Below, piece by piece: positions 1 through 64,000 of a stretch of DNA of 64,000 nt (within the stretch, counting starts at the first letter, position 1; each line of letters opens with the position of its first letter). The notes under the pieces are model-generated. The model was not told the DNA's origin. It saw only the letters and a list, made by a program, of their open reading frames with translations, and did no database searches. Where the stretch lies: the NCBI GenBank assembly GCA_014055465.1, contig WIAF01000006.1:1-64000 (forward strand), in the 5' to 3' direction. The position numbers were made by a program, and so were the translations under genes. The stretch comes from Nitrospira sp. CR1.1. GTDB lineage: Bacteria > Nitrospirota > Nitrospiria > Nitrospirales > Nitrospiraceae.

Positions 1-160
1 GTTCAAATTCGTCACATCGATCGTACGTCCGCCACCGGCCTCCTCGACAGGCGGTTCCTGCCCGAACGGGGCGCCGCTTGCCTTCGAGGGTGCGGAAGGT
101 TTCGGCCGCTGTGCGCAGGGCGGGCGTGGCGGACGTACGATCGATGTGACGAATTTGAAC
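1..160. repeat. 35-bp perfect inverted repeat at the window edge
   Basis: Bases 1-35 are the exact reverse complement of bases 126-160, with 90 bases (36-125) between the arms. The right arm is normal coding sequence of the pectate-lyase-like gene, encoding the conserved GGRTIDVTNLN-type stretch. The left arm is therefore the copy that looks out of place. Pairing stops sharply at 36/125. A fold-back of this size lying exactly on the first base suggests a contig end or chimeric read join, though a genuine inversion cannot be excluded from this window. Confidence 0.85.
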
Positions 161-1195
161 AACAATGGGCCTGGTAGCCTCAGGCAATGTGCCGAAGTCG
201 AAACCGGCCCCCGGACTTGCGTGCTGCGCATGGCGGGGACGATCAGCCTCGGCACCTACGACATCACCGTACGCCATGATTACCTGACCATCGACGGCAG
301 TGCCGCGCCGGTGGCGCTCAAGGACGGAGGTCTTGACGTGCGTGCCAATCACACCATCATCCGGCATCTTCGCATCAGACCAGGGGCGAGGTCGTGGATC
401 GAACGCGGGATGAACGCCAACGGAATTACCTATCGGAGTACTGAAACCGGAGCCGGCACACACGACCATATCTGTGATCATTGTTCCGTGAGCTGGGGCA
501 CGGATGACCTGATCGCCGTCATCAACGGGACCTACAACGTAACAATCCAAGACAGCATAATCAGCGAGGGGCTGACGAGCGGACCTGCTTGCAACAACTG
601 CGGCAGCCGTGGCTTGCTGGTCGGCACGGGAAACAAGGAAACGCTCTCGGTAATCCGAACGCTGAACGCCCACAACTTTATTCGGTTCCCAAATGCCACC
701 GGCGGGCAGATCGATTTCGTCAATAATGTCGATTACAACGGCAACGGATCGAGTGCCCAGATTGCCCCATTCTACGGGCCAGTTAAAATCAACATGGTCG
801 GCAACTATTGGAAGGACGGCCCGTCCGGCATTCCATTTAATCTGACATACAACGTCATACGCACGATCGGAAGCATGACCTATAGTCCTCAATCCGGCAT
901 CTATGTCCTGGACAATGTGGGGCGCTCCCGCCAGACAGGAACCGCGCCGGAAACTGCTATTATTTGGGGGGACAATGGCGGGATCGCCGTGCAATCAGTG
1001 CGTTACCCCTACCCGCAAACGACGACTATAAGTGCCTTACAAGCCTATGAACAGGTGCTGGGGCGGTCTGGCGCGCAGCCACGGGACGCGGTCGACACCC
1101 GCGTTGTCGGCGATGTCCGTAATGGAACAGGCGCGATTATCTCAAGCCCGGCGCAGGTCGGCGGCTGGCCCATTCTCTCAGGGGGAACGCCATAA
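2..1195 (+). CDS. pectate lyase-like right-handed beta-helix protein, 5'-partial
   Basis: This is probably a secreted polysaccharide lyase of the pectate lyase superfamily acting on an acidic glycan. Conserved sequence begins well before the first ATG at 146: the same frame reads FEGAEGFG at about 82-105 and then a GGRGG motif, the usual N-terminal signature of these lyases, so 146 is not the true start. Later motifs are GPGSLR, NHTIIRHLRIRPG and DHCSVSWGTDD, which match the parallel beta-helix core. No signal peptide is visible because the 5' end is lost at the window edge, where an inverted repeat also disturbs the sequence. It converges on the glycan locus and could trim or release its product, but that is inference. 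The frame is open to base 2, so the first dozen codons may not be genuine. Confidence 0.75.
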   Translation, partial: FKFVTSIVRPPPASSTGGSCPNGAPLAFEGAEGFGRCAQGGRGGRTIDVTNLNNNGPGSLRQCAEVETGPRTCVLRMAGTISLGTYDITVRHDYLTIDGSAAPVALKDGGLDVRANHTIIRHLRIRPGARSWIERGMNANGITYRSTETGAGTHDHICDHCSVSWGTDDLIAVINGTYNVTIQDSIISEGLTSGPACNNCGSRGLLVGTGNKETLSVIRTLNAHNFIRFPNATGGQIDFVNNVDYNGNGSSAQIAPFYGPVKINMVGNYWKDGPSGIPFNLTYNVIRTIGSMTYSPQSGIYVLDNVGRSRQTGTAPETAIIWGDNGGIAVQSVRYPYPQTTTISALQAYEQVLGRSGAQPRDAVDTRVVGDVRNGTGAIISSPAQVGGWPILSGGTP

Positions 1196-1236
1196 CGAAG
1201 CCGATAGCAAAATGTCCGAGATCTGAGGGATCCTCA

Positions 1237-1282
1237 CTCAGGAGCCGACCCCGTAGTCGGCTCCTGAGCCTCAGCTGTTTTC
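1237..1282 (+). terminator. rho-independent terminator after the lyase gene
   Basis: A 13-bp perfect stem (1237-1249 with 1256-1268) with a 6-base loop is followed by a short T-rich run near 1278-1282. It lies 42 bases after the lyase stop codon and between two convergent genes. No T-run follows on the minus strand, so it looks built for rightward transcription. Confidence 0.7.
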
Positions 1283-1329
1283 CCTCCGGAGTCATCATGG
1301 ATGCAGTCCGTTCATGCGCAACTGAACGA

Positions 1330-2424
1330 TCAAATCAATCCGAGAGCTCCTAGTCGCTTATGCAGCTCGCTCGCTGCGGTGCGATGCCCCGTCTCATTCC
1401 AGTGCCAATCGTACTCCGATTCGAAATGAACGCGCGTCACACCGAACTGTCGCGAAAATTCATCCGTCAAGTCGATGAAGTGGACTCCGACTGCCTCACA
1501 TGCGGCCCTTAGTAGCTCATTCAGCCATACCACGGAGCTGTTTTTCAAAGTGCCCGCATAAATGTCCCGGCGTGGAGCATCCATCATGAAAACGATCGGT
1601 TTGCTACCGTTCTCATATTGCATGGTCCGGAGCACATACTCCGTGGCTTTTTGGATGCGAACCTTGCTGGCATTCGCCTGTTCGACATCAATATTGGCAT
1701 TGTAGGTTTGCTGGGTTCGTTTGCTGGAGAACAAGCCACGCAACCGGGAGGCGAGTTGTAGATTCGTAGCGGCGTAACGGACAACGCTGCTCCATTTCGC
1801 CGCGCGAAGCATCTGATTTGGCTGGTATGGTTCGATTGCAGCCTCTCGTATTTCCTGCCCGTCATCTTCGAGACACAGCATCCCTGCCTGACGTTTAATC
1901 GAACAGAGCGATTCGTCAAAATCGTTATGAACGACTGTGATCACCAGAATATCGGGATCAAAATGTTTGCGGGCATAACGAGCCATCTGAAGATACTGAC
2001 TAAGCGGTGCGCCGGAAATACCGAAGGCGTACACCTCCGCTTGCGGGGAGACAAGCTCGCTCAAGCGGCCGGCAAGTGAAGTCTCTACATCGACCTGAAG
2101 CGCTTCGATATAAGAATCGCCGATGATCGCAATGCGCGGCCTGCGTTTGGTTTCCTCGAAATCAACCGCACTATTCCATCCTCGATTGTTGATATGCCAT
2201 CTAGCGCGTTGCTGGGCCATCGTCCCCATAGTGAAGACACCCTCGCGAAGATCCGTCGTCGAAAACCTGAGGATGAGATCGGCCGGGTCGTAGTAGTAAG
2301 AGGGAAACTGTGCTGCCGGCACAACAAAGGTCGCAGTGAACTCCAAGAACAGGAAAAGAACGACGCAAGACGGTATCGTGAGGACAAGAATATTTCGAAT
2401 CATGATAGACACGATGAACTGCAT
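1330..2424 (-). CDS. membrane-anchored SGNH/GDSL-type hydrolase or O-acyltransferase
   Basis: A 364-residue protein with one N-terminal hydrophobic segment (about residues 10-36) and an SGNH-hydrolase fold outside the membrane. The block I nucleophile motif is GDSY (Ser104); the C-terminal block contains DWHWNETGH, the usual Asp/His pair. In surface-glycan clusters such proteins commonly add or remove O-acetyl groups in the periplasm. It is the last gene of the long leftward locus, separated by about 270 bases from the next gene upstream. An alternative ATG lies at 2403; neither start has a clear ribosome binding site. Substrate is unknown. Confidence 0.75.
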   Translation of the reverse strand: MQFIVSIMIRNILVLTIPSCVVLFLFLEFTATFVVPAAQFPSYYYDPADLILRFSTTDLREGVFTMGTMAQQRARWHINNRGWNSAVDFEETKRRPRIAIIGDSYIEALQVDVETSLAGRLSELVSPQAEVYAFGISGAPLSQYLQMARYARKHFDPDILVITVVHNDFDESLCSIKRQAGMLCLEDDGQEIREAAIEPYQPNQMLRAAKWSSVVRYAATNLQLASRLRGLFSSKRTQQTYNANIDVEQANASKVRIQKATEYVLRTMQYENGSKPIVFMMDAPRRDIYAGTLKNSSVVWLNELLRAACEAVGVHFIDLTDEFSRQFGVTRVHFESEYDWHWNETGHRTAASELHKRLGALGLI

Positions 2425-2695
2425 CCAAATAGGCGAAGCGCTAAGGTTATTTTATGGCGAACAGGAGCACTTCGGGCGATAGATTAGCCTTCCCGATGGC
2501 TGTCTTGAATCGCATCTGCGCTAAACAATACGCCGTTAGGGATCGGAGGCTGAGATTATTTCAGCGTGACGTCGTGGGAAATGGCTCAACTGTATGCTGC
2601 CTGAACCCGATGCCGTGCAGGATCTTCCTGGAACGGCTGGAACTTATTGAGTAGCAGCGATGAGGTTGTGTCGAGATATTCATGGGGGTCGTCTG

Positions 2696-3670
2696 CTATG
2701 ACCTCGATGCAGCATCTGAATTCTCAGCCAGCGCCCCCAACACGCCGCTGGCTTTTTTCAGCAGTCGATTGTGCGGAAGCATGTTACTGACCATTTTAGC
2801 CCCGCGTAACATCAGCGGACTCGCAAACGGTCGCAGGACCGGATGCAGGAGAAATGCCCTGTGCACCGGCCGGGCGTCGAAGCCAACTTTCTTCTTATAG
2901 TTGTGTAGTCCTTCTGCTTGATGCGCATCCTGGATGGAGCTGAGACCGTAACTGACCGTATGACAGCCACGCTTGACCAGAAAATGACTCAGAACGAAGT
3001 GTGCCAGACCGTCGTTCGGGCACAAGGTTCGAGAGCCATCGGCGGAGAAACTGCCTTCGATCTCCACCCAATCGTCAACGACGACCAGCGTCATGAAGGC
3101 CACCAGGGAATCGTCTTGCCACGCCCCGACGGCACAGTGAAAGGGATTGAGGGAGAACTGGCGAAACCTGTTCTGGAATTGCTCGAACGTCCCATCTGAA
3201 AGACCCACACGCGTGCGGGTCTCGCTGAAGGCCGTAAAGCCATGAGCCATTACCGTCGGCCAATCCACAAATTCTATCCGAAGGCTCCTGCCGGCCCGTC
3301 TGGCATCCCGCCGGCCTGCGACACCGAGATTCTCCAGACGGTAGGATCTGTCGTGGCAAACATACAACCAGGCATTTGCCGGATGGGACTTGTCCGGTTC
3401 GACGAGATAGGTTGCCACAGTAGACCGGCTGCGTCGCAGAACGTTGCGTAACTCATCCGGAGACGGTGGCCTCAGCGCGAATGTCGGGACCCGCATCATG
3501 GCGTACGATTCGTACCTGATCCAGAAAGTGCCAGGCAATCCAGGCAGCACCCGTCTTCCGCTCCTCGCCAACGCCGAAGCATACCCGTCCAGGGTAGGGG
3601 TCGTCGATGCAGCACCGATTGGGGATACCTTGTTCATGGGTATAGCACGTTTGACAAGTGAGTCGGCCAT
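2696..3670 (-). CDS. GNAT/FemAB-like N-acyltransferase
   Basis: A 324-residue protein resembling the BioF2-like/FemAB branch of the GNAT superfamily. The middle part (about residues 165-270) has the pattern of an acyltransferase core: FHCAVGAWQDDSLVAFMTL, then a run of strands, then a YGLSSIQDAHQAEGLHNYKKKVGF stretch in two blocks typical of GNAT proteins that end in 'FK.KxGF'. Such proteins acylate amino sugars or attach amino acids to a glycan. A second protein of the same superfamily is encoded at 49339-50298. An internal ATG at 3637 is an alternative start. Nothing in the sequence fixes the acceptor or donor. Confidence 0.6.
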   Translation of the reverse strand: MADSLVKRAIPMNKVSPIGAASTTPTLDGYASALARSGRRVLPGLPGTFWIRYESYAMMRVPTFALRPPSPDELRNVLRRSRSTVATYLVEPDKSHPANAWLYVCHDRSYRLENLGVAGRRDARRAGRSLRIEFVDWPTVMAHGFTAFSETRTRVGLSDGTFEQFQNRFRQFSLNPFHCAVGAWQDDSLVAFMTLVVVDDWVEIEGSFSADGSRTLCPNDGLAHFVLSHFLVKRGCHTVSYGLSSIQDAHQAEGLHNYKKKVGFDARPVHRAFLLHPVLRPFASPLMLRGAKMVSNMLPHNRLLKKASGVLGALAENSDAASRS

Positions 3671-3758
3671 TCAACAGCACCGCTCGCGCAATGCAGAAAA
3701 CCTTATACGGCTCAGCAGCCTCTCACCGGGTCCCGGGTGAGAGGGACCAGACGGAGAA

Positions 3759-4775
3759 TCACTCGCAATGTACCCTCAGTGTTCCCCGATCCTGACGACC
3801 GACCAGGGCCTCTTCGTATAACGCTTTTATCCGAAGGGCGACGCGATCGACCGCCAAATCGCGAATATTCTGGCGGCCGTTACTTCGCTCTCGTACGGTC
3901 ACGATGGTAGCGAGTCGCTCGCCGAGTTCCTGTGCCTCGCGAGAGCAGATGTAGGACCAGGTTACACCCTGCAATCTCTCCGGCGTATCGCCGCAGGCGG
4001 TGGCGACGATCGGGAGATTACACGCAAGGGCCTCTTTGACGGTGTTATTCGATCCTTCATGCCGGGATGTGAGTAGCAGCGCATCAGCCGCGCAAAAAAA
4101 GAGCGGCATGCGTTCAGCAGGCTCATGTTCCAGGACATGCATTCTCAGCGAGGGCACCGTTCCCCGCGCCTTCTGGTAGGCGGCATGCGCAAGCTCTGGG
4201 TCCTTGACCCAGGCGCCCTTGCGATCCATGAACAGGACCACCGGATCCTCATGATTCCACCCGAGCCTCGCGCGTGCCTCTCCCTGGGAAACAGGCTGAA
4301 ATACATCGAGATCGACTCCGTTCGGGATGACTGCGCACTTCTGCCGCAATAGAGCCAAGGAAAGGGCGTGTTTGAGTTCCTCGCTTTTTGCGATTGCTCG
4401 ACGACAGCCGAGGGCTCCCAGGCGGGAGAGAATACCGGACAGGATGCCCGACCAGGTTCTGCGTCCCTGTTCATCGTAGTTGCCAAGAAGGTCACTTCCA
4501 CAGAAGGAAAGAATCACGGGCTTCCCCGCACAGAGCACTCCTGCAACCGCCTGAGCCGCTCCAAAATGAATATGCACAAGATCGGCACCAAACTCGCGAG
4601 CCTTTCGCCGCAGGGCCAGACCACCTTTGATCAGTCCCGACAAGGAGCGTCTGTTGTGGAAGACATAGGTGTCGACGTCGACGCCGAGCACATTCAGAGA
4701 ATCGATCTGGCGTTTAGCCCAGACGGTCGGCAGGTTGGTGCCGGGCATGGGCGCGATGACCATTAACACACGCAT
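3759..4775 (-). CDS. glycosyltransferase family 4 (GT-B)
   Basis: A 338-residue retaining glycosyltransferase of the GT4 type. N-terminal MRVLMVIAPMPGTNLPTVW resembles the glycine-rich acceptor loop; the middle has VIPNGVDLDVFQP; the C-terminal donor site has the EX7E-like block SRHEGSNNTVKEALAC. It probably adds one sugar to the lipid-linked repeat at the cytoplasmic membrane face. The start chosen is the ATG at 4775. A TTG at 4808 overlaps the stop of the upstream deacetylase gene (TTGA) and would add 11 residues, so coupling from that codon is possible. Confidence 0.85.
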   Translation of the reverse strand: MRVLMVIAPMPGTNLPTVWAKRQIDSLNVLGVDVDTYVFHNRRSLSGLIKGGLALRRKAREFGADLVHIHFGAAQAVAGVLCAGKPVILSFCGSDLLGNYDEQGRRTWSGILSGILSRLGALGCRRAIAKSEELKHALSLALLRQKCAVIPNGVDLDVFQPVSQGEARARLGWNHEDPVVLFMDRKGAWVKDPELAHAAYQKARGTVPSLRMHVLEHEPAERMPLFFCAADALLLTSRHEGSNNTVKEALACNLPIVATACGDTPERLQGVTWSYICSREAQELGERLATIVTVRERSNGRQNIRDLAVDRVALRIKALYEEALVGRQDRGTLRVHCE

Positions 4776-4804
4776 AGGATGAGTCGGACCCTTATCGGAA
4801 TTTC

Positions 4805-5635
4805 TCAAAAAAACGGTTTCCGGCTAACAATAGTCCCTCGACTCTGCAAGCAGTGCAGCGTCAGTGCTCTCAGCTTGAGGTAGACTTCCCCGCCGAATGT
4901 CTTCGCAATTTTCCGCAACATCCAGAATGCGTGTTCCCTTGTTCGAGTCAGATACCGGCCTTGAATAAGTCGGGCCTGCCGTTCAGGGGTCATTCCGCGC
5001 CGGATCACATACCGCCCGAAGACTCTGGTGTTTCCAACCATGTGACTACGACCGGTGGGTTCGCTGGTAAAAAGGGCGCGAATGCCGGCGGCGGAAGCGG
5101 CTTCCGCGACCTCTTGAGAATAGTAGCCGCCGGGAATGGATGCCGTGGTCACCGGCTCGCCGAGGATGTCCGAGAGGCATTTCACACTGTCGGTCCACTC
5201 CCTGAGTATGGCGCCGTAAGCTTGCGAGGAGATCATCGAGGGATGAGAGCGTGAATGGCTGCCGATCACATGTCCCCTGGCTCTTAATGCCCGGAGCTGT
5301 TCCGGCTTCAGAAAGTGTGGTTGTCCGACCCAGTCGGTCGGTATAAAGAAGTGCGCCTTCCATCCGTATCGCTCCAATACATGCATGACTGTGGTGTAGG
5401 CGCTCCGTCCTCCGTCATCGAAGGTCAACATCACGGAAGGACTCTCCGGCCAGGCCTGCAGGACATCCGGGGCCAGTGAAGGTCCGCCATTCACATGCTT
5501 GCTCAAGGCGGCCATGTGGGCCTCGAACTCCACTCGCTCTATGGTGTATCGGCTGGAGGAGACGCCTGAAAATCCGCTTCCCTCAAGCGCATTGGAATCA
5601 ATGATGTCGTGGTACATCAAACAAACAGCACGCAT
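4805..5635 (-). CDS. polysaccharide deacetylase (NodB domain, CE4)
   Basis: A 276-residue carbohydrate esterase 4 protein that would remove N- or O-acetyl groups from a glycan. The metal and catalytic motifs are present: TFDDG (71-75) and HSRSH (127-131), followed by the NodB strand order to about residue 250. No signal peptide is seen with the chosen start, so a cytoplasmic action on a lipid-linked precursor is possible. The start at 5635 is preceded by an AGAGGA ribosome binding site; the open frame extends to 5761 without a good site. It overlaps or abuts the next glycosyltransferase and follows the asparagine synthase gene. Confidence 0.8.
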   Translation of the reverse strand: MRAVCLMYHDIIDSNALEGSGFSGVSSSRYTIERVEFEAHMAALSKHVNGGPSLAPDVLQAWPESPSVMLTFDDGGRSAYTTVMHVLERYGWKAHFFIPTDWVGQPHFLKPEQLRALRARGHVIGSHSRSHPSMISSQAYGAILREWTDSVKCLSDILGEPVTTASIPGGYYSQEVAEAASAAGIRALFTSEPTGRSHMVGNTRVFGRYVIRRGMTPERQARLIQGRYLTRTREHAFWMLRKIAKTFGGEVYLKLRALTLHCLQSRGTIVSRKPFF

Positions 5636-5824
5636 CGTGGTATCTATGTCCTCTGAGCCAAGAGGTTTATCGGTACGGCGGGATCGGTTGGAGTAAGCCC
5701 GAATGATCGGGAACGCACTCCGGTTGGCCTCGCCCTGGCCGTTCCTGATCAATTGCCACACAAGTCGTAGGCCCCATCCGTGACATTCCGGGTAAACAAG
5801 TCGAACACCGAGCTCCCCACCACG

Positions 5825-7753
5825 TTAGTCGAGCGCTATCGGATGGGACTTGCTGCTTAACGCAAGGTGAACGGAAAGGAGCATGACGACCCTTTGGTAC
5901 AGACCCTGCCGCGAGATGTCGGGATGGAGCAGTCCGCCACAGAAGGCCTCAATGATGGGGCGATAGGCCTCCGGACGAAACACGTCAGGCAGCCTGCTCT
6001 CCCGCCCGAGAAGTGTCTCCCTCACGCGCGCCTTGAAGGACGCATCGACCCAGGTGTCGATCGGAATGGAGAAGCCCCACTTGGGTTTCCGGGCCACCGC
6101 AGGCGGGAGGCGCCGATCGGCCACTCCGCGCAAGACCAGCTTGCATGTCCTGCCGCTCACCTTGAGGCGATGCGGAAGTGTGAGCCCGAACGCGAAGAGG
6201 TCTTCGTCCAACATCGGCACTCGAACTTCTAAACTTTCCTTCATACTAGCCGTGTCGACTTTAAAGAGGAAATCGTTGGGAAGCACCAGCCGGAGATTGG
6301 TTTCTGTGGTCGCCGCGGACAATCGCTCCAGGCGGGAGGCGCCTCGGGGAAGAGCAATCTCCAGCTTCGGTTCGAAAAATCTCCGGATGGGCAGCTGTTT
6401 TCCCTCATCGAGACAAAGACGGCGGTGCTCGTCTTCACGGATCCAGGAAAAGAGATTCTGCATCACGGAGATATCGTCGGCATTCTCGAACTCTCGCAGA
6501 CGGTGCAACAGCCTGTGCGGAACCATCCCTAATCCGGCCGCAGGCGTGAGCAGAAGGGATGCCGCATGCAACAGGGGAGCCGGCAACCGTTGCAATCGCG
6601 CGATCCTGGCGATCTGCCAAAACGTGTTATAGCCGCCGAATGCCTCATCCCCTCCGTCTCCGGACAGCGCCACGGTCACATGTTGCCGCATCAGCCGGCA
6701 CACGGCATGAGCTGCGAACATAGAGGTATCTGCAAAGGGCTGACCTGCGTGCTGCAGAAGGCCGGTGACATGATCCCAGGTGCCTCGCATCTCATCCATA
6801 TCCAAGGTGGTATGGTCGCTGCCGATATGCCGGGCGACGGCCACGGCGGCCCAGGTCTCGTCGTACTCCTGTTCTGAGAAGCGTACGTTGAATGTGTGCA
6901 GGGATCTGTTCGCCGCTTCTTGAGCGGCGGCGCTGACGAGGGACGAGTCGATACCTCCGCTGAGCAGCGCGCCGAGAGGCACGTCGCTTTCCATCTGCCG
7001 CTGAACGGCAGCCGTCAGCAAGGCATCAGTGCGATCGATGGCTTGCACCGCCGTAATTGCCGGATCGGGATTGATAGTCCACTGATGAAAGGTTCGCGTT
7101 TTCCATGATACATCGCCATGGCTCAGCCTCGCCTCTAACACTTCGCCAGGCTGGAGCGCGCGAATGCCCCTGTAGAATGTTTCCGGCGCAGGAATGTACA
7201 AGAGAGCCGCGAAATCGTACAGGGCCTGCCGGTCAGGCCGGTCATCGATCCCCGGCAAGGTAAGGAGAGCATTGATTTCGCTGGCGAACGCCAGGCGGTG
7301 AGGAGCCTGCGCGTAAAACAATGGTTTGATGCCGAAGCGATCCCGCGCGAGCAACAACGTTTGTGCTCGAACATCGAAAATCGCCAGAGAGAACATCCCG
7401 CGCAGGCGGGAGACGAATCCCGGTCCTTCCTCCTGATACAGATGCGGCAGAACCTCGGAATCCGATCGCCCTCTGAACACATGCCCTCGGGACTCAAGCT
7501 CGCGTCGAAGGTCACGATGATTGTAAATTTCACCATTGAAGACGGCCCACACCGTTTCGTCTTGATTCGCAATCGGCTGAGCGCCGGTCTGGGAGAGGTC
7601 AAGGATGCTGAGTCGTGTATGGACGAGCGTCGCGCCCGGCCAGGATCGGACCCCCTGACTGTCAGGTCCACGATGCTTCAGCGCCCGCGCCATTTGCGTG
7701 GCAGACTGCTGTCCATCGGAAACGGACCCTAACCACCCGGCAATTCCACACAT
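5825..7753 (-). CDS. asnB: asparagine synthase (glutamine-hydrolysing), AsnB-type
   Basis: A 642-residue two-domain protein. After the initiator Met comes Cys2 (MCGIAGW), the N-terminal nucleophile of the class II glutaminase, with the glutaminase motif HRGPD at about residue 28. The synthetase domain carries the SGGIDSS pyrophosphate-binding loop. It could make asparagine or, as with several cell-surface homologues, transfer ammonia to a sugar carboxylate to form an amide. Its place between two glycosyltransferases and a deacetylase favours the glycan role. A second AsnB-type gene is at 29601-31355. Confidence 0.9.
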   Translation of the reverse strand: MCGIAGWLGSVSDGQQSATQMARALKHRGPDSQGVRSWPGATLVHTRLSILDLSQTGAQPIANQDETVWAVFNGEIYNHRDLRRELESRGHVFRGRSDSEVLPHLYQEEGPGFVSRLRGMFSLAIFDVRAQTLLLARDRFGIKPLFYAQAPHRLAFASEINALLTLPGIDDRPDRQALYDFAALLYIPAPETFYRGIRALQPGEVLEARLSHGDVSWKTRTFHQWTINPDPAITAVQAIDRTDALLTAAVQRQMESDVPLGALLSGGIDSSLVSAAAQEAANRSLHTFNVRFSEQEYDETWAAVAVARHIGSDHTTLDMDEMRGTWDHVTGLLQHAGQPFADTSMFAAHAVCRLMRQHVTVALSGDGGDEAFGGYNTFWQIARIARLQRLPAPLLHAASLLLTPAAGLGMVPHRLLHRLREFENADDISVMQNLFSWIREDEHRRLCLDEGKQLPIRRFFEPKLEIALPRGASRLERLSAATTETNLRLVLPNDFLFKVDTASMKESLEVRVPMLDEDLFAFGLTLPHRLKVSGRTCKLVLRGVADRRLPPAVARKPKWGFSIPIDTWVDASFKARVRETLLGRESRLPDVFRPEAYRPIIEAFCGGLLHPDISRQGLYQRVVMLLSVHLALSSKSHPIALD

Positions 7754-7828
7754 CTTTGAACGCTCTCTATCTTGATTGCTTCAGAGTGATACGATAGGGG
7801 CCTGCACCCGACAGGGATCAGGCTGCGC

Positions 7829-8917
7829 CTAAACTTTCCAACCGGCCTCTGCGTACGTGCGAACCGTGCGATCGACCAGTTGGTTGAGCCCGAACTCTTG
7901 TTCAACTTTCACGCGTCCGGTCTGCCCCATGGTGAGGGCCAAATCAGGATGTTCGATCAACGTCGCAATGCAGTCCGCAAGATTGTGTTCGTCTCCCCTC
8001 TTGACGACGAATCCGGTCTTTCCATGTTCCACGAGAGCCGGGCAATGGCCTGCATCGGTGGCGACGACGGCGCGGGCGCAGGCCATCGCTTCCATCACGA
8101 CATTCGGGCATCCCTCTTCATCAGCCGTGTGAACCAAGAAAGTCGACTGCGCCAACAGGTTCGGAATATCCTGCCGGACGCCCAAAAATTCGATCAAGTG
8201 CTGCACTCCCAAACCCTTGGCTTGCTCTTCCAAGGCCTGACGCAAGGGCCCTTCACCGGCGTGGCGGACACGGAAAGAGAGCCCTCTTTTATGAACCTGT
8301 GCAACGGCCTCCACGAGCCGGTCCCAACGCTTTTGAGGGTAGAGCCTGCCTACGGCAAGCAACTGCGGCGTTCGAGGAAGATCTGACGTCGCCTTGAAAT
8401 GTTGAATATCCAGGCCATTAGGCACCACGCTCAACCGCGAAGGTTTGAACGGCCCAGCCGCCTCTGCGACCGCCTGCTTGGCTGCGAGACTGTTACAGAT
8501 CTGAATTGAGGGCCAGCGGGCGCTTAAACGTCCAAGGATATTGCCGGCTTGCTGGCGATCACTCAGGAAATTGTTCCGGATGGATCCGATGGAGATCATA
8601 TTGGTGCCGAGGGTGCACCACCAGGCAGGAAAATTCGTATAAAAACTGTACGAATGCACAACTTCCGGAGCGAGCGCCTTCACCAACCGGCGCAGCCCCA
8701 TCATTTTTTCGTGGACGGCAAGGTGCTCAGAAAACGTATAGAGGGGAACTCCCAAGGCCTTAATTTTTTCAGCAAAGGCAGTGCCCTGCGCGGCATTCCA
8801 CACCGCCACGGCAGGCCTGTAACGCTGACGGTCAATAGCCTTGAGAAGATAGTAGAGCTGCCGCTCATATCCGCCCAACCGTAGCTGGCCTATGAGGTAG
8901 AGGATTCGAGGTTGCAT
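7829..8917 (-). CDS. glycosyltransferase family 4 (GT-B)
   Basis: A 362-residue GT4 protein. Starting at 8917 it reads MQPRILYLIGQLRLGGYERQL, the typical acceptor-domain loop with GGxExQ. The linker has VVPNGLDIQHF and the donor site VGRLYPQKRWDRLVEA, then EEGCPNVVMEAMACARAVVATDAG, split here only for description. It would transfer a nucleotide-activated sugar with retention on the inner membrane. The frame is open to 9004, but the extra 29 residues do not resemble the family. It lies 95 bases after the carbamoyltransferase fusion. Confidence 0.85.
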   Translation of the reverse strand: MQPRILYLIGQLRLGGYERQLYYLLKAIDRQRYRPAVAVWNAAQGTAFAEKIKALGVPLYTFSEHLAVHEKMMGLRRLVKALAPEVVHSYSFYTNFPAWWCTLGTNMISIGSIRNNFLSDRQQAGNILGRLSARWPSIQICNSLAAKQAVAEAAGPFKPSRLSVVPNGLDIQHFKATSDLPRTPQLLAVGRLYPQKRWDRLVEAVAQVHKRGLSFRVRHAGEGPLRQALEEQAKGLGVQHLIEFLGVRQDIPNLLAQSTFLVHTADEEGCPNVVMEAMACARAVVATDAGHCPALVEHGKTGFVVKRGDEHNLADCIATLIEHPDLALTMGQTGRVKVEQEFGLNQLVDRTVRTYAEAGWKV

Positions 8918-9012
8918 GAGACGGTTTTGATCCCCGTGCGATTCGAAATGGCCTGAAGGGGCAATGAGAATATAGGCCCGGTGAGTATCTTCCAGGACCG
9001 GCATGCCGGTAA

Positions 9013-12000
9013 TCAGAACATGACGTACACGGAATCCGACACATCCTCTTCGAGGGTTTCCGTTGTCGCAAACTCCTGCCCGAGCTTTAGCAGACTGACA
9101 AGCACCGGTTGCAGGGCATCGGTGACCGGCCCCGGTGTCCAGGATTCGCTGATTGCTCGAGCCATGATTTCAGCGTTGAGTTTTGGCGAGTCCATCCCCG
9201 CGGGGATGGAGAAGATTGCCTTCGGCGACTGGTCATCGGTGACATCAGCCCAATTGGTAGCGCCTCGCGACCACACTGTCGAAATCCGGATAAAGCGCTG
9301 CCCCGACGGCGCCAGAGCGATCGGTGAAAACTGTCGTTGGTAAATCTGTCGCAGCCCTTTCATGAATCCGTCAGGCGTGTTTTGAGGCAAGGACCCAACC
9401 TGCTTTTCCAAATGCCCCTTTGTTTCCGGCCACCCGGGCTGCTCGCCCTTCATAAGCAAGCAATTGCCCAGAATCAGCACGTCCATTTCGGTTCGCATGA
9501 AGCAACGGTAGGCGTCATAAGGTGTGCACACGACAGGTTCGCCCCGTACGTTGAAAGAGGTATTCACAATGACCGCATAACCGGTCCGTTGCTCGAAGCT
9601 TTCGATCACATCGTAGTAGAGGGGATGATCCTCCCGACGGATCGTCTGAACACGGGCCGAGTAGTCCACGTGCGTCACGGCGGGGATGTCGCTTCGGGTT
9701 TGTTTGACGATCGATAGGAGATTGCTATTACCAGTCTCTCGAGGCGCCGGTTTGCGTCGGCCCTCCCTGACGGGGGCTACCAACAACATGTAGGGGCTCT
9801 CCCCGTCCAAATCAAAATATTCCCCGGCCTTCTCGGCCAGGACCGTCGGCGCAAAGGGACGGAAGGACTCCCGGTATTTGATCTTGAGATTGAGGGTCAC
9901 CTGCATGTCCTGGTTGCGGGCGTCACCCAAAATTGAGCGGGCTCCCAGGGAACGTGGACCAAACTCCATTCTGCCTGAGAAGTGTCCGACCACTTTCCCC
10001 TCTTCCAAGAGAGCGGCTACCGTACCAGCGCGCTCGTCACGGGACAGGGTGCGATACGGATACCCGTGTGTATCCAGAAACCCTTGAATCTCGCGGTCGG
10101 AAAATTCCGGCCCCCAGTAGGAGCCCCCCTGCGGTGAACGTGTTTTGCCGATGGACGAAGGTCGCCGGTCGAAATAATTATGGTGGGCGTCAAGAGCCGC
10201 CCCTAACGCCGCGCCGGCATCACCGGCTGCCGGTTGGATCCAGATATCCTCAAACGGACCCTCTCGTAGCAGTCGACCGTTGGCGACGCAATTCAGCGCA
10301 ACCCCTCCTGCCATACAGAGGTACTTTTCACCTGTGAGTGTATGGGCGTGCCTGGCCATGCGAAGGATTGCTTCCTCGGTGACCACCTGAATCGAACGGG
10401 CGATGTCCATCTCCCGCTGAGTAATCACCGATTCAGGCTCCCGCGCCGGGCCTCCGAACAGATCACCGAACCGGGGCTTCGTCATGGTCGGTTCTGATAG
10501 GAAAGCGAAGTATTCCAGGTTCAACTCCAGTGACCCATCTTCCTTCAAATCAACCAGGTTTTTGAGGATCGTGTCGACGTACTTTGGTTCACCGTACGGG
10601 GCGAGCCCCATCATTTTGTATTCACCCTCGTTAACCTTGAAACCGGTAAACTGCGTGAACGCGGAATACAAGAGTCCCAGGGAATGGGGGAAACACATCT
10701 GCTTCAGGATCTGAAGGCCGTTCTCCGTCCCGACACCGATCGAGGCAGTCGCCCACTCCCCGACCCCATCAACCACCAGGAGCGCCGCGCGCTTGAAGGG
10801 CGAGGGATAAAACGCACTGGCTGCGTGAGAACGGTGGTGCATCTCATTGAGGATCAGTCCGTCATAGCGGAGATAGCGGCGGATCAGTTGCGGCAGATGG
10901 AGTTTGTATCGAGCCCAAGAGGGGATCGCGCGCAACCAGGCTTCCTCCCCTTTCGGTGCGATGGCCAGCAAGGTATGCAGAATGCGCTCGAAGGTGAGAG
11001 AGGCATTGTCATAGTACACGACCGACGAAAGGTCGCTCTGATGAATCCCTCCCTCCTCCAAACAATAGTTGGCCGCGAGATGCGGAAACCCACGATCGTT
11101 CTTAATGCGGCTGAAGCGTTCCTCGTCCGCAGCGGCAATGATCTCGCCGTCCTTGATCAGCGCTGCGGCGGAGTTGTGATAGAAGCAGGACAGTCCGAGG
11201 ATGTATGTCGGCTTTCTGACCGGCGCCGTCTGGAGAGACCGGCTCACAGGCTTGTTCTTGGCCGGTTGAGGCAGAAGTCCGCGCGCCAGAATGTCTTCCT
11301 TCAGCAGGTGTGCAACCTGCTCATGGCCGAATGGTGAAAAATGGCTGTCATGGCGAAAGCTGAGACGCTCCCGTATCTCCTCAGGCAATGCAGCCAGGCG
11401 TGTAGTCACATCGGTCACGTGCAGCCCCCGCTCAGGCGCTTCCAGACTATTGAACAGATCTTGATACAGCGGCTTCAAGCCATGGAGGTAAAAGAAATAG
11501 GTTGGAATCGGGACGACTAGGAGCGGGATGGCAGATGTGTTCGCGTGAAAACGCTCGATGATGGCCCGCATCAACTTCCAGCCATCATGTCCCGCCGATG
11601 TGTATCCTTGGTACGGCTGAAATCCGCTCTTTCGGAGAAGATGCCCCCGTACTTTCTGAAGCCGGCTTTGGATGGACTCTCCGGCCCTATTCAACCATGG
11701 CAAACTTCGATAGAACTTACTGGACCGATCGACCCATCGGGCGAGACCGTTTCGAGCATCGGCAGTCATTTGAGCTGTGTCGACGCCCGGTCGATCCAAG
11801 GGGACGGGTACGTGGTTCAGTTGCAGGTGGTTTTCGTCCAGCGTGAAGTAGGGCTTCGGTACGAGTACGCGTTTCCCGGTCACACGATCGATGGACTCCC
11901 GGTGGGCGACCGTGATCCGTTGGATATTCTCCACGGTAATGCCGAGCACGATCAGATCCGCTTCAACTTCACGAGCAAACTCTTCAAAAATCAACAGTTG

Positions 12001-12318
12001 CTGATCCGTTCCGGACCCGGACATCCCATAGTTATATACCTCGACATCAAGTTCTTCGCCGAGGCGTTCCGGGAAACGTTGGTGGTTGTCACACCCGTCC
12101 CCGGCCGTATAGGAATCGCCGAAGAACAGGACGCGGCGGCGGCCATTGCGCGGTTTGGAGAATTCGATCTCTGACCGGAAGCCGAGCGAATTCGTCTTGA
12201 CGAAGTAGCCGCCCAATTCGTTCGGAATACGGGCCTTCAAACCAGGCACATACAAGAACCCGACACGAGGGTGATATTGGACCGTCATGCGATGGGTCGA
12301 TTGGCGCAGCAACATCAT
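9013..12318 (-). CDS. SGNH hydrolase-carbamoyltransferase (NodU/CmcH) fusion
   Basis: An unusually long 1101-residue protein. Residues 1-345 form an SGNH/GDSL domain with FFGDSYTAG (nucleophile Ser69) and DSHFSPFGH (324-332). From about residue 370 to 960 is a complete O-carbamoyltransferase of the NodU/CmcH/TobZ family: N-terminal kinase-like fold opening with YILGLSCFYHNSAAALI (His381), and the C-terminal domain with EFGPRSLGARSIL. About 135 further residues match nothing I recognise. The carbamoyl domain would move a carbamoyl group from carbamoyl phosphate through carbamoyl-AMP to a sugar hydroxyl. The SGNH part may act as a second acyl/carbamoyl esterase. The chain is open without a break, so the fusion looks genuine. 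ATG at 12318 has a CGGAG site upstream. Confidence 0.9.
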   Translation of the reverse strand: MMLLRQSTHRMTVQYHPRVGFLYVPGLKARIPNELGGYFVKTNSLGFRSEIEFSKPRNGRRRVLFFGDSYTAGDGCDNHQRFPERLGEELDVEVYNYGMSGSGTDQQLLIFEEFAREVEADLIVLGITVENIQRITVAHRESIDRVTGKRVLVPKPYFTLDENHLQLNHVPVPLDRPGVDTAQMTADARNGLARWVDRSSKFYRSLPWLNRAGESIQSRLQKVRGHLLRKSGFQPYQGYTSAGHDGWKLMRAIIERFHANTSAIPLLVVPIPTYFFYLHGLKPLYQDLFNSLEAPERGLHVTDVTTRLAALPEEIRERLSFRHDSHFSPFGHEQVAHLLKEDILARGLLPQPAKNKPVSRSLQTAPVRKPTYILGLSCFYHNSAAALIKDGEIIAAADEERFSRIKNDRGFPHLAANYCLEEGGIHQSDLSSVVYYDNASLTFERILHTLLAIAPKGEEAWLRAIPSWARYKLHLPQLIRRYLRYDGLILNEMHHRSHAASAFYPSPFKRAALLVVDGVGEWATASIGVGTENGLQILKQMCFPHSLGLLYSAFTQFTGFKVNEGEYKMMGLAPYGEPKYVDTILKNLVDLKEDGSLELNLEYFAFLSEPTMTKPRFGDLFGGPAREPESVITQREMDIARSIQVVTEEAILRMARHAHTLTGEKYLCMAGGVALNCVANGRLLREGPFEDIWIQPAAGDAGAALGAALDAHHNYFDRRPSSIGKTRSPQGGSYWGPEFSDREIQGFLDTHGYPYRTLSRDERAGTVAALLEEGKVVGHFSGRMEFGPRSLGARSILGDARNQDMQVTLNLKIKYRESFRPFAPTVLAEKAGEYFDLDGESPYMLLVAPVREGRRKPAPRETGNSNLLSIVKQTRSDIPAVTHVDYSARVQTIRREDHPLYYDVIESFEQRTGYAVIVNTSFNVRGEPVVCTPYDAYRCFMRTEMDVLILGNCLLMKGEQPGWPETKGHLEKQVGSLPQNTPDGFMKGLRQIYQRQFSPIALAPSGQRFIRISTVWSRGATNWADVTDDQSPKAIFSIPAGMDSPKLNAEIMARAISESWTPGPVTDALQPVLVSLLKLGQEFATTETLEEDVSDSVYVMF

Positions 12319-12521
12319 GATGAAGGACTCCGTGTTTTCAAGACAACCGTGAGCCTGAGTGAGATCGGAAGTGTCAAATGCGGACCCTGCACGCCGGTCC
12401 TAGACTGAGCATCCCCCGCAGTTTCTCCCGCCGCTGCGTGTGCTGGATCACGTGACAGGCCTGTTGCGGCACAGAAGATAACATCTGTGCCCCCATCGGT
12501 AAGCCCGGTGGCGGCCAAACC

Positions 12522-13820
12522 CTAGGAGGTTCTATAGAGAGGAGTTCGCCGCTCCGTGCCGAATGACGGAGAGACAATGCCTTGCGGCCATATCCAGCGA
12601 TGAGCGCCAACCAGCAAGCCCAAGGCCAGCGTAAATTCCTTCGCATAAATGTTATGGCTCACCATGGAAAACAGCATGATGGAGACACCGATCCCAACGA
12701 GGGCCAAGGCAGCCGCTTCTCGATTGGAATGGCGAGGGAGGCAACGATAGGTCTGCCAGAAGATCAATAGGAACGCCATGAGCCCCAAGATACCCCAGTA
12801 CAGCGTCACCTGCATGAAACAGTTATGAGCCCCGCTGACCCGGCCGCTATCGCTCGCAAATTCGGTGCGCCGGCCCCAATGTGTCCAAAAATTTCCGGCG
12901 CCGACACCAGTCAAGACATACTCGGGCAAATGATCGATGGCTGCCCCGTATACAAGGGCTCGCCCTTCCGTCTTACCTTCGTGCTTCTCAAACGTGAAGG
13001 ACATGCGAGACCAGACCGCCTGGGGAACCCACATCAGCACAGCCCCTACGAGGAGGACTGCGATGAGAATCCCCTTCCCATGCCTGAGGCCGAAGGCATA
13101 CATCACCGTCGCGCAGGAAGCGATGGCAATGGCGACGCCGCTCCGCGAGAGGGGGAGGAAGGCGCCCACCAGGCAAATTAGTCCACTGGCGATAAAGAAG
13201 CCACGAGGGAGCGTCGCCCGGGTGACCAATCCCCAGGACAGTGCGATAACGGACGCCTGCGCTGCGCCGAAGGCCATGTTATTTAAATTGGCCTGCAATG
13301 GGTTGTCTTCAAAGGCCGCGGCGCGAAGCTGGGAGGCCTGCTGAAAATCGGTCGCCGTCGCCGCGTTGAGCGCGCCGTAGGAAGTCATGAACAAGAGGAT
13401 CGATAACCACAATCCGGCAGCCAGATATCCATAACAGGCCATCCTGAGGGCCGGGAGGTCCCTGCAGAGAGAGGCCAGCAAAATCGCTCCAATGACCATT
13501 TGGGCCACACGAAGCAACTCATCGTAACTGTGATGAGGGTGTGTCCATTCCAGCAGAAAACCGACGGTCAAAAAGAGGTACGCGGCTATTAATGCCGGAT
13601 GTCCGACTGTCCTCAAAAGTTCAGGAAATCGATTCCACGCAACATAGACGGCAATGATGCCGAACAGAATAAATTGAAGGCTGAAGCCGGGAATGAACAG
13701 GAAATGGTTCTCCGTGGGCAATGCGACAATGGCCAGAAAAATAAGACCTTGTTCAAGGCCCGATGTAGGAGCGCCGCTCCAGGCGTTGCTCCGCACTGCG
13801 CTGGTTGACATAGTTGTCAC
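12522..13820 (-). CDS. O-antigen ligase/polymerase family membrane protein
   Basis: A 432-residue integral membrane protein with about ten to twelve hydrophobic segments. The large loop near residues 275-330 has the Wzy_C/WaaL signature: GRALVYGAAIDHL, then VLTGVGAGNFW and HNCFMQVTLYWG. Members either ligate a finished glycan to lipid A or polymerise repeat units in the periplasm. With an ABC exporter in the same locus, ligation would be the simpler role, but the sequence does not separate these. Its start overlaps the stop of the upstream glycosyltransferase by four bases (ATGA), indicating coupling. Confidence 0.82.
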   Translation of the reverse strand: MTTMSTSAVRSNAWSGAPTSGLEQGLIFLAIVALPTENHFLFIPGFSLQFILFGIIAVYVAWNRFPELLRTVGHPALIAAYLFLTVGFLLEWTHPHHSYDELLRVAQMVIGAILLASLCRDLPALRMACYGYLAAGLWLSILLFMTSYGALNAATATDFQQASQLRAAAFEDNPLQANLNNMAFGAAQASVIALSWGLVTRATLPRGFFIASGLICLVGAFLPLSRSGVAIAIASCATVMYAFGLRHGKGILIAVLLVGAVLMWVPQAVWSRMSFTFEKHEGKTEGRALVYGAAIDHLPEYVLTGVGAGNFWTHWGRRTEFASDSGRVSGAHNCFMQVTLYWGILGLMAFLLIFWQTYRCLPRHSNREAAALALVGIGVSIMLFSMVSHNIYAKEFTLALGLLVGAHRWIWPQGIVSPSFGTERRTPLYRTS

Positions 13821-14986
13821 TGGTACAACTTTCTGTCGTTCTTCTCGAGGATGGTGCGCAGACCCGCCGCCACAACCGGTGCATGGAATAGTCTTGCAGT
13901 CTGAAGGGCGTTCCGGACGAGCGAGGTCCGCAGATCGGCCTCCTCGCGCAGGCGCCGAACGGCCGCCAGGACGGCCTCTTCCTCAGGGGTGTCGACAACC
14001 AGCGCGCATTGATGCCTGCGCAGAAAACGCGTCAGGTAACAATCGGGGGGAGCATGGGCCAGGATCGGACGCCCACAAATAAGGTACTCGATCGTCTTCG
14101 TCGGAAAAATCGTGCGGTACTCTTCCTCAGACAAGCTTCCCTTAAAGCCATGAGCGAGGATCACGATATCTGCCTCGCTGAGACGACTGAGGACAAGATC
14201 TCGGGACACCGTTTCGTAGTGAACCCCCTGGCGAAGTATCCCGAGCTCATCCAGATACTGTTTCGGAGATCCGGAAAGTATGGTCAGCCGACTATCGATC
14301 CGGGCAATGGCGGACGAAACGCGAGTCGCCGCATCCGTGCAGGAGGCGTTAATGTTGCCGGACATCACGAACCGAACCGGTGACGCCGGATCGGACTGCG
14401 GAACAAACTCGGGAATGTCTTCATTAAAAGAATGAAGCAACGCTGAGCATGGCACCTCCGGATACCGTTCACGATAGAGCTCGACCATGCCTTCACTCAT
14501 CAAGAAAATGTGATCCGCTTCGTCGAAAACGCGCGATTGCAGCCATTGCGCGATTCGGTGATGGACACTGTTTAAAGCGCACTGCTCCACAAAGGTATTA
14601 TGGAAATAGGGATAGAGGTGCGCTTTGGTCAGTTTTGCCGTGAGATACCCGACAAACAGAAACTCTTCGTTCGGAAATACAACCAGGATGTTGGTACACC
14701 GGTGTTTCCTGGCGAGATACCAACTCCGGAACAATAACAACGGGAGCTGGCATCGTCGCCACCACCTTGCCCCTCGTCTCGCTGGTGGCCAGCCTCGGGT
14801 TATATAGACGATTTCAGGCCAATCCTCCTTCCAGCCCACCGAAGGCCGTTCGGAAGGTTTTTCCCCGACGACGATCATTTCCTCATGGGTGAACTGTTTC
14901 GCCAAATTTCCGACGATGATCGCCGACCCTGTTGTCTCCGGAGGAACACCCCACGAGATAAGCAGCACCTTTCCCATCCCGCTCAC
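13817..14986 (-). CDS. GT-B glycosyltransferase
   Basis: A 389-residue protein of the GT4-like group, more diverged than its neighbours. The N-terminus MGKVLLISWGVPPETTGSA carries the usual acceptor-site loop; the donor half has FPTKTIEYLICGRPILAHAP, where the conserved Glu and the KxxEYL pattern are recognisable. It overlaps both neighbours by four bases (ATGA with the methyltransferase upstream and with the ligase downstream), so the three are made as a unit. Sugar specificity cannot be read from sequence. Confidence 0.78.
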   Translation of the reverse strand: MSGMGKVLLISWGVPPETTGSAIIVGNLAKQFTHEEMIVVGEKPSERPSVGWKEDWPEIVYITRGWPPARRGARWWRRCQLPLLLFRSWYLARKHRCTNILVVFPNEEFLFVGYLTAKLTKAHLYPYFHNTFVEQCALNSVHHRIAQWLQSRVFDEADHIFLMSEGMVELYRERYPEVPCSALLHSFNEDIPEFVPQSDPASPVRFVMSGNINASCTDAATRVSSAIARIDSRLTILSGSPKQYLDELGILRQGVHYETVSRDLVLSRLSEADIVILAHGFKGSLSEEEYRTIFPTKTIEYLICGRPILAHAPPDCYLTRFLRRHQCALVVDTPEEEAVLAAVRRLREEADLRTSLVRNALQTARLFHAPVVAAGLRTILEKNDRKLYQ

Positions 14987-15840
14987 CTCCGGCCCTGTGC
15001 GCTTAGCTTTTGAAACACAAACTCATTGCAGCCGTGGGAGGCGGCATGGTTGATCCGTATCAAATCGAAGCCTTTTGGAGCCAGGTACGAGCGTACCTCA
15101 TCGACCGAAGCATACTCATACGGCAGGCCACCCAGCCAATCTTCGACATCACGAAAATAGCTCATGCCCCGGTTTTTGACATATTGCTGGAGAAAGCGAC
15201 GCGGATTCTGGCCGTGCAGCATCAGGCTGGTAAAGGTCTTGGTATGAAACCCAAGGAGCAACAATTTTTTAATCGGCGCCGGCGCCCAGTTATAGATGCG
15301 CTTGATAGTCAGCCATGTGCCGGAATGTTTCGTGCGATTATAAATCGCCAGAAGCAACATGCCGTCCTCTGCGACGCACCCCGCGACATGATCAATGGCT
15401 TCCCACATACTTCCCGTATGATGCGCGACTCCCCAACAACAGACAATATTCGCCGGCACGATCTTCAACGGCAGGTCGCGGTCGAGCAAAGAGTGCGTAT
15501 GGACTTCCCATCTGCTGGCATCCCGCGCGAATCGCGATCGCAGTTGTTCGGTGCATGCCACGGAACTGGGGTCAATATCGAACGAGACGACCTTCTCCGC
15601 GTTGAGACGAGAAGCCACGAGACTGGATAGTCCGCTGCCGCATCCGGCATCAAGAAAGCTGTACCCGGCGAGGCTTGTCAGCCCGGTGGATTCGACAAAC
15701 GAACGTTGGGCCGCCGTAATATGTCGTTCCTCGAGTCCCGAGACGTAAGCCAGCCAATTCTTTCCGAACGAGAAGTCGATCTGCTCACCACTTCTCGATG
15801 CGGCCTCATTGTTGACATACGTGGTGTCCTGGGCGTTCAT
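14983..15840 (-). CDS. class I SAM-dependent methyltransferase
   Basis: A 285-residue methyltransferase. Motif I is FLDAGCGSG (about residues 64-72), the acidic residue ending strand 2 is in VVSFDID, and motif IV is IVCCWGVAHHTG. It probably methylates a sugar residue of the glycan, possibly at a chain end. A strong AGAGGAGG site precedes the ATG at 15840. It begins a three-gene coupled set with the glycosyltransferase and ligase that follow, and comes directly after the broken epimerase gene. Confidence 0.8.
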   Translation of the reverse strand: MNAQDTTYVNNEAASRSGEQIDFSFGKNWLAYVSGLEERHITAAQRSFVESTGLTSLAGYSFLDAGCGSGLSSLVASRLNAEKVVSFDIDPSSVACTEQLRSRFARDASRWEVHTHSLLDRDLPLKIVPANIVCCWGVAHHTGSMWEAIDHVAGCVAEDGMLLLAIYNRTKHSGTWLTIKRIYNWAPAPIKKLLLLGFHTKTFTSLMLHGQNPRRFLQQYVKNRGMSYFRDVEDWLGGLPYEYASVDEVRSYLAPKGFDLIRINHAASHGCNEFVFQKLSAQGRR

Positions 15841-15896
15841 ATGGCCTCCTCTTGACCAGAAAGAGAGTCAAACTGTTCGATACAGACAGGATACGA

Positions 15897-16967
15897 TCAT
15901 CTCTCGGAGAGTAAGGGCACAGAAAGGCCGGTATCCAGTCGTTGTTTCCAAGAGGAACAGATTTCTTCCAGGATCGCCGGTAATGTCATCGTGAGGGCCC
16001 AAGATGGGTAGTGCGTTTGAATCTTGGAGAGGTCCGAGATGTAGCAGATGTGGTCTCCTTCCCGATTCCTGTCGGTGTACTCATAGGTCATGGATTTCCC
16101 CGTGATCTGTTCGACCATCTCGAACGCCTCCAGGATCGAACAAGAGTTGTTCCGCCAGCCACCCAGGTTGTATACCTCGCCGCACCGAGGCTTCTCTATG
16201 AAGTGATGGATGAACCTCGCCACATCGTACGAATGACTGTTGTCACGGACCTATTTGCCTTTATACCCATAGATCCGGTATAGGCCGCCGGTCAGGTTGA
16301 CCTTCACCAGGCAACTGAGAAAACCGTGAAACTCTACTCCCGAATGGTTCGGGCCGGTCAGGCAACCGCCCCGCAGGCAGCAGGTGGATAATCCGAAGTA
16401 TCGTCCGTACTCTTGCACCATCACGTCAGCCGCCACCTTCGACGCGCCGAAGAGAGAGTGTTTGGATTGATCGATCCGCATATCTTCTCGGATGCCACCA
16501 CGATCGCCGGCTTCGGCGTACTCCCAACACGACGAAAGCTCCACCAACGGCAGACCGTTCGGTGCGTCACCGTAAACCTTGTTGGTCGACATGTATACGA
16601 AGATGGCGGATGGCGGATGGCGCATAGCGCCGCACTGCATCAAGAAGATTGAGCGTGCCAACCGCGTTGACATCGAAATCGTCGAAGGGCCGGGAGGCAA
16701 GCAGGTCGTGACTCGGTTGGGCCGCGGCATGCACGATCGTGCCTGGGCGAAGTTCCTCAATGAAGGAAAGCACGCCAGCGCGATCGCGGATATCGAGTTC
16801 ATGGTGGCGGAAGTTGCGGCACTGGGTTTCGAGCCGCATCTGCTTCCGTCCGGTGTCTCCTCCCCGTCCGAAAAACCCGGCCCGCATGTTGTCCACGCCA
16901 GGGCGTCAACGTATCGCACCACCTCCGAACCGATGAGCTCGCTTGAGCCGGTCACAACGATCTTCAT
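15897..16967 (-). pseudogene. broken NAD-dependent sugar epimerase/dehydratase (CDP-paratose 2-epimerase-like)
   Basis: Pieces of one extended-SDR epimerase lie in two frames. The N-terminus [17 protein letters not shown] starts at 16967 and overlaps the upstream acyltransferase stop (ATGA). Near 16897-16905 several codons are missing and the frame shifts; the Rossmann continuation ([18 protein letters not shown]) runs in the second frame. At 16602-16622 a third copy of a 7-base repeat shifts it back, giving [10 protein letters not shown]. After YGYKGK a TAG at 16251-16253 interrupts the frame where the family usually has Gln (KQVRDN), and the C-terminal third (VYNLGGWRNN) runs on to 15897. 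The first glycine motif also has GSSELIG instead of GSSGLIG. Three independent lesions point to decay rather than read error. Confidence 0.85.
16602..16622. repeat. three tandem copies of 7-mer gatggcg
   Basis: Exact repeats at 16602-16608, 16609-16615 and 16616-16622. Removing one copy restores the reading frame [13 protein letters not shown] expected for the epimerase. The extra unit probably arose by replication slippage. Confidence 0.9.
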
Positions 16968-17605
16968 GGATCTTCCCGCACCCGTTCATTCTTACAAAGC
17001 GATGACCCTACGGCCACGGCGGGATTGCCAGCCACGATCTGACAGGCTCCGACGTCCCTGGTGACCACTGCGCCGGCGCCGATGACCGCGCCCCACCCCA
17101 CGGTCACCCCCTTTAAAATCATCGCACGCGCGCCGATAAACACGTCATCATGGATCATGACCGGAGCGCACCGTGCTGCATGCGTCGGATGCTGATGCCG
17201 CTGGTAGGGATCGACGGGATGAAAGTCGGTGTCCCAGATACAGGCCCCTGCCCCGATCATGACATGGCGGCCGATCGTGACCCGAACCCGAGCGGCGATT
17301 GACGCCCCTGACACGGCAGTTTCTTTCCCGATGGCAATCACACTTTCCGGCGTCAGTGCGGCGAGAATCGTCGGATGAGGCAGCCCGGCCGGGTTGCTAT
17401 TCACGCGGCTGAAGACACGCACTCCCTCTCCCAGAGCAATGGTTCCCCCGGGAGCCAAGGTAATGATCGGCCGTCCGATGAAGGAGCAGCCCTGGCCACA
17501 GGTCACCCCCAGCCAGCGCAGCCAGACGGGAGTACAAATGCGGTCCAGGAACAGCCGGAATGCCGTGTACGGACCCCGTATGACTCTGGTCAATCCCTGC
17601 TTCAT
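16964..17605 (-). CDS. hexapeptide-repeat (LbetaH) sugar O-acetyltransferase
   Basis: A 213-residue acyltransferase of the WcaF/LacA type. Repeated [LIV]GxxxxI hexads form a left-handed beta-helix, for example [15 protein letters not shown], and the late turn [18 protein letters not shown]. The C-terminal GAVVTRDV and VAGNPA motifs are standard for acetyl-CoA-dependent O-acetyltransferases. It would acetylate a sugar in the cytoplasm. It overlaps the epimerase remnant by four bases and follows the GT-B-like gene with a 35-base gap. Confidence 0.83.
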
Positions 17606-17640
17606 CGGAACTCGTTTCGGCGTGTCATGGAGTCATTCGA

Positions 17641-18999
17641 TCACATGACGGTACAGGTATCGGCCTGGGTCACGAGAAAATCGGCGACCGCCTGTGTCGC
17701 ACGCCCGTGATTGACAAAGACCGTTTCAGCCAGATTGGGTGCGTGATCCTGCAGTGCCTTACCCTGGAGCGCCTGCTCGATCATGGCACAAAGCTGATTC
17801 GCTGAACCGATTCGTTGAGCCAGGCCTTCCTGCCAGTTCGTTGCCAACTCCGGCCAACCATCGGCGTGAAAGTGCCAGACCGGCTTCTGGTACAACAACG
17901 CGTCCAGCATGGCGGTGGAACAGAGCGAAGCCACGCAATCACAACCATCCAAGAGGAGCGCAAACTCAGGACAATCCTTTGTGATCACCAGATGCGAATT
18001 TGGACGATAGAGCGACCCATCCTCGTTCGGATGGAGGCGCACAATGATATTGATCCGGCCCCGGTATCGTTCCGCTGCGGCCTCGAGCCATTGCACGCAT
18101 TCGCCCGGAGCTGATCCATTCCGGGACAGATCGTTGCCATTGGAGAAGAAGGCAATGGTCGGCTTGTCTTCAAGCGACAGACTCCTGAGCAGCTGCCGCT
18201 TTGCCTGGCCGTTGGGGGCCGGCCGCATAGCATCGTGTCTCGGGCTCCCGAGCGCCTCCAGCCGTCGGCGATCCGTGCCCAGGCTGGTGAGGGTTTCACT
18301 GGAGGACCGTCCCCAGGTGCACATCCGGTCGGCCAGCATCGGAATATAGAACGGTTGCAGCACACCGTGTTGCAACAGGACAGTTCGCATCTGTTTAGCC
18401 TGGGCAGAGACCAAGAGCGCGGCTCCGCCGATCAATTGCGTGGAGGCCGTGACGACCACACGAGGCCTGGTGGCATCAAGAATCTGATCCACTTCATTCA
18501 GGAGGCCCTGTACATCGGCGCAGGCGTTGAAGAACCAACGGGCCAGCGCCGGTTGCGCCAGATTCGTCTCTGCCTGGCAAAGGGCCTCCCAGGCCTGCTT
18601 CGTCCAGGCGGGAAGGAAGAACACACTCGGGAACCGAAGCGTCACAGAGGAAGGAGGCAGATCAGCGGGACCGTTCATCGAGACGAGTCGGACATTCTCG
18701 CCGCGGGAGGTGAGCTCGTGAAATACGGGCAACAACGATTCACGAATCACCTCACGGGTTCCCTCGATCCAGATCAAAATATCGCATGGCCGACACGCGC
18801 CGGCGCTGTGCCCCCGGCGGACCAGAGGGCGGAGCCACTGCTTCGCGGACTCACGCCAGCCAAAGGGTCTCGGCTGGACCAGCAAATCCCTAAAGATGAA
18901 TTGACGCAACGGCTCAAGTTGGGGAAACCGCTCGAAGACCCGACGCGTGTTCGCCGCGAACTCAAGATACCGTTGATCGAGATTCTGCTGTGTAGTCAT
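17641..18999 (-). CDS. GT-B-fold protein, capsule-synthesis glycosyltransferase-like
   Basis: A 452-residue protein that looks like the C-terminal GT-B type of capsule polymerases and CDP-glycerol phosphotransferase relatives. Visible are VVVTASTQLIGG, VLLQHGVLQPFYIPMLAD (the 'HG' loop), VIVRLHPNED and CDCVASLCSTAMLDAL (the 'STA.LDA' donor-site block). These match proteins that bind a nucleotide diphosphate sugar. It shares this architecture with the neighbouring gene at 18962-20443 but is not a close copy. The start overlaps the upstream stop by 38 bases. Product and acceptor unknown. Confidence 0.6.
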   Translation of the reverse strand: MTTQQNLDQRYLEFAANTRRVFERFPQLEPLRQFIFRDLLVQPRPFGWRESAKQWLRPLVRRGHSAGACRPCDILIWIEGTREVIRESLLPVFHELTSRGENVRLVSMNGPADLPPSSVTLRFPSVFFLPAWTKQAWEALCQAETNLAQPALARWFFNACADVQGLLNEVDQILDATRPRVVVTASTQLIGGAALLVSAQAKQMRTVLLQHGVLQPFYIPMLADRMCTWGRSSSETLTSLGTDRRRLEALGSPRHDAMRPAPNGQAKRQLLRSLSLEDKPTIAFFSNGNDLSRNGSAPGECVQWLEAAAERYRGRINIIVRLHPNEDGSLYRPNSHLVITKDCPEFALLLDGCDCVASLCSTAMLDALLYQKPVWHFHADGWPELATNWQEGLAQRIGSANQLCAMIEQALQGKALQDHAPNLAETVFVNHGRATQAVADFLVTQADTCTVM

Positions 19000-20443
19000 A
19001 GGCTCCCGTGGAGGGTGCTTGGTGCTTGCTCAGCTGTTTCAGAAATTCGGCCGTGCGTCTACCGGCCTGACCGTCCAGCGGACCGCAATCTTCGGCACGG
19101 GCGCGCCGGCGCCCCTCGGCCTCCAAAGATGGATCCTCCAGGTAACGATTGATCAGATCGATACAGTGCTCTCCATCATCGGCCAACTGTGAGCTGCCAT
19201 AGGACATCATCTGTTTTGTATCAGAGCGCTTGTAGAAACGCCGCACCGACAGCGCCTCAGGGATGCCTGGAAGCTGATCGTAGTACACATTAACCGTCGG
19301 CTTGTCGAAAATGGCCGAGTCGATGGTCATCGTTCCACAGACATTCACTTGCACGTCCTGGTTCGCCAGGAGAGAGAGGTGCATGGTTTCCTCGTCGAGG
19401 ATATGCCGCACGAGGTGGGCTTCATGTTCCCCCCCTCCATATTCCACTTGGGTCGGACGTGGATAGCTGCGGGCCTCCGGGTATTCTCTCTCCAGGAGCT
19501 TGAGGTTTGACCCGAACATTCTGGGATGGCCGCGGACGAGCAGCTGTGCCCCGCGTGCAAACCGGCCCGCGTGCGCGGCATCGGCCAGGTGCTGTGCAAT
19601 CGCAACCTCATGAGGAATAACCGTGGGCGTGGCCATGGTGTAGAGAATGAGGGGGCGGCTTGGATCGAGTCCGATCAGCGAGAATACCTCCTCTCGCGTC
19701 AGGCGAAGCGATGGATCGAGATGGTGGTCGAATTGCGGCGCGCCCGTGACATGAACCTGATCGGCAGAGGTTTCCGGATACATGGTCAAGAGGCAGTCTC
19801 GCGCCACTTTCGACCACACCAGATAAAGATCGGCGAAGGGGAGATAAGGAATTTTGTGCTGCAGATTGTCGCGGGAGCGGATCATGACGAGAGTAGGAAT
19901 GCCGAGAGAGTTGGCAGCCTCGACGAGGGCCATCTCCCGCGCCCCCTCGGGCGAAAAACTTGCGACGACGGTAGCCCCCGCCTTCCGCAACCGTCGTCGG
20001 TAGGCCTCAGTGATCGGATGTTTCCGCAAGGTCTGGGAGAATTTGGCGCGCCAGCGTTCAGCCAGGCCGCATCGTCCCGCAAGCCAGAACCGCCCGAACC
20101 TACCCGCTGCCCGGCTGATGCTGGCGACCCGGCGCAACGGTTTTGTGCTGTTGTGGCGATAACAACTGAACAGGAAGTCGGCCCACATCGTGGACGGATC
20201 CTGATAACACTTCCGCACAAAACCCACGGAGGAATGCAACCGGTCCAATGCCTGATCATGTCGAACGTCAAACTCCTCGAGCGCCTCTATGAACGTCCCT
20301 TCCGGCTTGGCCGCAAGGGAACCGGGCAATTTGTTCGGATCCACCCAGACCTGTATTTTCGTTCCGGCCAGCCAGCGGCCGAGCTCGCCGGTCCGTACGT
20401 TACGCAAGGCCAAGAAACTGTCGCAGCCGATAATGATGCTCAT
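18962..20443 (-). CDS. GT-B-fold glycan biosynthesis protein
   Basis: A 493-residue protein with a central block LVMIRSRDNLQHKIPYLP, then VTGAPQFDHHLDP, LLVRGHPRMFG and VNVCGTMTIDSAIFDKPTVN. The order 'HG/RSRDN - GAPQFD - HP - T.DSA' is that of GT-B donor domains, related to UDP-GlcNAc 2-epimerase and capsule transferases. Start at 20443 (MSIIIGCDSF) is chosen because the upstream gene ends at 20475 and the open frame further upstream is the shadow of it. No good ribosome binding site is seen. Function beyond a nucleotide-sugar-binding transferase is not clear. Confidence 0.55.
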   Translation of the reverse strand: MSIIIGCDSFLALRNVRTGELGRWLAGTKIQVWVDPNKLPGSLAAKPEGTFIEALEEFDVRHDQALDRLHSSVGFVRKCYQDPSTMWADFLFSCYRHNSTKPLRRVASISRAAGRFGRFWLAGRCGLAERWRAKFSQTLRKHPITEAYRRRLRKAGATVVASFSPEGAREMALVEAANSLGIPTLVMIRSRDNLQHKIPYLPFADLYLVWSKVARDCLLTMYPETSADQVHVTGAPQFDHHLDPSLRLTREEVFSLIGLDPSRPLILYTMATPTVIPHEVAIAQHLADAAHAGRFARGAQLLVRGHPRMFGSNLKLLEREYPEARSYPRPTQVEYGGGEHEAHLVRHILDEETMHLSLLANQDVQVNVCGTMTIDSAIFDKPTVNVYYDQLPGIPEALSVRRFYKRSDTKQMMSYGSSQLADDGEHCIDLINRYLEDPSLEAEGRRRARAEDCGPLDGQAGRRTAEFLKQLSKHQAPSTGAYDYTAESRSTVS

Positions 20444-20474
20444 GAGAACAGACTTATTAGATGAATCATCACAT

Positions 20475-21542
20475 TCAGACGGTTCGCAGGAGTTCCCGTT
20501 CGACCATCTCGCAGATCGTATGCCAGGCGAGCAGATGCAATTCTTGTATGCGTGGCGTCGAATCGGCCGGCGCCCGGAAACAGAGATCGGCATGCTCCGC
20601 AAGGCTTCCCCCGCTGGCGCCGGTAAATCCAATCGTCGCGGCCCCTTTGGCCCGCCCCGCCTGCAAACCACGTATCACGTTTGCGGATCGGCCGCTGGTG
20701 CTGATGCCTGCCACGAGATCTCCCGGTTTGGCCAAAGCGCGGACCTGCCTGGCAAACACATCAGCGAACTCCCAGTCGTTGCCGACAGCGGTGAGAATCG
20801 AGGAATCCGTGGTGAGGGCGATGACCGGCCAGGGCTCGCTTTCACGCAAGAAACGGCCCACCAATTCACCGGCCACATGCTGGGCATCTGCGGCGCTGCC
20901 GCCGTTTCCGAACAGCAGAATCTTATTCCCGGAACGGATGGTCCGCACGAAAGCCTGCATGATTTTCACCAGTGTCGGCAACGACAGCTCAAGGAGACGC
21001 TGATGGGCTTCGAGGCTGTTCTTGACGATCGCGTACATATCCTTTTCCAGGGCACCCGCATTTTCCTCAAACATGTGGATCTGGCGTATCAGGCCACACG
21101 CTTCCGCAACGGCCCCCGCTCCACCGGGTTTGGACAGGATGCGATGCGCAGCGGCTTTGGCCGACGGTGTTGCGTTCAGAGGAGCCAGTCCCAACCCGAC
21201 GTGCCGCAGCGCTGAAGCATCGCGGTCCCCGTCGCCGACGTAACAGAAATCATCGAGCCTGACGTTCAACTCGCGCGCGAGCCCCTCCAGCGCGAGCAAT
21301 TTCTCCTTCACTCCCCGCCTCACCAGATCGCAATTGAAACGGCGCGTCAATCGATCGACGGATGGCGTGTCCTCGCCAGTCACGAAGGCGACCGTAAGAC
21401 CGGCGCGTTTCGCTTGCGTCACGGCGTCAAGGTCCTGAAAGCAAAATCGTTTGTCTTCATCACCGGATTCGGATAGGGACGCCGTGCCATCCGTCAGTAC
21501 CCCATCAATGTCCAATGCAAGCACTCGAATTGTGGTTACCAT
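20475..21542 (-). CDS. KdsC-type HAD phosphatase fused to GmhA-type phosphoheptose isomerase
   Basis: A 355-residue fusion. Residues 1-155 form a capless HAD phosphatase like KdsC, with DIDGVLTDG (Asp11, Asp13), VTGED and the GDGDRD acidic motif. Residues 168-355 are a SIS-domain isomerase closely like GmhA: FGNGGSAADAQHVAGELVGR (Glu226), ALTTDSS, STSGRSANV and the ending ELHLLAWHTICEMVE (His341). GmhA interconverts sedoheptulose 7-phosphate and glycero-manno-heptose 7-phosphate; KdsC removes phosphate from a 3-deoxy-ulosonate phosphate. Linking both beside NeuB and CMP-synthetase genes suggests a phosphorylated-sugar route to a nonulosonate. GGAGGAC precedes the ATG; it overlaps the upstream SDR by seven bases. 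Confidence 0.9.
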   Translation of the reverse strand: MVTTIRVLALDIDGVLTDGTASLSESGDEDKRFCFQDLDAVTQAKRAGLTVAFVTGEDTPSVDRLTRRFNCDLVRRGVKEKLLALEGLARELNVRLDDFCYVGDGDRDASALRHVGLGLAPLNATPSAKAAAHRILSKPGGAGAVAEACGLIRQIHMFEENAGALEKDMYAIVKNSLEAHQRLLELSLPTLVKIMQAFVRTIRSGNKILLFGNGGSAADAQHVAGELVGRFLRESEPWPVIALTTDSSILTAVGNDWEFADVFARQVRALAKPGDLVAGISTSGRSANVIRGLQAGRAKGAATIGFTGASGGSLAEHADLCFRAPADSTPRIQELHLLAWHTICEMVERELLRTV

Positions 21543-22393
21543 ACCGTACGTCCTCCATCCATAATCATATTCGTGCCCGTCATATAGGACGACGCGTCCG
21601 ACACGAGAAACACGACTGCAGCCTTGTATTCATCCTGTCGGGCCATCCGCCCAAGGGGAATCAGGCTGGTCAGACGAGCCACAAATTCTTGGTCCTGCCC
21701 GGTATAGACACCTCCCGGGGACAGGGCATTGACCCGAATTCCATGTTCAGCCCAATAGGTGGCGAGGTATCGGGTCAATCCGATCAACCCGTGTTTGACG
21801 ACAGAATAGCTGACGGGCTTTACTGGTTGTTGATGATCCGGCAGATCCGCGCGGCGATAGATACGCTGATCAGGGGCGATGACTCCAAGATCGGAAGCGA
21901 TATTCAGAATCACGCCCCTGCCGCGCTTCGCCATGTCCTGGCCAATCAACCGGCTGCACAGAAATGCGCCTGTGAGCCCCACGGCAAGGTCTTCATTCCA
22001 GCTCGTCAGCGAAAATTCCTCAAGTCTGGAACTCCCCTCATTCGCGCCCTTGAGTTGCTCTTGTTTCGGATTGCGGGCGGCATTGTTGATCAGAATATCG
22101 ATCTGTCCGAACCGTTTGGTCACCTGCCGGACGGTTCCAAGGATCGACTCCGGCTGCGTGATGTCTGCAGCGAGCGCGACGGCCGGAACGCCGTATTTGT
22201 TCGACACGCGCTCAGCGGTTTCCTGCGCATGGCGCGTGTCGATATCGATCAGGACCGGCGTCCCTCCCATCTCCGCGATCGCGTGCGCGTGTTGCGCACC
22301 CAAGAGGCCTCCGCCTCCGGTGATGACCGCGACCCGGCCGGAGAGGTCGAACCGAGCGCGGACGCCGGCATCCGCAAGATTCCCTGAGCTCAT
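21536..22393 (-). CDS. SDR-family oxidoreductase
   Basis: A 285-residue classical short-chain dehydrogenase. The NAD(P) loop GGGGLLGAQHA, NNAARNP, and the catalytic YSVVKHG (Tyr-x-x-x-Lys) are all present, with the C-terminal MTGTNMIMDGG. Similar SDRs sit in nonulosonate and flagellar-glycan clusters, where they reduce or oxidise a precursor sugar. It lies between the NeuB-like gene and the KdsC-GmhA fusion. GGGAGAAG upstream of the ATG at 22393 is a good ribosome binding site. Confidence 0.85.
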   Translation of the reverse strand: MSSGNLADAGVRARFDLSGRVAVITGGGGLLGAQHAHAIAEMGGTPVLIDIDTRHAQETAERVSNKYGVPAVALAADITQPESILGTVRQVTKRFGQIDILINNAARNPKQEQLKGANEGSSRLEEFSLTSWNEDLAVGLTGAFLCSRLIGQDMAKRGRGVILNIASDLGVIAPDQRIYRRADLPDHQQPVKPVSYSVVKHGLIGLTRYLATYWAEHGIRVNALSPGGVYTGQDQEFVARLTSLIPLGRMARQDEYKAAVVFLVSDASSYMTGTNMIMDGGRTVW

Positions 22394-22423
22394 CAGATGT
22401 CTTCTCCCGTGTGACGAAACGGA

Positions 22424-23296
22424 TCAGAGGCCCACTCGACGCAACTTGTTCATCACCGGCACCTCGCTCGGGTAGAGGCACTTCTTGCCGTCGCCCATAG
22501 CTTTATGGATGGCCCGAACATCCTTTACCAAACGCCACACACCCTGCGGCTCAATCGAAGCCGCTTGATCGCTTCCCCACATAGCCCGATCCAACGTGAT
22601 ATGGCGTTCGATCATGCAGGCTCCCAGCGCCGCTGCGGCAACCGACGTGGCTAAGCCGACTTCGTGACCCGAGTAGCCGATCGGGACGTCGTACCGCTCG
22701 CGCAACGTCTGCAGGGCTGCCAGATTCAATTCTTCCACCGACGAAGGATAGGTGCTCGTGCAATGAAGAATAATGAGATCATTGGTCCCCAATACTTCGA
22801 CCGCATGATCGATCTGCTCGATGGTGCTCATTCCAGTCGAAATAATGAGCGGCCTGCCGCAACTCCGGTGATGCCGTAATAGATTGTCGTCGGTCAGACT
22901 TGCTGAAGCGATCTTGTAGCAGGGCGGGTTGAACTGCTCCATGAAGTCGACCGAAGGTTCATCCCAACAGGACCCGTACCAGAGAATATCTTTCTCCCTG
23001 CAGTAGCGATCGATTTCTCCGTACTGTTCGCGCCCGAATTCCAACCCGCGCTTGAGATCACCGTTGGTCTTTCCAAAAGGATTTTCGCGAGGTTTGCTCA
23101 GTTCCTCAGGCGTATAGACGATCTCAAGCGTCCGCTTCTGGAATTTGACGGCGTCGCAGCCTGCAAGCGTCGCGGTGTCGATAAGCTTCTTGGCGATCTC
23201 AACGTTTCCATTGTGATTAATCCCGATCTCGGCAACTATGAAACAGGGTTGCCCCTCACCCACTGAAAACTTCCCTATCTGAACAGTGCGGCTCAT
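22424..23296 (-). CDS. NeuB-family nonulosonate synthase lacking a SAF domain
   Basis: A 290-residue PEP-condensing synthase. It has the NeuB barrel motifs FIVAEIGINHNGN, CDAVKFQKR, YKIASASLTD, ISTGMST, HCTSTYPSS and GYSGHE. The C-terminal antifreeze-like (SAF) domain present in most NeuB proteins (usually about 340-350 residues) is absent; the chain ends shortly after the barrel. It joins PEP to a sugar aldehyde to give a 2-keto-3-deoxy acid. The strong AAAGGAGGGG site fixes the start at 23296. Its neighbours (acetyltransferase, CMP-synthetase, phosphatase-isomerase) make a complete nonulosonate set. A second NeuB, with SAF, is at 34251-35270. Confidence 0.88.
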   Translation of the reverse strand: MSRTVQIGKFSVGEGQPCFIVAEIGINHNGNVEIAKKLIDTATLAGCDAVKFQKRTLEIVYTPEELSKPRENPFGKTNGDLKRGLEFGREQYGEIDRYCREKDILWYGSCWDEPSVDFMEQFNPPCYKIASASLTDDNLLRHHRSCGRPLIISTGMSTIEQIDHAVEVLGTNDLIILHCTSTYPSSVEELNLAALQTLRERYDVPIGYSGHEVGLATSVAAAALGACMIERHITLDRAMWGSDQAASIEPQGVWRLVKDVRAIHKAMGDGKKCLYPSEVPVMNKLRRVGL

Positions 23297-23448
23297 CGTA
23301 CCCCTCCTTTGTAAAAAATAAGTGTGTCGGCTGTTTGTGACTTGAAGAATAACGGACAACGCATGGATTGGCGCTGAACTGATGGTCCAGCAACTTCTTC
23401 GGCGATTACATCCACGGGTCCGAAGATCGTGGAGGCCTCACCTCGATC

Positions 23449-24033
23449 CTAATTATCCTTGTACAGGCCCTGTTCCCGGGAACTGTCACTGCAGGCGGGC
23501 TTCAACTGGGCATTGCGATAGCGAATGAGTTTTGCCGGATTGCCGGCCACAACGGCATAGGGTTGGACGTCTTTCGTGACAACCGAGCCTGCGGCGAGCA
23601 CGGCTCCGTGGCCGATGGTGACGCCGGGCAAAATGATCACCCGCGTTCCAATCCACACGTCATCACCGATGACGACGGGATCAGGGCCGGTGCCACCCTG
23701 CGCCGTCATCGGGATATCCAGCCTGTCGGACTTGTGATTCGAGGTGATAATGATAACATCCGGTCCCATCATGACGTGCTTCCCCAGGGAGACCGGACCA
23801 TACAATCGGCAGTTAATGCCGAGGCCGGAATAGTCTCCGATGCGGATATTGCGTCCGTCGCCGAAGAAGGCCTTCTGTTCCACGTTGACGCCACGTCCCA
23901 TCTGTGCAAACAACCCGCGGCAGGTCGCCCGGCGGAGGACCCGTGCCCACTTGCCATAACTGTTGTCCGAGGCCGGCAAATGCCTCGCGAATCCATAGTA
24001 GGCCAGAAGGCTCATCAATCGGGTGACGCGCAT
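23449..24033 (-). CDS. hexapeptide-repeat acetyltransferase
   Basis: A 194-residue left-handed beta-helix acetyltransferase. Hexad turns include IRIGDYSGLGIN and VSLGKHVMMGPDV; the late part has DDVWIGTRVIILPGVTIG, GAVLAAGSVVTKDV and VAGNPAKLI. This is the WbbJ/maltose-acetyltransferase group. Lying between NeuB-like and NeuA-like genes, it may O-acetylate the nonulosonate, as NeuD or NeuO-type enzymes do, but the sequence itself does not show the acceptor. About 150 bases separate it from the NeuB gene. Confidence 0.82.
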   Translation of the reverse strand: MRVTRLMSLLAYYGFARHLPASDNSYGKWARVLRRATCRGLFAQMGRGVNVEQKAFFGDGRNIRIGDYSGLGINCRLYGPVSLGKHVMMGPDVIIITSNHKSDRLDIPMTAQGGTGPDPVVIGDDVWIGTRVIILPGVTIGHGAVLAAGSVVTKDVQPYAVVAGNPAKLIRYRNAQLKPACSDSSREQGLYKDN

Positions 24034-24108
24034 CGTGATGAGAGAGAATGGTCGGTCAGAGAGTCGAATCGTGCGGAGCGGCGGTACCGGGCCGCCGGCG
24101 TATGTAAT

Positions 24109-24864
24109 TCAGACGGGATGACGCATCCCTTGTGCGGTAACGCGCTCGCCGCCGTATTGCATCTGATGGAGAGCCTGTTCAACTGCAGGGATGTCCTCCG
24201 GGTAATCGACTTCCAGCAATTCCTCGTTGTGGATATAGGGCAGCGCACACGTTCCCCACATGGACTGCTTCTCAAGAATGGCGCGGGGCCGGATGACATC
24301 TACGTATCCATTCTGCCAATACACAACCGGCAACTGTTGTCGCGGGAGCGATTGGCAGTCCGGCACGTTTTCGATCCGAAGCACCGGCTGCAACTGACCG
24401 GCCGAGTTCACGTGCCACATTTTGTACGGGGTCTGACGGGCGACACTCACCGAGCGGACCGCATCCGCTTCGGGGTGCGACCGCAACAGTTCAATGGCTT
24501 CGTCGATGTGCTCGACGCGACGAACGGGCCCCGGCGGGCGAAGATGAACCACCAACTCGGGTGAGTACCCTTCCTGCTCTGAGAACCAGTTCAGCGCATG
24601 GCGAAACACATCGATATCCGGTGACGCGTCTCCTGCGCACCACTCCGGACGGATGAATGGGACCTCGGCTCCCCACTCCCGTGCGATCTGGGCAATCTCC
24701 TGATCATCCGTCGATACCACGACTCGCTTGATCCATTTCGACGCCAGCGCCTGCAGGATCGAGTAGGCGATCAGCGGCTTTCCCGCGATCGGGAGGATGT
24801 TCTTGCGAGGGACGCCTTTCGAGCCGCCCCGCGCCGGTATGAGCGCCAGTATCGTCGGATCCAT
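24109..24864 (-). CDS. acylneuraminate cytidylyltransferase-like CMP-sugar synthetase
   Basis: A 251-residue NeuA-like enzyme. From the ATG at 24864 it reads LALIPARGGSKGVPRKNI, the nucleotide-binding loop of CMP-sialate and CMP-Kdo synthetases, then VVVSTDDQEI and the LRPPGPVR segment where relatives have LQPTSPLR. It would couple CTP with the 2-keto-3-deoxy acid made by the nearby NeuB. The start codon overlaps the methyltransferase stop (TGATG). A second CMP-synthetase is at 31357-32091, also near a NeuB, so two activated acids may be made. Confidence 0.85.
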   Translation of the reverse strand: MDPTILALIPARGGSKGVPRKNILPIAGKPLIAYSILQALASKWIKRVVVSTDDQEIAQIAREWGAEVPFIRPEWCAGDASPDIDVFRHALNWFSEQEGYSPELVVHLRPPGPVRRVEHIDEAIELLRSHPEADAVRSVSVARQTPYKMWHVNSAGQLQPVLRIENVPDCQSLPRQQLPVVYWQNGYVDVIRPRAILEKQSMWGTCALPYIHNEELLEVDYPEDIPAVEQALHQMQYGGERVTAQGMRHPV

Positions 24865-25769
24865 CAGGCCTTTCTCGCCAACAGGCGAATCCAGGCGCCT
24901 GCTGACCGGTCTTCGTGATAGTGAAAGTGAGGATGCACCCTCCGATCGATCCAGTGCGGAGGGTGATTGAACAGTTTCTGCGAGGCGCGCCGGGCGCCTT
25001 CTCTCATGATATGGCGCCATCCGGTTTCGGGCGTTGTCCGCCCGCAACTCGACACGGCAACAATCGTCATGCCGCTCTCCTGGAAAAGCCGAATCAAGGA
25101 TGCCTGCGTAAAGAACAGCAGATGGGGAAGGTCCAGCGGCGATTCAGATAAGTGTTCCTCATTCGGCACTTCGCAGAACACGTGTCCCTGTTGCGTCAGG
25201 AGGCGCTGAATATCCTTCAGAAATTGACGGGGTCTCGTCAAATGTTCCAGGACATGGGAAAAACTGACCACATCCCAGAAAGTCCTCGTCTCGAAGAGGC
25301 TGGCGTACAGGTGATGCCCTGCTTCCTGTATCTGCCTGCCGCAGCGTAGGTCGGGTTCGATCGCCCCTGTTCTGGCAACCTGTTGCCGGCGGGCTTCGTC
25401 AAGCAGCAATCCATGGCCGGCCCCGATGTCGAGCCAACTTCCCACTACCCTCAGAGATTCCAGGACAAATTCGACTTGCGCACGGGCCCTCACGGAACCG
25501 CCATCCCAGGCATCGGGGCGGGTGTCGTCGCCGCTCTGTCCCCGCTCCGCCCGATAATTTTCCGCGTAAAACGCTTCAAGCTCGTTCTCTTGAGGCAATG
25601 GGCAGGCAAAGGCGGCATGGCACTGTTCGCACGACCGGATGGAGAGTCCAGAAAAAGGGCCCCGCGATTGCGTCGCTCCGCTCCGGTACGGCCGGACAAC
25701 GGCCGTTTCCTGAGCCAAGCATACGGGACAACGGAACGCGGTTGTTTCTTGGAGCATCGTCGGCATCAT
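24864..25769 (-). CDS. SAM methyltransferase with N-terminal zinc-ribbon-like cysteines
   Basis: About 301 residues. The N-terminus carries CPVC and CEQCH pairs (near residues 14-17 and 47-51), as in many sugar C-methyltransferase-like proteins. The SAM domain has SWLDIGAGHG and FSHVLEHLTRPRQFL, then EVPNEEHL, the usual order for this family. It is wedged between the Gfo/Idh and CMP-synthetase genes and translationally coupled to the latter, so it probably methylates an intermediate of that cassette or the sugar after transfer. The upstream GTG at 25823 is an alternative start. Confidence 0.8.
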   Translation of the reverse strand: MMPTMLQETTAFRCPVCLAQETAVVRPYRSGATQSRGPFSGLSIRSCEQCHAAFACPLPQENELEAFYAENYRAERGQSGDDTRPDAWDGGSVRARAQVEFVLESLRVVGSWLDIGAGHGLLLDEARRQQVARTGAIEPDLRCGRQIQEAGHHLYASLFETRTFWDVVSFSHVLEHLTRPRQFLKDIQRLLTQQGHVFCEVPNEEHLSESPLDLPHLLFFTQASLIRLFQESGMTIVAVSSCGRTTPETGWRHIMREGARRASQKLFNHPPHWIDRRVHPHFHYHEDRSAGAWIRLLARKA

Positions 25770-25844
25770 ATCGTTGCCTGATTTCCGGGTTGCGTGGAGT
25801 CCTTGGAGCGGAGGCGTCTCCACGTTCAGTTGAAGCGCCAGGAT

Positions 25845-26915
25845 TCAGTGGTTGTCGGCGAGCGTGGTCCGTTGATCGGGCGCGAAGGCCACGGGGGCGC
25901 CCCCACGAAGCGACTCGTCGGCCAGGAGAGAGAACCGGAGGCTGCGGACTGATTCCCGCAGGTCGACCAGCGGCTGAGTTTCGCCCCGTAAACAGGCAAG
26001 AAAATGGCGGAGTTCATCCACAAACATCTGATTGCGCTCAAACCCGCGGAACTGGATCTGCTGAGTCGTTCGTGACTTCACGTCATGAAAGACCACCTGA
26101 TTGCTATAAAAGTCATAGTGAACCTTCCCGGCATCTCCGATCACTTCGCAAACTCGCTGCGCAGGCCGTTGCAGGTAGTCCAGGTGAATGTGCACTGGAA
26201 AGACTCCGCCGCGATCCTCACAGGACAGCAGGACACTGACGGAATCTTCGACGTCGAGTTCGAGCCCGCTGAGGTGTCCTCCGACGGCGTACAGACGGCG
26301 AGGCATTCCGAACAGCCATAAGGCATAATCGAATTCGTGTGTTTGAATGCGGAGCGCCCCTCCCCCGAGGGCCCTCCTCGCGGCGTGGCTTTGCCGGTAG
26401 TCTTCATAGGGGTGCCAGTCCGGAAGATACTCCCCGTTCACGATGTGGACGGCAGCGAGCCTCCCGAGACGGCGTTCTTCGAGCAGATTCTTGATCCAGC
26501 GCAACCCCGGATGGAAACGAAATTGATAGGCCACAAAGGCCGTCAGGTTCTTGCGCTCGACAATCTCTATCAGCTCCTCGACCCCATCGAGAGAATCAGC
26601 GAGGGGCTTCTCGATAAACAGGTGACATCCCGCCTTGGCTGCCGCCAAGGCGACTGACAGGTGCAAGCTGTTGGGATTCGTCACGAACACTGCATCCGGT
26701 TTCTGACCCAAGGCGTCATCAAGATTCGAAAAGGATCGGATGTTGTACGTCGACTCCAGGGTAGCGCCTTGCTTTACGGTCATGTCTGCGTTGAGGACAG
26801 GGCTATCGCCGTTAGCCCGATAGGCGAGGATCTCGACCTGCTCGCCCATCAGCGCACGAAGGTTCCGGACATGCCGTTGGCCAATTGAACCGAGTCCCGC
26901 GAACAATACTTTCAT
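25845..26915 (-). CDS. Gfo/Idh/MocA-family oxidoreductase
   Basis: A 356-residue dinucleotide-dependent sugar dehydrogenase. It starts KVLFAGLGSIGQRHVRNL (Rossmann loop), then AVFVTNPNSLHL and the family's catalytic EKPLADS (Lys of the EKP motif). The C-terminal half has the mixed alpha/beta fold. In nonulosonate clusters such enzymes oxidise or reduce sugar intermediates. AAGGGGAG upstream supports the ATG at 26915. It directly follows the FAH-fold gene with a ten-base gap. Confidence 0.88.
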   Translation of the reverse strand: MKVLFAGLGSIGQRHVRNLRALMGEQVEILAYRANGDSPVLNADMTVKQGATLESTYNIRSFSNLDDALGQKPDAVFVTNPNSLHLSVALAAAKAGCHLFIEKPLADSLDGVEELIEIVERKNLTAFVAYQFRFHPGLRWIKNLLEERRLGRLAAVHIVNGEYLPDWHPYEDYRQSHAARRALGGGALRIQTHEFDYALWLFGMPRRLYAVGGHLSGLELDVEDSVSVLLSCEDRGGVFPVHIHLDYLQRPAQRVCEVIGDAGKVHYDFYSNQVVFHDVKSRTTQQIQFRGFERNQMFVDELRHFLACLRGETQPLVDLRESVRSLRFSLLADESLRGGAPVAFAPDQRTTLADNH

Positions 26916-26925
26916 CGTCTCCCCT

Positions 26926-27717
26926 TTACACGGTTTCTGCCGTGGCGTGCCCGCATGCTCCGCAGGCTGCGATCCGATTCACCAACCGTCCGATTCCTTC
27001 AATCTCGACGGCCACCTCATCACCCGGAACTACGGCCGGCTTTGGCGGCGGGGTGCCCAGGGCCACCACGTCGTAGGGTTCCAGCGTCATGATGCTCGAT
27101 ACGTAAACCAGGCACTCCACCACGCCGAATCTCATAGCTGCGGTCGTACCCTGCTGGACGACCTCTCCATTCCGCCGTGTGAGGAGAGTGAACGGACGGA
27201 TCGTGGAGTCGAGATTCAGATAGGGACCCATCGGTGCGAACCCATCCGCAGACTTCTTCACCGCAGGCGGAACCACACGGAGGGTGCTGTCACGACCTGA
27301 AAGATCGTTGACCACTGTCCACCCTAAGATGACACCCGGCGCCTCGTCCTTGGTCAGGTTCCGGCATCGCCGCCGCACGACCACCCCTAGCTCTCCTTCT
27401 GCGACGACCGATCGAAAGACAGGGGGCAGCTCGATGGTTGTCAGGTGACCCGTGAACGATGACGGCGGTTTAATAAAGAACGATGGGTAAGGATCAGGCC
27501 CCAGCGGCTCCTCCCCTGGAAAATTGGCGCCGATCCCGACCAGTTTCGTCGCAGGGACTGGCGGCAGGAACCGGACCTTTGCTGCGGCGACACGCTTGTT
27601 TGTCTTCGTGAACCCGTCGAGCGGCGATCCGGACAAGAGCACCAGGTCGGTTTCATCCGGCGCAGCGTACCAGACCGTTCCTTCCCAACTAATTCGTGCG
27701 ATCCGGTCTTCACGCAC
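26926..27717 (-). CDS. fumarylacetoacetate hydrolase-fold protein
   Basis: About 263 residues from a GTG at 27717, with AAGGCGAG seven bases upstream; the GTG overlaps the preceding kinase stop. An ATG at 27795 would add residues that resemble nothing. FAH-superfamily marks are VGIGANFPGEE, the metal-binding VAEGELGVVV and GWTVVNDLSGRDST, and a C-terminal EIEGIGRL. The family acts on 2-keto acids (hydrolases, decarboxylases and dehydratases such as 2-keto-3-deoxy-sugar-acid dehydratases). A nonulosonic acid is itself a 2-keto-3-deoxy acid, so a step on that scaffold is conceivable. This is inference; FAH proteins are otherwise rare in glycan loci. Confidence 0.82.
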   Translation of the reverse strand: MREDRIARISWEGTVWYAAPDETDLVLLSGSPLDGFTKTNKRVAAAKVRFLPPVPATKLVGIGANFPGEEPLGPDPYPSFFIKPPSSFTGHLTTIELPPVFRSVVAEGELGVVVRRRCRNLTKDEAPGVILGWTVVNDLSGRDSTLRVVPPAVKKSADGFAPMGPYLNLDSTIRPFTLLTRRNGEVVQQGTTAAMRFGVVECLVYVSSIMTLEPYDVVALGTPPPKPAVVPGDEVAVEIEGIGRLVNRIAACGACGHATAETV

Positions 27718-28732
27718 AGACGCCACTCGCCTTGAGAAATTTGATGTTTGCCAGGTGGAGCGGACAGATGTTGTCGATGAAACAGGTGTATTCACCCGTC
27801 GTTCTTACCCGATGCAGGATCCGCAACACCTTTTCGATTTCAATGCCCACCATCGCATGGTGTAAGTCATGAAGAAATTCCGGCTTCTGATGCTCCGCCC
27901 CCGCAAATACTGCAATGGCCTTCCGCAAGACCTCGGGGCTCCGCTCGCGCTGCAAAAAGGCGAACCGCACAATGCTAAATCCCAGACAAGGCAGCCGCCG
28001 GTCGATAATCATGTTGTCGAGATCGATCATGGTCGCCTGGTCTCGATCGTGATTGAATAGCGCGTTCCGCGGATGGAAATCCGTGTGGACCAGGCACTCG
28101 TTAGGCGGCAAACTGGGACGATCGCTGAGCGTTCGTTCCACGGCCCACTCGACAATATCCCACTGGTCGAGAATCCGGGCATAGGCCTGGCGAGCCGGGG
28201 CCTGGTCCTTAAGAAATCCCTGCAGCGTGGGCACCTCGCTTGCGGTCGTACGAAGGGGATACGCCTTGTGAAAACCACTCATCCTCTTTCTGGTTTCCTC
28301 GCTGAGGCAAGCCAGTCCTTCGGCATGAAGTCTACGCAGCGAACTCGCACTGCGTCGGGGGTCCAATTCCGGGTCGGCATATACCCTGCCATTGTTGAAC
28401 ACATAGAGACGTAAGAGATGGCCCTGGTAACGATGAACGAAGCACCCATCGTCACCACGAACGATCTCTTCAACCGGGAGGCCGGCACGATGGAGCTCGA
28501 ATACCGCCTGACCCACGACCTCGAGCCGCTCGGCCACCCCCTGCTGCCCGTAGAGAGCCTGGGGATGAGCCATCACCTTTAACAGGAACCGCCCGCCGGT
28601 CGCCGAGTATTCGAACAGATTATTGCTGACTTGAAACTCAAAGGTGAGCGGGGCGAGCTTGACCGGACGCCCGAGCGAAGCATAACTCGCAGCAAGATGC
28701 TTGATGAGAGCGGTGAACGGAGGTGTCAGCAT
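27710..28732 (-). CDS. APH/choline-kinase-type phosphotransferase
   Basis: A 340-residue kinase-fold protein. Lys52 in FLLKVM should bind ATP; the catalytic loop is VHTDFHPRN (Asp218) and the metal loop MIDLDN (Asp237/Asp239), as in aminoglycoside, homoserine and choline kinases. It probably phosphorylates a small sugar or amino alcohol. It starts inside the stop of the SDR gene upstream (TGATG) and its own stop overlaps the FAH-fold start, so the three are closely linked. A sugar kinase would supply the phosphorylated substrate expected by the KdsC-like phosphatase, but this is inferred from context. Confidence 0.82.
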   Translation of the reverse strand: MLTPPFTALIKHLAASYASLGRPVKLAPLTFEFQVSNNLFEYSATGGRFLLKVMAHPQALYGQQGVAERLEVVGQAVFELHRAGLPVEEIVRGDDGCFVHRYQGHLLRLYVFNNGRVYADPELDPRRSASSLRRLHAEGLACLSEETRKRMSGFHKAYPLRTTASEVPTLQGFLKDQAPARQAYARILDQWDIVEWAVERTLSDRPSLPPNECLVHTDFHPRNALFNHDRDQATMIDLDNMIIDRRLPCLGFSIVRFAFLQRERSPEVLRKAIAVFAGAEHQKPEFLHDLHHAMVGIEIEKVLRILHRVRTTGEYTCFIDNICPLHLANIKFLKASGVCA

Positions 28733-29511
28733 CAGTCAAGCCCCGCATACATGCCGCCATCCACCCGGATGAAATTTCCGGTGAGATAGGCGGCGCGTTC
28801 CGACGCGAGAAAGGCGACCACGTGGCCGACATCCTCCGGCGTCCCCAGGCGCCCTTTCGGGATGCGCCCGATTGAGGTGGAAAGTGCCTCGTCGAAAGAG
28901 GTCTTAAGACTATCGGCCCTTTTCTGAATCAATGAACGTGACCGGGCAGTCATAATGGAGCCCGGCAATACCATATGGACGTTGACGTCATGCGGAGCAA
29001 GCGCGCGGGCAAGTGTGCGGTGCACTGCGGCCAGACCGCCGCGCATGAAGTTGGAAAGATCCAGCCCTTCGATCGGAGCTTTCACAGACAGCGACGCGAT
29101 GGTGATGATGCGCCCCCACCGGCGCGCGCGCATGCCCGGTACGACGCGCCGGATTGCTCTCATCAGGGAGATGGCCTGCTCGTCAAATGCCGTACGCCAG
29201 GCGTCATCGGGCAGATCGAGGATATTCCCTGGCTTGGGGCCACCTGTGTTATTGACCAGGATGTCGGTACCGCCGAAGCGCTCTTCTACAAAACCGAACA
29301 GCCGTTCGAGATCGTCGGATGAAGCCAGATCTCCGGGAAAGATGAGCGCGTCGTGACCGCGTTTGATGAAGCCGGTCCGCGCGGCATCAAGCTTCTCCCT
29401 GGAGCGCGAGAAGATAACAACGCGATGTCCTTCCTCCCCGAGGCATTGCGCGGCGGCGAGACCGAGTCCCTCGGATCCCGCAAGAATGACGGCGGTTCTC
29501 TGTGTCTTCAC
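28732..29511 (-). CDS. SDR-family oxidoreductase with atypical active site
   Basis: A 259-residue SDR resembling FabG-like proteins. The dinucleotide loop is AGSEGLGLA and NNTGG is kept. The usual Tyr-x-x-x-Lys is absent: after Ser140 the expected positions read SNFMR (Ser153, Arg157). A related SDR subgroup has the same SNxxR pattern, so it may be a real variant and not damage. The C-terminal YLTGNFIRVDGG is normal. It may reduce a keto sugar or act non-classically. It is coupled to the kinase gene by TGATG. Confidence 0.8.
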   Translation of the reverse strand: MKTQRTAVILAGSEGLGLAAAQCLGEEGHRVVIFSRSREKLDAARTGFIKRGHDALIFPGDLASSDDLERLFGFVEERFGGTDILVNNTGGPKPGNILDLPDDAWRTAFDEQAISLMRAIRRVVPGMRARRWGRIITIASLSVKAPIEGLDLSNFMRGGLAAVHRTLARALAPHDVNVHMVLPGSIMTARSRSLIQKRADSLKTSFDEALSTSIGRIPKGRLGTPEDVGHVVAFLASERAAYLTGNFIRVDGGMYAGLD

Positions 29512-29600
29512 CTGATCTGTCTCACGTTGATCACAACTGTTTCAATGGTGTCGCCGGACGGCACAAGGGTGAACAGGCAACGGGTGCGATCCGAAGCGAT

Positions 29601-31355
29601 CTACGTCTTGTGAGCGGCTTTCATCGATTCAATCAGATGGTGATTGAGCGCGACACTGATCCATTGCCACACATAAAAAGAATTGTCGCTCTCGCCCCGG
29701 AGGTATCGCTCCCATGACTCATGCAGACGAATCTTGTCAAACCATCCGCTCTGGGTGACGCTTGCATGCGCCAGACAACTCTCCACCCAGTCCCGGAGGG
29801 GCCCTCGCAACCATTCGCGCTGTGGTGTCTGCACGGGCCGTTTCGGAGCCTCAGCAAAGTCTTTCGGCAGGAGCGGGCGAACGATTTCCCGGAGGAGATA
29901 TTTGTGCTGGTCGTGGCGGATGAGACGATGATCAGGCTGTTTGAAGGCCAGTTCAACCAACCGGTAATCGAGAAACGGTTCCCGCAACTCGCAGGACGCT
30001 TGTGAGGAAGCTCGATCGTTGAAACGCAATGCCCGCGGAAGTTTCGTATACCGGAGATCGCAATAACGAAGGTTCGACAGCCGGCCTCGAAAGGGTTCCG
30101 GATAGACCGGCCGAGGCCGCAGCGAGGTGAAGGCCTCTGAGAGACACCCATGGCTGGTCGACCCATTGAGAGATCCCTGGACGGGCATGGATCCTGATAA
30201 GGCACTCCCTGCGCCTTGTGCGTAGTAACTATACCCTGCCCACTGTTCGTCGAGGCCCTGCCCGTCCAGCAGCACCGTTGTTCCGGAACTCTTGGCCAGC
30301 TTGAAGAGTTGAATCATCGCCAAGGTCGGAAATCCCCCGAACGGCTCCTCTTGAGAAAGGATCGCTTCTTCGGCGAGGTCGGGGATCTCAGCCGCAGCAA
30401 GATACGCTATGTTGAGCGGATAGCGGGTTTCTGCGAGCAATTTCCTGACCCATGGTGTTTCATCGTAGGCGGCATCACCACAGGCGAAGTGGTAGGTCTG
30501 GATATCCTGGCCTGAACCGAACAGCTCCTTCAACAGCGCAACCAGCGTCGAGGAATCCAGGCCACCGCTGAGGCAGACCCCGACGGGGACGTCTGAGCGG
30601 AACCGAATTCGCACAGCATCCTGGAGAAGCCGGTGGTATTCCTCGCCGACAATGCTGTCCGAACGTTCGTCCGGCCAGGATGACTTCACCCGTTCCGGAA
30701 GGTCATACCAGCGATGTAGCTCAATACGGCCGTCTTGCCAGGAAAGATAATGGCCAGGAGGGACCCGCCTGATACCCTTGAAGAAGGTACCGGAACCGTC
30801 ATCATAGGCACCGAAGCGGAGGTAGGCGAACCAGGTGTCCTGGTCGGGCTCCAAGGGGACGCCAGCCGCTGCGAGTGATTTGATCTCCGACGCAAAATAG
30901 AGCGTACCGTCCACTTCGGCATAGTAGAGCGGCTTGACCCCGAAACGATCTCTGACCAACAACAATCGCTCGGTAAGACGGTCCCAGATCGCACAGGCGA
31001 ACATTCCGTTCAGCCGGTGGAAACTGTCGGGCCCCCACCGGGCAAAGGCTTCAAGGACAACTTCCGTGTCAGTTCCTGTTTCAAATGACCTCCCAAGGTC
31101 GGACTTCAACTCGAGATAATTGTACACCTCTCCGTTGTAGGTCATGACGTAACGACGATCGTGACTTATCATCGGCTGGTGACCGCGGGAGGAGAGATCG
31201 AGCACGGCCAGACGCCGGTTGCCAAGTGCCACGCGAGATTCAACCCACACGCCTTCCCCATCCGGCCCGCGATGCGCGAGGGGACGGGTCATGAGTTGAA
31301 TCGTGCGATCAGAGGCGACTCGCTCTGAGTCGACGTATCCGCTAATGCCACACAT
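29601..31355 (-). CDS. asnB: asparagine synthase (glutamine-hydrolysing), AsnB-type, second copy
   Basis: A 584-residue protein starting at ATG 31355 so that Cys2 (MCGISGY) is the glutaminase nucleophile; the upstream ATG at 31370 would bury it. HRGPDGEG and the SGGLDSS pyrophosphate loop are intact. It differs clearly from the copy at 5825-7753. It directly follows the CMP-synthetase gene with no gap, so it could amidate a sugar carboxylate such as that of the nonulosonate, or form asparagine. Confidence 0.88.
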   Translation of the reverse strand: MCGISGYVDSERVASDRTIQLMTRPLAHRGPDGEGVWVESRVALGNRRLAVLDLSSRGHQPMISHDRRYVMTYNGEVYNYLELKSDLGRSFETGTDTEVVLEAFARWGPDSFHRLNGMFACAIWDRLTERLLLVRDRFGVKPLYYAEVDGTLYFASEIKSLAAAGVPLEPDQDTWFAYLRFGAYDDGSGTFFKGIRRVPPGHYLSWQDGRIELHRWYDLPERVKSSWPDERSDSIVGEEYHRLLQDAVRIRFRSDVPVGVCLSGGLDSSTLVALLKELFGSGQDIQTYHFACGDAAYDETPWVRKLLAETRYPLNIAYLAAAEIPDLAEEAILSQEEPFGGFPTLAMIQLFKLAKSSGTTVLLDGQGLDEQWAGYSYYAQGAGSALSGSMPVQGSLNGSTSHGCLSEAFTSLRPRPVYPEPFRGRLSNLRYCDLRYTKLPRALRFNDRASSQASCELREPFLDYRLVELAFKQPDHRLIRHDQHKYLLREIVRPLLPKDFAEAPKRPVQTPQREWLRGPLRDWVESCLAHASVTQSGWFDKIRLHESWERYLRGESDNSFYVWQWISVALNHHLIESMKAAHKT

Positions 31356-31356
31356 G

Positions 31357-32091
31357 TTAGAGATTTCCACTTCGTTCTAGGGCGATCTGCTCCGACATCA
31401 TGAGTTCGGCCAGCTTGAGATCGAGTTCTGTATCGATACTCACCGATCGTTCCAGAGGCATCACGTAGGGACGAATCGTTTGGCCCCAAATGGACCCCTG
31501 CTCCATCAAGACGCCCCGCCTGGTCAGATAGACCGATCCGTTACGCATGTACGCCGCCGGCTGGTAATCCTGCCGTCTGGTGCCTTCCTTCTCTTCCACG
31601 CAAAACGGCAGGAGGACGTCATTGTCGATGCGCTTCATCAGGATGGGGTGTGTGGCAAAAACCCGCACCACACTGATGACGGAATCACAACCGCCCGCCA
31701 TCCCCAAACGGAGGCACTGCTCAAGATCCGAAACCGTACGAAACGGTTCCGTCGGTTGGAGAAGACAAATCCAATCCATACGGACCGCATCCTGTCTTTC
31801 AATAAACTCGACCGCATGTTGGAGCATGGGAATCATAGGTGACTCGTCGCGAGCCAGATTCGCCGGCCTGAGAAATGGCACCTCCGCCCCATACGCTCTT
31901 GCCACCGCCGCAATCTCCTCATCATCTGTACTCACAATGATGCGGTGGAACAGATGCTGCGCTGCGCGGGCATGTTCAATGGTATGGGCAATCAGCGGCC
32001 TCCCACAGACGGACCGAATGTTTTTGCGAGGCACCCCTTTCGAGCCGCCCCGAGCCGGAATCACTGCCAGTACTTTCTGGGTCCTGTCCAT
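31357..32091 (-). CDS. neuA: acylneuraminate cytidylyltransferase (NeuA-like)
   Basis: A 244-residue CMP-sugar synthetase. The N-terminus has LAVIPARGGSKGVPRKNIR, then IIVSTDDEEI, DWICLLQPTEPFR and the typical C-terminal DTELDLKLAE. It would activate the nonulosonic acid made by the adjacent NeuB. It is coupled to the NeuC-like gene upstream (TGATG) and only two bases from the AsnB start. Sequence is closer to bona fide CMP-Neu/CMP-Leg synthetases than the copy at 24109. Confidence 0.88.
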   Translation of the reverse strand: MDRTQKVLAVIPARGGSKGVPRKNIRSVCGRPLIAHTIEHARAAQHLFHRIIVSTDDEEIAAVARAYGAEVPFLRPANLARDESPMIPMLQHAVEFIERQDAVRMDWICLLQPTEPFRTVSDLEQCLRLGMAGGCDSVISVVRVFATHPILMKRIDNDVLLPFCVEEKEGTRRQDYQPAAYMRNGSVYLTRRGVLMEQGSIWGQTIRPYVMPLERSVSIDTELDLKLAELMMSEQIALERSGNL

Positions 32092-33242
32092 CAGTATGCA
32101 ATCCTCTTCTCTACGGTCAGCGGGACCCGGGCCAGAATTTGCGCAATACGCTCGCCTGCTTTGCCGTCGCCGTATAGAGGACTAGAGGGATACCGGCCAT
32201 TGGCCAGGTGTTTCTCGGTAGCCTCCACGATCTCGGCAGCGTTATATCCGACGTCGATGACGTTCCTCGCTCGCTCTCTGCCCTGCTGACGATTTCCGAT
32301 GTTGACCACCGGAAGACCAAGATACGACGCCTCCCTGATCCCCGCGCTGGAGTTTCCTACGAGACAACGGGCGCCGGCGAGAAGTCGGAGGAAATCCTCC
32401 GGTGTCATATTCTTGAAAAAATAGATCTGCGATGTCTCCCCGGTCTCGCGGAACTGGCGCAGGCCTTTCGAGATCTGATCCGAACCGGCATCCACATTGG
32501 GCCAGAACCAGAAGGTCGGCTGGTTCAACGTCCTGACGGCAGAAATCGTCTCGTGAATCTGCGATGCAGAATCGCGATACTCGGTGGTGACTGGATGTTG
32601 CATGACCACCATGTAGCCTTGGCGCGCGTCGAAGCGGTTCCCGACTCCGGCATAACCCGCAAAAGGGTCAAAGCCATTATCCATGGAGCCTTGAACACGT
32701 TCAGCGAGATCAATGGAAGGACAGCCGGTGATAAAGACCATCTCCGGGTCTTCTCCCATGCGGATCACCCGGTCTGCCGCCTGCCGATTGGCGACGAAAT
32801 GCAGCATAGAGAGCTTCGTCACTGCATGCCGGACTTTCTCATCGATCGATCCCGTGACTTCTCCGCCCTGCACGTGCGCCACCGGAATGTTGAGATAGGA
32901 TGCGGCAATGGCTGTCGCGATCGTTTCAAAGCGATCCGCGACACTGATCACGACATCGGGGCGGATATTGTCGAAGATCGTGGCAAGTTCGACGACGCCT
33001 AAACCGGTCGACTTCGCGGTCGTGATCAGGTTCTCGCCTTCCAGCACCATGTAGACAATTGCGTCCGGTTGAAAGCCGTCGGCGCGAATGACGTTCACAA
33101 CCTCGCCGTACCGTTCCAGCAGAGCCGACGCGGCAACGATGAGCTGGAGTTGAAGATCCGGATGAGACTTGATCGCCTGAAGCACGGTTTTGATCCGGGA
33201 ATAACTCGGCCGAGCAGTGATGACGACACACACTTTCCGCAT
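32091..33242 (-). CDS. neuC: UDP-N-acetylglucosamine 2-epimerase, hydrolysing (NeuC-like)
   Basis: A 383-residue GT-B-fold enzyme. It starts KVCVVITARPSYSRIK and has SVADRFETIATAIAAS, VAHVQGGEVTGSIDEKVRHA (split by the turn at GSIDE) and GNSSAGIREAS, all typical of the NeuC/NnaA group that converts UDP-GlcNAc or UDP-diacetylbacillosamine into a free 2-epimer plus UDP. This provides the aldose for the NeuB at 34251. It is coupled to the CMP-synthetase start. Whether the product is ManNAc or a legionaminate precursor cannot be told. Confidence 0.9.
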   Translation of the reverse strand: MRKVCVVITARPSYSRIKTVLQAIKSHPDLQLQLIVAASALLERYGEVVNVIRADGFQPDAIVYMVLEGENLITTAKSTGLGVVELATIFDNIRPDVVISVADRFETIATAIAASYLNIPVAHVQGGEVTGSIDEKVRHAVTKLSMLHFVANRQAADRVIRMGEDPEMVFITGCPSIDLAERVQGSMDNGFDPFAGYAGVGNRFDARQGYMVVMQHPVTTEYRDSASQIHETISAVRTLNQPTFWFWPNVDAGSDQISKGLRQFRETGETSQIYFFKNMTPEDFLRLLAGARCLVGNSSAGIREASYLGLPVVNIGNRQQGRERARNVIDVGYNAAEIVEATEKHLANGRYPSSPLYGDGKAGERIAQILARVPLTVEKRIAY

Positions 33243-33264
33243 AATGACTCCGATCCGGCTTCCG

Positions 33265-34254
33265 TTAGGCCGGGAGGTTGTGGAGGAATTGAGTCAATTT
33301 ATGAGCCATAAACACTTCCGTTTTACACATGGCTTCATGAGTGGCTCCTCCGATGTGGGGAGTAATCAGCAAATTACGCTGCTGCTTGGCATACACCAGC
33401 AGCGGGTTGTTTGAACGGATGTCGTGGCGGCGTTCCTCCGCAAGCACGTCCAGCGCCGCTCCGCTAAGCCGTCCGGCAACGAGGGCATCCAGCAGGGCCG
33501 CTTCATCCACGATCTGCCCTCGCGACGTATTCACCAGCACAGCGCCTCCTGGAAGCGCGGCCAATTCCGCTCTGCCGATGAGATTCACAGCGCCCGGATG
33601 AAGATTGACGTGAATGGTCACCACATCGCTCTCTGCAAGCAACTCAAGCAAAGACGGTTTGCGCAGAACCGCTGTCGGCCAGGTGTCGATGAAGGGGTCG
33701 TATGCGGCGACACGCATCCCGAAGGCTGATCCGTAGATCGCAACCTGCTTTCCTAACCGCCCGAAACCGACAATGCCGAGCCGTTTTCCTTCCAGATCGT
33801 GTCCCTTCAAAGCGTCTCGATTCCATCGTCCAGCCTGGACGGAATCGATCGCTTCAGGAATGCGTCGCATAAGGGCAAGCAACAATCCCCAGGTGTGCTC
33901 AGCCGTCGCGGTGATGGTGCTCAGAAAAATCTGTTCGCCTTTCAGGCTGAGGACAGGAAGATTCCGTGCCTCTGCCGTCTCGAGATCGATATGGTCGAGG
34001 CCGGTTGTCGCCGACACGATGGCTTTCAGATTCTTGCCCGCTTCGAACACTTCCCGATCGATCTGATGGTGTAGCCGGACGATCAGAATGTCATAGGCTG
34101 AGATACGCTCCAGCAGTTCGCGCCGACACAGCGGCCCGTCGTTGATCTCGCCTAACCGCGCCAGGACCGCACGCGCTTCTCCGCAGTATCCTTCGGGCTC
34201 GAGGTTGAGAATACGATACTGCCCGGGCGGGACATCTAGAACAGGGGTCCTCAT
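33265..34254 (-). CDS. D-isomer-specific 2-hydroxyacid dehydrogenase
   Basis: A 329-residue NAD-dependent dehydrogenase of the phosphoglycerate-dehydrogenase type. The Rossmann motif is LGIVGFGRLGKQV, then NTSRGQIVDE (catalytic Arg), DVLAEERRHD (Glu) and LLITPHIGGATHE (His). The enzyme family interconverts 2-keto and 2-hydroxy acids. Here it lies between NeuC and NeuB genes and its start overlaps the NeuB stop (ATGA). A plausible but unproven reading is reduction of a 2-keto acid related to PEP or to the nonulosonate. Confidence 0.85.
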   Translation of the reverse strand: MRTPVLDVPPGQYRILNLEPEGYCGEARAVLARLGEINDGPLCRRELLERISAYDILIVRLHHQIDREVFEAGKNLKAIVSATTGLDHIDLETAEARNLPVLSLKGEQIFLSTITATAEHTWGLLLALMRRIPEAIDSVQAGRWNRDALKGHDLEGKRLGIVGFGRLGKQVAIYGSAFGMRVAAYDPFIDTWPTAVLRKPSLLELLAESDVVTIHVNLHPGAVNLIGRAELAALPGGAVLVNTSRGQIVDEAALLDALVAGRLSGAALDVLAEERRHDIRSNNPLLVYAKQQRNLLITPHIGGATHEAMCKTEVFMAHKLTQFLHNLPA

Positions 34255-35270
34255 GGCTCGAAATCATCCTGCGAAAAGAGTGTATCTGCCGGGACCATCC
34301 GTCGCAGCTTGCGCCCCAGGATCTCTCCGACTCGTTCGACGGCAATCCCTGTACCAGGTTTCTTGAACGTCAGATGTTCGGATGAAAGAATCGTTCCGGC
34401 AGGAAGGTCCGACATCGCCACGGCGCTTTTGGTAAAGAGGCGCCTGAGCGGCCGCATTTCTTCCGACATTTGATCCTTATCAACAGGGTGATTTCGGGTC
34501 TTCTCAATGAACCGGATCCCTTCGACAAGCTGACGGAGTTCATCGGCGGTCACACTCGCCGGCACGTCCGGCCCGGGCATCTCCCGACTCATGGTCACGT
34601 GAACTTCGAGTGCTTCGATCCCGATTGCTGCTGCTGCCAGGCCGGCATAGATAGTCCCTGAATGGTCCGACAGCCCGACGTGGCAGCGGTACCGGGCCCG
34701 ATACATCGGAATAAGATTCAGGCCGATCTTTTCCGGTGGGCAGGGATACGCCGTCGTGCACTGAAGCAGGGTGGTAGGCGCCTGATGTGTCTCCAAAAAC
34801 CCGACGACCTCGTCGATTTCCGAGAGAGCGCTCATGCCCGTCGATAGCAGGATCGGGATGCCGGATGCGACCATGAACTCAAGCAGCGGGCGGTTGGTAA
34901 TCTCCCCTGATGCGACCTTCCACCCATCCAACCCTACACGTTGCAACATCTGAGCGGCAGGCAGTGAAAACGGTGAACTGATGAACTTCACCCTACGATC
35001 CGCAGCATGGGCGCGAAGACCTTGCCATTGTTCTTCTGAGAATTCCATGCGTCGCCAATAGTCGTAGCGCGTGGCATCCTGGCGACTGAACTTCACCCGC
35101 CAGGGCTCACCCGGCGTGCTCTCTGCTTGCGCAATATGTGTCTGGAATTTGACCGCATCAGCCCCCGCGTTGGCAATCGCGTCGATATAGGCATGGGCCA
35201 ACCCCAGGCTTCCGTCGTGGGCTTGCCCCACTTCACCGATAATGAGACACGGGTCAGTCATGATGGACAA
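34251..35270 (-). CDS. neuB: NeuB-family nonulosonate synthase with SAF domain
   Basis: A 339-residue N-acetylneuraminate-synthase-like protein. The barrel has LIIGEVGQAHDGS, ADAVKFQTHIA, WKVASGEITNRP and LSTGMSA; the C-terminal antifreeze-like domain (about residues 275-339) is present, with AVAMSDLPAGTILS and LTFKKPGTGI. It condenses PEP with the aldose released by the NeuC-like enzyme. An ATG at 35261 is an alternative start. The gene order NeuB, 2-hydroxyacid dehydrogenase, NeuC, NeuA forms one coupled cassette. Confidence 0.9.
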   Translation of the reverse strand: MSIMTDPCLIIGEVGQAHDGSLGLAHAYIDAIANAGADAVKFQTHIAQAESTPGEPWRVKFSRQDATRYDYWRRMEFSEEQWQGLRAHAADRRVKFISSPFSLPAAQMLQRVGLDGWKVASGEITNRPLLEFMVASGIPILLSTGMSALSEIDEVVGFLETHQAPTTLLQCTTAYPCPPEKIGLNLIPMYRARYRCHVGLSDHSGTIYAGLAAAAIGIEALEVHVTMSREMPGPDVPASVTADELRQLVEGIRFIEKTRNHPVDKDQMSEEMRPLRRLFTKSAVAMSDLPAGTILSSEHLTFKKPGTGIAVERVGEILGRKLRRMVPADTLFSQDDFEP

Positions 35271-35361
35271 GAAGCGGTCCTTGTGGTCTAACCGGCGAAC
35301 GCCGGCAAAATCGTTTCTCCAAGCAAACGCGTGGAAAGATCTCGGCAGGACCTCAGTCCGG

Positions 35362-36234
35362 TCAGTCGAGCAGCGAAATGGTACGGACTGCCTCTCCCGG
35401 ACGAAGCGGAATCAAGGTCACAATACGGTCGACGAACCCGACGCGGACACCGGCGTTGACCATTCGTCTCCACCGGAATGCGTCGCCGCCCATGTTGAGT
35501 TTGAGGGGGGTCTGCGGATCATAGGGAAAAACCTGGTCGAGGTACTTCCGGTACAGCACAGTGGAATGGGACACATATCCCGGGCTCTTTCCGTCCGCAC
35601 CGAAAGCCGCACCCCGTTCTTCCCATGTGCCGGGCTGGAGTTCCACTCGAGACCGGCCCCAGACGAACTCAAGATTTCCGGTCAATGCGCATGTCAACAG
35701 TTGTTCTATGTGATCCGGTGTATACACATCGTCGTCATCGAGATGCGAGATCCACGAGCCCTTGGCCATCTGATGCGCGAGGTTGTTCGCCTTAGTGCCC
35801 ACGATCATCCACCGCTTCCTTTTGTTCTTGGGATACTGAGGACGCGTCGGCAGATTATAAAACGACACCCGCGGGTCCTTCACCGTCGCCATGCGTTCCA
35901 CGGTATCGTCGGTGCAGTGGTCGCCCACAATCAACCATTCAAAATTCGTATAGCTCTGCGCCAGGACGGCCGGCAGGGTGCTTTCCGCCACCAATTGCCC
36001 CCGGTTGTACGTCGGCGTGGTGATGCTGACCAGCGGCGACCGCTCTCCCAGGTACTCATGCTCTTTTTGAGCGCGGACATGAGCCAGCAACTTACCGTCC
36101 TCGATCGCCAGCTTCTCGAACAACCGTGCGCACTTCGCCGCTCGATACCGACGGTGGGCGAAGACGGGAGCCCAGACGAGCGGACGAACAATGCGCTCAT
36201 ACCAACCTGATTGTTTCATCAATTCAAACGCCAT
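35362..36234 (-). CDS. glycosyltransferase family 2 (GT-A)
   Basis: A 290-residue inverting GT-A glycosyltransferase. It has the N-terminal SITTPTYNRG nucleotide-binding strand, VGDHCTDDT, and the metal-binding SHLDDDDVYTP (a DXD-type motif). It probably adds a sugar to the growing repeat at the cytoplasmic face. About 90 bases separate it from the NeuB gene downstream, and it follows the CocE-like hydrolase by five bases. Confidence 0.88.
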   Translation of the reverse strand: MAFELMKQSGWYERIVRPLVWAPVFAHRRYRAAKCARLFEKLAIEDGKLLAHVRAQKEHEYLGERSPLVSITTPTYNRGQLVAESTLPAVLAQSYTNFEWLIVGDHCTDDTVERMATVKDPRVSFYNLPTRPQYPKNKRKRWMIVGTKANNLAHQMAKGSWISHLDDDDVYTPDHIEQLLTCALTGNLEFVWGRSRVELQPGTWEERGAAFGADGKSPGYVSHSTVLYRKYLDQVFPYDPQTPLKLNMGGDAFRWRRMVNAGVRVGFVDRIVTLIPLRPGEAVRTISLLD

Positions 36235-36239
36235 GATTG

Positions 36240-38060
36240 TCAGCCCACCTCCATTCCACCCGGTAGTCGGGTGGCGGTCGAATCAGTTGAGGCGGGAATC
36301 ACGGGCAGTACCAGGTGCGAAGGATGCGCGCGATCGTGATAGACCCGTTGCGTAGCCGGCTGTATCTCGGCATCCATCCCTTGAGGGTGTCCGGTATTGG
36401 GGTTCCGGTCCCAGAGAGGGAAATTGCTGCTGGTGACATGGAGCCGGATTTGATGTCCGGCCAGGAAGACGTTGCTCGTCGGTTGCAGCGTGACCGTAAA
36501 TTCATAGATGGTTCCCGGCACCAGAAGCTCCGGTTCCCCATAAATGGAGCGGTGAAAACGCGCGCGAAGGATTCCTTCGGTCAGATTATAGGCGGTCCCA
36601 TCCGGATACACATCGATCAATCTGGCAACAAGATCGGTATCGGGGGCCGAGGATGAAGCGAACAGCGTGACCACAATCGGCCCGGTTACTTCCACCGGTT
36701 GCGCGAGGGGCGCACTGGACCAAACCAATACGTCGGATCGCCCTTCATTCGGCCGCTGATCCACCGTCCCAGCCCGGATGATCGATGCCAACTCACGATC
36801 GATGACGGAGTGGTTCCCACCCAAGGTCGGAACCGGGTCATCGGGATCATACGTATAAGTAGACGGTGGCTCATTGCCCGGGAGGCGCGTGTCGAGTGTC
36901 CCGAGGCGGGCGCCATCTGCGGCGTGGAAGTAATACTTTGTATACCGGGTCCGCGCCAGGGGCCACTCCTGCTCGTATCTCCACTCGTTGATGCCCATGA
37001 CGAAGATTTTGACCGGACGTTCGGCGCTCACTCCATTGTCGATCCCGCGTATCACGTAATCCAACCATCGGGTGGCAAGGGCGATTTCATCCTTTCCGGC
37101 ATGGTCCCCGAACTCCCGGCCGCTCACCACACGGTTCAAATGATCCGAGGGATTGATCACAATCCGCACATCTCTCGTAGGATCGGCCTTCCGAAGCTGT
37201 TGATAGCTGGTAAACGCAGCGCCTGCATAGTAGTCGTACCATCCGCCCATAAGATAGACGGGAATGTTGATCTTTCGATACTTGCCGTCCTGACCATCTC
37301 CGCGAATGGTGATGGCCTGCCAGTACTCATCGAACGTGGAATGGCGTACATACTGCTCCCACAGTTCACGGGCGCCACGGAGGCGCGTACCCCCAACCCG
37401 CTTGTCCATCGTGATAAGCGGGAGATGGCGAAAGAAGGTCTCCAAGCCGAGAGCGGTAATTTCTGCCATGCTGTCTTTGCTATAGGCTCTTCCTCCTGCT
37501 GTGAGCGCCAACGACAGTGCCCCATTACACCGGTAGCCGCACTGCCAGACATCGGCATTCATTACTTGCGGGATAATGGCCTTCAAATTCGGGTGCTGTT
37601 CGACCGCGACCAGCCACTGTGTTCCAGCCCAGTAGGACTTGCCGTACATGGCAATCCGGCCGTCGGACCATGGTTGCTCGCTGATCCAGGTCAACGTATC
37701 GTATCCGTCACGGGCGTCGGCAAAGAAGCGATCGGCGACACCATGCTCTCCCTCCGAGCCTGCATGCCCACGGGTTGCCTGCCCGACGTAGACATAACCC
37801 GCATCGACAAACGGTTTAGCGAGGGCTGGTCCCGTCGTATTGTATCCGCGGCTCAAGACCACCGGATAACGCCCCTCCCCCATCGGACGCCAGACAGCCG
37901 TTTGCAATTTCACTCCGTCGCGCATCGACACCATGATGAGGTCGGTCACAAAATCAGACGTGTCCTCGTGCCGCCATGCATACAAACCGATACAGGCCAC
38001 CCCAAGCACCAGACCCAGGAGGATACCGCCTGCCACACTGATTCGCACCTCACACCTCAC
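36240..38060 (-). CDS. CocE/NonD-type hydrolase (X-Pro dipeptidyl-peptidase S15 fold)
   Basis: A 606-residue alpha/beta hydrolase with an N-terminal hydrophobic segment (residues 9-28), probably a signal anchor. The nucleophile elbow is GKSYWAG (Ser142) with LVAVEQHP after it, and the C-terminal third has the jelly-roll domain typical of CocE (FLAGHQIRLHVTSSNFPLWD, described in pieces FLAGHQIRLHV and SNFPLWDRN). The family cleaves esters and amides, for example cocaine esterase and acylases. A glycan deacylase is possible from context, not from sequence. Confidence 0.85.
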   Translation of the reverse strand: MRCEVRISVAGGILLGLVLGVACIGLYAWRHEDTSDFVTDLIMVSMRDGVKLQTAVWRPMGEGRYPVVLSRGYNTTGPALAKPFVDAGYVYVGQATRGHAGSEGEHGVADRFFADARDGYDTLTWISEQPWSDGRIAMYGKSYWAGTQWLVAVEQHPNLKAIIPQVMNADVWQCGYRCNGALSLALTAGGRAYSKDSMAEITALGLETFFRHLPLITMDKRVGGTRLRGARELWEQYVRHSTFDEYWQAITIRGDGQDGKYRKINIPVYLMGGWYDYYAGAAFTSYQQLRKADPTRDVRIVINPSDHLNRVVSGREFGDHAGKDEIALATRWLDYVIRGIDNGVSAERPVKIFVMGINEWRYEQEWPLARTRYTKYYFHAADGARLGTLDTRLPGNEPPSTYTYDPDDPVPTLGGNHSVIDRELASIIRAGTVDQRPNEGRSDVLVWSSAPLAQPVEVTGPIVVTLFASSSAPDTDLVARLIDVYPDGTAYNLTEGILRARFHRSIYGEPELLVPGTIYEFTVTLQPTSNVFLAGHQIRLHVTSSNFPLWDRNPNTGHPQGMDAEIQPATQRVYHDRAHPSHLVLPVIPASTDSTATRLPGGMEVG

Positions 38061-38141
38061 TGGATCGCCGGAAGCCTAGTCCGCGGTCTTCTGTGCGCTC
38101 TCGATGAATCTCACGACTTGCACCGGCCTGGCAGGACGTTG

Positions 38142-39575
38142 TCAGCATTCGGCCGGCACGTTGCCGAAGTTCCAAGCCTTTGTGAAACCAGGCGGACAGG
38201 GGAGTTCCGGCAGAGGGCCCGGAGTCAGATCAGCAGCCATTGCCCCAAGGGTCTCCACGATTTTTTCACCCGCCCCGATTTCCAGGTTGGAATGACTCGT
38301 CAATCGTGTTTCATAACCACCCCCGGTGGCGCTCATCGCCTCGATAGTGGGGAGATATCCGCAAAATCCGTTGGCGAGGGAGACGGGAAACACAAATGCA
38401 AACTGCTTGGACGCTTTCAGCTTAAGTCCCAATTCGCAGAACAGCTCTCCCGGACAAGCCAGGAGTACGGCCGGACCGATCTGCATAGCGTGAAGCTCTA
38501 CGTCGGCTTCAGGTTCTCGCTGCAAAAGAGCGTCAAGGAGGACTGTTTCTCGCGCAAAATACCATTCAACAGTCTGTTCTTGTGCGGCACCGTTCATCAG
38601 TAGCCGGCGGGCCTGTTCGAGCTTCTCCGGACTCGGTGGCCGCCTTGGAATGCCGAGTTGCCTGACTCGAGTCGATACCGGGGCCAATGTCCCGGGAACC
38701 GCATCCAGGAGGGCGTTGATCGCTGCAGCTCCTACGCGCGCACCGGCGCGCCGAGCCCACTTCTCACCGATCTGGTTCTGGTATCGCCCCATCGTGTCAA
38801 CAGGGGTAATGTCGCCACAGGCGCCATTCAGGAACAGAACCACGACTTCCGAACCAAGACCTGCGCGGATGACCTCCTCAAGATAGAACACCCAATCTGC
38901 AGAGGTACCGCCCGGCTTGCTCGTCAGATGGCAGGCATAATTGACGACACACCCTCGGAGACGCCCCTCGCAGTCCCATGCTCCCAGAACGCCTACCTCA
39001 GGATCGATCGGGCCTGCCTGCGAAACGATATCCGGATTCCCCTGCCCCGGAAACGTGTACGTGAGTCCATTCCGCATACGGAATCTGCGGTTGAAAGCCG
39101 CCTTCGGTTCACACCCCTTCGCCGCTCCGCACTCGACTTCCACGCGACTGTCCCATGCCTCAGACACCGCTGATACGATCTGCTCTCTCACATGTCTTAC
39201 GTAGCCGGGATCCGCGCAGGCGGATTGCTCATACGCGAGCCGCTGAATCCATGGTGCTGCACGATCGAACTGACCAGGCTCATAAAAACCTAACGGACCC
39301 GCGCTGTGGGAATGGGTGGCAGCAATCATCACCGAGGACGGATGGATGCCGCAACAGGCCTTGATCTGGGCTCTGGCGGATTGCACGAGCCCTCGAGGCA
39401 CGATGACCGCATCGACGCTCACCAGGGCAACCTGCTCAGAGCCGTCGTCGAATACCGCTGCACGCACCTTGCAGGGATCATGAGCCGGTCCTTCGTGGAC
39501 TACCCGGCGCGATCCCCCGGGCATTTCCATACCGCGTGGCGGTGTGATATCTCGCTCGGCAAATCCGGCTCTCAT
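38142..39575 (-). CDS. neutral/alkaline ceramidase-like N-terminal domain protein
   Basis: A 477-residue protein starting with MRAGFAERDITPPRG, the standard opening of neutral/alkaline non-lysosomal ceramidases, with ATHSHSAGP as the metal-binding HxH motif and GACGDITPVD as the later metal-site loop. It lacks the C-terminal immunoglobulin-like domain of true ceramidases and has no signal peptide. It most likely is a Zn-dependent amidase. Many prokaryotic relatives are annotated by name only. Its neighbours (CocE-like hydrolase, SGNH/MBOAT) hint at a de-N-acylation on the glycan, an inference. Confidence 0.82.
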   Translation of the reverse strand: MRAGFAERDITPPRGMEMPGGSRRVVHEGPAHDPCKVRAAVFDDGSEQVALVSVDAVIVPRGLVQSARAQIKACCGIHPSSVMIAATHSHSAGPLGFYEPGQFDRAAPWIQRLAYEQSACADPGYVRHVREQIVSAVSEAWDSRVEVECGAAKGCEPKAAFNRRFRMRNGLTYTFPGQGNPDIVSQAGPIDPEVGVLGAWDCEGRLRGCVVNYACHLTSKPGGTSADWVFYLEEVIRAGLGSEVVVLFLNGACGDITPVDTMGRYQNQIGEKWARRAGARVGAAAINALLDAVPGTLAPVSTRVRQLGIPRRPPSPEKLEQARRLLMNGAAQEQTVEWYFARETVLLDALLQREPEADVELHAMQIGPAVLLACPGELFCELGLKLKASKQFAFVFPVSLANGFCGYLPTIEAMSATGGGYETRLTSHSNLEIGAGEKIVETLGAMAADLTPGPLPELPCPPGFTKAWNFGNVPAEC

Positions 39576-39687
39576 CGCCTCACACCGCCATGTGTTTCAA
39601 TGAACTTGGACTGACCCATGCAAACATCCTGGCTTTCCTCGCTTTTGCGCCGTAGTCACCCAAGATACGGTCTATGTTTCAGGTTGC

Positions 39688-40701
39688 TTACGACAGGGGC
39701 CGTATCGCAGAGACGTCAAACACGGCTTTCAGGATCGCCAGCGTGTTCGCATCTGCACCCGAGTATAAGTGACTCTTATCACCAAAAAGTGTGTTGGGCA
39801 GGCATGAGATCTTCTGAATTACCTTTACGCTCTTCTTCGACTCCAGCGCGGAGAGATACGCGTCGTAATCTCTGGTGAACGAGTCCGGCAGATTTTTGCA
39901 TGATTCGTCGTTAAATGGCATCGTGTACCAAAACACCTCGATACCATTTGATTGCGCAAGGTCGATCAATTTATTGAGATAAGAGTCCAATAAGCGGGAG
40001 GCCGCAAATTTTTTCAGCTCTGCCTCTTCATTCAGGTCGATCGAGCCTGATTTTTTCCCGTAGTAAAAATGTCCATTGCTCTGAACAACAGTCCGATAGG
40101 TCTCATCGTTGGTTTTCCACCTTCGCTCCTTCACCGCGTGTCTCACGCTTCCCCAGTATTTGCTGGGCAGGAAGAAGTATTGCCATCTCAAACTCTTGTC
40201 GCCAAGCGTCTTATCCTCCAGGCGACGGGAAGTCTCCCACACCTCCCGGTAATCATCGTAGTTCAGAAAGTCATACTTGACCGACATTTCCCAAAAGACA
40301 TCGACCATGGTGAGATGATAGGGCGCATAGCTCAACAGCAGATTCTTTGGCGCTGGATGTCCTTTGAGATAATTCACAAGGAGGTAATAGCCCTCGATGG
40401 GTGATTGGCCGGTCAGTGCCAGATTTAGCGATTTCTTGTCAACCAGATTGGGAATGTATCCGGCCTTGGCTCTCGAATCTCCAATGACGACAAGATCCTG
40501 TCGACTCGGTGAAACAGAACTTGCGACCCGTTTCGCATTGAGCCACATCGGATAATCACGTTCCAGGATCACCATTTTCTGAGTATGGACAAAAAGCATC
40601 GTGATCAAATAGACAAAGACCACACACTGCAACAGACCAACCAGATACAAACCGTGCTCTTGGCTCCCCCTCGTATTGCTCAACAGACTCACTTTCATCA
40701 C
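39688..40701 (-). CDS. SGNH-fold protein paired with MBOAT acyltransferase (AlgJ/DltD-like role)
   Basis: A 337-residue membrane-anchored protein: an N-terminal hydrophobic segment (residues 18-38), then an SGNH-like domain with VVIGDSRAKAG (Ser76) and DKSHLYSGADA near the end, which supplies the Asp/His pair. Proteins of this kind take an acyl group from the MBOAT partner and put it on the glycan in the periplasm. The gene starts only six bases after the MBOAT stop. Overall sequence is diverged from AlgX/AlgJ, so the assignment rests on the motif and pairing. Confidence 0.7.
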   Translation of the reverse strand: MMKVSLLSNTRGSQEHGLYLVGLLQCVVFVYLITMLFVHTQKMVILERDYPMWLNAKRVASSVSPSRQDLVVIGDSRAKAGYIPNLVDKKSLNLALTGQSPIEGYYLLVNYLKGHPAPKNLLLSYAPYHLTMVDVFWEMSVKYDFLNYDDYREVWETSRRLEDKTLGDKSLRWQYFFLPSKYWGSVRHAVKERRWKTNDETYRTVVQSNGHFYYGKKSGSIDLNEEAELKKFAASRLLDSYLNKLIDLAQSNGIEVFWYTMPFNDESCKNLPDSFTRDYDAYLSALESKKSVKVIQKISCLPNTLFGDKSHLYSGADANTLAILKAVFDVSAIRPLS

Positions 40702-40707
40702 GGCGCT

Positions 40708-42171
40708 TTAAAACCGAAAATAGATAAACTCGCTCTCTTCAGTCAGGGACACAATTGCCAGATAAAGCATCAGGCCTATCACTATCGACCAGCTCAAATT
40801 GGGCTTCCACGAGAACCAGGGTTTATATTCTGACCTCGCATGGCTCGGCTGGTCGAGTGAGACTTCTTCGATTTGGCCCACTAATTCTTGGGTATTAGGC
40901 GCAACCAGGCATACCATTAGCAGGATCGGCGCAATGAAATATCCCAAGAGGCTCGTGGAAATACCGCCCCACCCGTTCATGCCCGCCATGCCAGTCAGGA
41001 CATTCAGCGCACCGGAAAAACTTGAGGCCCTAAAGAAAATCCAGGCCAGGACAACCGCGCCCAACGTTGCGAATCTCCCGCTTCCACGCCCCCACCAGGT
41101 AGTCCGGCTGAGATCATGTCCCAACCACGCTCGCACTGACCGCCAGGCATGATTGATACACAAATAGACCCCGTGTAACGCCCCCCATGCAACAAACGTC
41201 CAGGCTGCGCCGTGCCACAAACCGGCAACAACCATGGTGATCAGTAAATTCGCATATCGTCGAACTTTTCCTTTCCGGTCACCCCCGAGGGGGATATAGA
41301 GGTAATCGCGAAGAAATCGCGACAATGTCATATGCCAACGCCGCCAGAACTCAATGATGCTGCAGGCTTTGTACGGGGAATCGAAATTGAGCGGCAACAC
41401 AATCCCGAACATGCGCGCAATGCCGATTGCCATATCGGAATAACCAGAAAAATCAAAATAGATCTGACAGGTAAACGCCAGCGCTCCCCCCCACGCTTCA
41501 AGAAACGTTATTGCGGTCCCTCGTTCCGCAGTTTGAAATACGTGGGTCGCATACGAGCCGACGTGATCAGCGCAGATGACTTTCTTGAATAAACCGATGA
41601 CGAATATCGTCAGCCCGGTAGCCAACCACGTCGTGTTGAACGCACCAAATGACTGTCTTCCATACTGCGGCAATATTTCTCGAGCCCGGACAATAGGTCC
41701 GGCGATCAGCCGAGGGAAAAAGGTAATGAACCAGCAGTAGCGAACAAAATCTCTTGGAGGTGTTTGACCTCGGTAGGTGTCTACGAGATAGGCGATTTGT
41801 TCAAACGTCAGAAACGAAATCCCTATGGGCAGGACCACGTGGAGATCGCGTATCGGGAGAAAACGCAGATTCTCAACAATGAACATTGCATATTTGAAAT
41901 AACCCAGGAGCCCAAGATTGACCAGTATGCCGCCTGTCAACATCCATTTTTTCTTCCCAGCCTGTAATGCCTCTCCCAGGAAGTAATTGAACACCACGGA
42001 GAAAAGCAGGAGCGGGACATAGGAAACGTTCCAATATCCGTAAAAGAACACCGACGCGACGACGAGCCAGGCAATTGCAAACTGACGGCGGCCGAACCCG
42101 CCGATCAGGAAGAAAACCGCCGCCGTTGCTGGCAGGAATAGGAACAGAAACTCTAGTGAATTAAACAGCAT
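40708..42171 (-). CDS. MBOAT-family O-acyltransferase (AlgI-like)
   Basis: A 487-residue polytopic membrane protein of the alginate-O-acetylation AlgI group. The start LFNSLEFLFLFLP is canonical. Signature blocks include FDFSGYSDMAIGIARM, FWRRWHMTLSRFLRDYLYIP (in two pieces) and GLWHGAAWTF with the catalytic His320. It passes acetyl from acetyl-CoA across the inner membrane to the SGNH partner encoded immediately after it. GGAGAG lies about 13 bases before the ATG. Confidence 0.92.
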   Translation of the reverse strand: MLFNSLEFLFLFLPATAAVFFLIGGFGRRQFAIAWLVVASVFFYGYWNVSYVPLLLFSVVFNYFLGEALQAGKKKWMLTGGILVNLGLLGYFKYAMFIVENLRFLPIRDLHVVLPIGISFLTFEQIAYLVDTYRGQTPPRDFVRYCWFITFFPRLIAGPIVRAREILPQYGRQSFGAFNTTWLATGLTIFVIGLFKKVICADHVGSYATHVFQTAERGTAITFLEAWGGALAFTCQIYFDFSGYSDMAIGIARMFGIVLPLNFDSPYKACSIIEFWRRWHMTLSRFLRDYLYIPLGGDRKGKVRRYANLLITMVVAGLWHGAAWTFVAWGALHGVYLCINHAWRSVRAWLGHDLSRTTWWGRGSGRFATLGAVVLAWIFFRASSFSGALNVLTGMAGMNGWGGISTSLLGYFIAPILLMVCLVAPNTQELVGQIEEVSLDQPSHARSEYKPWFSWKPNLSWSIVIGLMLYLAIVSLTEESEFIYFRF

Positions 42172-42420
42172 GGCGCGGTGGATCTCTCCTGCATGCAGGC
42201 TGAAGATTCCGCAATGACAGGGTCCATCTACTTACAAGGAGAGATCAGGTGGTCACGAAGGTCTCGAGTGGCGACGACTCTGAATTGCCTCTTGCCATCC
42301 GCGCTGCCCTCTCCTCGGGTAAAGGGGGCAGACCAATCCCCTCACCGAGAATGGAGCGCTCCATGGCCTACACCAAACATGATTCGGCACCACTTCCTGC
42401 CAACATGTGCCGGGCAGTTA

Positions 42421-43692
42421 TCACCGTGGCACGACTTCAAGTTCTGCGGGTAATTCCTGTTTCGGTTCCTGCACGACCGGTCGCTCGACCAATGGAAGCA
42501 GGTGCTTCAGTCGATCGCGAATTTCCCGACCGCTCCCAACCACCACTCGGATTATCTGTCCGATCAGCTTGATGCTCTCGGCAGTGACGGCTGCGCCGGT
42601 AGGTAGCACCAGCACCCGTTTGGCCATACGTTCCGTCTCCGGCAACCACAGCTGGCTCAATGGAAAGTACGACCGGTATGGCTCCATATTGTGGCAGCCC
42701 GGATAGAAATATCGTCGGGCGAGCACATTCTCTGCGCGGAGAATATCCACCACTTGATCGCGGCTCACGGCGGTCACGGCTTCATCAAGTTCCAAGACCA
42801 CATAGTGATAGTTGTTGCGCTCCTGTTCATCGTACATGACCGGCCTGAGTCCGCGGATCCCCGTCAGCTCCCTGACATAGGTTTGATAGTTTGATCGGTT
42901 CAACTCAATAAACGTCTCAAAATCCTCGAGGGAGGTGATTCCCATCGCGGCGGATACTTCATTCATCTTCCCGTTCGTCCCAATGTAGACAACCTTGTCA
43001 GTACCTCCGAAGCCAAAGTTGGTCATCAGTCGAATTTTTTCCGCCAGCTCATCGTCGTTGGTGACGATCGCCCCCCCTTCGAATGTATTGATACACTTCG
43101 TGGCGTGAAAACTGAACACCTCCGCATTGCCAAAGTTGCCAATCATGCGTCCGTTATGAGAACAGCCGAACGCGTGAGCCGCGTCGAACAAGAGTTTCAA
43201 CCCGCGCTTCTGGGCAATTCGAGTCAGAGCCTCGGCGTGGCACGGGCGCCCCCAGAGGTGCACGCCGATAATTCCCGTGGTGCGCGGCGTGATCATGGCC
43301 TCGACTTTCTCCGGGTCCAGATGGAACTCACCCGGTGCAATATCGCAGAAAATCGGGGTGACCTCCTGCCATTGGAGCGCGTGCACCGTTGCAATGAAGG
43401 TCATGGAGGGAACGATAACTTCCCCCGTAAGGCCGAGCGCACGAATGGCAATTTCCAGCGCAACCGTGCCGTTGCACATCGCGATACAATGTTTGACACC
43501 GAGCATCTCCGAAATACGTCGCTCAAACTCCTGGCTGTACGGTCCCATATTGGTCAGCCATCGTCGATCCAGGATGTCATTGATGCGCTCGAACAGAGCC
43601 GCGCGATTTCCGATGTTGGGGTACCCCACATGGAGTGGTTTCTCGAACGCCGGCTTCCCCCCGAAAATGGCCAGATCTCCCCATGTCTTCAT
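42421..43692 (-). CDS. DegT/DnrJ/EryC1/StrS-family sugar aminotransferase
   Basis: A 423-residue PLP-dependent sugar aminotransferase. The Schiff-base lysine is in SFHATKCIN (Lys199), with FDAAHAFG (Asp170) binding the pyridine nitrogen, and PSMTFIATVHALQW typical of the family. It would convert a keto sugar nucleotide to an amino sugar, for example a 4-amino-4,6-dideoxyhexose. A strong GAAGGAGGTG site fixes the ATG at 43692, 42 bases after the upstream frame start. Amino sugar production would feed the N-formyltransferase encoded at 45872. Confidence 0.9.
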   Translation of the reverse strand: MKTWGDLAIFGGKPAFEKPLHVGYPNIGNRAALFERINDILDRRWLTNMGPYSQEFERRISEMLGVKHCIAMCNGTVALEIAIRALGLTGEVIVPSMTFIATVHALQWQEVTPIFCDIAPGEFHLDPEKVEAMITPRTTGIIGVHLWGRPCHAEALTRIAQKRGLKLLFDAAHAFGCSHNGRMIGNFGNAEVFSFHATKCINTFEGGAIVTNDDELAEKIRLMTNFGFGGTDKVVYIGTNGKMNEVSAAMGITSLEDFETFIELNRSNYQTYVRELTGIRGLRPVMYDEQERNNYHYVVLELDEAVTAVSRDQVVDILRAENVLARRYFYPGCHNMEPYRSYFPLSQLWLPETERMAKRVLVLPTGAAVTAESIKLIGQIIRVVVGSGREIRDRLKHLLPLVERPVVQEPKQELPAELEVVPR

Positions 43693-43742
43693 GCCCACCT
43701 CCTTCAACTCAACTGGGTGTATGCGCTGTCGCATCTGCCTGG

Positions 43743-44594
43743 TTACAGAAACAGCCGATGCACCTGGTCAGCAGTGGGGAAGCCCGGATGCAAGATCTGC
43801 GTTTCGGCGTGAAGGCGAAAGGCACAGGGATAGCCACGATCGACAAACGTGTGTTCCTCAACATTGTCGAAACGTGCCCCGCAGGCGATGCGGAGTCCTT
43901 TGCGAATCCCGTTACCGGTCCGATGAACCAGAAGTCCCGAGAACATCAGGACATCACCACGCTTCATCTCGACGGGTATAAAATCCTTCTCGTCCACTAG
44001 ACCGGGCTGAATGGTAATCAATGCCCCCCTGTTATTGGCATTCTGCCGATCTCCGGGTAACACGCCCAGCTTATGGCTCCCGGGTACGATTTCGACGGGA
44101 TAAAAGTCTTTACCCACATCCATGAGCGGCGTCCACAACACCAGTTGATCCAAACTGCCTTGAGCCGACGACCAGTCTTGGTGTGCACCCCATCCGAAGT
44201 ACCCACCCGGAATCTTTAACTCGTCGGCCACGAGATGGATAGCAACTCCGCAGGGCAGGACACTCGCCTTGCAGCCCAATTCGTTGAGCAGGTGAATGAG
44301 TCGTTCATGCAAGGCCAACGCATGGACCGACTGCAACTTACTGCCCAAACGCAGAATGCTGAGATACAGGTTAAGGTCGAACCTGAACACCGCCTTAAGC
44401 AACTCCAATAGCTCCCCACGATCAAGCTCCGGAGTGAGGAGCCCACGGGACTGCAGCAGCTGGGTGGTCGCAAGCCTCAGATCCTCCAACACTCGATTCC
44501 CGATGGCCTCAGGAATGAGGTTTTTTACGAGGACATAGCCCTGATCATTGAAAGTAGCTCGAAGAGTAGCGCTAGTGGAAGCTATGGCCTGCAT
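43743..44594 (-). CDS. phytanoyl-CoA dioxygenase (PhyH)-family protein
   Basis: A 283-residue Fe(II)/2-oxoglutarate dioxygenase. The iron-binding triad is visible as HQD (His138, Asp140) and a distal LLVHRTG (His224), followed by a basic stretch for 2-oxoglutarate. It probably hydroxylates a small sugar or amino-acid substituent. GGGGAG precedes the ATG at 44594. It sits between the methyltransferase and aminotransferase genes; a second, distinct PhyH protein is encoded at 48261. Confidence 0.85.
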   Translation of the reverse strand: MQAIASTSATLRATFNDQGYVLVKNLIPEAIGNRVLEDLRLATTQLLQSRGLLTPELDRGELLELLKAVFRFDLNLYLSILRLGSKLQSVHALALHERLIHLLNELGCKASVLPCGVAIHLVADELKIPGGYFGWGAHQDWSSAQGSLDQLVLWTPLMDVGKDFYPVEIVPGSHKLGVLPGDRQNANNRGALITIQPGLVDEKDFIPVEMKRGDVLMFSGLLVHRTGNGIRKGLRIACGARFDNVEEHTFVDRGYPCAFRLHAETQILHPGFPTADQVHRLFL

Positions 44595-44638
44595 CAGTTC
44601 TCCCCTTTCGTCACGACACCGCACCCGTAAGCGCGAGT

Positions 44639-45865
44639 CTATCTCTTGATCAGATCATTCCACTGAATAGTGTGATACCCGTCCCGGCGCAGTCGTCGGG
44701 AGACCATCTCTTGTCGACAAGGATTGACTGCCACAATGACGGCGTCCGGCTCCAGCTTCTGCACGCTCGTGTAATCGACGACGGGTTTATTCATGTAGGT
44801 AGTTGTCGCGGGGTTATCGACCGTAGACGCTCGTACACGCTCCCATATGGCCGGCGCGTACCCGGCTAAATTGGCAGACCAACCACCGGTACCAAAACAA
44901 ATGAGAGCCTCGCACTGTTCGGCCCGTTTGCTCAGCTCGCCTTCAAGACGGGACCAACAACGCAGATACGCGTTCCGCGCCTCTTCCAGCCGGTCCACCT
45001 CATCCTGCCCGATTGGCGGGAGGAGGCCGATTTCGGCCGGCTTGGAATCCGAGGCTTTGCCTGCGACCACGAGTTGATTGAATTCGCATGCCTCATCAAG
45101 AAAGAATTCATACCCACCATGGCGGATCAGCCCAGCCCGGGCCGTCACGGCCGCGAGATGACACGGGCTAAATGAGAACAAATGATCCACATGGATAAGT
45201 TCTGCATGGGGCACCGCCCCGTTGGGGCAAATGGTCACCACGACTCCGCCGGGTGCGAGATAGTCAGCCTGCGCTGCTAAAAACGACACCGGGTCTGCTG
45301 TGTGCTCGATGACTTGGATGCTAAAGATGAGATCGAAACGTTGCTCGGCCTCCTCATCCAACGACGACTCCGCCATCCCCTCGATGACCCAGTGGCCTCT
45401 TGCTCGTGCGGCTTCTGCGGCACGGCGGGATGGTTCCAAGCCCACCGTTTCGGCGTCGGGCCACAGTTCCCGTATGACGCTCAACGTGCTGCCGTCTCCG
45501 CATCCGACTTCGAGAATTCGACGAGGCCGGAGAGGCTGTATCGACTTAGCAATCAGATCGACGAGCGCAGGATGCCGCTGACGATTGAACCCGTCGGCGC
45601 CTGGCCGGTTGCTGTACAATGCGAAGTCCTGCCGGTACATCACCTCCAGGTCTTCTTTGGGTATTCGAAAGCCGACCCCGCAGCCTCTGCACTGACGCCT
45701 CCCGAGCGGCCGCGGCTCAACCACTCCGTCAACCCGAACGGACTGACGGGGATGCGGCTCGACCAGCTCGGCCCATTCTATGGCCCCGCAGAGCAGGCAT
45801 GAATATGGCGTGACATCCCCCCCCATCACATCGGAGCGAATCTCCGGTCTGATCGGCTTAGGCAT
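44639..45865 (-). CDS. sugar C-methyltransferase-like SAM-dependent enzyme
   Basis: A 408-residue protein with the three-part architecture of C-3' methyltransferases such as TylC3: N-terminal zinc-binding cysteines (CLLCG and CRGCG), a central SAM domain (ILEVGCGDGSTL, HTADPVSFL), and a C-terminal domain of about 130 residues with ICFGTGGWSANLAGY. This layout is typical for methyltransferases acting on sugar nucleotides. It is spaced six bases from the formyltransferase gene before it and 44 bases from the PhyH gene after it. Which carbon or oxygen it methylates is not visible. Confidence 0.85.
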   Translation of the reverse strand: MPKPIRPEIRSDVMGGDVTPYSCLLCGAIEWAELVEPHPRQSVRVDGVVEPRPLGRRQCRGCGVGFRIPKEDLEVMYRQDFALYSNRPGADGFNRQRHPALVDLIAKSIQPLRPRRILEVGCGDGSTLSVIRELWPDAETVGLEPSRRAAEAARARGHWVIEGMAESSLDEEAEQRFDLIFSIQVIEHTADPVSFLAAQADYLAPGGVVVTICPNGAVPHAELIHVDHLFSFSPCHLAAVTARAGLIRHGGYEFFLDEACEFNQLVVAGKASDSKPAEIGLLPPIGQDEVDRLEEARNAYLRCWSRLEGELSKRAEQCEALICFGTGGWSANLAGYAPAIWERVRASTVDNPATTTYMNKPVVDYTSVQKLEPDAVIVAVNPCRQEMVSRRLRRDGYHTIQWNDLIKR

Positions 45866-45871
45866 AGTGCT

Positions 45872-46579
45872 TCACCGACCTGTCACTAGAGTGGCCGTCC
45901 CTGCCACTCCAAAAGGGAGAGCCACTTGGAGGTCGAGCGCTTCCCGCCACTCCAATGCTGGCACAAACTCGAGGTCATGATACCCGGCCTCGACAATCGT
46001 CACCCGGTCTCCATCCACCCGCACACGGTCGTCAATCAGCCATTTCACAACCTGCAGGAGCGTCTTGCATTGTTGAACGAAAATACAGTGACGCAACGCC
46101 GCGCGACTCAATCCAGGATCCACGGTGCATGCGGTCTGCATAATGACCTTGCCTTCATCCATCACATCCTTGATGAACTCCACGGTCGTCCCGATGATCT
46201 TCGTGTGATAGGCCACCCCATCGCCAAATCCGTCCATTCCCTTGAACGCCGGCAACAGCGACGGATGAAAATTGAGAATGCGGTCCCGATAGGCATCACG
46301 GAAGGCTTTGCTGTAGAAGTGAGTGTAGAAGGAAATGACATAGTCGATGTGGTGCTCCTCCATGTACTGGGCCAACCTGGAGCAGAACGTCTCCGGTGAG
46401 CCTTCCTCAAACAATGCCACGGGCAGTCCCCAAGCCTGCGCTTCCGCCACAGCCTGGCATGGTCGATCCGCGACCACGGAATGGACCACAGCGCGCAGAA
46501 CCTTGCTTGCCAGGACCTGGTTCATCACCGAACCCGAAGTTGAAACGACGAAAATAAATCGCTTGTCTCGTCCACCCAT
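45872..46579 (-). CDS. formyltransferase-like protein
   Basis: About 235 residues with the formyl-transferase core. The catalytic Asn103 and His105 lie in ILNFHPSLLP, and DEGKVIM carries the third (Asp) residue. The N-terminal FIFVVSTSGSVMNQ replaces the usual phosphate loop. Related enzymes use N10-formyltetrahydrofolate to formylate an amino sugar, glycinamide ribotide or Met-tRNA. With a DegT aminotransferase in the same set, an N-formylated amino sugar is the likeliest product. The ATG at 46579 was chosen because the longer frame (to 46711) adds an unconserved basic stretch and crosses a hairpin. Confidence 0.78.
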   Translation of the reverse strand: MGGRDKRFIFVVSTSGSVMNQVLASKVLRAVVHSVVADRPCQAVAEAQAWGLPVALFEEGSPETFCSRLAQYMEEHHIDYVISFYTHFYSKAFRDAYRDRILNFHPSLLPAFKGMDGFGDGVAYHTKIIGTTVEFIKDVMDEGKVIMQTACTVDPGLSRAALRHCIFVQQCKTLLQVVKWLIDDRVRVDGDRVTIVEAGYHDLEFVPALEWREALDLQVALPFGVAGTATLVTGR

Positions 46580-46652
46580 GCTACGACCCCACACAAGGTG
46601 ATGAGGCGTCCGTCGGCGCCTAGAATGACCGACGGAGCGCCCACAGTTGATG

Positions 46653-46685
46653 GGAAGTGGCGCCGCTCCCAGCGGCGCCACTTCC
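46653..46685. other. perfect 15-bp hairpin between MBL and formyltransferase genes
   Basis: A GC-rich stem (46653-46667 with 46671-46685) closes on a 3-base loop. No T-run follows on either strand, so it is not a classical terminator. It lies inside the leftward transcript, 62 bases after the MBL stop and 74 bases before the formyltransferase start. It could stabilise or help process the mRNA. Confidence 0.6.
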
Positions 46686-46747
46686 TTAGCACGGCCACAG
46701 GTACAGCGCACGGAGCAGCTGTTTCGGTCTGCCGACTCTAACAGGAC

Positions 46748-48232
46748 CTAGGCGCTTTGGTGCGCCGACTCCTGTCCCGAGGCTACTTCTCGATTGAGCC
46801 ATGGGAACTCCCAATCATCTTCGAATTCAACCGTTCCCCACTCCGGCCGAATCGTGGGGCCGGTCAAGTAGGGGAACAACTTGGGGTTCATGATGGCCTG
46901 GGAGTTCTTGTTACCCAAATCGAGATTGTATTCGAGCCAATACCAGAAACGGCCAAGATCGAGTCTGTACGGCACATGCTCCTTAATCTCGGTCGTCCAT
47001 TGATACATGCCCCACATGATCTTGCCTTCTAGAATGGCCGCCCAGAGGCGCTCGGGCACATAAATCGACTGATCGACAGGTTCAGTATCTTCCCAATCAA
47101 TGGCAAATCCATCCTGAGGATTGGCTTTCAACACAAATGAAAAGTTCGAGTTGCCCCCCTCCACGATGACGCGGAAACGGCCGCTGAAAACAATGCCATC
47201 TTGCGTAATATGCTTGTTGATAGTCTCCGTATGCAGACGCGAACGCTGAAGCAGGTTGTTCCGATCCGATGCATCAATCCATGCGTTGTAGTAATCCACC
47301 TTCTTCTGAAGTTTCTGCTTGCACGTTTTGACGAAATCCAGATATTGCCCCCAATCAACATCGGGATGATTGCGAACAATACCCGTGGAGATGGACCAGG
47401 TGTCGGATGGATAGAGCGTGGCGACATCCCGATCGGGATAGTTATCGCGGATCCAATTCTCCAGGATCTTCGGTGTGGACCGGCCCTGCCAATTATGGCT
47501 GAAGTACCGATCGTCATACCAGCCGAAGTCCCCCGCGAAAGGGACGATGCGCTGGAGATGAAGCATCTCGATTAACCGTTTGTGCAGTGTGAACGTCTCG
47601 CACTTGTTCCGCGCGGCTTCCTCCTTGGCTTCCGGGGGCATACGGTAACAGGCCGGAAACACCGTTGCACTGGAGGTTTGGACAAAGCCGATCTCAAAGG
47701 TCGGCCAGTGAGAGTGGATCTCCGAACAGAGCTCTTCGTCATCACAGTTGTCGTTCATGTTGATAAGACGCGTTCCGGGATGGTCGATCACGAAGCCGGA
47801 ATTCTCCCAATCGTGAGCCCGCGATTTCGCCGAAGGAACGACCGTAAACGGTGTCATTCCAGCAAGGTGAATCGTTTCCCACGGCTGAATTTTCCTGATG
47901 CGGTGAAAGCCCATTTCCCGCATGGTGCGTTCCACCAGTTGGGCGCGCAAGCAAGGCCGGTTGGCATATTCAGGGAGCAACACCTGGATGTCACGGGGAA
48001 TACGATTGATTGAGGGGATATGAAAGTGATCTTCGTGCGAATGCGTGATGTAGAGATAATCGAGATCCTTCAGCAAGACTTCGGGTGGAATCACCGCGGG
48101 GGGAAACTTCCAGAGAGCGTAGTCGTACACAGGCTCATTCAAAAACCAGGGATCGCACAACAGCGAGCCAAACTCGCCGTCGATTCGGAGACAAGCATGC
48201 GAGACATAAGTGACTGTTAGATCTTTTGACAT
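46748..48232 (-). CDS. MBL-fold metallohydrolase resembling the CMP-Neu5Ac hydroxylase catalytic half
   Basis: A 494-residue protein with a metallo-beta-lactamase fold: TYVSHACLRI, DPWF and the metal motif HSHEDH (64-69), then INMNDNCDD. The C-terminal half has PFAGDFGWYDDRYF and TLYPSDTWSI. The layout (MBL domain plus a long C-terminal region) recalls the non-Rieske part of CMP-N-acetylneuraminate hydroxylases. No Rieske Fe-S motif is visible, so it cannot be that enzyme as such. Gene partners suggest modification of a sugar or its N-acyl group. AGAGGAA precedes the ATG. Confidence 0.7.
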   Translation of the reverse strand: MSKDLTVTYVSHACLRIDGEFGSLLCDPWFLNEPVYDYALWKFPPAVIPPEVLLKDLDYLYITHSHEDHFHIPSINRIPRDIQVLLPEYANRPCLRAQLVERTMREMGFHRIRKIQPWETIHLAGMTPFTVVPSAKSRAHDWENSGFVIDHPGTRLINMNDNCDDEELCSEIHSHWPTFEIGFVQTSSATVFPACYRMPPEAKEEAARNKCETFTLHKRLIEMLHLQRIVPFAGDFGWYDDRYFSHNWQGRSTPKILENWIRDNYPDRDVATLYPSDTWSISTGIVRNHPDVDWGQYLDFVKTCKQKLQKKVDYYNAWIDASDRNNLLQRSRLHTETINKHITQDGIVFSGRFRVIVEGGNSNFSFVLKANPQDGFAIDWEDTEPVDQSIYVPERLWAAILEGKIMWGMYQWTTEIKEHVPYRLDLGRFWYWLEYNLDLGNKNSQAIMNPKLFPYLTGPTIRPEWGTVEFEDDWEFPWLNREVASGQESAHQSA

Positions 48233-48260
48233 AGTACGTTTCCTCTTTGTCCTGATGTGC

Positions 48261-49115
48261 TTACCTGCGGTAATCCACCACCTGTTGAGGCAGCAACGAA
48301 TAGCTCCGCTTCATATCGATGCCGTGCTTTTCGTTGTCATAAGGAACTGAACAGTACCCGAGCACGCTTTTTTCGCGCTCGGTCAACTGATCATAGAGTT
48401 CTTGGGGGAGATTGCCCGGGATGTCGAAAGCCTGCTTAATCCACCAACGGCAAAATGTAGCAATCATGGCCCAGCGCGTCCCTCCGCTCGTGTTTTGACG
48501 CGCTCCATGCCAGATTCGGCTGTCCCAAAAGACGAGATCTCCCGCGCGAGCCTTGATGGACACGGCGGAAGGGAACGCGTCTTGCGAACAGTATTTCCCC
48601 GAAAGGTGAGAGCCCGGAATCAGCACGGTACACCCGTTGTCTTCCGTCTGATCTTCCAGCGGGATCGCGCACTGCATGATGAAAACATGAGGACCCGCAT
48701 AGGGGATGAACGAGTCGATGTGCAAGGGCATTTGGTGATTGCTGCTTCGGGCAAGAAAGGATCGTAGGATGTAATTAGGCGCGTCCGATGGGATTGAGGT
48801 AAACCACCGGTCATTCAGAAACTGCATCAGAACCTTCTCGATAAGCTCGCAGCCAAGCACCATCCGAAGAAGAACGAGGTCCTTGCTCTGGAGGTTGTAC
48901 ACCATCGATTGGTCTTTGTTGAGATACGGCATCCGCTCGGATTGGGACGACAGCGTATTGTCGAACCAATACTTAATCCGCTCCAGTGCCATGGACACCT
49001 GTTCGGGCGAGAACATCTGCGGCACATAACAGTAGCCATCGCGCTCGATTGAGGCAATACACTCCTCTGCGGTCGGCAGCGACCTGGCTACATCAACAGA
49101 CACTCGGGACGACAT
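48261..49115 (-). CDS. phytanoyl-CoA dioxygenase (PhyH)-family protein
   Basis: A 284-residue Fe(II)/2-oxoglutarate oxygenase. The triad reads HIDSF (His132, Asp134) and WHGA (His203) with PGSHLSG between, matching the PhyH domain. It differs strongly from the PhyH protein at 43743, so both may act on different positions. The strong AAGGAGGATC site fixes the start at 49115. It is followed by the MBL-fold gene with a 28-base gap. Confidence 0.87.
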   Translation of the reverse strand: MSSRVSVDVARSLPTAEECIASIERDGYCYVPQMFSPEQVSMALERIKYWFDNTLSSQSERMPYLNKDQSMVYNLQSKDLVLLRMVLGCELIEKVLMQFLNDRWFTSIPSDAPNYILRSFLARSSNHQMPLHIDSFIPYAGPHVFIMQCAIPLEDQTEDNGCTVLIPGSHLSGKYCSQDAFPSAVSIKARAGDLVFWDSRIWHGARQNTSGGTRWAMIATFCRWWIKQAFDIPGNLPQELYDQLTEREKSVLGYCSVPYDNEKHGIDMKRSYSLLPQQVVDYRR

Positions 49116-49168
49116 TATGGATCCTCCTTCCGGCCTCCCTATGGTTGTATATCAGGCCCCCGCCGTTC

Positions 49169-49187
49169 ACGCCGTCTCTGACGGCGT
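49169..49187. other. 8-bp hairpin upstream of the PhyH gene
   Basis: The arms 49169-49176 and 49180-49187 pair exactly around a 3-base loop. It lies between the FemAB-like gene stop and the PhyH start. No T-run follows, so termination is doubtful. Confidence 0.4.
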
Positions 49188-49338
49188 CTGTTCGCTGAAC
49201 TGTCCGGCAGGTAGGATGTTGGGAGTAGTGCGACGGCCCAGGGTGCGTGAAATGTTGCACCAATCAGAGCCTATAGGATTCAGAAAGGCAGCTCGGCGGC
49301 TATGCCGTCCTGACAGCGCCCTCTTGAATGGAGAACAA

Positions 49339-50298
49339 TCAGAACGGAATGCCCGCTCGATAGGCCGGGAAATAGCTGCTGCCGCTGGCGCCGCATGCCG
49401 AGGACAATGAATCGTACAGAGAATGATTAAAAATTCGGCAGCAGAGATATGCGGGCACGGTTCCGGTGCTCCACCCGCCTTTATAGATAGAAAGGCCGTC
49501 GGTCGCGTTCGAACTTACGCCGGCGCCCCCTCCGAGATCGACCCATCTCACCTTCCCAGCAAAGTGATTGAGCATAAACCATTTGGTGGCGTACGACGCG
49601 CGCAATTCATACCCGAGCTCACTGAATGCCACCAGATGTCCATAGGCGACGTCTGCCTGCGTATACCACAGATCAAGTCCGACGGTTTCCCCATTCGCTC
49701 GTGCCTCAAACATCACCATGCCGGGAATGGCTAATTGTTTGGCAAAGGCGTCAGGCGAAAAGGCGCGAATGCCGGTGATGTGATGCCTCTTGACGAGCAC
49801 GTCGAACAGTTCAATCCATTTCGTGAGCTGCGCGACCGGTTCCACACAATGCGCCACTTGCACTTTTTTTGTCGCGCGCGCCACCGTCTCCCGATGAGAT
49901 TTCTTGACGATCTGCTCCAGCGGCTGCGAAAGGTCGGTCACATAGTGCGACTTAAACGGAGTTACCTGCTCGAAGCACTGCTCAAGGAGCGGGCGGGAAT
50001 ACCTGTCAAACGGAGCAGGCACAACCATGAGGCTGACCAGGTCCGTTCCGATTTCATCAAGGTCCAGCGCAAGTTGAGACCAATCCCGGCAGCTGAACAA
50101 CGGATAGGGGCCGATCGCATCTCGATACGGTGTGCCAGGAATCTGCCGCTCGAGGATCCACCCGTCAGAGCGTCGGAGATGGCGCGGGGTGCCAAATCCC
50201 GCCAAGGATGCAGCGTAACCCGCATGACCATACCCTGTAGAGGTAAACCCAATTCTGGCATTCACCTGGCATGGAAACTCAGGAATCACGTGATTCAT
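49339..50298 (-). CDS. FemAB/GNAT-like N-acyltransferase
   Basis: A 319-residue protein of the FemAB-like acyltransferase superfamily (same group as the gene at 2696-3670). The middle has YSRPLLEQCFEQV and KKSHRETVARATKK, then MVMFEARANGETVGLDLWY and YATKWFMLNHFA, which match the second GNAT half. Such proteins transfer an acyl or aminoacyl group to an amino sugar or peptide. The frame is open to an ATG at 50418, 46 bases from the upstream stop, but those 40 residues look unconserved. Confidence 0.65.
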   Translation of the reverse strand: MNHVIPEFPCQVNARIGFTSTGYGHAGYAASLAGFGTPRHLRRSDGWILERQIPGTPYRDAIGPYPLFSCRDWSQLALDLDEIGTDLVSLMVVPAPFDRYSRPLLEQCFEQVTPFKSHYVTDLSQPLEQIVKKSHRETVARATKKVQVAHCVEPVAQLTKWIELFDVLVKRHHITGIRAFSPDAFAKQLAIPGMVMFEARANGETVGLDLWYTQADVAYGHLVAFSELGYELRASYATKWFMLNHFAGKVRWVDLGGGAGVSSNATDGLSIYKGGWSTGTVPAYLCCRIFNHSLYDSLSSACGASGSSYFPAYRAGIPF

Positions 50299-50463
50299 GT
50301 TGCGCGGCAGCGGCACAGCCGATGTTTCTGACCGAAAACGTGGAGATGAATTGAGGCAACCGACTGACCTGCGCGCTGCACGATTGTCGCATCCCTGTCG
50401 CTGGGACACTGTACCCATGGATCTCAGGATCCGGTGCGAAATTTCGCTCCTGCCGCGTCCCCC

Positions 50464-51786
50464 TCAATGAGGCATGGGCGTCATATTGACGGGCTCGCCT
50501 GCTTGGACCTGAATGGTCGTCCATCTGAGCACAGGGCGAACGGCACCCGGCTCTCGACCTTGCCATCCGAAGTGGCGCTTACTGAGCTCGACCATCTCAA
50601 AGGAGAGAGCGTCTTCAAGGCGATACGTCACCCTGCTTCGGTTTTCGACGATCAGGAGCACGATCCTGTGAACGCCGGTATTCAGCAGGTTGGCCGGCAA
50701 ATGGCACACGCTGCGAAAGAGCCCCGCAGGCATTGCGCCGTCTTCCGTGGCGGCTTGTTCCGCCGACCCGGTGGTGAATGCGAGAATTCCCTGTTCGGTG
50801 TAGACATGTAGCGTGGCATGGAGCACGGCCTGCGGGCGCTGGTTCCAATATTCAACCTCGATTTCGCAGGGCTGATCGATGCCGAGCTGGTCCGGTCTGT
50901 TACGATCAGACCCTCGCACGCTGATCTTGCGGAGGCGGACTTTGTGATTCCCTGGGGCCTGGGTCACGTCGTTCCACACCTGTTCCGTCAGCATCGACGC
51001 GGACATCCTCAGATAGTTGGAGACAACGTCGGCCGGCTTTCCATCTTGCACGATCTTTCCATCGTGTAGCCAGATCACTCGCGAGCACAGATTCTGAACC
51101 GCCAGCATGTTGTGACTGACGAACAAGACCGTGCGTCCTTCCTTCGCCACTCCCTCCATTTTTCCGAGACATTTTTTCTGAAAGCTCGCATCCCCGACCG
51201 CAAGCACCTCGTCAATGATCAGGATTTCCGGCTCAAGATGGGCGGCAACAGCGAAGGCCAGACGAACGCACATACCGCTGGAATAGTGTTTGACGGGGGT
51301 GTCGATGAATCGCTTCACTTCAGCAAACGCGACGATCTCGTCGAACTTCCTCTCGATCTCCGATCGAGACATCCCCAGGATGGCGCCGTTCAAGAAGACA
51401 TTTTCTCGTCCTGTGAGCTCTGGGTGAAAACCGGTCCCGACCTCCAACAGGGAGCCGACCCGGCCATACAGATCCACATAGCCTTCGGTCGGCTCAGTGA
51501 TCTGGGAGAGGATCTTCAGCAACGTGCTCTTCCCGGCGCCGTTCCGACCGATGATGCCGACCACCTCCCCACGATTGATTTGAAACGACACTTCTTTCAA
51601 CGCCCAGAGGATCTCTTCGCCAGTCCCGGCATCCTGCCGATTCCCACCAAGAAGGCTGACAAGCCAATAAAATGGGGCCCCCACGAGCTCCACCAGCTTT
51701 TCCCGGAAGGTGCCGTAAGACCCGGTGGCTGTCCCGACTCTGAACTGTTTACCGAGTGATTCGACGCAGATGGCTAATTTGCTCAT
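50464..51786 (-). CDS. wzt: polysaccharide ABC transporter ATP-binding protein (Wzt-like)
   Basis: A 440-residue ABC ATPase. Walker A GRNGAGKS (80-87), signature YSSGM (168-172), Walker B ILIIDE (188-193) and H-loop His226 are all intact. A C-terminal extension from about residue 265 (ending with beta-strands) fits the Wzt_C carbohydrate-binding domain that recognises a chain-end modification. This indicates ABC-dependent export of a polymer. AGAAGGGC upstream of ATG 51786. It follows the permease after nine bases. Confidence 0.94.
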   Translation of the reverse strand: MSKLAICVESLGKQFRVGTATGSYGTFREKLVELVGAPFYWLVSLLGGNRQDAGTGEEILWALKEVSFQINRGEVVGIIGRNGAGKSTLLKILSQITEPTEGYVDLYGRVGSLLEVGTGFHPELTGRENVFLNGAILGMSRSEIERKFDEIVAFAEVKRFIDTPVKHYSSGMCVRLAFAVAAHLEPEILIIDEVLAVGDASFQKKCLGKMEGVAKEGRTVLFVSHNMLAVQNLCSRVIWLHDGKIVQDGKPADVVSNYLRMSASMLTEQVWNDVTQAPGNHKVRLRKISVRGSDRNRPDQLGIDQPCEIEVEYWNQRPQAVLHATLHVYTEQGILAFTTGSAEQAATEDGAMPAGLFRSVCHLPANLLNTGVHRIVLLIVENRSRVTYRLEDALSFEMVELSKRHFGWQGREPGAVRPVLRWTTIQVQAGEPVNMTPMPH

Positions 51787-51795
51787 GAAGCCCTT

Positions 51796-52644
51796 CTAGA
51801 CCACATCGGCAAAGGTGCTTTCCATTCGCCGGAAATAGAACATGCCCGTGATAAGAATCGTGAGCATGGTCAAAGCTGACACGATGATAAGCGGACCGGG
51901 AGCGCTTGTGGTTCCAAGCAGCGCCCACCGGAAACCTTCGACGACCCCTACCATGGGGTTGATGCCATAGATTGTTCTCCAGGGCTCCGAGAGCAAACTA
52001 CTGGGATAGGCGATGGGGGTGGCGAAGAGCCAAAATTGAGCGAGGAAAGGAATCGTGTAGCGCACATCTCTAAACTGGACATTCATCGCTGACAACCATA
52101 ACCCCACACCCAAAGCCGTCCCAAACGCCAATAGCAGGAGAAAAGGCAACCACACGACATTGGCTGTCGGGGCGATTCCGTACCAGAACATCAGTCCGAT
52201 GAGGACCAGGAAAGCGAACAGGAAATCCACGACACCGGAGAGAATGCTGGAGATCGGAACAATCAAGCGAGGAAAATACACTTTCTTGAGCATGCCGGCG
52301 CTCTGTACCAGACTATTTCCCGATTGCGTGAGCCCGTTGGAAAAAAACGTCCAGGGGACCAAGGCCGCAAAAGCAAAGATGGGATAGGGAATGCCATCCG
52401 ACGGCATCTTCGCAAGATTCCCAAAAAACAAACTGAATATAAGCATAGTCAGGAAGGGTTGCAGAATAGCCCATAAAGCACCCAGGGCTGTTTGCTTGTA
52501 TCGGACCTTAATATCACGCCAGCTGAGAAAGTAGAGCAGTTCGCGATACTGCCAAAATTCCCGCAGATTCAGTGCGCGCCACCCATTCGATGGCTGCAGG
52601 CGGATTCTTGGCACAGCTGTAAGGGTTTCTGTCGATGAGCTCAT
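51796..52644 (-). CDS. wzm: polysaccharide ABC transporter permease (Wzm-like)
   Basis: A 282-residue membrane protein with the ABC-2 type layout: about six hydrophobic segments, the N-terminal amphipathic LREFWQYRELLYFLSWRD, and the signature TALGALWAILQPFLTMLIF. It forms the export channel with the adjacent ATPase. The gene follows the beta-barrel gene by about 105 bases. Confidence 0.93.
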   Translation of the reverse strand: MSSSTETLTAVPRIRLQPSNGWRALNLREFWQYRELLYFLSWRDIKVRYKQTALGALWAILQPFLTMLIFSLFFGNLAKMPSDGIPYPIFAFAALVPWTFFSNGLTQSGNSLVQSAGMLKKVYFPRLIVPISSILSGVVDFLFAFLVLIGLMFWYGIAPTANVVWLPFLLLLAFGTALGVGLWLSAMNVQFRDVRYTIPFLAQFWLFATPIAYPSSLLSEPWRTIYGINPMVGVVEGFRWALLGTTSAPGPLIIVSALTMLTILITGMFYFRRMESTFADVV

Positions 52645-52750
52645 GGCTGCACTTCTTTCTCAAACGATTTGATGGTCCGAAGCGTCGATTAACAGCCCCC
52701 CGGGCGAGGAACGGCTAATCAGACAATCTGTTGGAGTTCGTGCGAGTGAC

Positions 52751-54163
52751 TTATTTCCACTTTGTCGTGAGCGACAACAGGGCCACACTTCGGTTAACCA
52801 GAAATCCGAAACCCGATTGGCTTACTTCAAAATGAGTATATTGATAAGAGAGAGATGGTGTGATATCCCGCCAGCCTGTGTAGTTGATGAGGACCGTGCC
52901 TGAGTAGGACTCGAATCGCGCGACCTCGACGGGCGTGGCCTGGTTAAGGGCATAATTGGCACTGCCGGTCACGGAGAAAGAATCGCCGAGACCTCGGCTG
53001 ACGCTGGCTCCAACCACCGTGCTGATCAGCGCTCCACTCGTACCAAAAAATGCGGGAGCGAGTTGCCTGGATACGTCGAGTGACACTCGCGTAGAAGGGT
53101 TGAGCTGCCTGGACAGAGCCAGCTTACCCGAAAAGAAAAATAATCCACCGCTTCCGTCTTCGAGAAATGTCGTTCCGGCACTTACCACCGCCGACCAGTT
53201 TTTGGTACCCGTTGAATATTCCGCTTCGAGACCTCGAGCCGTGATACTTTGACTCAAGGCTTGTCCTCCCAAAATGCCTTTCTGTCTAAAATCAGCGGTC
53301 GTCGTCTGGAAATTGAGGCTCACTTGATCTCCGTGCGGAAGCCGGTAGCTTGGCCCGATAGACCAGCGCTGAAAGTCGGTATCGAAAAACACCACCGGAA
53401 CATCACTGGATTGCTCAAAAATTATGTTTCCTACACGAAAGATGGAATACACATAGTCGCCGCGGACGCTGAGTGACTGCGATATGGGATACGACGCGAC
53501 AACGGAAGTGGCATTCGTAATCTGATTGGCACGCACCGTTTGAATGCCTCTAGCAAACACATTCTCGGTGGGCAACGTTATTCCAGCCTGAACAAAGCTC
53601 GGTTGTTCTGGCGTGAAGGCAAATGAATCGGAGATGCTGAGCCTCAAGCCGGGAATGAGTTGTCCAACCAACCCGTCCAGCTTGACTGAGCCGTTGACCT
53701 GCGCGGAAAAAAAATTCAGTTTCGAATTATTGACAAAGACATTGCCGCTGCCGCCGAGATTGAGAGTGGTCTCGACCTCTCGTGTTTTGTCTACCACCTG
53801 CACCATGGGGGTCACAGCCGTCACGAAATCCCATCGTTTCAGCCCCGGAACAGATGCGGACGGAGCAAAAAAAACATTGGAATCATACCGCTCCGTGACG
53901 CTGACGGACGGAATGACCCGTGTTTCGGCAGAGGCGACTCGGGGGCCGAGGCCGCCGAAACCAGCGGCGATCCAAGAGACCAACAACGTCGCCAGCCAGA
54001 CTCTGAACGGATCCCCCTTCAGGCGTCTACGGAACCACGACCGTATCGCCCGATAGCAGCACCAGGTTGCCCGGTTCACCCTTCCCGGCCACCACATCGT
54101 CATATCGGACGGGAATATGAATTTCATGAAGCTTGTGGTCCCCGTTTGGCGTTGTACGGACAA
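52751..54163 (-). CDS. outer-membrane beta-barrel protein of the polysaccharide export locus
   Basis: About 470 residues (fewer if a later start is used). A hydrophobic signal segment ends near VASA|ETR, about residue 79 of the long frame, then a repeated alternating strand pattern runs to the C-terminal aromatic TKWK. This is the layout of 16- or 18-stranded barrels found beside exopolysaccharide export genes. The open frame overlaps the preceding Wza-like gene by 137 bases, so the true start is probably inside 54163-54000. It may help move the glycan across the outer membrane, but this is inferred from position. Confidence 0.75.
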   Translation of the reverse strand: MSVQRQTGTTSFMKFIFPSDMTMWWPGRVNRATWCCYRAIRSWFRRRLKGDPFRVWLATLLVSWIAAGFGGLGPRVASAETRVIPSVSVTERYDSNVFFAPSASVPGLKRWDFVTAVTPMVQVVDKTREVETTLNLGGSGNVFVNNSKLNFFSAQVNGSVKLDGLVGQLIPGLRLSISDSFAFTPEQPSFVQAGITLPTENVFARGIQTVRANQITNATSVVASYPISQSLSVRGDYVYSIFRVGNIIFEQSSDVPVVFFDTDFQRWSIGPSYRLPHGDQVSLNFQTTTADFRQKGILGGQALSQSITARGLEAEYSTGTKNWSAVVSAGTTFLEDGSGGLFFFSGKLALSRQLNPSTRVSLDVSRQLAPAFFGTSGALISTVVGASVSRGLGDSFSVTGSANYALNQATPVEVARFESYSGTVLINYTGWRDITPSLSYQYTHFEVSQSGFGFLVNRSVALLSLTTKWK

Positions 54164-54641
54164 CCTGCAGTTTGTTTCTCTTGGCGTATTCCGTGAAGCC
54201 TCCGGCCATGGAGATCGCGTGCAAGATGGTAATGTACGATTTCAGCTGGTACTTACCCGGTTTCGCTACTTCTCCCAGGACAAAGATGGAGTAGCTATTC
54301 AGATCCTTGACGCTGACAGAGACGGCGGGATTACTGGCGACAAATTGCTTCAAACGTTCCGCGATCCGTTGAGCTAACGCGTCTGCAGTTAACCCCGCCG
54401 CCTGGACATCTCCGATGATCGGTAGGGAGATCAGGCCGTCCGGCCGTATCGCCACGGAACGGGAAAGATCCTGATTCTTCCACACGGTGATATCCAACAC
54501 ATCCTCTGGCCCAAGCAGGAATCCGGAAGGAGTGGGATATTCGCGCTCGACGAGCACTCCTGACGCACACCCTGATAGAACCTGGGTGAGGAAAAGGCCT
54601 AGCCAGAACAGAAGAGTTGGATGAGCTGCTCTCGGCATCAC
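54027..54641 (-). CDS. polysaccharide export protein, Wza-like lipoprotein
   Basis: A 204-residue lipoprotein with lipobox LSGC (Cys25). It has the Poly_export domain (LGPEDVLDITVWKNQDLS, DGLISLPIIGDV) and one SLBB-type repeat (IFVLGEVAKPGKYQL), the compact Wza form. It likely forms or lines the outer-membrane exit pore. A second, longer copy follows at 54678-55412. Its stop lies inside the beta-barrel open frame. Confidence 0.9.
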   Translation of the reverse strand: MMPRAAHPTLLFWLGLFLTQVLSGCASGVLVEREYPTPSGFLLGPEDVLDITVWKNQDLSRSVAIRPDGLISLPIIGDVQAAGLTADALAQRIAERLKQFVASNPAVSVSVKDLNSYSIFVLGEVAKPGKYQLKSYITILHAISMAGGFTEYAKRNKLQVVRTTPNGDHKLHEIHIPVRYDDVVAGKGEPGNLVLLSGDTVVVP

Positions 54642-54677
54642 GACTAGTGCATCCTTTCCCGTTGTGGCACCCGCCTG

Positions 54678-55412
54678 TTACTGAGAATGACCCGGAAAAA
54701 CAACCATGGCTTCGCTTGGCACAACGAGCGTATCGCCGGCTCGCAGCTCTAGGTTTTGACCAATCCCTCCGCGAAGCACGATATCGTCGTAGCTGGACGT
54801 CAGGGTTTGCATCCCTGTTCCATTCTCCCCAAATCGAAATACCACCACCTGATTCCTGGCCGCAACCGGCGTAAAGCCTCCGGCGATGGTAATTCCCTGC
54901 AGCAATGTCGTCCTGCTCTTGAGGGGGTACTTGCCGGGTTTGACGACTTCCCCGAGCACGAAAATGCTATAACTATTCACCTCTTTCACGCTGATCGCTA
55001 CGACCGGATTCTGGACATATTCTCTGAGCTTACGAGTGATTTCATCAGCAAGCTGTGAGGGTGTTTTTCCCACCGCCACAACGTCGCGTATTACCGGCAT
55101 GGAAAACCGACCGTCAGGGCGGACCTGAACCGTTTTCGAAAGATCCTGGTTTCTCCACACAGTAATTTCCAGAACGTCCTCTGCCCCGATGGTAAACTCT
55201 TCGGAGACAATGTTCGAAAGTTTTTCTATCACTTGCGTCGGAGATGTGGCATTAACCACCTTATCGCCAAGCCCGGCGCCGCCCGACGAAGACGAGGCTT
55301 CTGCAACTTGAATCCCGGTCTTCACCGGCGCATTGGCCTTTGACTGTGCCAATGCAGTCCCGACTGAAAAAACCGCCGACAATCCTACCACTACGGCATA
55401 TAAGAAACGCAT
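54678..55412 (-). CDS. polysaccharide export protein, Wza-like, no lipobox
   Basis: A 244-residue paralogue of the gene at 54027. It begins with an ordinary signal peptide (MRFLYAVVVGLSAVFSVGTALA) with no cysteine near the cleavage site, then Poly_export (IGAEDVLEITVWRNQDLS, MPVIRDVVAVG) and SLBB (VLGEVVKPGKYPLK). GGAGGG before ATG 55412 fixes the start. Two diverged copies side by side may make a mixed pore or serve different glycans. Confidence 0.9.
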   Translation of the reverse strand: MRFLYAVVVGLSAVFSVGTALAQSKANAPVKTGIQVAEASSSSGGAGLGDKVVNATSPTQVIEKLSNIVSEEFTIGAEDVLEITVWRNQDLSKTVQVRPDGRFSMPVIRDVVAVGKTPSQLADEITRKLREYVQNPVVAISVKEVNSYSIFVLGEVVKPGKYPLKSRTTLLQGITIAGGFTPVAARNQVVVFRFGENGTGMQTLTSSYDDIVLRGGIGQNLELRAGDTLVVPSEAMVVFPGHSQ

Positions 55413-55488
55413 TGTAGCCCTCCGAACTTGAGCAGTTCCCTCATTGCAGGGCAAACAAGGGTGCGACAATCAACACCGTCTCCTCGCT

Positions 55489-55755
55489 TCATAAATCCCT
55501 CACCAAGGCTGTCCGAAGTGAAGCGTACTCGAGCGACAGCTCGGCAATTTGGCTTTTGAGCTGGCTGTTTTCAATCTCCAATGAACGAAGGTGATCCCTC
55601 AAAGGTTTTCTTTTATCCGCAAGTTTTGCCCGCCACCGATACAAAGTGGACCTCGACACTCCATGCTTTCTCGCGAAATCCTTCAGCGCATGCTCCGCAT
55701 TTATCTCAAGAACGACTGTCAGTATTTGATCTTGGGTAAATTGTGGTTTCGCCAT
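55489..55755 (-). CDS. orphan IS3-type transposase OrfA (helix-turn-helix)
   Basis: An 88-residue protein with an N-terminal helix-turn-helix (HALKDFARKHGVSRSTLYRW) and a leucine-zipper-like C-terminus (IENSQLKSQIAELSLEYASL), like OrfA of IS3-family elements. There is no OrfB, no inverted repeat pair and no target duplication visible. It lies between the antiterminator and the export genes, in the operon direction. It may be a domesticated HTH protein or the remains of an element. Confidence 0.7.
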   Translation of the reverse strand: MAKPQFTQDQILTVVLEINAEHALKDFARKHGVSRSTLYRWRAKLADKRKPLRDHLRSLEIENSQLKSQIAELSLEYASLRTALVRDL

Positions 55756-55820
55756 GGCGGCTTCCTAGATCTTCTTATCTTTCATCCAAGAAACTTGAAA
55801 AAGAAAGACGACTGGAGGGT

Positions 55821-56372
55821 TCATTGCACTGGGATCACTTCACGCATATCGATGTGGACGGTAGCAGCTTGCTGGATGAGGTGCACGCGAATGACGAGAC
55901 AATCGTGGCCTCCCTTTCTCAGCAACTGTCCTCGAAGCCCTGTCAGAGGACCTCGCACCACTTCCACCCAAGCCCCTTCGGTCAAGTAATCATGACGCTC
56001 TAAGGAACGTGCACTTTCCGCCAACTTCATGATTGCCTTCACCTCCTCGTCAGGAATGGGCTCCGGCCTGACCGAACCTACGATTCGAACAATGCCCGGC
56101 GTTTGAAGAATGGCATGACTGTTCATGAGTGAAAACCTGGCGAAACAGTAGCCGGAAAAGAGCGGGTTCTCTGTCCAGACTTTCCGGTCCGACCACTGGT
56201 TCAATGTCCTTGTCAAGGGGAGAAACGGTTCAACACCAATACCCGCCAGTCGGTCCCGCACCATTTTTTCATGCCGGGAACGTGTGCTGACGGCATACCA
56301 ATGAACGTCGGCGCAGGGCCCTTCAGACAGCGGCACTGTGACGCGAGAATCAAAAGTGGAGGCAGTTACCAT
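55821..56372 (-). CDS. NusG/RfaH/UpxY-like transcription antiterminator
   Basis: A 183-residue NusG paralogue. The NGN domain is seen in HWYAVSTRSRHEKMVRDRLAG and PLFSGYCFARFSLMN, and the KOW loop in GPLTGLRGQL. Such specialised NusG proteins bind RNA polymerase at a leader signal and allow reading through long capsule, O-antigen or exopolysaccharide operons. It lies at the very head of the leftward locus, as UpxY does. ATG 56372 has AGAGGGCGA upstream; longer frames upstream add unconserved residues. Confidence 0.88.
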   Translation of the reverse strand: MVTASTFDSRVTVPLSEGPCADVHWYAVSTRSRHEKMVRDRLAGIGVEPFLPLTRTLNQWSDRKVWTENPLFSGYCFARFSLMNSHAILQTPGIVRIVGSVRPEPIPDEEVKAIMKLAESARSLERHDYLTEGAWVEVVRGPLTGLRGQLLRKGGHDCLVIRVHLIQQAATVHIDMREVIPVQ

Positions 56373-56903
56373 AGCTTCGCCCTCTGAGTCCCATGAACGC
56401 GCACTTCTTTTAAACGCTTCTTTGTCCTGGCGCATCGGACATTGGTGCCGATGAGGAGTTCTGCTAGAGAATTTCCTGCCATACATTTGTGCTGTCAGAA
56501 CCGGCTTCACATGCTCAGGCAACAATGTGCAGAAAAATGCAACCATTGCTATCTCATTGATTTCTCCCCATGGTCGCGTATCAGACCAACGCACCCTAGG
56601 TATGAAACCAGCTCACATCCTAGTACTTTGACGTGCGCACACTATTGTACAGTCCAGGGCGCTCCGGTAAGGATGGCATGAAATCGGCGCAAAGTGAATA
56701 TGGGTAAGCCTTTGGGGGCAGTTGCGTGCTGGAATTTACCGATTGCCTGCCACCCGGTGGGTATGCGAATATGCGCCGTCGAAGGTGCCCGCAATCACGT
56801 ATTCAACCTAGCGGTCACTGCGTAACGTTTGCACTATGTTGTACGTATATAATTCTAGCCAGCTCGAGAGTCCACACAAAGTGCGAGCCGGTCAGGGGGT
56901 GTG
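56373..56903. promoter_or_regulatory. divergent regulatory region between antiterminator and LuxR genes
   Basis: About 530 bases with no coding sequence that I can support. It should hold promoters for both the leftward glycan locus and the rightward regulator. On the minus strand a weak -35/-10-like pair (TTACCG at 56665-56670, TACAAT at 56644-56649, spacer 15) lies some 270 bases before the antiterminator start. An 8-base palindrome gtgcgcac is at 56633-56640. The long 5' leader would suit a pause or RNA signal for the antiterminator, but none is recognised. Confidence 0.45.
56848..56853 (+). promoter_or_regulatory. putative -10 box of the LuxR-type regulator gene
   Basis: An exact TATAAT lies 50 bases before the ATG at 56904. 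Candidate -35 boxes (for example TTTGCA at 56828) are spaced only 14-15 bases, so only the -10 is convincing. Confidence 0.45.
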
Positions 56904-57611
56904 ATGAACGACAGCGGAGAAACAGTGGCCAAAACAGTGGTGGCAATTTTCAGCAGCAACTACCTCCTGCGTCTCGGTTTGCAGCGGATCGTTGAAGCAG
57001 AAACTTGGATCAAGCTCGTCGGCCAAACAGGTCACGGGGTAGACCTGAATGGGATCCTGGCTACTGAGTATCCGGATCTCGCTATTCTGGACACAGAGAA
57101 TGATCTGGGCATTCCAGACCTCGTGAGGAACATTCGGGCCGCCCGTCCTTCCATCAAGATCATTCTGTTGAGCGGATTGGATGATATCGAGCGCACCCGT
57201 CAAGCAGTCGCTTTCGGTATCGACGGGATTGTGCTCAAGGTACAGCCCGCTACGGTGCTCATTACCACGATCGCCCACCTCACCAAGCCGGAGGAGAACG
57301 TGGGTGTGAGTATCGAAAGACATGACGGTCGACAGAACCTACGCACCCCGATGGATCTTCCTACCCTGATTCCCCGCGAGTCCAACTTACCTAAACGTCT
57401 GGACGGACTCACGGACAGGGAGCAGGAGGTCGTACAGTTGGTGAGCGAAGGACTGTCCAACAAAGACATTGGGGATCGCCTGTGCATCTCAAGTATTACG
57501 GTCAGACATCACCTCACGAGTATTTTCGACAAACTCGGTGTCTCGAATCGCCAGAAATTGCTGATCCGGGCACACCAGAGCGGACTGATCCGACCGCCTG
57601 CCCTCGCATAA
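56904..57611 (+). CDS. LuxR/NarL-type response regulator with altered receiver
   Basis: A 235-residue two-domain regulator. The receiver has Asp63 (AILDTEND), Ser90 (ILLSG) and Lys112 (IVLK), but the acidic pair normally at the start (such as VDDH) is replaced by FSSN (Ser17, Ser18), so metal-assisted phosphorylation may be weak or absent. The C-terminal DNA-binding helix-turn-helix is standard: LTDREQEVVQLVSEGLSNK then VRHHLTSIFDKLGVSNR. It is transcribed away from the glycan locus and may control it. A GTG at 56901 is an alternative start. Confidence 0.88.
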   Translation: MNDSGETVAKTVVAIFSSNYLLRLGLQRIVEAETWIKLVGQTGHGVDLNGILATEYPDLAILDTENDLGIPDLVRNIRAARPSIKIILLSGLDDIERTRQAVAFGIDGIVLKVQPATVLITTIAHLTKPEENVGVSIERHDGRQNLRTPMDLPTLIPRESNLPKRLDGLTDREQEVVQLVSEGLSNKDIGDRLCISSITVRHHLTSIFDKLGVSNRQKLLIRAHQSGLIRPPALA

Positions 57612-57839
57612 GGGGAGGCGTCGGTCGGCCAGGAGCAGAGCGAAATCCCGGTTCCCCCTGAACGATGGCGAATAACCAACAAGCCCAGGCCTGGGGCGAC
57701 ATCGCAACTTCCTCGAACACCTCACCGTTCGCATAATCTGCCTGGAACAAGACAGGCAGAATGGAACCGTCTTCAGCGGTGAGCCATTCCAGGACACTCC
57801 TGCTCGACCGTAACGCCCTTCGCTGACCTCATGAACAAC

Positions 57840-57875
57840 AAAAAAAGCGTCCAAGCCTTGAATCGAGAGGGACGC
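57840..57875 (-). terminator. rho-independent terminator after tRNA-Gly
   Basis: On the minus strand a 6-bp stem (57875-57870 with 57852-57847) is followed at once by seven T residues and a further T-rich stretch. The loop is long (17 bases). It closes the leftward tyrS-tRNA-Gly unit. Confidence 0.6.
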
Positions 57876-57896
57876 ATCTAGGCTAAGAAGGATGTG

Positions 57897-57971
57897 TGGA
57901 GCGGGCGATGGGATTTGAACCCACGACAACTTGCTTGGGAAGCAAGGACTCTACCACTGAGCTACGCCCGC
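57897..57971 (-). tRNA. tRNA-Gly (anticodon CCC)
   Basis: The minus strand folds into a standard cloverleaf. The acceptor stem is GCGGGCG paired with CGCCCGC, the D arm has AGCTCAGTGGTAGAG, the anticodon loop is TTCCCAA, and the T arm has GGGTTCAAATCCC. Discriminator T and an encoded CCA end at 57897. It decodes GGG codons. It lies 69 bases after tyrS on the same strand. Confidence 0.95.
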
Positions 57972-58040
57972 CCCTGGCTGAAGAGAATTCGAATCCTACG
58001 CCGGCGACGAAGCGAAGTCAAGGCAACCGAGGCCACCTGC

Positions 58041-59258
58041 TCAATCCTTGTACTCGGCCACCGCAAACTTCCGCCGACCGACACGCAATCGAAGCAGATG
58101 ACCAACCGCCAGCGGCACCACGGCATTCGCATCGGTCATCTTTTGTTCATTGAGCTCCACCCCGCCCTGCACAATCAACCGGCGGGCTTCGCTCTTGCTG
58201 GGAACTAGCCCGGTCCTGGCGATCAGATCGACAAGGCCGATCGAGGGCACTTTCACATCCTTCACGTCGGATGGCGTCAGGACGACGCGCGCGTCCGGCT
58301 CTTCCGGAAACTCCCGCGCCTGAAATTTATGCTGGAAGGCGGCTCGCGCTTCACGACCGGCCTCAGCCCCATGATACCGGGCAACGATCTGCTCAGCCAG
58401 ACCCTGCTTTGCGTCCATGGGATGCGCGGCCTTCACACAGGTCAAATCCTCGGTGGTCAGCAGCTCGTAGTACCGGTGCATGAGCGTGTCGCTAATCGAC
58501 ATGAGTTTGCCGAACATGTCGGCCGGCTGATCTTCCAGCGCGATGTAGTTGCCGAAACTCTTACTCATCTTCCGGACGCCGTCGGTGCCCTCCAGCAGCG
58601 GCATGGTGATGACTGCCTGCGCCTCCTGCCCGTAATCCCGCTGCAAGTCTCGTCCCATCAGGAGATTGAACTTTTGATCGGTTCCACCCAATTCGATATC
58701 GGCTTTCAGCGCAACGGAATCGTAGCCTTGGATCAAGGGATACATGAACTCATGGATGCTGATCGGCGTCCCTTCCGTGTACCGCTTATGGAAATCTTCC
58801 CGCTCTAGCATGCGCGCCACGGTATAGCGGGCGCTTAACTCGATCAGCCCGTCGGCGGTCATCGTGCTCATCCAGCGGCTGTTGAACTCCACCTGCGTCT
58901 TCGCAGGATCGAGAATTTTAAAGATCTGGCGCTCATACGTTTTGGCATTTTCGAGCACCTTTTCCTTCGATAACGCCACACGTGTTTCGGATCGCCCGGT
59001 CGGATCGCCGATCATGCCTGTGAAATCACCGATGAGAAAGATCACCTGATGCCCGAGGTCTTGAAAGTGTTTGAGCTTATGAATCAAGACCGTATGGCCC
59101 AGGTGAAGATCTGGCGCGGTGGGGTCGAACCCCGCCTTGACGCGAAGGGGGCGGTTTTCCTTGATTGACCGAGCCAGCTTCGATTCCAGTTCGCTCCGCT
59201 GAATAACCTCAACAATCCCTCGAAGTATGAGATCCAGCTGTTGCCCTAACGGTGTCAC
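58041..59258 (-). CDS. tyrS: tyrosyl-tRNA synthetase
   Basis: A 405-residue class I aminoacyl-tRNA synthetase of the TyrRS group. The HIGH motif is HLGHT (52-56), the KMSKS motif is intact (230-234) and an S4-like RNA-binding domain fills the C-terminus (about residues 345-405). It starts at a GTG (59258) preceded by AAAGGAAC, overlapping the stop of the HhH protein (GTGA). Confidence 0.96.
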
Positions 59259-59797
59259 AAAGTTCCTTTGTGTCGTGCTAATGATTTGGTATTGGTGACG
59301 AGGACGTGCGGACGCAGACGGTCAAACTTCTTCCGGCCAATGCCTTTCACCTGCCGCAAGTCGTCAACGGAATGAAACGGGCCTTTCTCGTCGCGATGCT
59401 CAATCACCCGCTGCGCCAATTTCGGGCCGATGCCGGGCAACGCCTCCAAATCAGAACGGGTGGCCTGATTCAGATCAACCTGTCGAACACCCGCTTGACC
59501 GGTAGAAGAAGGGTCAAGCAAGGCCTTCTCCAATGGCTTCGAGGATTCAGGCTCTTCACTCGGCATCGCCACCGGTCGATGCGGTCGCATACCCGTCTGA
59601 TTTGCACTGGGCAGGGCGGGCTTCGTCGTGGGGATATCCTGCGGTTGAGGCGAGGAACCGGTTGCCACGGGACGTTTTGCGAGCAGTTGCGGTTGCCCCG
59701 GCATCACCTTCGTCACGGGAGTGACCGAGGCAATCCACATCAACGATCCCAGGGTCACGGCCAGCATCGAGACTTTGATGAGCAGTGATTGCATCAT
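59255..59797 (-). CDS. ComEA-like helix-hairpin-helix protein
   Basis: A 180-residue protein with an N-terminal hydrophobic anchor (residues 4-26), a Pro-rich linker, and at the C-terminus two helix-hairpin-helix motifs ([19 protein letters not shown], then [15 protein letters not shown]). This is the ComEA arrangement, used for DNA binding in natural transformation, though many such proteins have other roles. The ATG at 59797 overlaps the lpdA stop. Longer open frame upstream is the shadow of lpdA. Confidence 0.82.
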
Positions 59798-61221
59798 GAC
59801 GCCGCCGGTTTTCGCGCGAGATGGATCGCCTGGCCGTGCACATCCTCCATGGCCTCCATAAGTCCCTCCGCCAGAGTCGGGTGCGCGTGAATCATTTCGG
59901 CCGTGCGCGAAACAGTTGCCCCAAGATGCATCGCCAGTGCGGCTTCGTGAATCAAATCGGTCGCATGGGCGCCGAGGATATGGACGCCGAGAATCCGGTC
60001 GCTCTCCGTATCCACCACCACCTTGAGCAATCCTTGAATATCCCCCGTCGCCTGAGCCTTCCCCACTCCACCGTAGCGAAAACGTCCAACTCTCACGCCC
60101 GCTTGCGGATCCTTGCCGGCTCCAACGCAACGATCACGCGCCTGCTGTTCAGTCAATCCCACTCGTCCGATTTCAGGCAACGTAAAGATGCCCGTCGGGA
60201 TGACATCGTAATCAATCGCGCGCGGGTGGCCCATGAAATTCTCCACCGCCACCTTGCCTTGTTGCGAGGCGACATGCGCTAACATCGCCCTGCCAACGAC
60301 ATCGCCGATCGCATAGACCCCGGGAACATTCGTTTCCATGCGTTCATTGACGACAATCTCGCCGCGAGACCCGACCTGTACCCCGATTTTCTCCAAGCCA
60401 ATTCCACGCGAATTGAACCCTCTCCCCACCGAGACCAACACCTGCTCCACGTTCAACGAGAGTCCGTCTCGAAAATGGGCGGTCACCGTGTCCGGCTGCC
60501 GGACAATCTGGTCGACCGTGACGCCGGTGCGAATGTCCACTCCTCGCTTCTTCAACTCCCGCTCCATCACCTGGCTGATCTCTTCGTCCTCCAGCGGCAG
60601 GATTCGCGGAACCAGTTCGACCAGCGTCACCTGAGTCCCCAGCCCGCTATACAGCGAGGCAAACTCACAGCCTTCCACACCACCACCGATGATCAGGAGG
60701 CTGGCAGGGATTCGGGCGAGCTCCAGCGCCTGCTTGCTGGTCATGATCTGGGTCCCGTCGATGGGAAACAGCGGCAGATTCGGCCAGGACGAGCCGGTAG
60801 CAACGATGACTCCGTCGGCCGCCACCTGTATGGTTGTTCCATCAGGCTTGGTCACGCGAATGGTACGGGCATCCACCAATTCACCGGTGCCCTCGACATG
60901 CTCGATGTTCCAGGTCTTGAACAGGGTGGCAATGCCCTTCACCAGAGTGGAGACCACCTTATTTTTTCGGGCCACCATAACGGCAGGGTCGTAGGAGACG
61001 GGACCGTTGAGCAGCAGCCCGAAGTCTTTGGCTTTTTTGGCCTTGTCGCCCAATTCGACCACCGACAACAACGCCTTGCTCGGAATGCAGCCCCAGTTGA
61101 GGCACACGCCACCCAGCGCCTGGTTCTCGACCACCGTCACGCGCGCGCCCAGCTGAGCGGCGCGAATCGCCGCCACATACCCTCCGGGACCGGCGCCAAG
61201 AATTGCGAGATGCTTCGACAT
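59794..61221 (-). CDS. lpdA: dihydrolipoyl dehydrogenase
   Basis: A 475-residue flavin disulfide reductase. It has the FAD loop GAGPGGYVAAIRAAQLG, the redox disulfide CLNWGC (Cys40, Cys45), the NAD loop LLIIGGGVEGCEFA and the C-terminal His of HAHPTLAEG. It reoxidises the lipoyl arm of the glycine cleavage H protein or of 2-oxoacid dehydrogenases. gcvH lies 86 bases upstream on the same strand. Confidence 0.95.
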   Translation of the reverse strand: MSKHLAILGAGPGGYVAAIRAAQLGARVTVVENQALGGVCLNWGCIPSKALLSVVELGDKAKKAKDFGLLLNGPVSYDPAVMVARKNKVVSTLVKGIATLFKTWNIEHVEGTGELVDARTIRVTKPDGTTIQVAADGVIVATGSSWPNLPLFPIDGTQIMTSKQALELARIPASLLIIGGGVEGCEFASLYSGLGTQVTLVELVPRILPLEDEEISQVMERELKKRGVDIRTGVTVDQIVRQPDTVTAHFRDGLSLNVEQVLVSVGRGFNSRGIGLEKIGVQVGSRGEIVVNERMETNVPGVYAIGDVVGRAMLAHVASQQGKVAVENFMGHPRAIDYDVIPTGIFTLPEIGRVGLTEQQARDRCVGAGKDPQAGVRVGRFRYGGVGKAQATGDIQGLLKVVVDTESDRILGVHILGAHATDLIHEAALAMHLGATVSRTAEMIHAHPTLAEGLMEAMEDVHGQAIHLARKPAAS

Positions 61222-61307
61222 AAAAATGGCTCAGTGAACGAATGCGGATTGAATCACAGGTTGCACGCCATCATGCGTCGCCGATTTAATGGTGTACGGA
61301 TGCCGGC

Positions 61308-61694
61308 TTAGTGCTGTTGCTTGCTCAAAAATTCTTCGTACTGCGCGGCCGTCATGAGCTTGTCCACTTCAGCGGAAGTCGTGAGCTCGATCACCGCCAT
61401 CCACCCTTTGCCATAAGGATCGGCATTGACGGCCTCGGGATGGTCCTTGAGATCGGCGTTGATCTTCACAATGGTCCCGCTGACCGGCGTATAAATGGTG
61501 GACGTGGTTTTGGTCGACTCCACCTCGCCGATCTGCTGACCGGCAGTCACCTTGGCGCCCACCTTGGGAAGATCGATGAACACGATATCTCCCAGCGCAT
61601 CCTGTGCGAAATGGCTGATGCCGATCGTCGCCTGCTGTCCTTCAGCGCGGACCCATTCGTGTTCCTGGTGGTAACGGAGATTGGACGGTATCAT
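61308..61694 (-). CDS. gcvH: glycine cleavage system H protein
   Basis: A 128-residue lipoyl carrier. The lipoylation site is Lys62 in VESTKTTSTIYTP, with the family's NADPYGKGWM near the C-terminus. It shuttles the aminomethyl group between the P and T proteins; it can also serve in lipoate transfer. GAGGAG precedes the ATG. The other gcv genes are not in this window. Confidence 0.95.
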   Translation of the reverse strand: MIPSNLRYHQEHEWVRAEGQQATIGISHFAQDALGDIVFIDLPKVGAKVTAGQQIGEVESTKTTSTIYTPVSGTIVKINADLKDHPEAVNADPYGKGWMAVIELTTSAEVDKLMTAAQYEEFLSKQQH

Positions 61695-61709
61695 GGGACT
61701 CCTCGTGGC

Positions 61710-61728
61710 GGCCGCCTTCCCGGCGGCC
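61710..61728. other. 7-bp GC hairpin before the gcvH ribosome binding site
   Basis: The arms 61710-61716 and 61722-61728 pair exactly around a five-base loop. It lies 15 bases upstream of the gcvH start on its mRNA. No T-run follows, so it is not a clear terminator; a leader or REP-like element is possible. Confidence 0.4.
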
Positions 61729-61790
61729 TACGTGAATAAAACGCGCTCCAGACACAAGTGGCGCGATCGTAAAAGCTGCGAAAATCTTTG

Positions 61791-63335
61791 TCAAGGAATC
61801 GCTGCCGGCGCGTCCGGCACAAACACCAGATGGCGAATGTCCGGCGTCCGCAATTCATCCGCCTGCTGAGCCAGCCCCGTAAACATGCCGGCGCCGTGCT
61901 CGGCCGGCGGCCGCAGTAACACCCAGCCTTGCGGAAGGGTTTGCGGCTCCCCTTTCTCGGATTGAATCACCTCGCGGCTCCACCCCTTGAACGCCCCGCC
62001 GAATGTCCGCACATCCGACGCCTCCCGGGACGGCCCTCCCAACAATAAATCAAATCCCCGGCGGCGCGCCTCAGCGGCATCTTCTCCATAGTTCACCAAG
62101 GCCGACGTCGGATTCGACAACGCCTCCGGATGAATCTCCAGCACCATGCGCAACCGCGGCACCGCTTTCTGCAAATATTTCTTGAGGCGCGCCAGCACAT
62201 CAAGTTCCTGGCGAGCCTTCCAGCCAACCCATCGCCACAGCGTTTTGTCGGAGGCCAGCGCGCCCGCATCCTGACGCACACTCATCCGCTCACGGAGCGC
62301 CTGCGCCACTTCGGCTGACGGCTGGCGCACTTGCGCTTCAAACTGGCGTAACACGCCGTCACTCACCTCATAGGCGAAACTGTTCTCTGCCCGCGCGCGA
62401 AACACCATCCCATCGACCCCGCTCCTCAGGAGATCGGCCAACAGGTGAGCCAGTTCCTGCTGGACCGGCGGGGCGAGCAGATCGAACTGCGTCCAGGGAT
62501 GAACCTTGCGCCTGGTGGGATCATACAGCATCATCCTGGATGCTTGACGGTGATCGGAAAGCGGGGCATGAAACAAATCCATCACGGCAAACACGGAAAT
62601 GCCCAGTTCATGCGCCTGCGGCACCATGACGTTGAACCAATCAGTCATCACGGGCCCCTGGGAGGTCGAAAACAAGGCGCCCGCAGGTAACTTCGGCAGG
62701 GGGCTGCTGGGGGGAGGACCGGTCGGCACAGGCGCCCTGGTAAACGACGACTCCAAACTGGCATCCATGAGAATTGCGCTGACGCCCTGGGCGCTCAGTT
62801 GACGCACCCAGGACTCCACTTGAGCCATGGGGGGCAAATTGCTGAACGACACATAGAGCGCGGTATGACCGGATCTGGCGCCGGCCGGCACGGCCGATTG
62901 ATTCCGCAAGGCCTCGATACGATGCAGCGCCCGTTCAGCATAGACACTCTGTGTCGAGACCGGGACGCCTTCCGGACCGGCCAAGATCCGGTACTCTTTC
63001 AACGCTCCTGCCGCTTCACCCATCTGTTCATACGACTGTCCCAATTCCCAATGGGCTTCATTCGCGCGCCGGGATTTCGGATAGGTCGTCAGATACCGTT
63101 CATAGAGATGAATCGCAGCGGAATAGCGTCCGTCGGAAAAGGCCGTCGAGGCCTGGTACCACAGACGCGTCTCGGCCTCGATTCCGGGATTTTCGATGGG
63201 CTGGGCAACTGGAACAACGGGCGGCTTGGTGCAACCGGCACCAAGTGCGATCAGCAGCATCACCAACGAAAGGGATGCCCGACGGCCAGGAAACGGCCGT
63301 CGGGCTTGCGAGACCTGGGGAAAGTCTGCGCTCAA
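61791..63335 (-). CDS. TPR-containing lipoprotein with PgaB-like C-terminal domain
   Basis: About 514 residues from a TTG at 63335; an ATG at 63260 gives 489. Either way the lipobox LGAGC follows a hydrophobic stretch preceded by arginines. After it comes one or two TPR units (WYQASTAFSDGRYSAAIHLYERYL in two pieces, then AHWELGQSYEQMGE). The rest, from about residue 150, resembles the glycoside-hydrolase-like C-terminal domain of PgaB (ALYVSFSNLP, GISVFAVMDLFHAP, DGMVFRARAE). It may act on a surface glycan. Assignment of the second half is tentative. Confidence 0.6.
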   Translation of the reverse strand: MSADFPQVSQARRPFPGRRASLSLVMLLIALGAGCTKPPVVPVAQPIENPGIEAETRLWYQASTAFSDGRYSAAIHLYERYLTTYPKSRRANEAHWELGQSYEQMGEAAGALKEYRILAGPEGVPVSTQSVYAERALHRIEALRNQSAVPAGARSGHTALYVSFSNLPPMAQVESWVRQLSAQGVSAILMDASLESSFTRAPVPTGPPPSSPLPKLPAGALFSTSQGPVMTDWFNVMVPQAHELGISVFAVMDLFHAPLSDHRQASRMMLYDPTRRKVHPWTQFDLLAPPVQQELAHLLADLLRSGVDGMVFRARAENSFAYEVSDGVLRQFEAQVRQPSAEVAQALRERMSVRQDAGALASDKTLWRWVGWKARQELDVLARLKKYLQKAVPRLRMVLEIHPEALSNPTSALVNYGEDAAEARRRGFDLLLGGPSREASDVRTFGGAFKGWSREVIQSEKGEPQTLPQGWVLLRPPAEHGAGMFTGLAQQADELRTPDIRHLVFVPDAPAAIP

Positions 63336-63342
63336 TGTGCGC

Positions 63343-63762
63343 CTACCCGACCAACTCCATTTCAGGAAAGAAATACCCGATCTCGAATTTTGCCGTCTCC
63401 GGCGCATCGGACCCGTGTACCGCATTAAATTCGATGTTTGCGCCATGGGCCGCGCGGATGGTTCCATTTTCCGCCTTCGCGGGATCGGTCGCGCCCATCA
63501 GTTCGCGATTCTTTTTCACCGCATTGTCGCCTTGGAGGACCAACACGACACAAGGCCCAGAAGACATGAACGTACACAGGCTGTCAAAGAAGGGGCGCGC
63601 CTTATGAACGGCATAAAACCCTTGCGCCGTGGCTTTGGTCAGGTGCATCAGACGCATGGCGACCGGCTTCAACCCCGCCTTTTCATATCGATGAATAATG
63701 TCGCCGATGGCATCCTTTTTCACGGCGTCCGGCTTGATGATGGCAAGGGTTCGTTCACTCAT
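63343..63762 (-). CDS. ndk: nucleoside-diphosphate kinase
   Basis: A 139-residue Ndk of normal length. The catalytic His116 lies in NAVHGSD, and the N-terminus [12 protein letters not shown] is typical. It phosphorylates nucleoside diphosphates, supplying UTP and CTP for sugar nucleotides among other uses. AAGGAG precedes the ATG at 63762. Confidence 0.97.
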
Positions 63763-63813
63763 GGATCGTCAGCTCCTTCAGCTAGAAATATCGCAATGGC
63801 ACACTCTCGTGGC

Positions 63814-63843
63814 ATTATAAAGAAGCGGCGGAAGTGCTGGCAA
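63814..63843 (-). promoter_or_regulatory. sigma70-like promoter of ndk
   Basis: On the minus strand TTGCCA (63838-63843) and TATAAT (63814-63819) are 18 bases apart. The -10 box ends 51 bases before the ndk ATG. Confidence 0.6.
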
Positions 63844-63922
63844 GATAAAGGACTCTGCGATCCACCGGAAGCCGAAGCACTGACGAGATTCCCAGCATAC
63901 CTGAGAACAGGGTATCAGAGTA

Positions 63923-64000
63923 TCAGGAGACGATGCCGGACTTCTTCGCAGCCCGGTCCGGCCCGAATGCACCGGCGAGTTCTCCTGGCTTGAAGATGCC
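63923..64000 (-). CDS. possible 3' end of an upstream gene
   Basis: The minus strand reads 25 codons from the window edge to a TGA at 63923-63925, with a lysine-rich ending (DRAAKKSG). The stop is followed at once by the ndk leader. I do not recognise the protein. Confidence 0.35.
   Translation of the reverse strand, partial: GIFKPGELAGAFGPDRAAKKSGIVS

Follow-up and report, generated by a model that had tools for sequence, protein, structure and literature searches.

The gene at positions 9013–12318 of the window (the whole stretch of 64,000 nucleotides from Nitrospira sp. CR1.1 that was analyzed) encodes, in one uninterrupted frame of 1101 codons on the minus strand, an SGNH domain (residues 1–350), a complete NodU/CmcH-type carbamoyltransferase (residues 372–958), and a helical tail of about 135 residues. 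The unit consists of three parts and not two, because related cassettes encode the small protein to which the tail corresponds by a third gene of its own. The product is probably a soluble one-chain version of a surface-glycan carbamoylation cassette, in which the SGNH domain would remove an ester and the tail would dock by its C-terminal peptide. The main interest lies in this peptide, which the tail has in common with other small proteins, and in the helper family rather than in the two-domain fusion alone. The features of the gene and its neighbors are as follows.

9013..12318, minus strand: fused gene, 1101 codons and stop (orthologous fusions known)
11269..12318, minus strand: SGNH/GDSL-type domain, residues 1–350 (PF13472, hydropathy, fold match to CgnD and GDSL enzymes)
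12112..12114, minus strand: codon of Ser69, predicted nucleophile (block I, GDSY), invariant in 12 aligned SGNHs
11341..11349, minus strand: codons of Asp324-Ser325-His326, D-x-H motif (block V), His invariant
11209..11268, minus strand: linker between SGNH domain and carbamoyltransferase, residues 351–370 (AlphaFold2 pLDDT <60)
10192..11202, minus strand: carbamoyltransferase N-terminal (Kae1-like) domain, residues 373–709 (Pfam, GdmN mapping)
9448..10017, minus strand: carbamoyltransferase C-terminal (YrdC-like) domain, residues 768–957 (Pfam, fold match)
9016..9420, minus strand: tail module, residues 967–1101, mainly helical (homology to a stand-alone small protein, AlphaFold2)
9016..9042, minus strand: C-terminal peptide VSDSVYVMF (form common to split small proteins and DUF5989)
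7829..9004, minus strand: GT4 glycosyltransferase, 8 bp downstream of the fused gene
12522..13820, minus strand: Wzy/O-antigen-ligase family protein, upstream (surface-polysaccharide cluster context)

The fusion of SGNH domain and carbamoyltransferase, which the sequence-only reading had proposed, is real. The start codon is backed by relatives that begin in the same way (MMLLRQSTHRM, MFLLLQSTHRM, MFLLKQATHRM), and a sister genome of the same genus carries a fused frame with 92% identity. Between these two genomes, dN/dS is 0.18 for the SGNH domain, 0.07 for the transferase, and 0.20 for the tail, which indicates purifying selection on all three parts. A sequencing artefact or chance read-through was ruled out as the origin of the frame by this selection and by the fusions in other genomes. 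That resequencing would split the frame, named beforehand as the refuting outcome, is very unlikely, because full-length fusions recur in genomes from four phyla that were assembled independently, an isolate genome among them.

These relatives came from a scan in which each species was represented by one genome and which returned full-length fusions with 53–58% identity in assemblies of Verrucomicrobiota (two tandem copies in one assembly), Acidobacteriota, and Planctomycetota (Stieleria sedimenti), as well as a truncated fusion in a MAG without assignment. A tail-profile search detected one additional fusion, 1092 residues long, from the same phylum as the Verrucomicrobiota genome. The fusion is rare: with the query genome included every time, the count is 3 of 395 genomes in the window's phylum (one of the three being a contig-edge fragment) and 1 of 392 and 2 of 387 in two other sampled phyla. 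A tree built from the transferase domains unites all fused sequences in a single clade (SH-aLRT 99); the two rows within it that are labeled "other" represent additional copies of the window and of the sister locus. The simplest reading is that the fusion arose once and then passed between phyla by transfer. In a literature search, judged by titles, no paper appeared to deal with such an SGNH–carbamoyltransferase fusion.

The carbamoyltransferase is complete, as had been claimed, since both Pfam domains are covered end to end (Carbam_trans_N, PF02543, residues 373–709, E 2e-85, model positions 2–346 of 346; Carbam_trans_C, PF16861, residues 768–957, E 1.4e-69, model positions 1–170 of 170). 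An alignment with GdmN, for which the reference residues have been reported (PMC9633730), assigns His381 as the base (H27 in GdmN) and His494, His498, Asp517, and Asp700 as the metal ligands (H133, H137, D156, and D333, respectively). In the fold search, this part matched TobZ, GdmN, VtdB, and NovN with Z 33–34 over approximately 530–550 residues. The score for the NodU nodulation protein equivalog (NF041651) was 125.5 bits and thus below the cut-off of 1000; on these profiles the transferase is assigned to the NodU superfamily, yet not to NodU itself. The NodU-type domains would activate carbamoyl phosphate with ATP and transfer the carbamoyl group to a hydroxyl group of a cytoplasmic glycan precursor.

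The last 135 residues had been described as resembling nothing known. No match was found for them in Pfam or NCBIfam; a search of the tail alone against PDB sequences gave nothing significant, and tblastn of the tail against plasmids gave no match. The tail is not an orphan, however. An alignment of fused tails with split small proteins (hhalign) covered the full length (Prob 96.6, E 5.5e-10), and the match was weaker but kept after removal of the last 14 residues (Prob 81, P 1.2e-5). With hmmsearch, the fused-tail profile detected the small protein of locus L011 (E 4e-4) and, with L011 added, that of L012 (E 0.006). Small protein and tail also occupy the same position in the gene order. Because the profile–profile match to the split small proteins extends over the full length, the tail is identified by homology as the fused form of the stand-alone small protein. 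The family is new in that it is absent from Pfam and NCBIfam. The split small proteins and the profile match rule out the tail as a lineage-specific oddity. The AlphaFold2 model built from 82 sequences is good (pTM 0.88), whereas a 16-sequence model was of low quality over the latter half of the transferase; the tail is predicted to be helical, and its helices have good confidence.

The separate-gene form occurs in at least 14 other loci, a partial count, and 13 of the 14 contain all three genes, with SGNH first, the carbamoyltransferase second, and the small protein last. In L008, L009, L010 (Massilia), L011, and L012, the SGNH gene adjoins the transferase gene upstream and the small gene follows directly; the transferases of these five loci are placed next to the fused clade in the tree. 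With the Massilia small protein as query, nine Oxalobacteraceae genomes were added, in all of which the transferase gene lies directly upstream of the small gene, preceded by the SGNH gene in eight. In the remaining locus (L120), the upstream region is devoid of an SGNH gene, and a 70% identical SGNH is encoded approximately 720 kb away in the genome, which we count against the preferred explanation. The three split genes overlap or nearly touch, and the small proteins of two Massilia species show a dN/dS of 0.22, indicative of purifying selection. The previously suggested link to adjoining SGNH and carbamoyltransferase genes elsewhere is thus borne out by the split-gene loci. In another locus (L064), a carbamoyltransferase fused to SxtJ is followed by DUF5989; cassette members therefore fuse in more than one way.

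The fused tails end with SDSVYVMF or near variants, the split small proteins with SPYVYAMF, SPFIYEMF, SQFVYVMY, or DASLYVMF. Ordinary cassettes of the same transferase clade carry DUF5989 (PF19451), a membrane protein of 50–60 residues with one helix, whose gene is usually located a few hundred bases 3' of the transferase gene and whose product ends with PFIYTLF or near variants. A frame with the ending Y-x-[MLIVF]-[FYW] was found at the transferase or up to 1.5 kb after it in 60 of 84 loci, compared to 4 of 4697 other frames, in loci that are phylogenetically non-independent. DUF5989 was detected in 55 of 87 likewise non-independent loci by its own profile, which was made from members picked by their ending; no tail-type locus, fused or split, gave a match. 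No co-occurrence of the tail-type helper and DUF5989 was observed in the sampled loci. The tail as a divergent DUF5989 was ruled out beyond the last 15 residues: Pfam gave no whole-domain match of the tail to PF19451, and hhalign neither aligned fused tails meaningfully with DUF5989 nor related DUF5989 to tails or split small proteins outside these residues. Two unrelated scaffolds which carry one peptide and replace each other point to a common binding site for both peptides, most simply on the carbamoyltransferase.

Our tentative proposal, put forward at somewhat less than even confidence, is that the PFIYxLF/SxxVYVMF end serves as a motif for docking or gating across a whole clade of glycan carbamoyltransferases, and that one peptide is offered to a common site by both the membrane helix of DUF5989 and the soluble tail. 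In the 82-sequence AlphaFold2 model, the position of the C-terminal peptide is of low confidence (pLDDT around 40 over residues 1088–1101), so docking is something we infer rather than take from the model. Approximately 20 carbamoyltransferase loci have neither DUF5989 nor a tail in the fetched DNA, which counts against the preferred explanation. If the proposal is true, the carbamoyltransferases of the clade differ from their relatives in antibiotic pathways by acting as complexes that are either anchored or self-docked, and the fusion puts the docking into a single chain. A literature search found no paper naming DUF5989.

The SGNH domain comprises a strand-rich N-terminal extension and was recognized by Pfam as Lipase_GDSL_2 (PF13472) at residues 65–332 (E 5.9e-9, 37.1 bits, cut-off 32.9). 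Blocks I, II, and V are present (Ser69, Gly98, Asp324/His326), and Asn131 is located at a plausible place for block III. Ser69 and His326 do not vary among the 12 aligned SGNH sequences. The residues D105-Q106, R134, and K155-P156-Y157 are invariant as well and may bind the substrate. In three fusions (L005, L006, and L103), Asp324 is replaced by Gly and Asn131 by Ser; because both the acid and the block III Asn are exchanged, some members of the family may not be classical hydrolases. These replacements, together with the invariance of the putative substrate residues, would also fit a binding or scaffolding domain which holds the glycan substrate and in which catalysis is not needed throughout the family. 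The nearest solved structure, that of CgnD, belongs to an enzyme with reported leader-peptide release that is slow on a peptide substrate in vitro and that is not labeled by PMSF (PMC10070186). With Ser69 and His326 retained in every aligned sequence and a low dN/dS, we consider a scaffolding role improbable.

The domain contains no membrane anchor. In all fused and split SGNHs, the mean hydropathy over 19 residues reaches at most 1.02, so that a hydrophobic N-terminal segment is lacking, whereas the other SGNHs in the fetched loci have such a segment (≥1.92), mostly with more positive charge preceding it. A hydrophobic segment preceded by positive charge predicts a periplasmic domain for these other SGNHs. 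Since the anchored SGNH of L057 aligned along its length with the fused/split profile (E 2.2e-19), the SGNHs form one family, and its members that are coupled to the transferase in the fused or split form are the ones without an anchor. This raises a question of sidedness: the SGNHs of ordinary cassettes look periplasmic, and the fused SGNH is joined to an ATP-using cytoplasmic enzyme. Because of the missing anchor, the SGNH domain of the fusion is predicted to be cytoplasmic, where it would act on the same precursor as the transferase, most likely by removal of an ester (acyl or carbamoyl).

AlgX and AlgJ act in the periplasm. If the SGNH domain were an O-acyltransferase or acyl-shuttling domain of their kind, two decorations would be added and none removed. 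The D-x-H motif, a local sequence similarity to AlgJ (profile, E 2.8e-6), and a match to the AlgX/AlgJ O-acetyltransferase family (PF16822) fit such a role, as does an MBOAT O-acyltransferase gene in the same cluster, which in L006 is found directly downstream of the fusion. The PF16822 match was nevertheless below threshold (24.3 bits, cut-off 26.5), the aligned part of AlgJ has its D-x-H near the N-terminus and not 255 residues after the serine as here, and the fused domain has neither anchor nor signal, in contrast to the periplasmic AlgX/AlgJ. An acyltransferase is therefore a doubtful reading.

The sequence-only reading had suggested that the protein may carbamoylate and edit the same sugar. 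In an editing enzyme, the SGNH domain would specifically take off the carbamoyl group added by the NodU domain, in a proofreading step or a reversible modification as proposed for SxtL of saxitoxin biosynthesis. The SGNH and carbamoyltransferase parts are fused here and encoded by neighboring genes elsewhere, and the excerpts of the saxitoxin studies assign decarbamoylation to SxtL and describe a Lyngbya wollei cluster in which sxtI is truncated and sxtL is absent (PMC2679770, PMC3037375). In the same excerpts, the role of SxtL is a proposal without enzymology and not proven. In addition, the predicted periplasmic SGNH of ordinary cassettes is set apart from the transferase, a poor fit to immediate editing, and a futile cycle within one chain would need a selective trigger. 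Editing thus seems unlikely, if a little easier to entertain than a scaffold or an acyltransferase.

In the preferred reading, that of a one-chain carbamoylation cassette with ester removal, the tail would be a fused-in helper subunit whose helical body is tethered beside the transferase, and its SDSVYVMF peptide would occupy the transferase site taken by the C-terminal peptide of DUF5989 in ordinary cassettes. A surface glycan as the presumed target agrees with the upstream Wzy/O-antigen-ligase family gene and with further genes in the window for an asparagine-synthase-type amidotransferase, a polysaccharide deacetylase, and nonulosonic acid. The GT4 gene is probably part of the same transcript as the fused gene. 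NodU-type carbamoyltransferases occur in very many surface-glycan clusters, together with small partners (SxtJ, DUF5989). The three-part fusion is direct evidence for an SGNH enzyme, a transferase, and a helper as one functional unit, reveals an undescribed protein family (tail/small protein), and offers a soluble single chain for the study of function, substrate, and C-terminal peptide.

The closest published gene set is sxtI-sxtJ-sxtK-sxtL of saxitoxin biosynthesis, which, like the fusion, combines a carbamoyltransferase, small partners, and an SGNH/GDSL protein. It also resembles the ordinary surface-glycan cassettes (NodU-type transferase, the SxtJ family in L064, DUF5989, SGNH); judged from its gene length of 165 bp and its position, SxtK would be a DUF5989 protein. 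SxtJ and SxtK are proposed to work with the transferase in the excerpts of PMC2679770 and PMC3037375. In the sxt cassette, the genes are separate, SGNH comes last, and SxtJ and SxtK are present, whereas the fusion is one chain with SGNH first, a tail, and no membrane partners.

The class III O-carbamoyltransferases of antibiotic biosynthesis (GdmN, TobZ, NovN, VtdB) have the same Kae1-like and YrdC-like domains with the same ligands and base, but are without an SGNH domain. GdmN possesses an essential C-terminal auxiliary domain (PMC9633730). This domain dimerizes via a β-sheet, whereas the tail of the fusion is predicted to be helical and has its own C-terminal peptide. For the SGNH part (residues 1–343), the best solved match is the crocagin hydrolase CgnD (PDB 8a2n; Z 22.2, rmsd 3.3, 236 aligned residues, 17% identity), compared to Z 16–17 (up to 17.3) for GDSL enzymes; the sequence profile of the SGNH domain does not find CgnD. 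The crocagin cluster also includes a carbamoyltransferase, CgnI (PMC10070186). CgnD is encoded by a separate gene, and its triad (Asp325, His328, Ser79) has the spacing D-x-x-H instead of D-x-H in the fusion. DUF5989, with about 55 residues and one membrane helix, differs from the soluble helical module of 110–135 residues that forms the tail, to which it has no similarity outside the last 15 residues; like the tail, it is found next to NodU-type genes and has the PFIYTLF-like ending.

The three-part fusion is present twice, in tandem, in one Verrucomicrobiota genome (L004:7977-14628), and the tails of the two copies have diverged (dN/dS 0.42 between them). Ahead of this tandem lies a nonulosonic-acid gene set similar to that of the window, which comprises two NeuB-like synthases, one NeuC-like epimerase and two PseF-like cytidylyltransferases (22424-35270). 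The window's gene cluster further contains a stand-alone SGNH/GDSL protein (1330-2424) in addition to the fusion. Its MBOAT O-acyltransferase (40708-42171) is 46% identical to the one located directly after the fusion in another locus (L006:11498-13051). The NAD-dependent epimerase at 15897-16967, apparently in two short frames, is probably a decayed gene; a 92-residue fragment of the same part is kept in the sister genome.

The split arrangement of an Oxalobacteraceae genome (G1255) includes a transferase-small protein pair without an adjoining SGNH gene (L120:900-4427), and an SGNH protein with 70% identity is encoded approximately 720 kb from this pair.

An ordinary carbamoyltransferase was also detected in the window's own genome (G000:C14:70122-80707), with the only DUF5989 gene of this genome about 9 kb away. 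Both helper types thus occur in one genome, at different loci. In an ordinary cassette (L064:1675-4074), an SxtJ domain (PF19588, above cut-off) is fused to the carbamoyltransferase C-terminus and directly followed by DUF5989, which is a further fusion inside the same cassette.

Follow-up and report, generated by a model that had tools for sequence, protein, structure and literature searches.

A minus-strand gene run from Nitrospira sp. CR1.1, lying within the 64,000-nucleotide stretch of DNA analysed here (the window), was found to join a KdsC-type phosphatase to a GmhA-type isomerase in one protein, beside a NeuB-family synthase lacking a SAF domain. From its gene content we consider it probable that this operon makes a 3-deoxy-2-ulosonic acid via phosphorylated intermediates, whichever aldose it draws on. 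The fusion (20475..21542; 355 aa) comprises a KdsC-type phosphatase at approximately residues 5-154 and a GmhA-type SIS isomerase at approximately residues 169-353. All of the neighbours named in an earlier, sequence-only reading are present on the same strand: SDR1, an SDR of the adh_short_C2 family (21536..22393) that overlaps the start of the fusion by 7 bases; the synthase, NeuB1 (22424..23296), with 30 bp between its stop and the start of the next gene; a hexapeptide acetyltransferase (23449..24033); and the CMP-ulosonate synthetase CMPsyn1 (24109..24864; 251 aa; CTP_transf_3). The start of NeuB1 was placed at an ATG behind AAAGGAGGGG, giving a protein of 290 aa, while the ORF with a start further upstream measures 311 aa. 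The same gene run includes a GFO/IDH/MocA oxidoreductase (25845..26915, minus strand), possibly a tailoring enzyme, and a minus-strand 569-aa ORF (18962..20671) that overlaps the downstream end of the fusion has zero Pfam matches and is a possible glycosyltransferase.

Domain matches confirmed both halves of the fusion, and the full-length protein was identified in 4 of 295 Nitrospirota genomes, the other three copies being 80, 95 and 97% identical (L005 and G123:C27 were counted as one record). Both halves gave dN/dS values of 0.01-0.12 (Nei-Gojobori-type script), indicating purifying selection; given this and its recurrence in four genomes, a chance or assembly artefact was rejected. When HAD-SIS fusions were sought in plasmids, none of 188 records spanned 80% of the KdsC-GmhA fusion, and the two partial matches inspected, in Afipia and Sagittula, were discarded, as their alignments run across separate genes. 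Among open-licence PubMed Central papers we found no title describing a KdsC-GmhA fusion.

NeuB1 matches PF03102 at 266.8 bits, and its best equivalog model is N-acetylneuraminate synthase (TIGR03569; NnaB, of the ManNAc route), at 259.8 bits against a cut-off of 399.65. The best NCBIfam model for CMPsyn1 is PseF, also below cut-off (132.3 bits). These matches, and an ordinary nonulosonate set some 8 kb from NeuB1 (CMPsyn2, NeuC, a 2-hydroxyacid dehydrogenase and the SAF-bearing NeuB2; 31357..35270, minus strand), would accord with ordinary Neu, Leg or Pse synthesis independent of the fusion. We regard this as highly improbable: the second set already supplies the ordinary route, NeuB1 is SAF-less and falls within a KdsC-linked clade, and inspection of 13.8-31 kb by eye recognised no NeuC and no Leg/Pse dehydratase or aminotransferase, save a broken-looking epimerase-like frame (15897-16967). 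Pfam found no SAF domain in NeuB1, and a SAF profile built from three sequences gave zero matches to the six frames of 20400-25100, so that loss of the domain through a frameshift was rejected. In the phylogeny, 14 of 16 SAF-less NeuB rows grouped in one clade (local support 99) spanning four phyla. SAF-less NeuB is thus a widespread clade, and the absent domain is not special to this locus. The closest relatives of NeuB1 (L073, 72%; L074, 66%) both lack GmhA nearby.

The sequence-only reading had taken the missing SAF domain to signal a different substrate, and the neighbourhoods of 103 Nitrospirota NeuB genes (12 SAF-less and 91 others) bear this out. A KdsC-type phosphatase was located within 6 kb of 10/12 SAF-less genes compared to 2/91 others (Fisher p=1.8e-10), with the SAF-less genes drawn mostly from one clade and hence not amounting to 12 independent events. 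Searching with nothing but the stand-alone KdsC-family protein of the genome gave the same association. Conversely, ManNAc-making NeuC was near none of the 12 SAF-less genes but near 35 of the 91 others. Exceptions comprise L079 and L088, SAF-less with no KdsC, and L089 and L095, which possess both SAF and KdsC. Placement of the phosphatase varies among relatives, from a separate gene to fusion with a CMP-synthetase-like domain, NeuB or GmhA. KdsC shares one frame with a CMP-synthetase-like domain in L078 and in L146 (outside the SAF-less clade), and probably also in L093, where the assignment comes from a weak blastp match alone; L092 encodes CMP-synthetase, KdsC and NeuB in a single frame, and the KdsC-GmhA combination is the arrangement of the window.

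The association of SAF-less NeuB with KdsC, together with the fusions of KdsC to CMP-synthetase and NeuB, argues for an ulosonate route through phosphorylated intermediates. The GmhA half would convert a ketose phosphate to an aldose phosphate, which NeuB1 would condense with PEP to an ulosonate phosphate; the KdsC half would strip off the phosphate, and CMPsyn1 would convert the free acid to its CMP-activated form. Tailoring of the acid for a surface polysaccharide would fall to SDR1, perhaps aided by the acetyltransferase and the GFO-type oxidoreductase. Because the isomerase is fused to the phosphatase of this route, it likely serves the same route. Kdn and animal Neu5Ac are made via a 9-phosphate and a phosphatase (PMC6200933, PMC3438082), and a NeuB-family synthase, a KdsC/HAD phosphatase and a CMP-synthetase occur together here. 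The Kdn routes of Bacteroides thetaiotaomicron (BT1714/BT1713/BT1715) and Prymnesium parvum share the logic of a synthase acting on an aldose 6-phosphate, followed by a phosphatase and a CMP-synthetase, and the BT1713 phosphatase is KdsC-like, as is the N-terminal half of the fusion; the isomerase-phosphatase fusion of the window, however, is not reported in the available text of that study (PMC6200933). Animal sialic acid synthesis (GNE kinase, NANS, NANP, CMAS) likewise has adapter enzymes on either side of the synthase step, but is described with a kinase-made N-acetylated substrate and a separate NANP phosphatase (PMC5811610, PMC3438082). A chain named N-acylneuraminate cytidylyltransferase (3ewi) was among the KdsC-domain matches. 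Leptospira NeuB also carries an adapter domain fused within a nonulosonate route, which its authors read as indicating that the pathway is phosphorylated, although the partner there is a C-terminal endonuclease-/phosphatase-like domain (PMC3438082). Nitrospirota proteins of 630 aa that resemble this Leptospira fusion retain SAF.

Which aldose enters the route depends on the isomerase half. It matches PF13580 above cut-off (84.9 bits), and scored 191 bits against PRK13936 (cut-off 276) and 175.9 bits against TIGR00441 (equivalog cut-off 209.45). Zinc and catalytic residues H222, E226, Q333 and H336 and phosphate-loop residues S281-S283 and S286 are kept, as mapped by motif from published roles (PMC5387315). 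Compared to GmhA of the ADP/GDP-heptose route, identity over the domain is at most 48%, with catalytic and zinc residues common to both; the window's version differs in being fused to KdsC, in lacking recognised heptose-nucleotide genes and in 7 of 48 near-invariant columns (41 are kept). Reading the ORFs of the window by eye and running Pfam on 15 of its proteins turned up no recognisable kinase, bisphosphatase or nucleotidyltransferase for heptose-nucleotide synthesis, and a remnant GDP/ADP-heptose operon was rejected as the origin of the GmhA half. One APH-type phosphotransferase is encoded in the window. Elsewhere, SIS genes at L084 and L086 apparently lie in a GDP/ADP-heptose operon setting (judged partly by eye).

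The leading candidate aldose is, tentatively, D-glycero-D-manno-heptose 7-phosphate, which would lead to a ten-carbon acid. In full, the operon might convert sedoheptulose 7-phosphate and PEP to a CMP-activated ten-carbon 3-deoxy-2-decaulosonic acid, with the KdsC-GmhA fusion as signature enzyme, a reading to which we give limited credence. The altered columns, the long branch of the GmhA half and the occurrence of GmhA beside only 1/12 SAF-less NeuB genes (the window's own; 2/91 among the others) weaken the ten-carbon claim. Decaulosonic and decaulosonate were terms in no open-licence PubMed Central paper found, and bradyrhizose, a ten-carbon sugar considered as end product, yielded no link. 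Of the heptose 7-phosphate plus PEP route first proposed, the phosphorylated-ulosonate logic is supported, whereas heptose as the aldose is called into question by the altered columns, the long branch and GmhA relatives in mannose-utilisation operons.

Those same features bear on a sub-case of the phosphorylated route with a nine-carbon product, in which a drifted GmhA half would isomerise fructose 6-phosphate to mannose 6-phosphate and back, or act on some other hexose phosphate; the product of NeuB1 would be Kdn 9-phosphate or an epimer of it, with the KdsC half serving as Kdn-9-P phosphatase. Among phosphatase models, NF058599 (Bacteroides Kdn-9-P phosphatase) scored highest, at 93.7 bits (curated cut-off 180), followed by TIGR01670 (KdsC) at 91.7 (curated cut-off 106.95) and a third at 85.6, all under cut-off. 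The KdsC half has Glu and a basic residue at the positions of BT1713 Glu56/Lys67, residues with a role in specificity, and the structures compared included a solved Glu-to-Ala variant (4hgq). The pair was dropped as a phosphatase signature, since inspection by eye showed it in the other KdsC-family protein of this genome too. Two of the seven changes in the GmhA half, Tyr257Trp and Gly340Trp, lie near conserved active-site residues in sequence, and its stem in the tree measures 1.52; two Deinococcus plasmids carry GmhA-like genes approximately 47-48% identical to it, flanked by a ROK kinase and an alpha-mannosidase, a setting that would fit a mannose-6-phosphate isomerase. On the other hand, the genome already encodes a ManC-type isomerase domain, catalytic and phosphate-loop residues of GmhA persist, and, measured along the tree, its closest non-fused neighbours are free-standing GmhA-like proteins, one of which adjoins gmhB. 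The Deinococcus proteins have Ile at position 340, as does E. coli GmhA, so a bulky residue at this site does not necessarily alter the substrate, and a further change, V324A, is present in two other proteins. These two observations lower the standing of the nine-carbon reading, which we judge rather unlikely. NeuB-type condensation of Man-6-P is nevertheless published (PMC6200933), and a Man-6-P-derived, Kdn-like product fits the same genes, so the proposed acid outside the Neu, Leg, Pse and Kdn set is no more than a candidate product.

SDR1 occurs in the same four genomes as the fusion (4/29 genomes of the genus at E < 1e-70). One of these, G018 (estimated 99% complete, 230 contigs), possesses SDR1 and the fusion but lacks both a NeuB1 match at 1e-40 and a close CMPsyn1. 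Its single PF03102 match (37.9 bits, above the Pfam cut-off of 22.1) probably represents no NeuB, since a similar 36.4-bit match in the window's genome falls on a gene of the DAHP-synthase family (266.8 bits). G018 speaks against strict linkage of the fusion to NeuB. The shared distribution could reflect a self-contained heptose module, with GmhA making heptose 7-phosphate, the KdsC half dephosphorylating it directly and SDR1 oxidising or reducing the free heptose, while NeuB1 and CMPsyn1 yield a separate product. This appears decidedly unlikely, given that SAF-less NeuB genes with no GmhA elsewhere still have KdsC (10/12) and SDR1 relatives (8/12) nearby, and that the G018 contig spans only 7.3 kb, surface clusters being frequently missing from binned genomes. 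Under the phosphorylated-ulosonate reading, SDR1 may instead act as a tailoring enzyme, by analogy of family and context, rather than sequence alignment, to the 8-epimerisation enzymes EpaA/EpaB and AciE of Acinetobacter, adh_short_C2 SDRs that accompany a CMP-synthetase and tailor a nonulosonate (PMC12053666).

Taken together, we read as new here the fusion of an upstream isomerase to a downstream phosphatase, the route logic itself being that already described for Kdn and for sialic acid in animals; a single protein thereby names the enzymes before and after the synthase. More broadly, a SAF-less NeuB with a nearby KdsC-type phosphatase appears to be a marker by which ulosonic acids made via phosphorylated intermediates can be recognised in genomes. 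If the substrate is indeed a heptose phosphate, the range of sugar acids made by NeuB enzymes would grow from nine-carbon to ten-carbon members.

The gene set around the KdsC-GmhA fusion, as first described from sequence, was confirmed in the window with its genes, domains and order. In the direction of transcription, all on the minus strand, it comprises the CMP-ulosonate synthetase CMPsyn1 (24864-24109), a hexapeptide acetyltransferase (24033-23449), the SAF-less NeuB-family synthase NeuB1 (23296-22424), the adjoining SDR1 (22393-21536) and the fusion itself (21542-20475), followed on the same strand by an ORF of 569 aa that matches no Pfam family. Upstream of these genes lie a methyltransferase and a GFO/IDH/MocA oxidoreductase and, in the same run, a FAH-family hydrolase, an APH-type phosphotransferase and a second SDR (26926-29511), the pairing of SDR and FAH proteins being reminiscent of enzymes degrading 3-deoxy-ulosonates. 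An ordinary nonulosonate set of NeuC, SAF-bearing NeuB2 and a second CMP-synthetase, CMPsyn2, is located at 31.4-35.3 kb, and an NAD-dependent epimerase-like gene (15897-16967) appears, by eye, to be split across several frames, as though broken. Gene order around the fusion is kept in two further genomes (G129 and G123), with 75-99% identity among the proteins compared, NeuB1 being the most conserved of the run (98.6% in each). Given that the window genome encodes, besides the fusion, a distinct GmhA-like protein and one further stand-alone member of the KdsC family, the fusion represents an extra copy of both activities.

A search with NeuB1 (E <= 1e-40) returned 102 matches in 290 Nitrospirota genomes, a sample skewed towards NeuB1 by its use as query, and about 5 kb of flanking sequence, shorter at contig ends, was fetched for each. 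Excluding the two counterparts of the window locus (in G123 and G129) and a G072 match without a closed ORF (L160), and adding four further NeuB ORFs from the fetched stretches, including NeuB2, the survey covered 103 ORFs; four plasmid loci were tallied separately. Twelve of the 103 were SAF-less, defined by a tail of < 45 aa and no SAF match, while of the other 91, 81 match the SAF profile made here and 10 have no match and tails of at least 61 aa. A KdsC-type phosphatase ORF occurs within 6 kb of 10/12 SAF-less NeuB ORFs compared to 2/91 others (Fisher p=1.8e-10, which overstates independence since the counts come largely from one clade), and these counts came out the same when the query was a multi-locus profile or only the stand-alone KdsC-family protein of the window genome. 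Two SAF-less loci, L079 and L088, depart from the pattern in having no KdsC, and L089 and L095 do so in having both SAF and KdsC. NeuC was found near none of the 12 SAF-less ORFs but near 35 of the 91 others (p=0.007), and SDR1 relatives near 8/12 and 6/91, respectively. All four plasmid loci are SAF-less and three carry the phosphatase (L091 does not); one, L093, also has NeuC in an adjoining Leg-type cluster.

Phylogenetic reconstruction (FastTree, 107 rows) placed 14 of 16 SAF-less rows, 12 of these 14 with KdsC, in one clade (local support 99) spanning Nitrospirota, Pseudomonadota, Bacteroidota and Actinomycetota, with L088 and L146 outside it. The missing SAF domain is, as judged from this tree, a feature of the clade. 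The sequence-only reading, that loss of SAF indicates a different substrate, is thus upheld insofar as that substrate is read as a phosphorylated aldose, given the KdsC association, but not as a peculiarity of the window locus. Counting against the single-clade caveat is the varied wiring of KdsC, which stands as its own gene on either side of NeuB at some loci, shares a frame with a CMP-synthetase-like domain in L078, L146 and probably L093, is joined within one frame to both CMP-synthetase and SAF-less NeuB domains in Nonomuraea gerenzanensis (L092, 8672-10864), and is fused to GmhA in the window. Because only a synthase with a phosphorylated product requires a phosphatase to act after it, this association was read as a phosphorylated-intermediate route. 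Such a product followed by a phosphatase is described for Kdn in Bacteroides and Prymnesium in PMC6200933; the same is reported for animals, and was inferred for Leptospira from another fusion, in PMC3438082.

The Leptospira protein, as presented there, is resembled by 626-631-aa Nitrospirota NeuB-SAF proteins with an extra C-terminal part (L080, L082, L084, L086, L087). In L086, the one of the five covered by our Pfam scan, this part is an AP_endonuc_2 TIM barrel; a GmhA-like gene directly follows, and genes recognised by eye as heptose-route-like are close. SAF-less NeuB clusters with a split transketolase, class III aminotransferase, SDR1 and KdsC (L075, L076, L077, L090) constitute, by gene content, another candidate ulosonate route. 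A putative phage-borne sugar-acid module was identified in a cyanophage-type Kyanoviridae genome (L176, MH319754.1, 3358-6816), where a 272-aa SAF-less NeuB, 47% identical to NeuB1, stands in a row, by eye, with SDR1-like, CMP-synthetase-like and DegT-type aminotransferase genes. A 484-kb phage (L175, LR756508.1, 5247-9322) carries a NeuB of 299 aa, a SAF-less length, with 48% identity to NeuB1, adjoining ORFs judged by eye to be similar to GT29 sialyltransferases and GDP-sugar enzymes.

SDR1 (4/29 genomes of the genus, E < 1e-70) and the fusion (4/295 genomes of the phylum) co-occur in the same four genomes. G018, one of the four, lacks both a NeuB1 match at 1e-40 and a close CMPsyn1, for which the best match covers 71 residues at 32%; its sole PF03102 match is weak (37.9 bits) and, like a similar one in the window genome, probably a DAHP-synthase relative. 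A membrane-protein-like ORF without a Pfam match precedes SDR1 there. The SDR1-fusion pair may have a role that does not involve NeuB; however, the G018 contig is only 7.3 kb, so NeuB may have been lost in binning. SDR1 belongs to the adh_short_C2 family, as does Acinetobacter EpaB, which with EpaA (CMP-synthetase/aldo-keto reductase) converts pseudaminic acid to its 8-epimer, according to PMC12053666; by analogy, SDR1 might serve in tailoring.

Regarding the aldose, a heptose is favored by the isomerase half, which groups with GmhA at up to 48% identity across the domain and keeps the phosphate loop and the zinc/catalytic residues H222, E226, Q333 and H336, whose roles were transferred by motif from GmhA as described in PMC5387315. 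Compared to 27 Nitrospirota stand-alone GmhA-like proteins (the 26 best-scoring matches with loci and the window genome's own), however, only 41 of 48 near-invariant columns are retained, the changes being A296G and, common to all three fusions aligned, R235S, A240V, I253V, Y257W, V324A and G340W. Of the 38 further sequences in a wider alignment (these 27, nine from plasmids, L084 and L086), none has Trp at 257 or 340, two share V324A, and at position 340 two carry Ile and one carries Cys. As E. coli GmhA likewise has Ile at the equivalent position, position 340 alone is not decisive. Also in favor of a heptose, D-glycero-D-manno-heptose 7-phosphate has the same manno configuration as known NeuB substrates. 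Further against it, the fusion stem measures 1.52 changes per column versus a median end branch of 0.18 (other long single branches: Sagittula, 1.14; L084, 6.58), and GmhA lies near only 1/12 SAF-less NeuB ORFs. Nearby TIM-barrel proteins (3/12 vs 0/91) and transketolase halves (N-half, 3/12 vs 0/91; C-half, 3/12 vs 2/91) look as if the sugar-phosphate supplier differed by lineage, each bringing its own; the two nearest NeuB1 relatives (L073, L074) are of the TIM-barrel type. On two Deinococcus plasmids (L182, L183), a GmhA-like gene flanked by ROK kinase and alpha-mannosidase genes may encode a mannose-6-phosphate isomerase despite its annotation as a sedoheptulose 7-phosphate isomerase, a setting which suggests that the GmhA family can serve hexose phosphates. 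The ManC-type isomerase domain of the window genome, where PF20511 and PF10432 gave no match, implies that mannose 6-phosphate should be available.

Within the phosphorylated route, we place the originally proposed C10 acid, from heptose 7-phosphate and PEP, somewhat ahead, as a tentative assignment, of a Kdn-type C9 acid from hexose 6-phosphate, which we regard as rather unlikely. What stands of the original proposal is phosphorylated-intermediate ulosonate synthesis: whichever aldose is used, the locus probably specifies such a route, with an unusual isomerase-phosphatase fusion.
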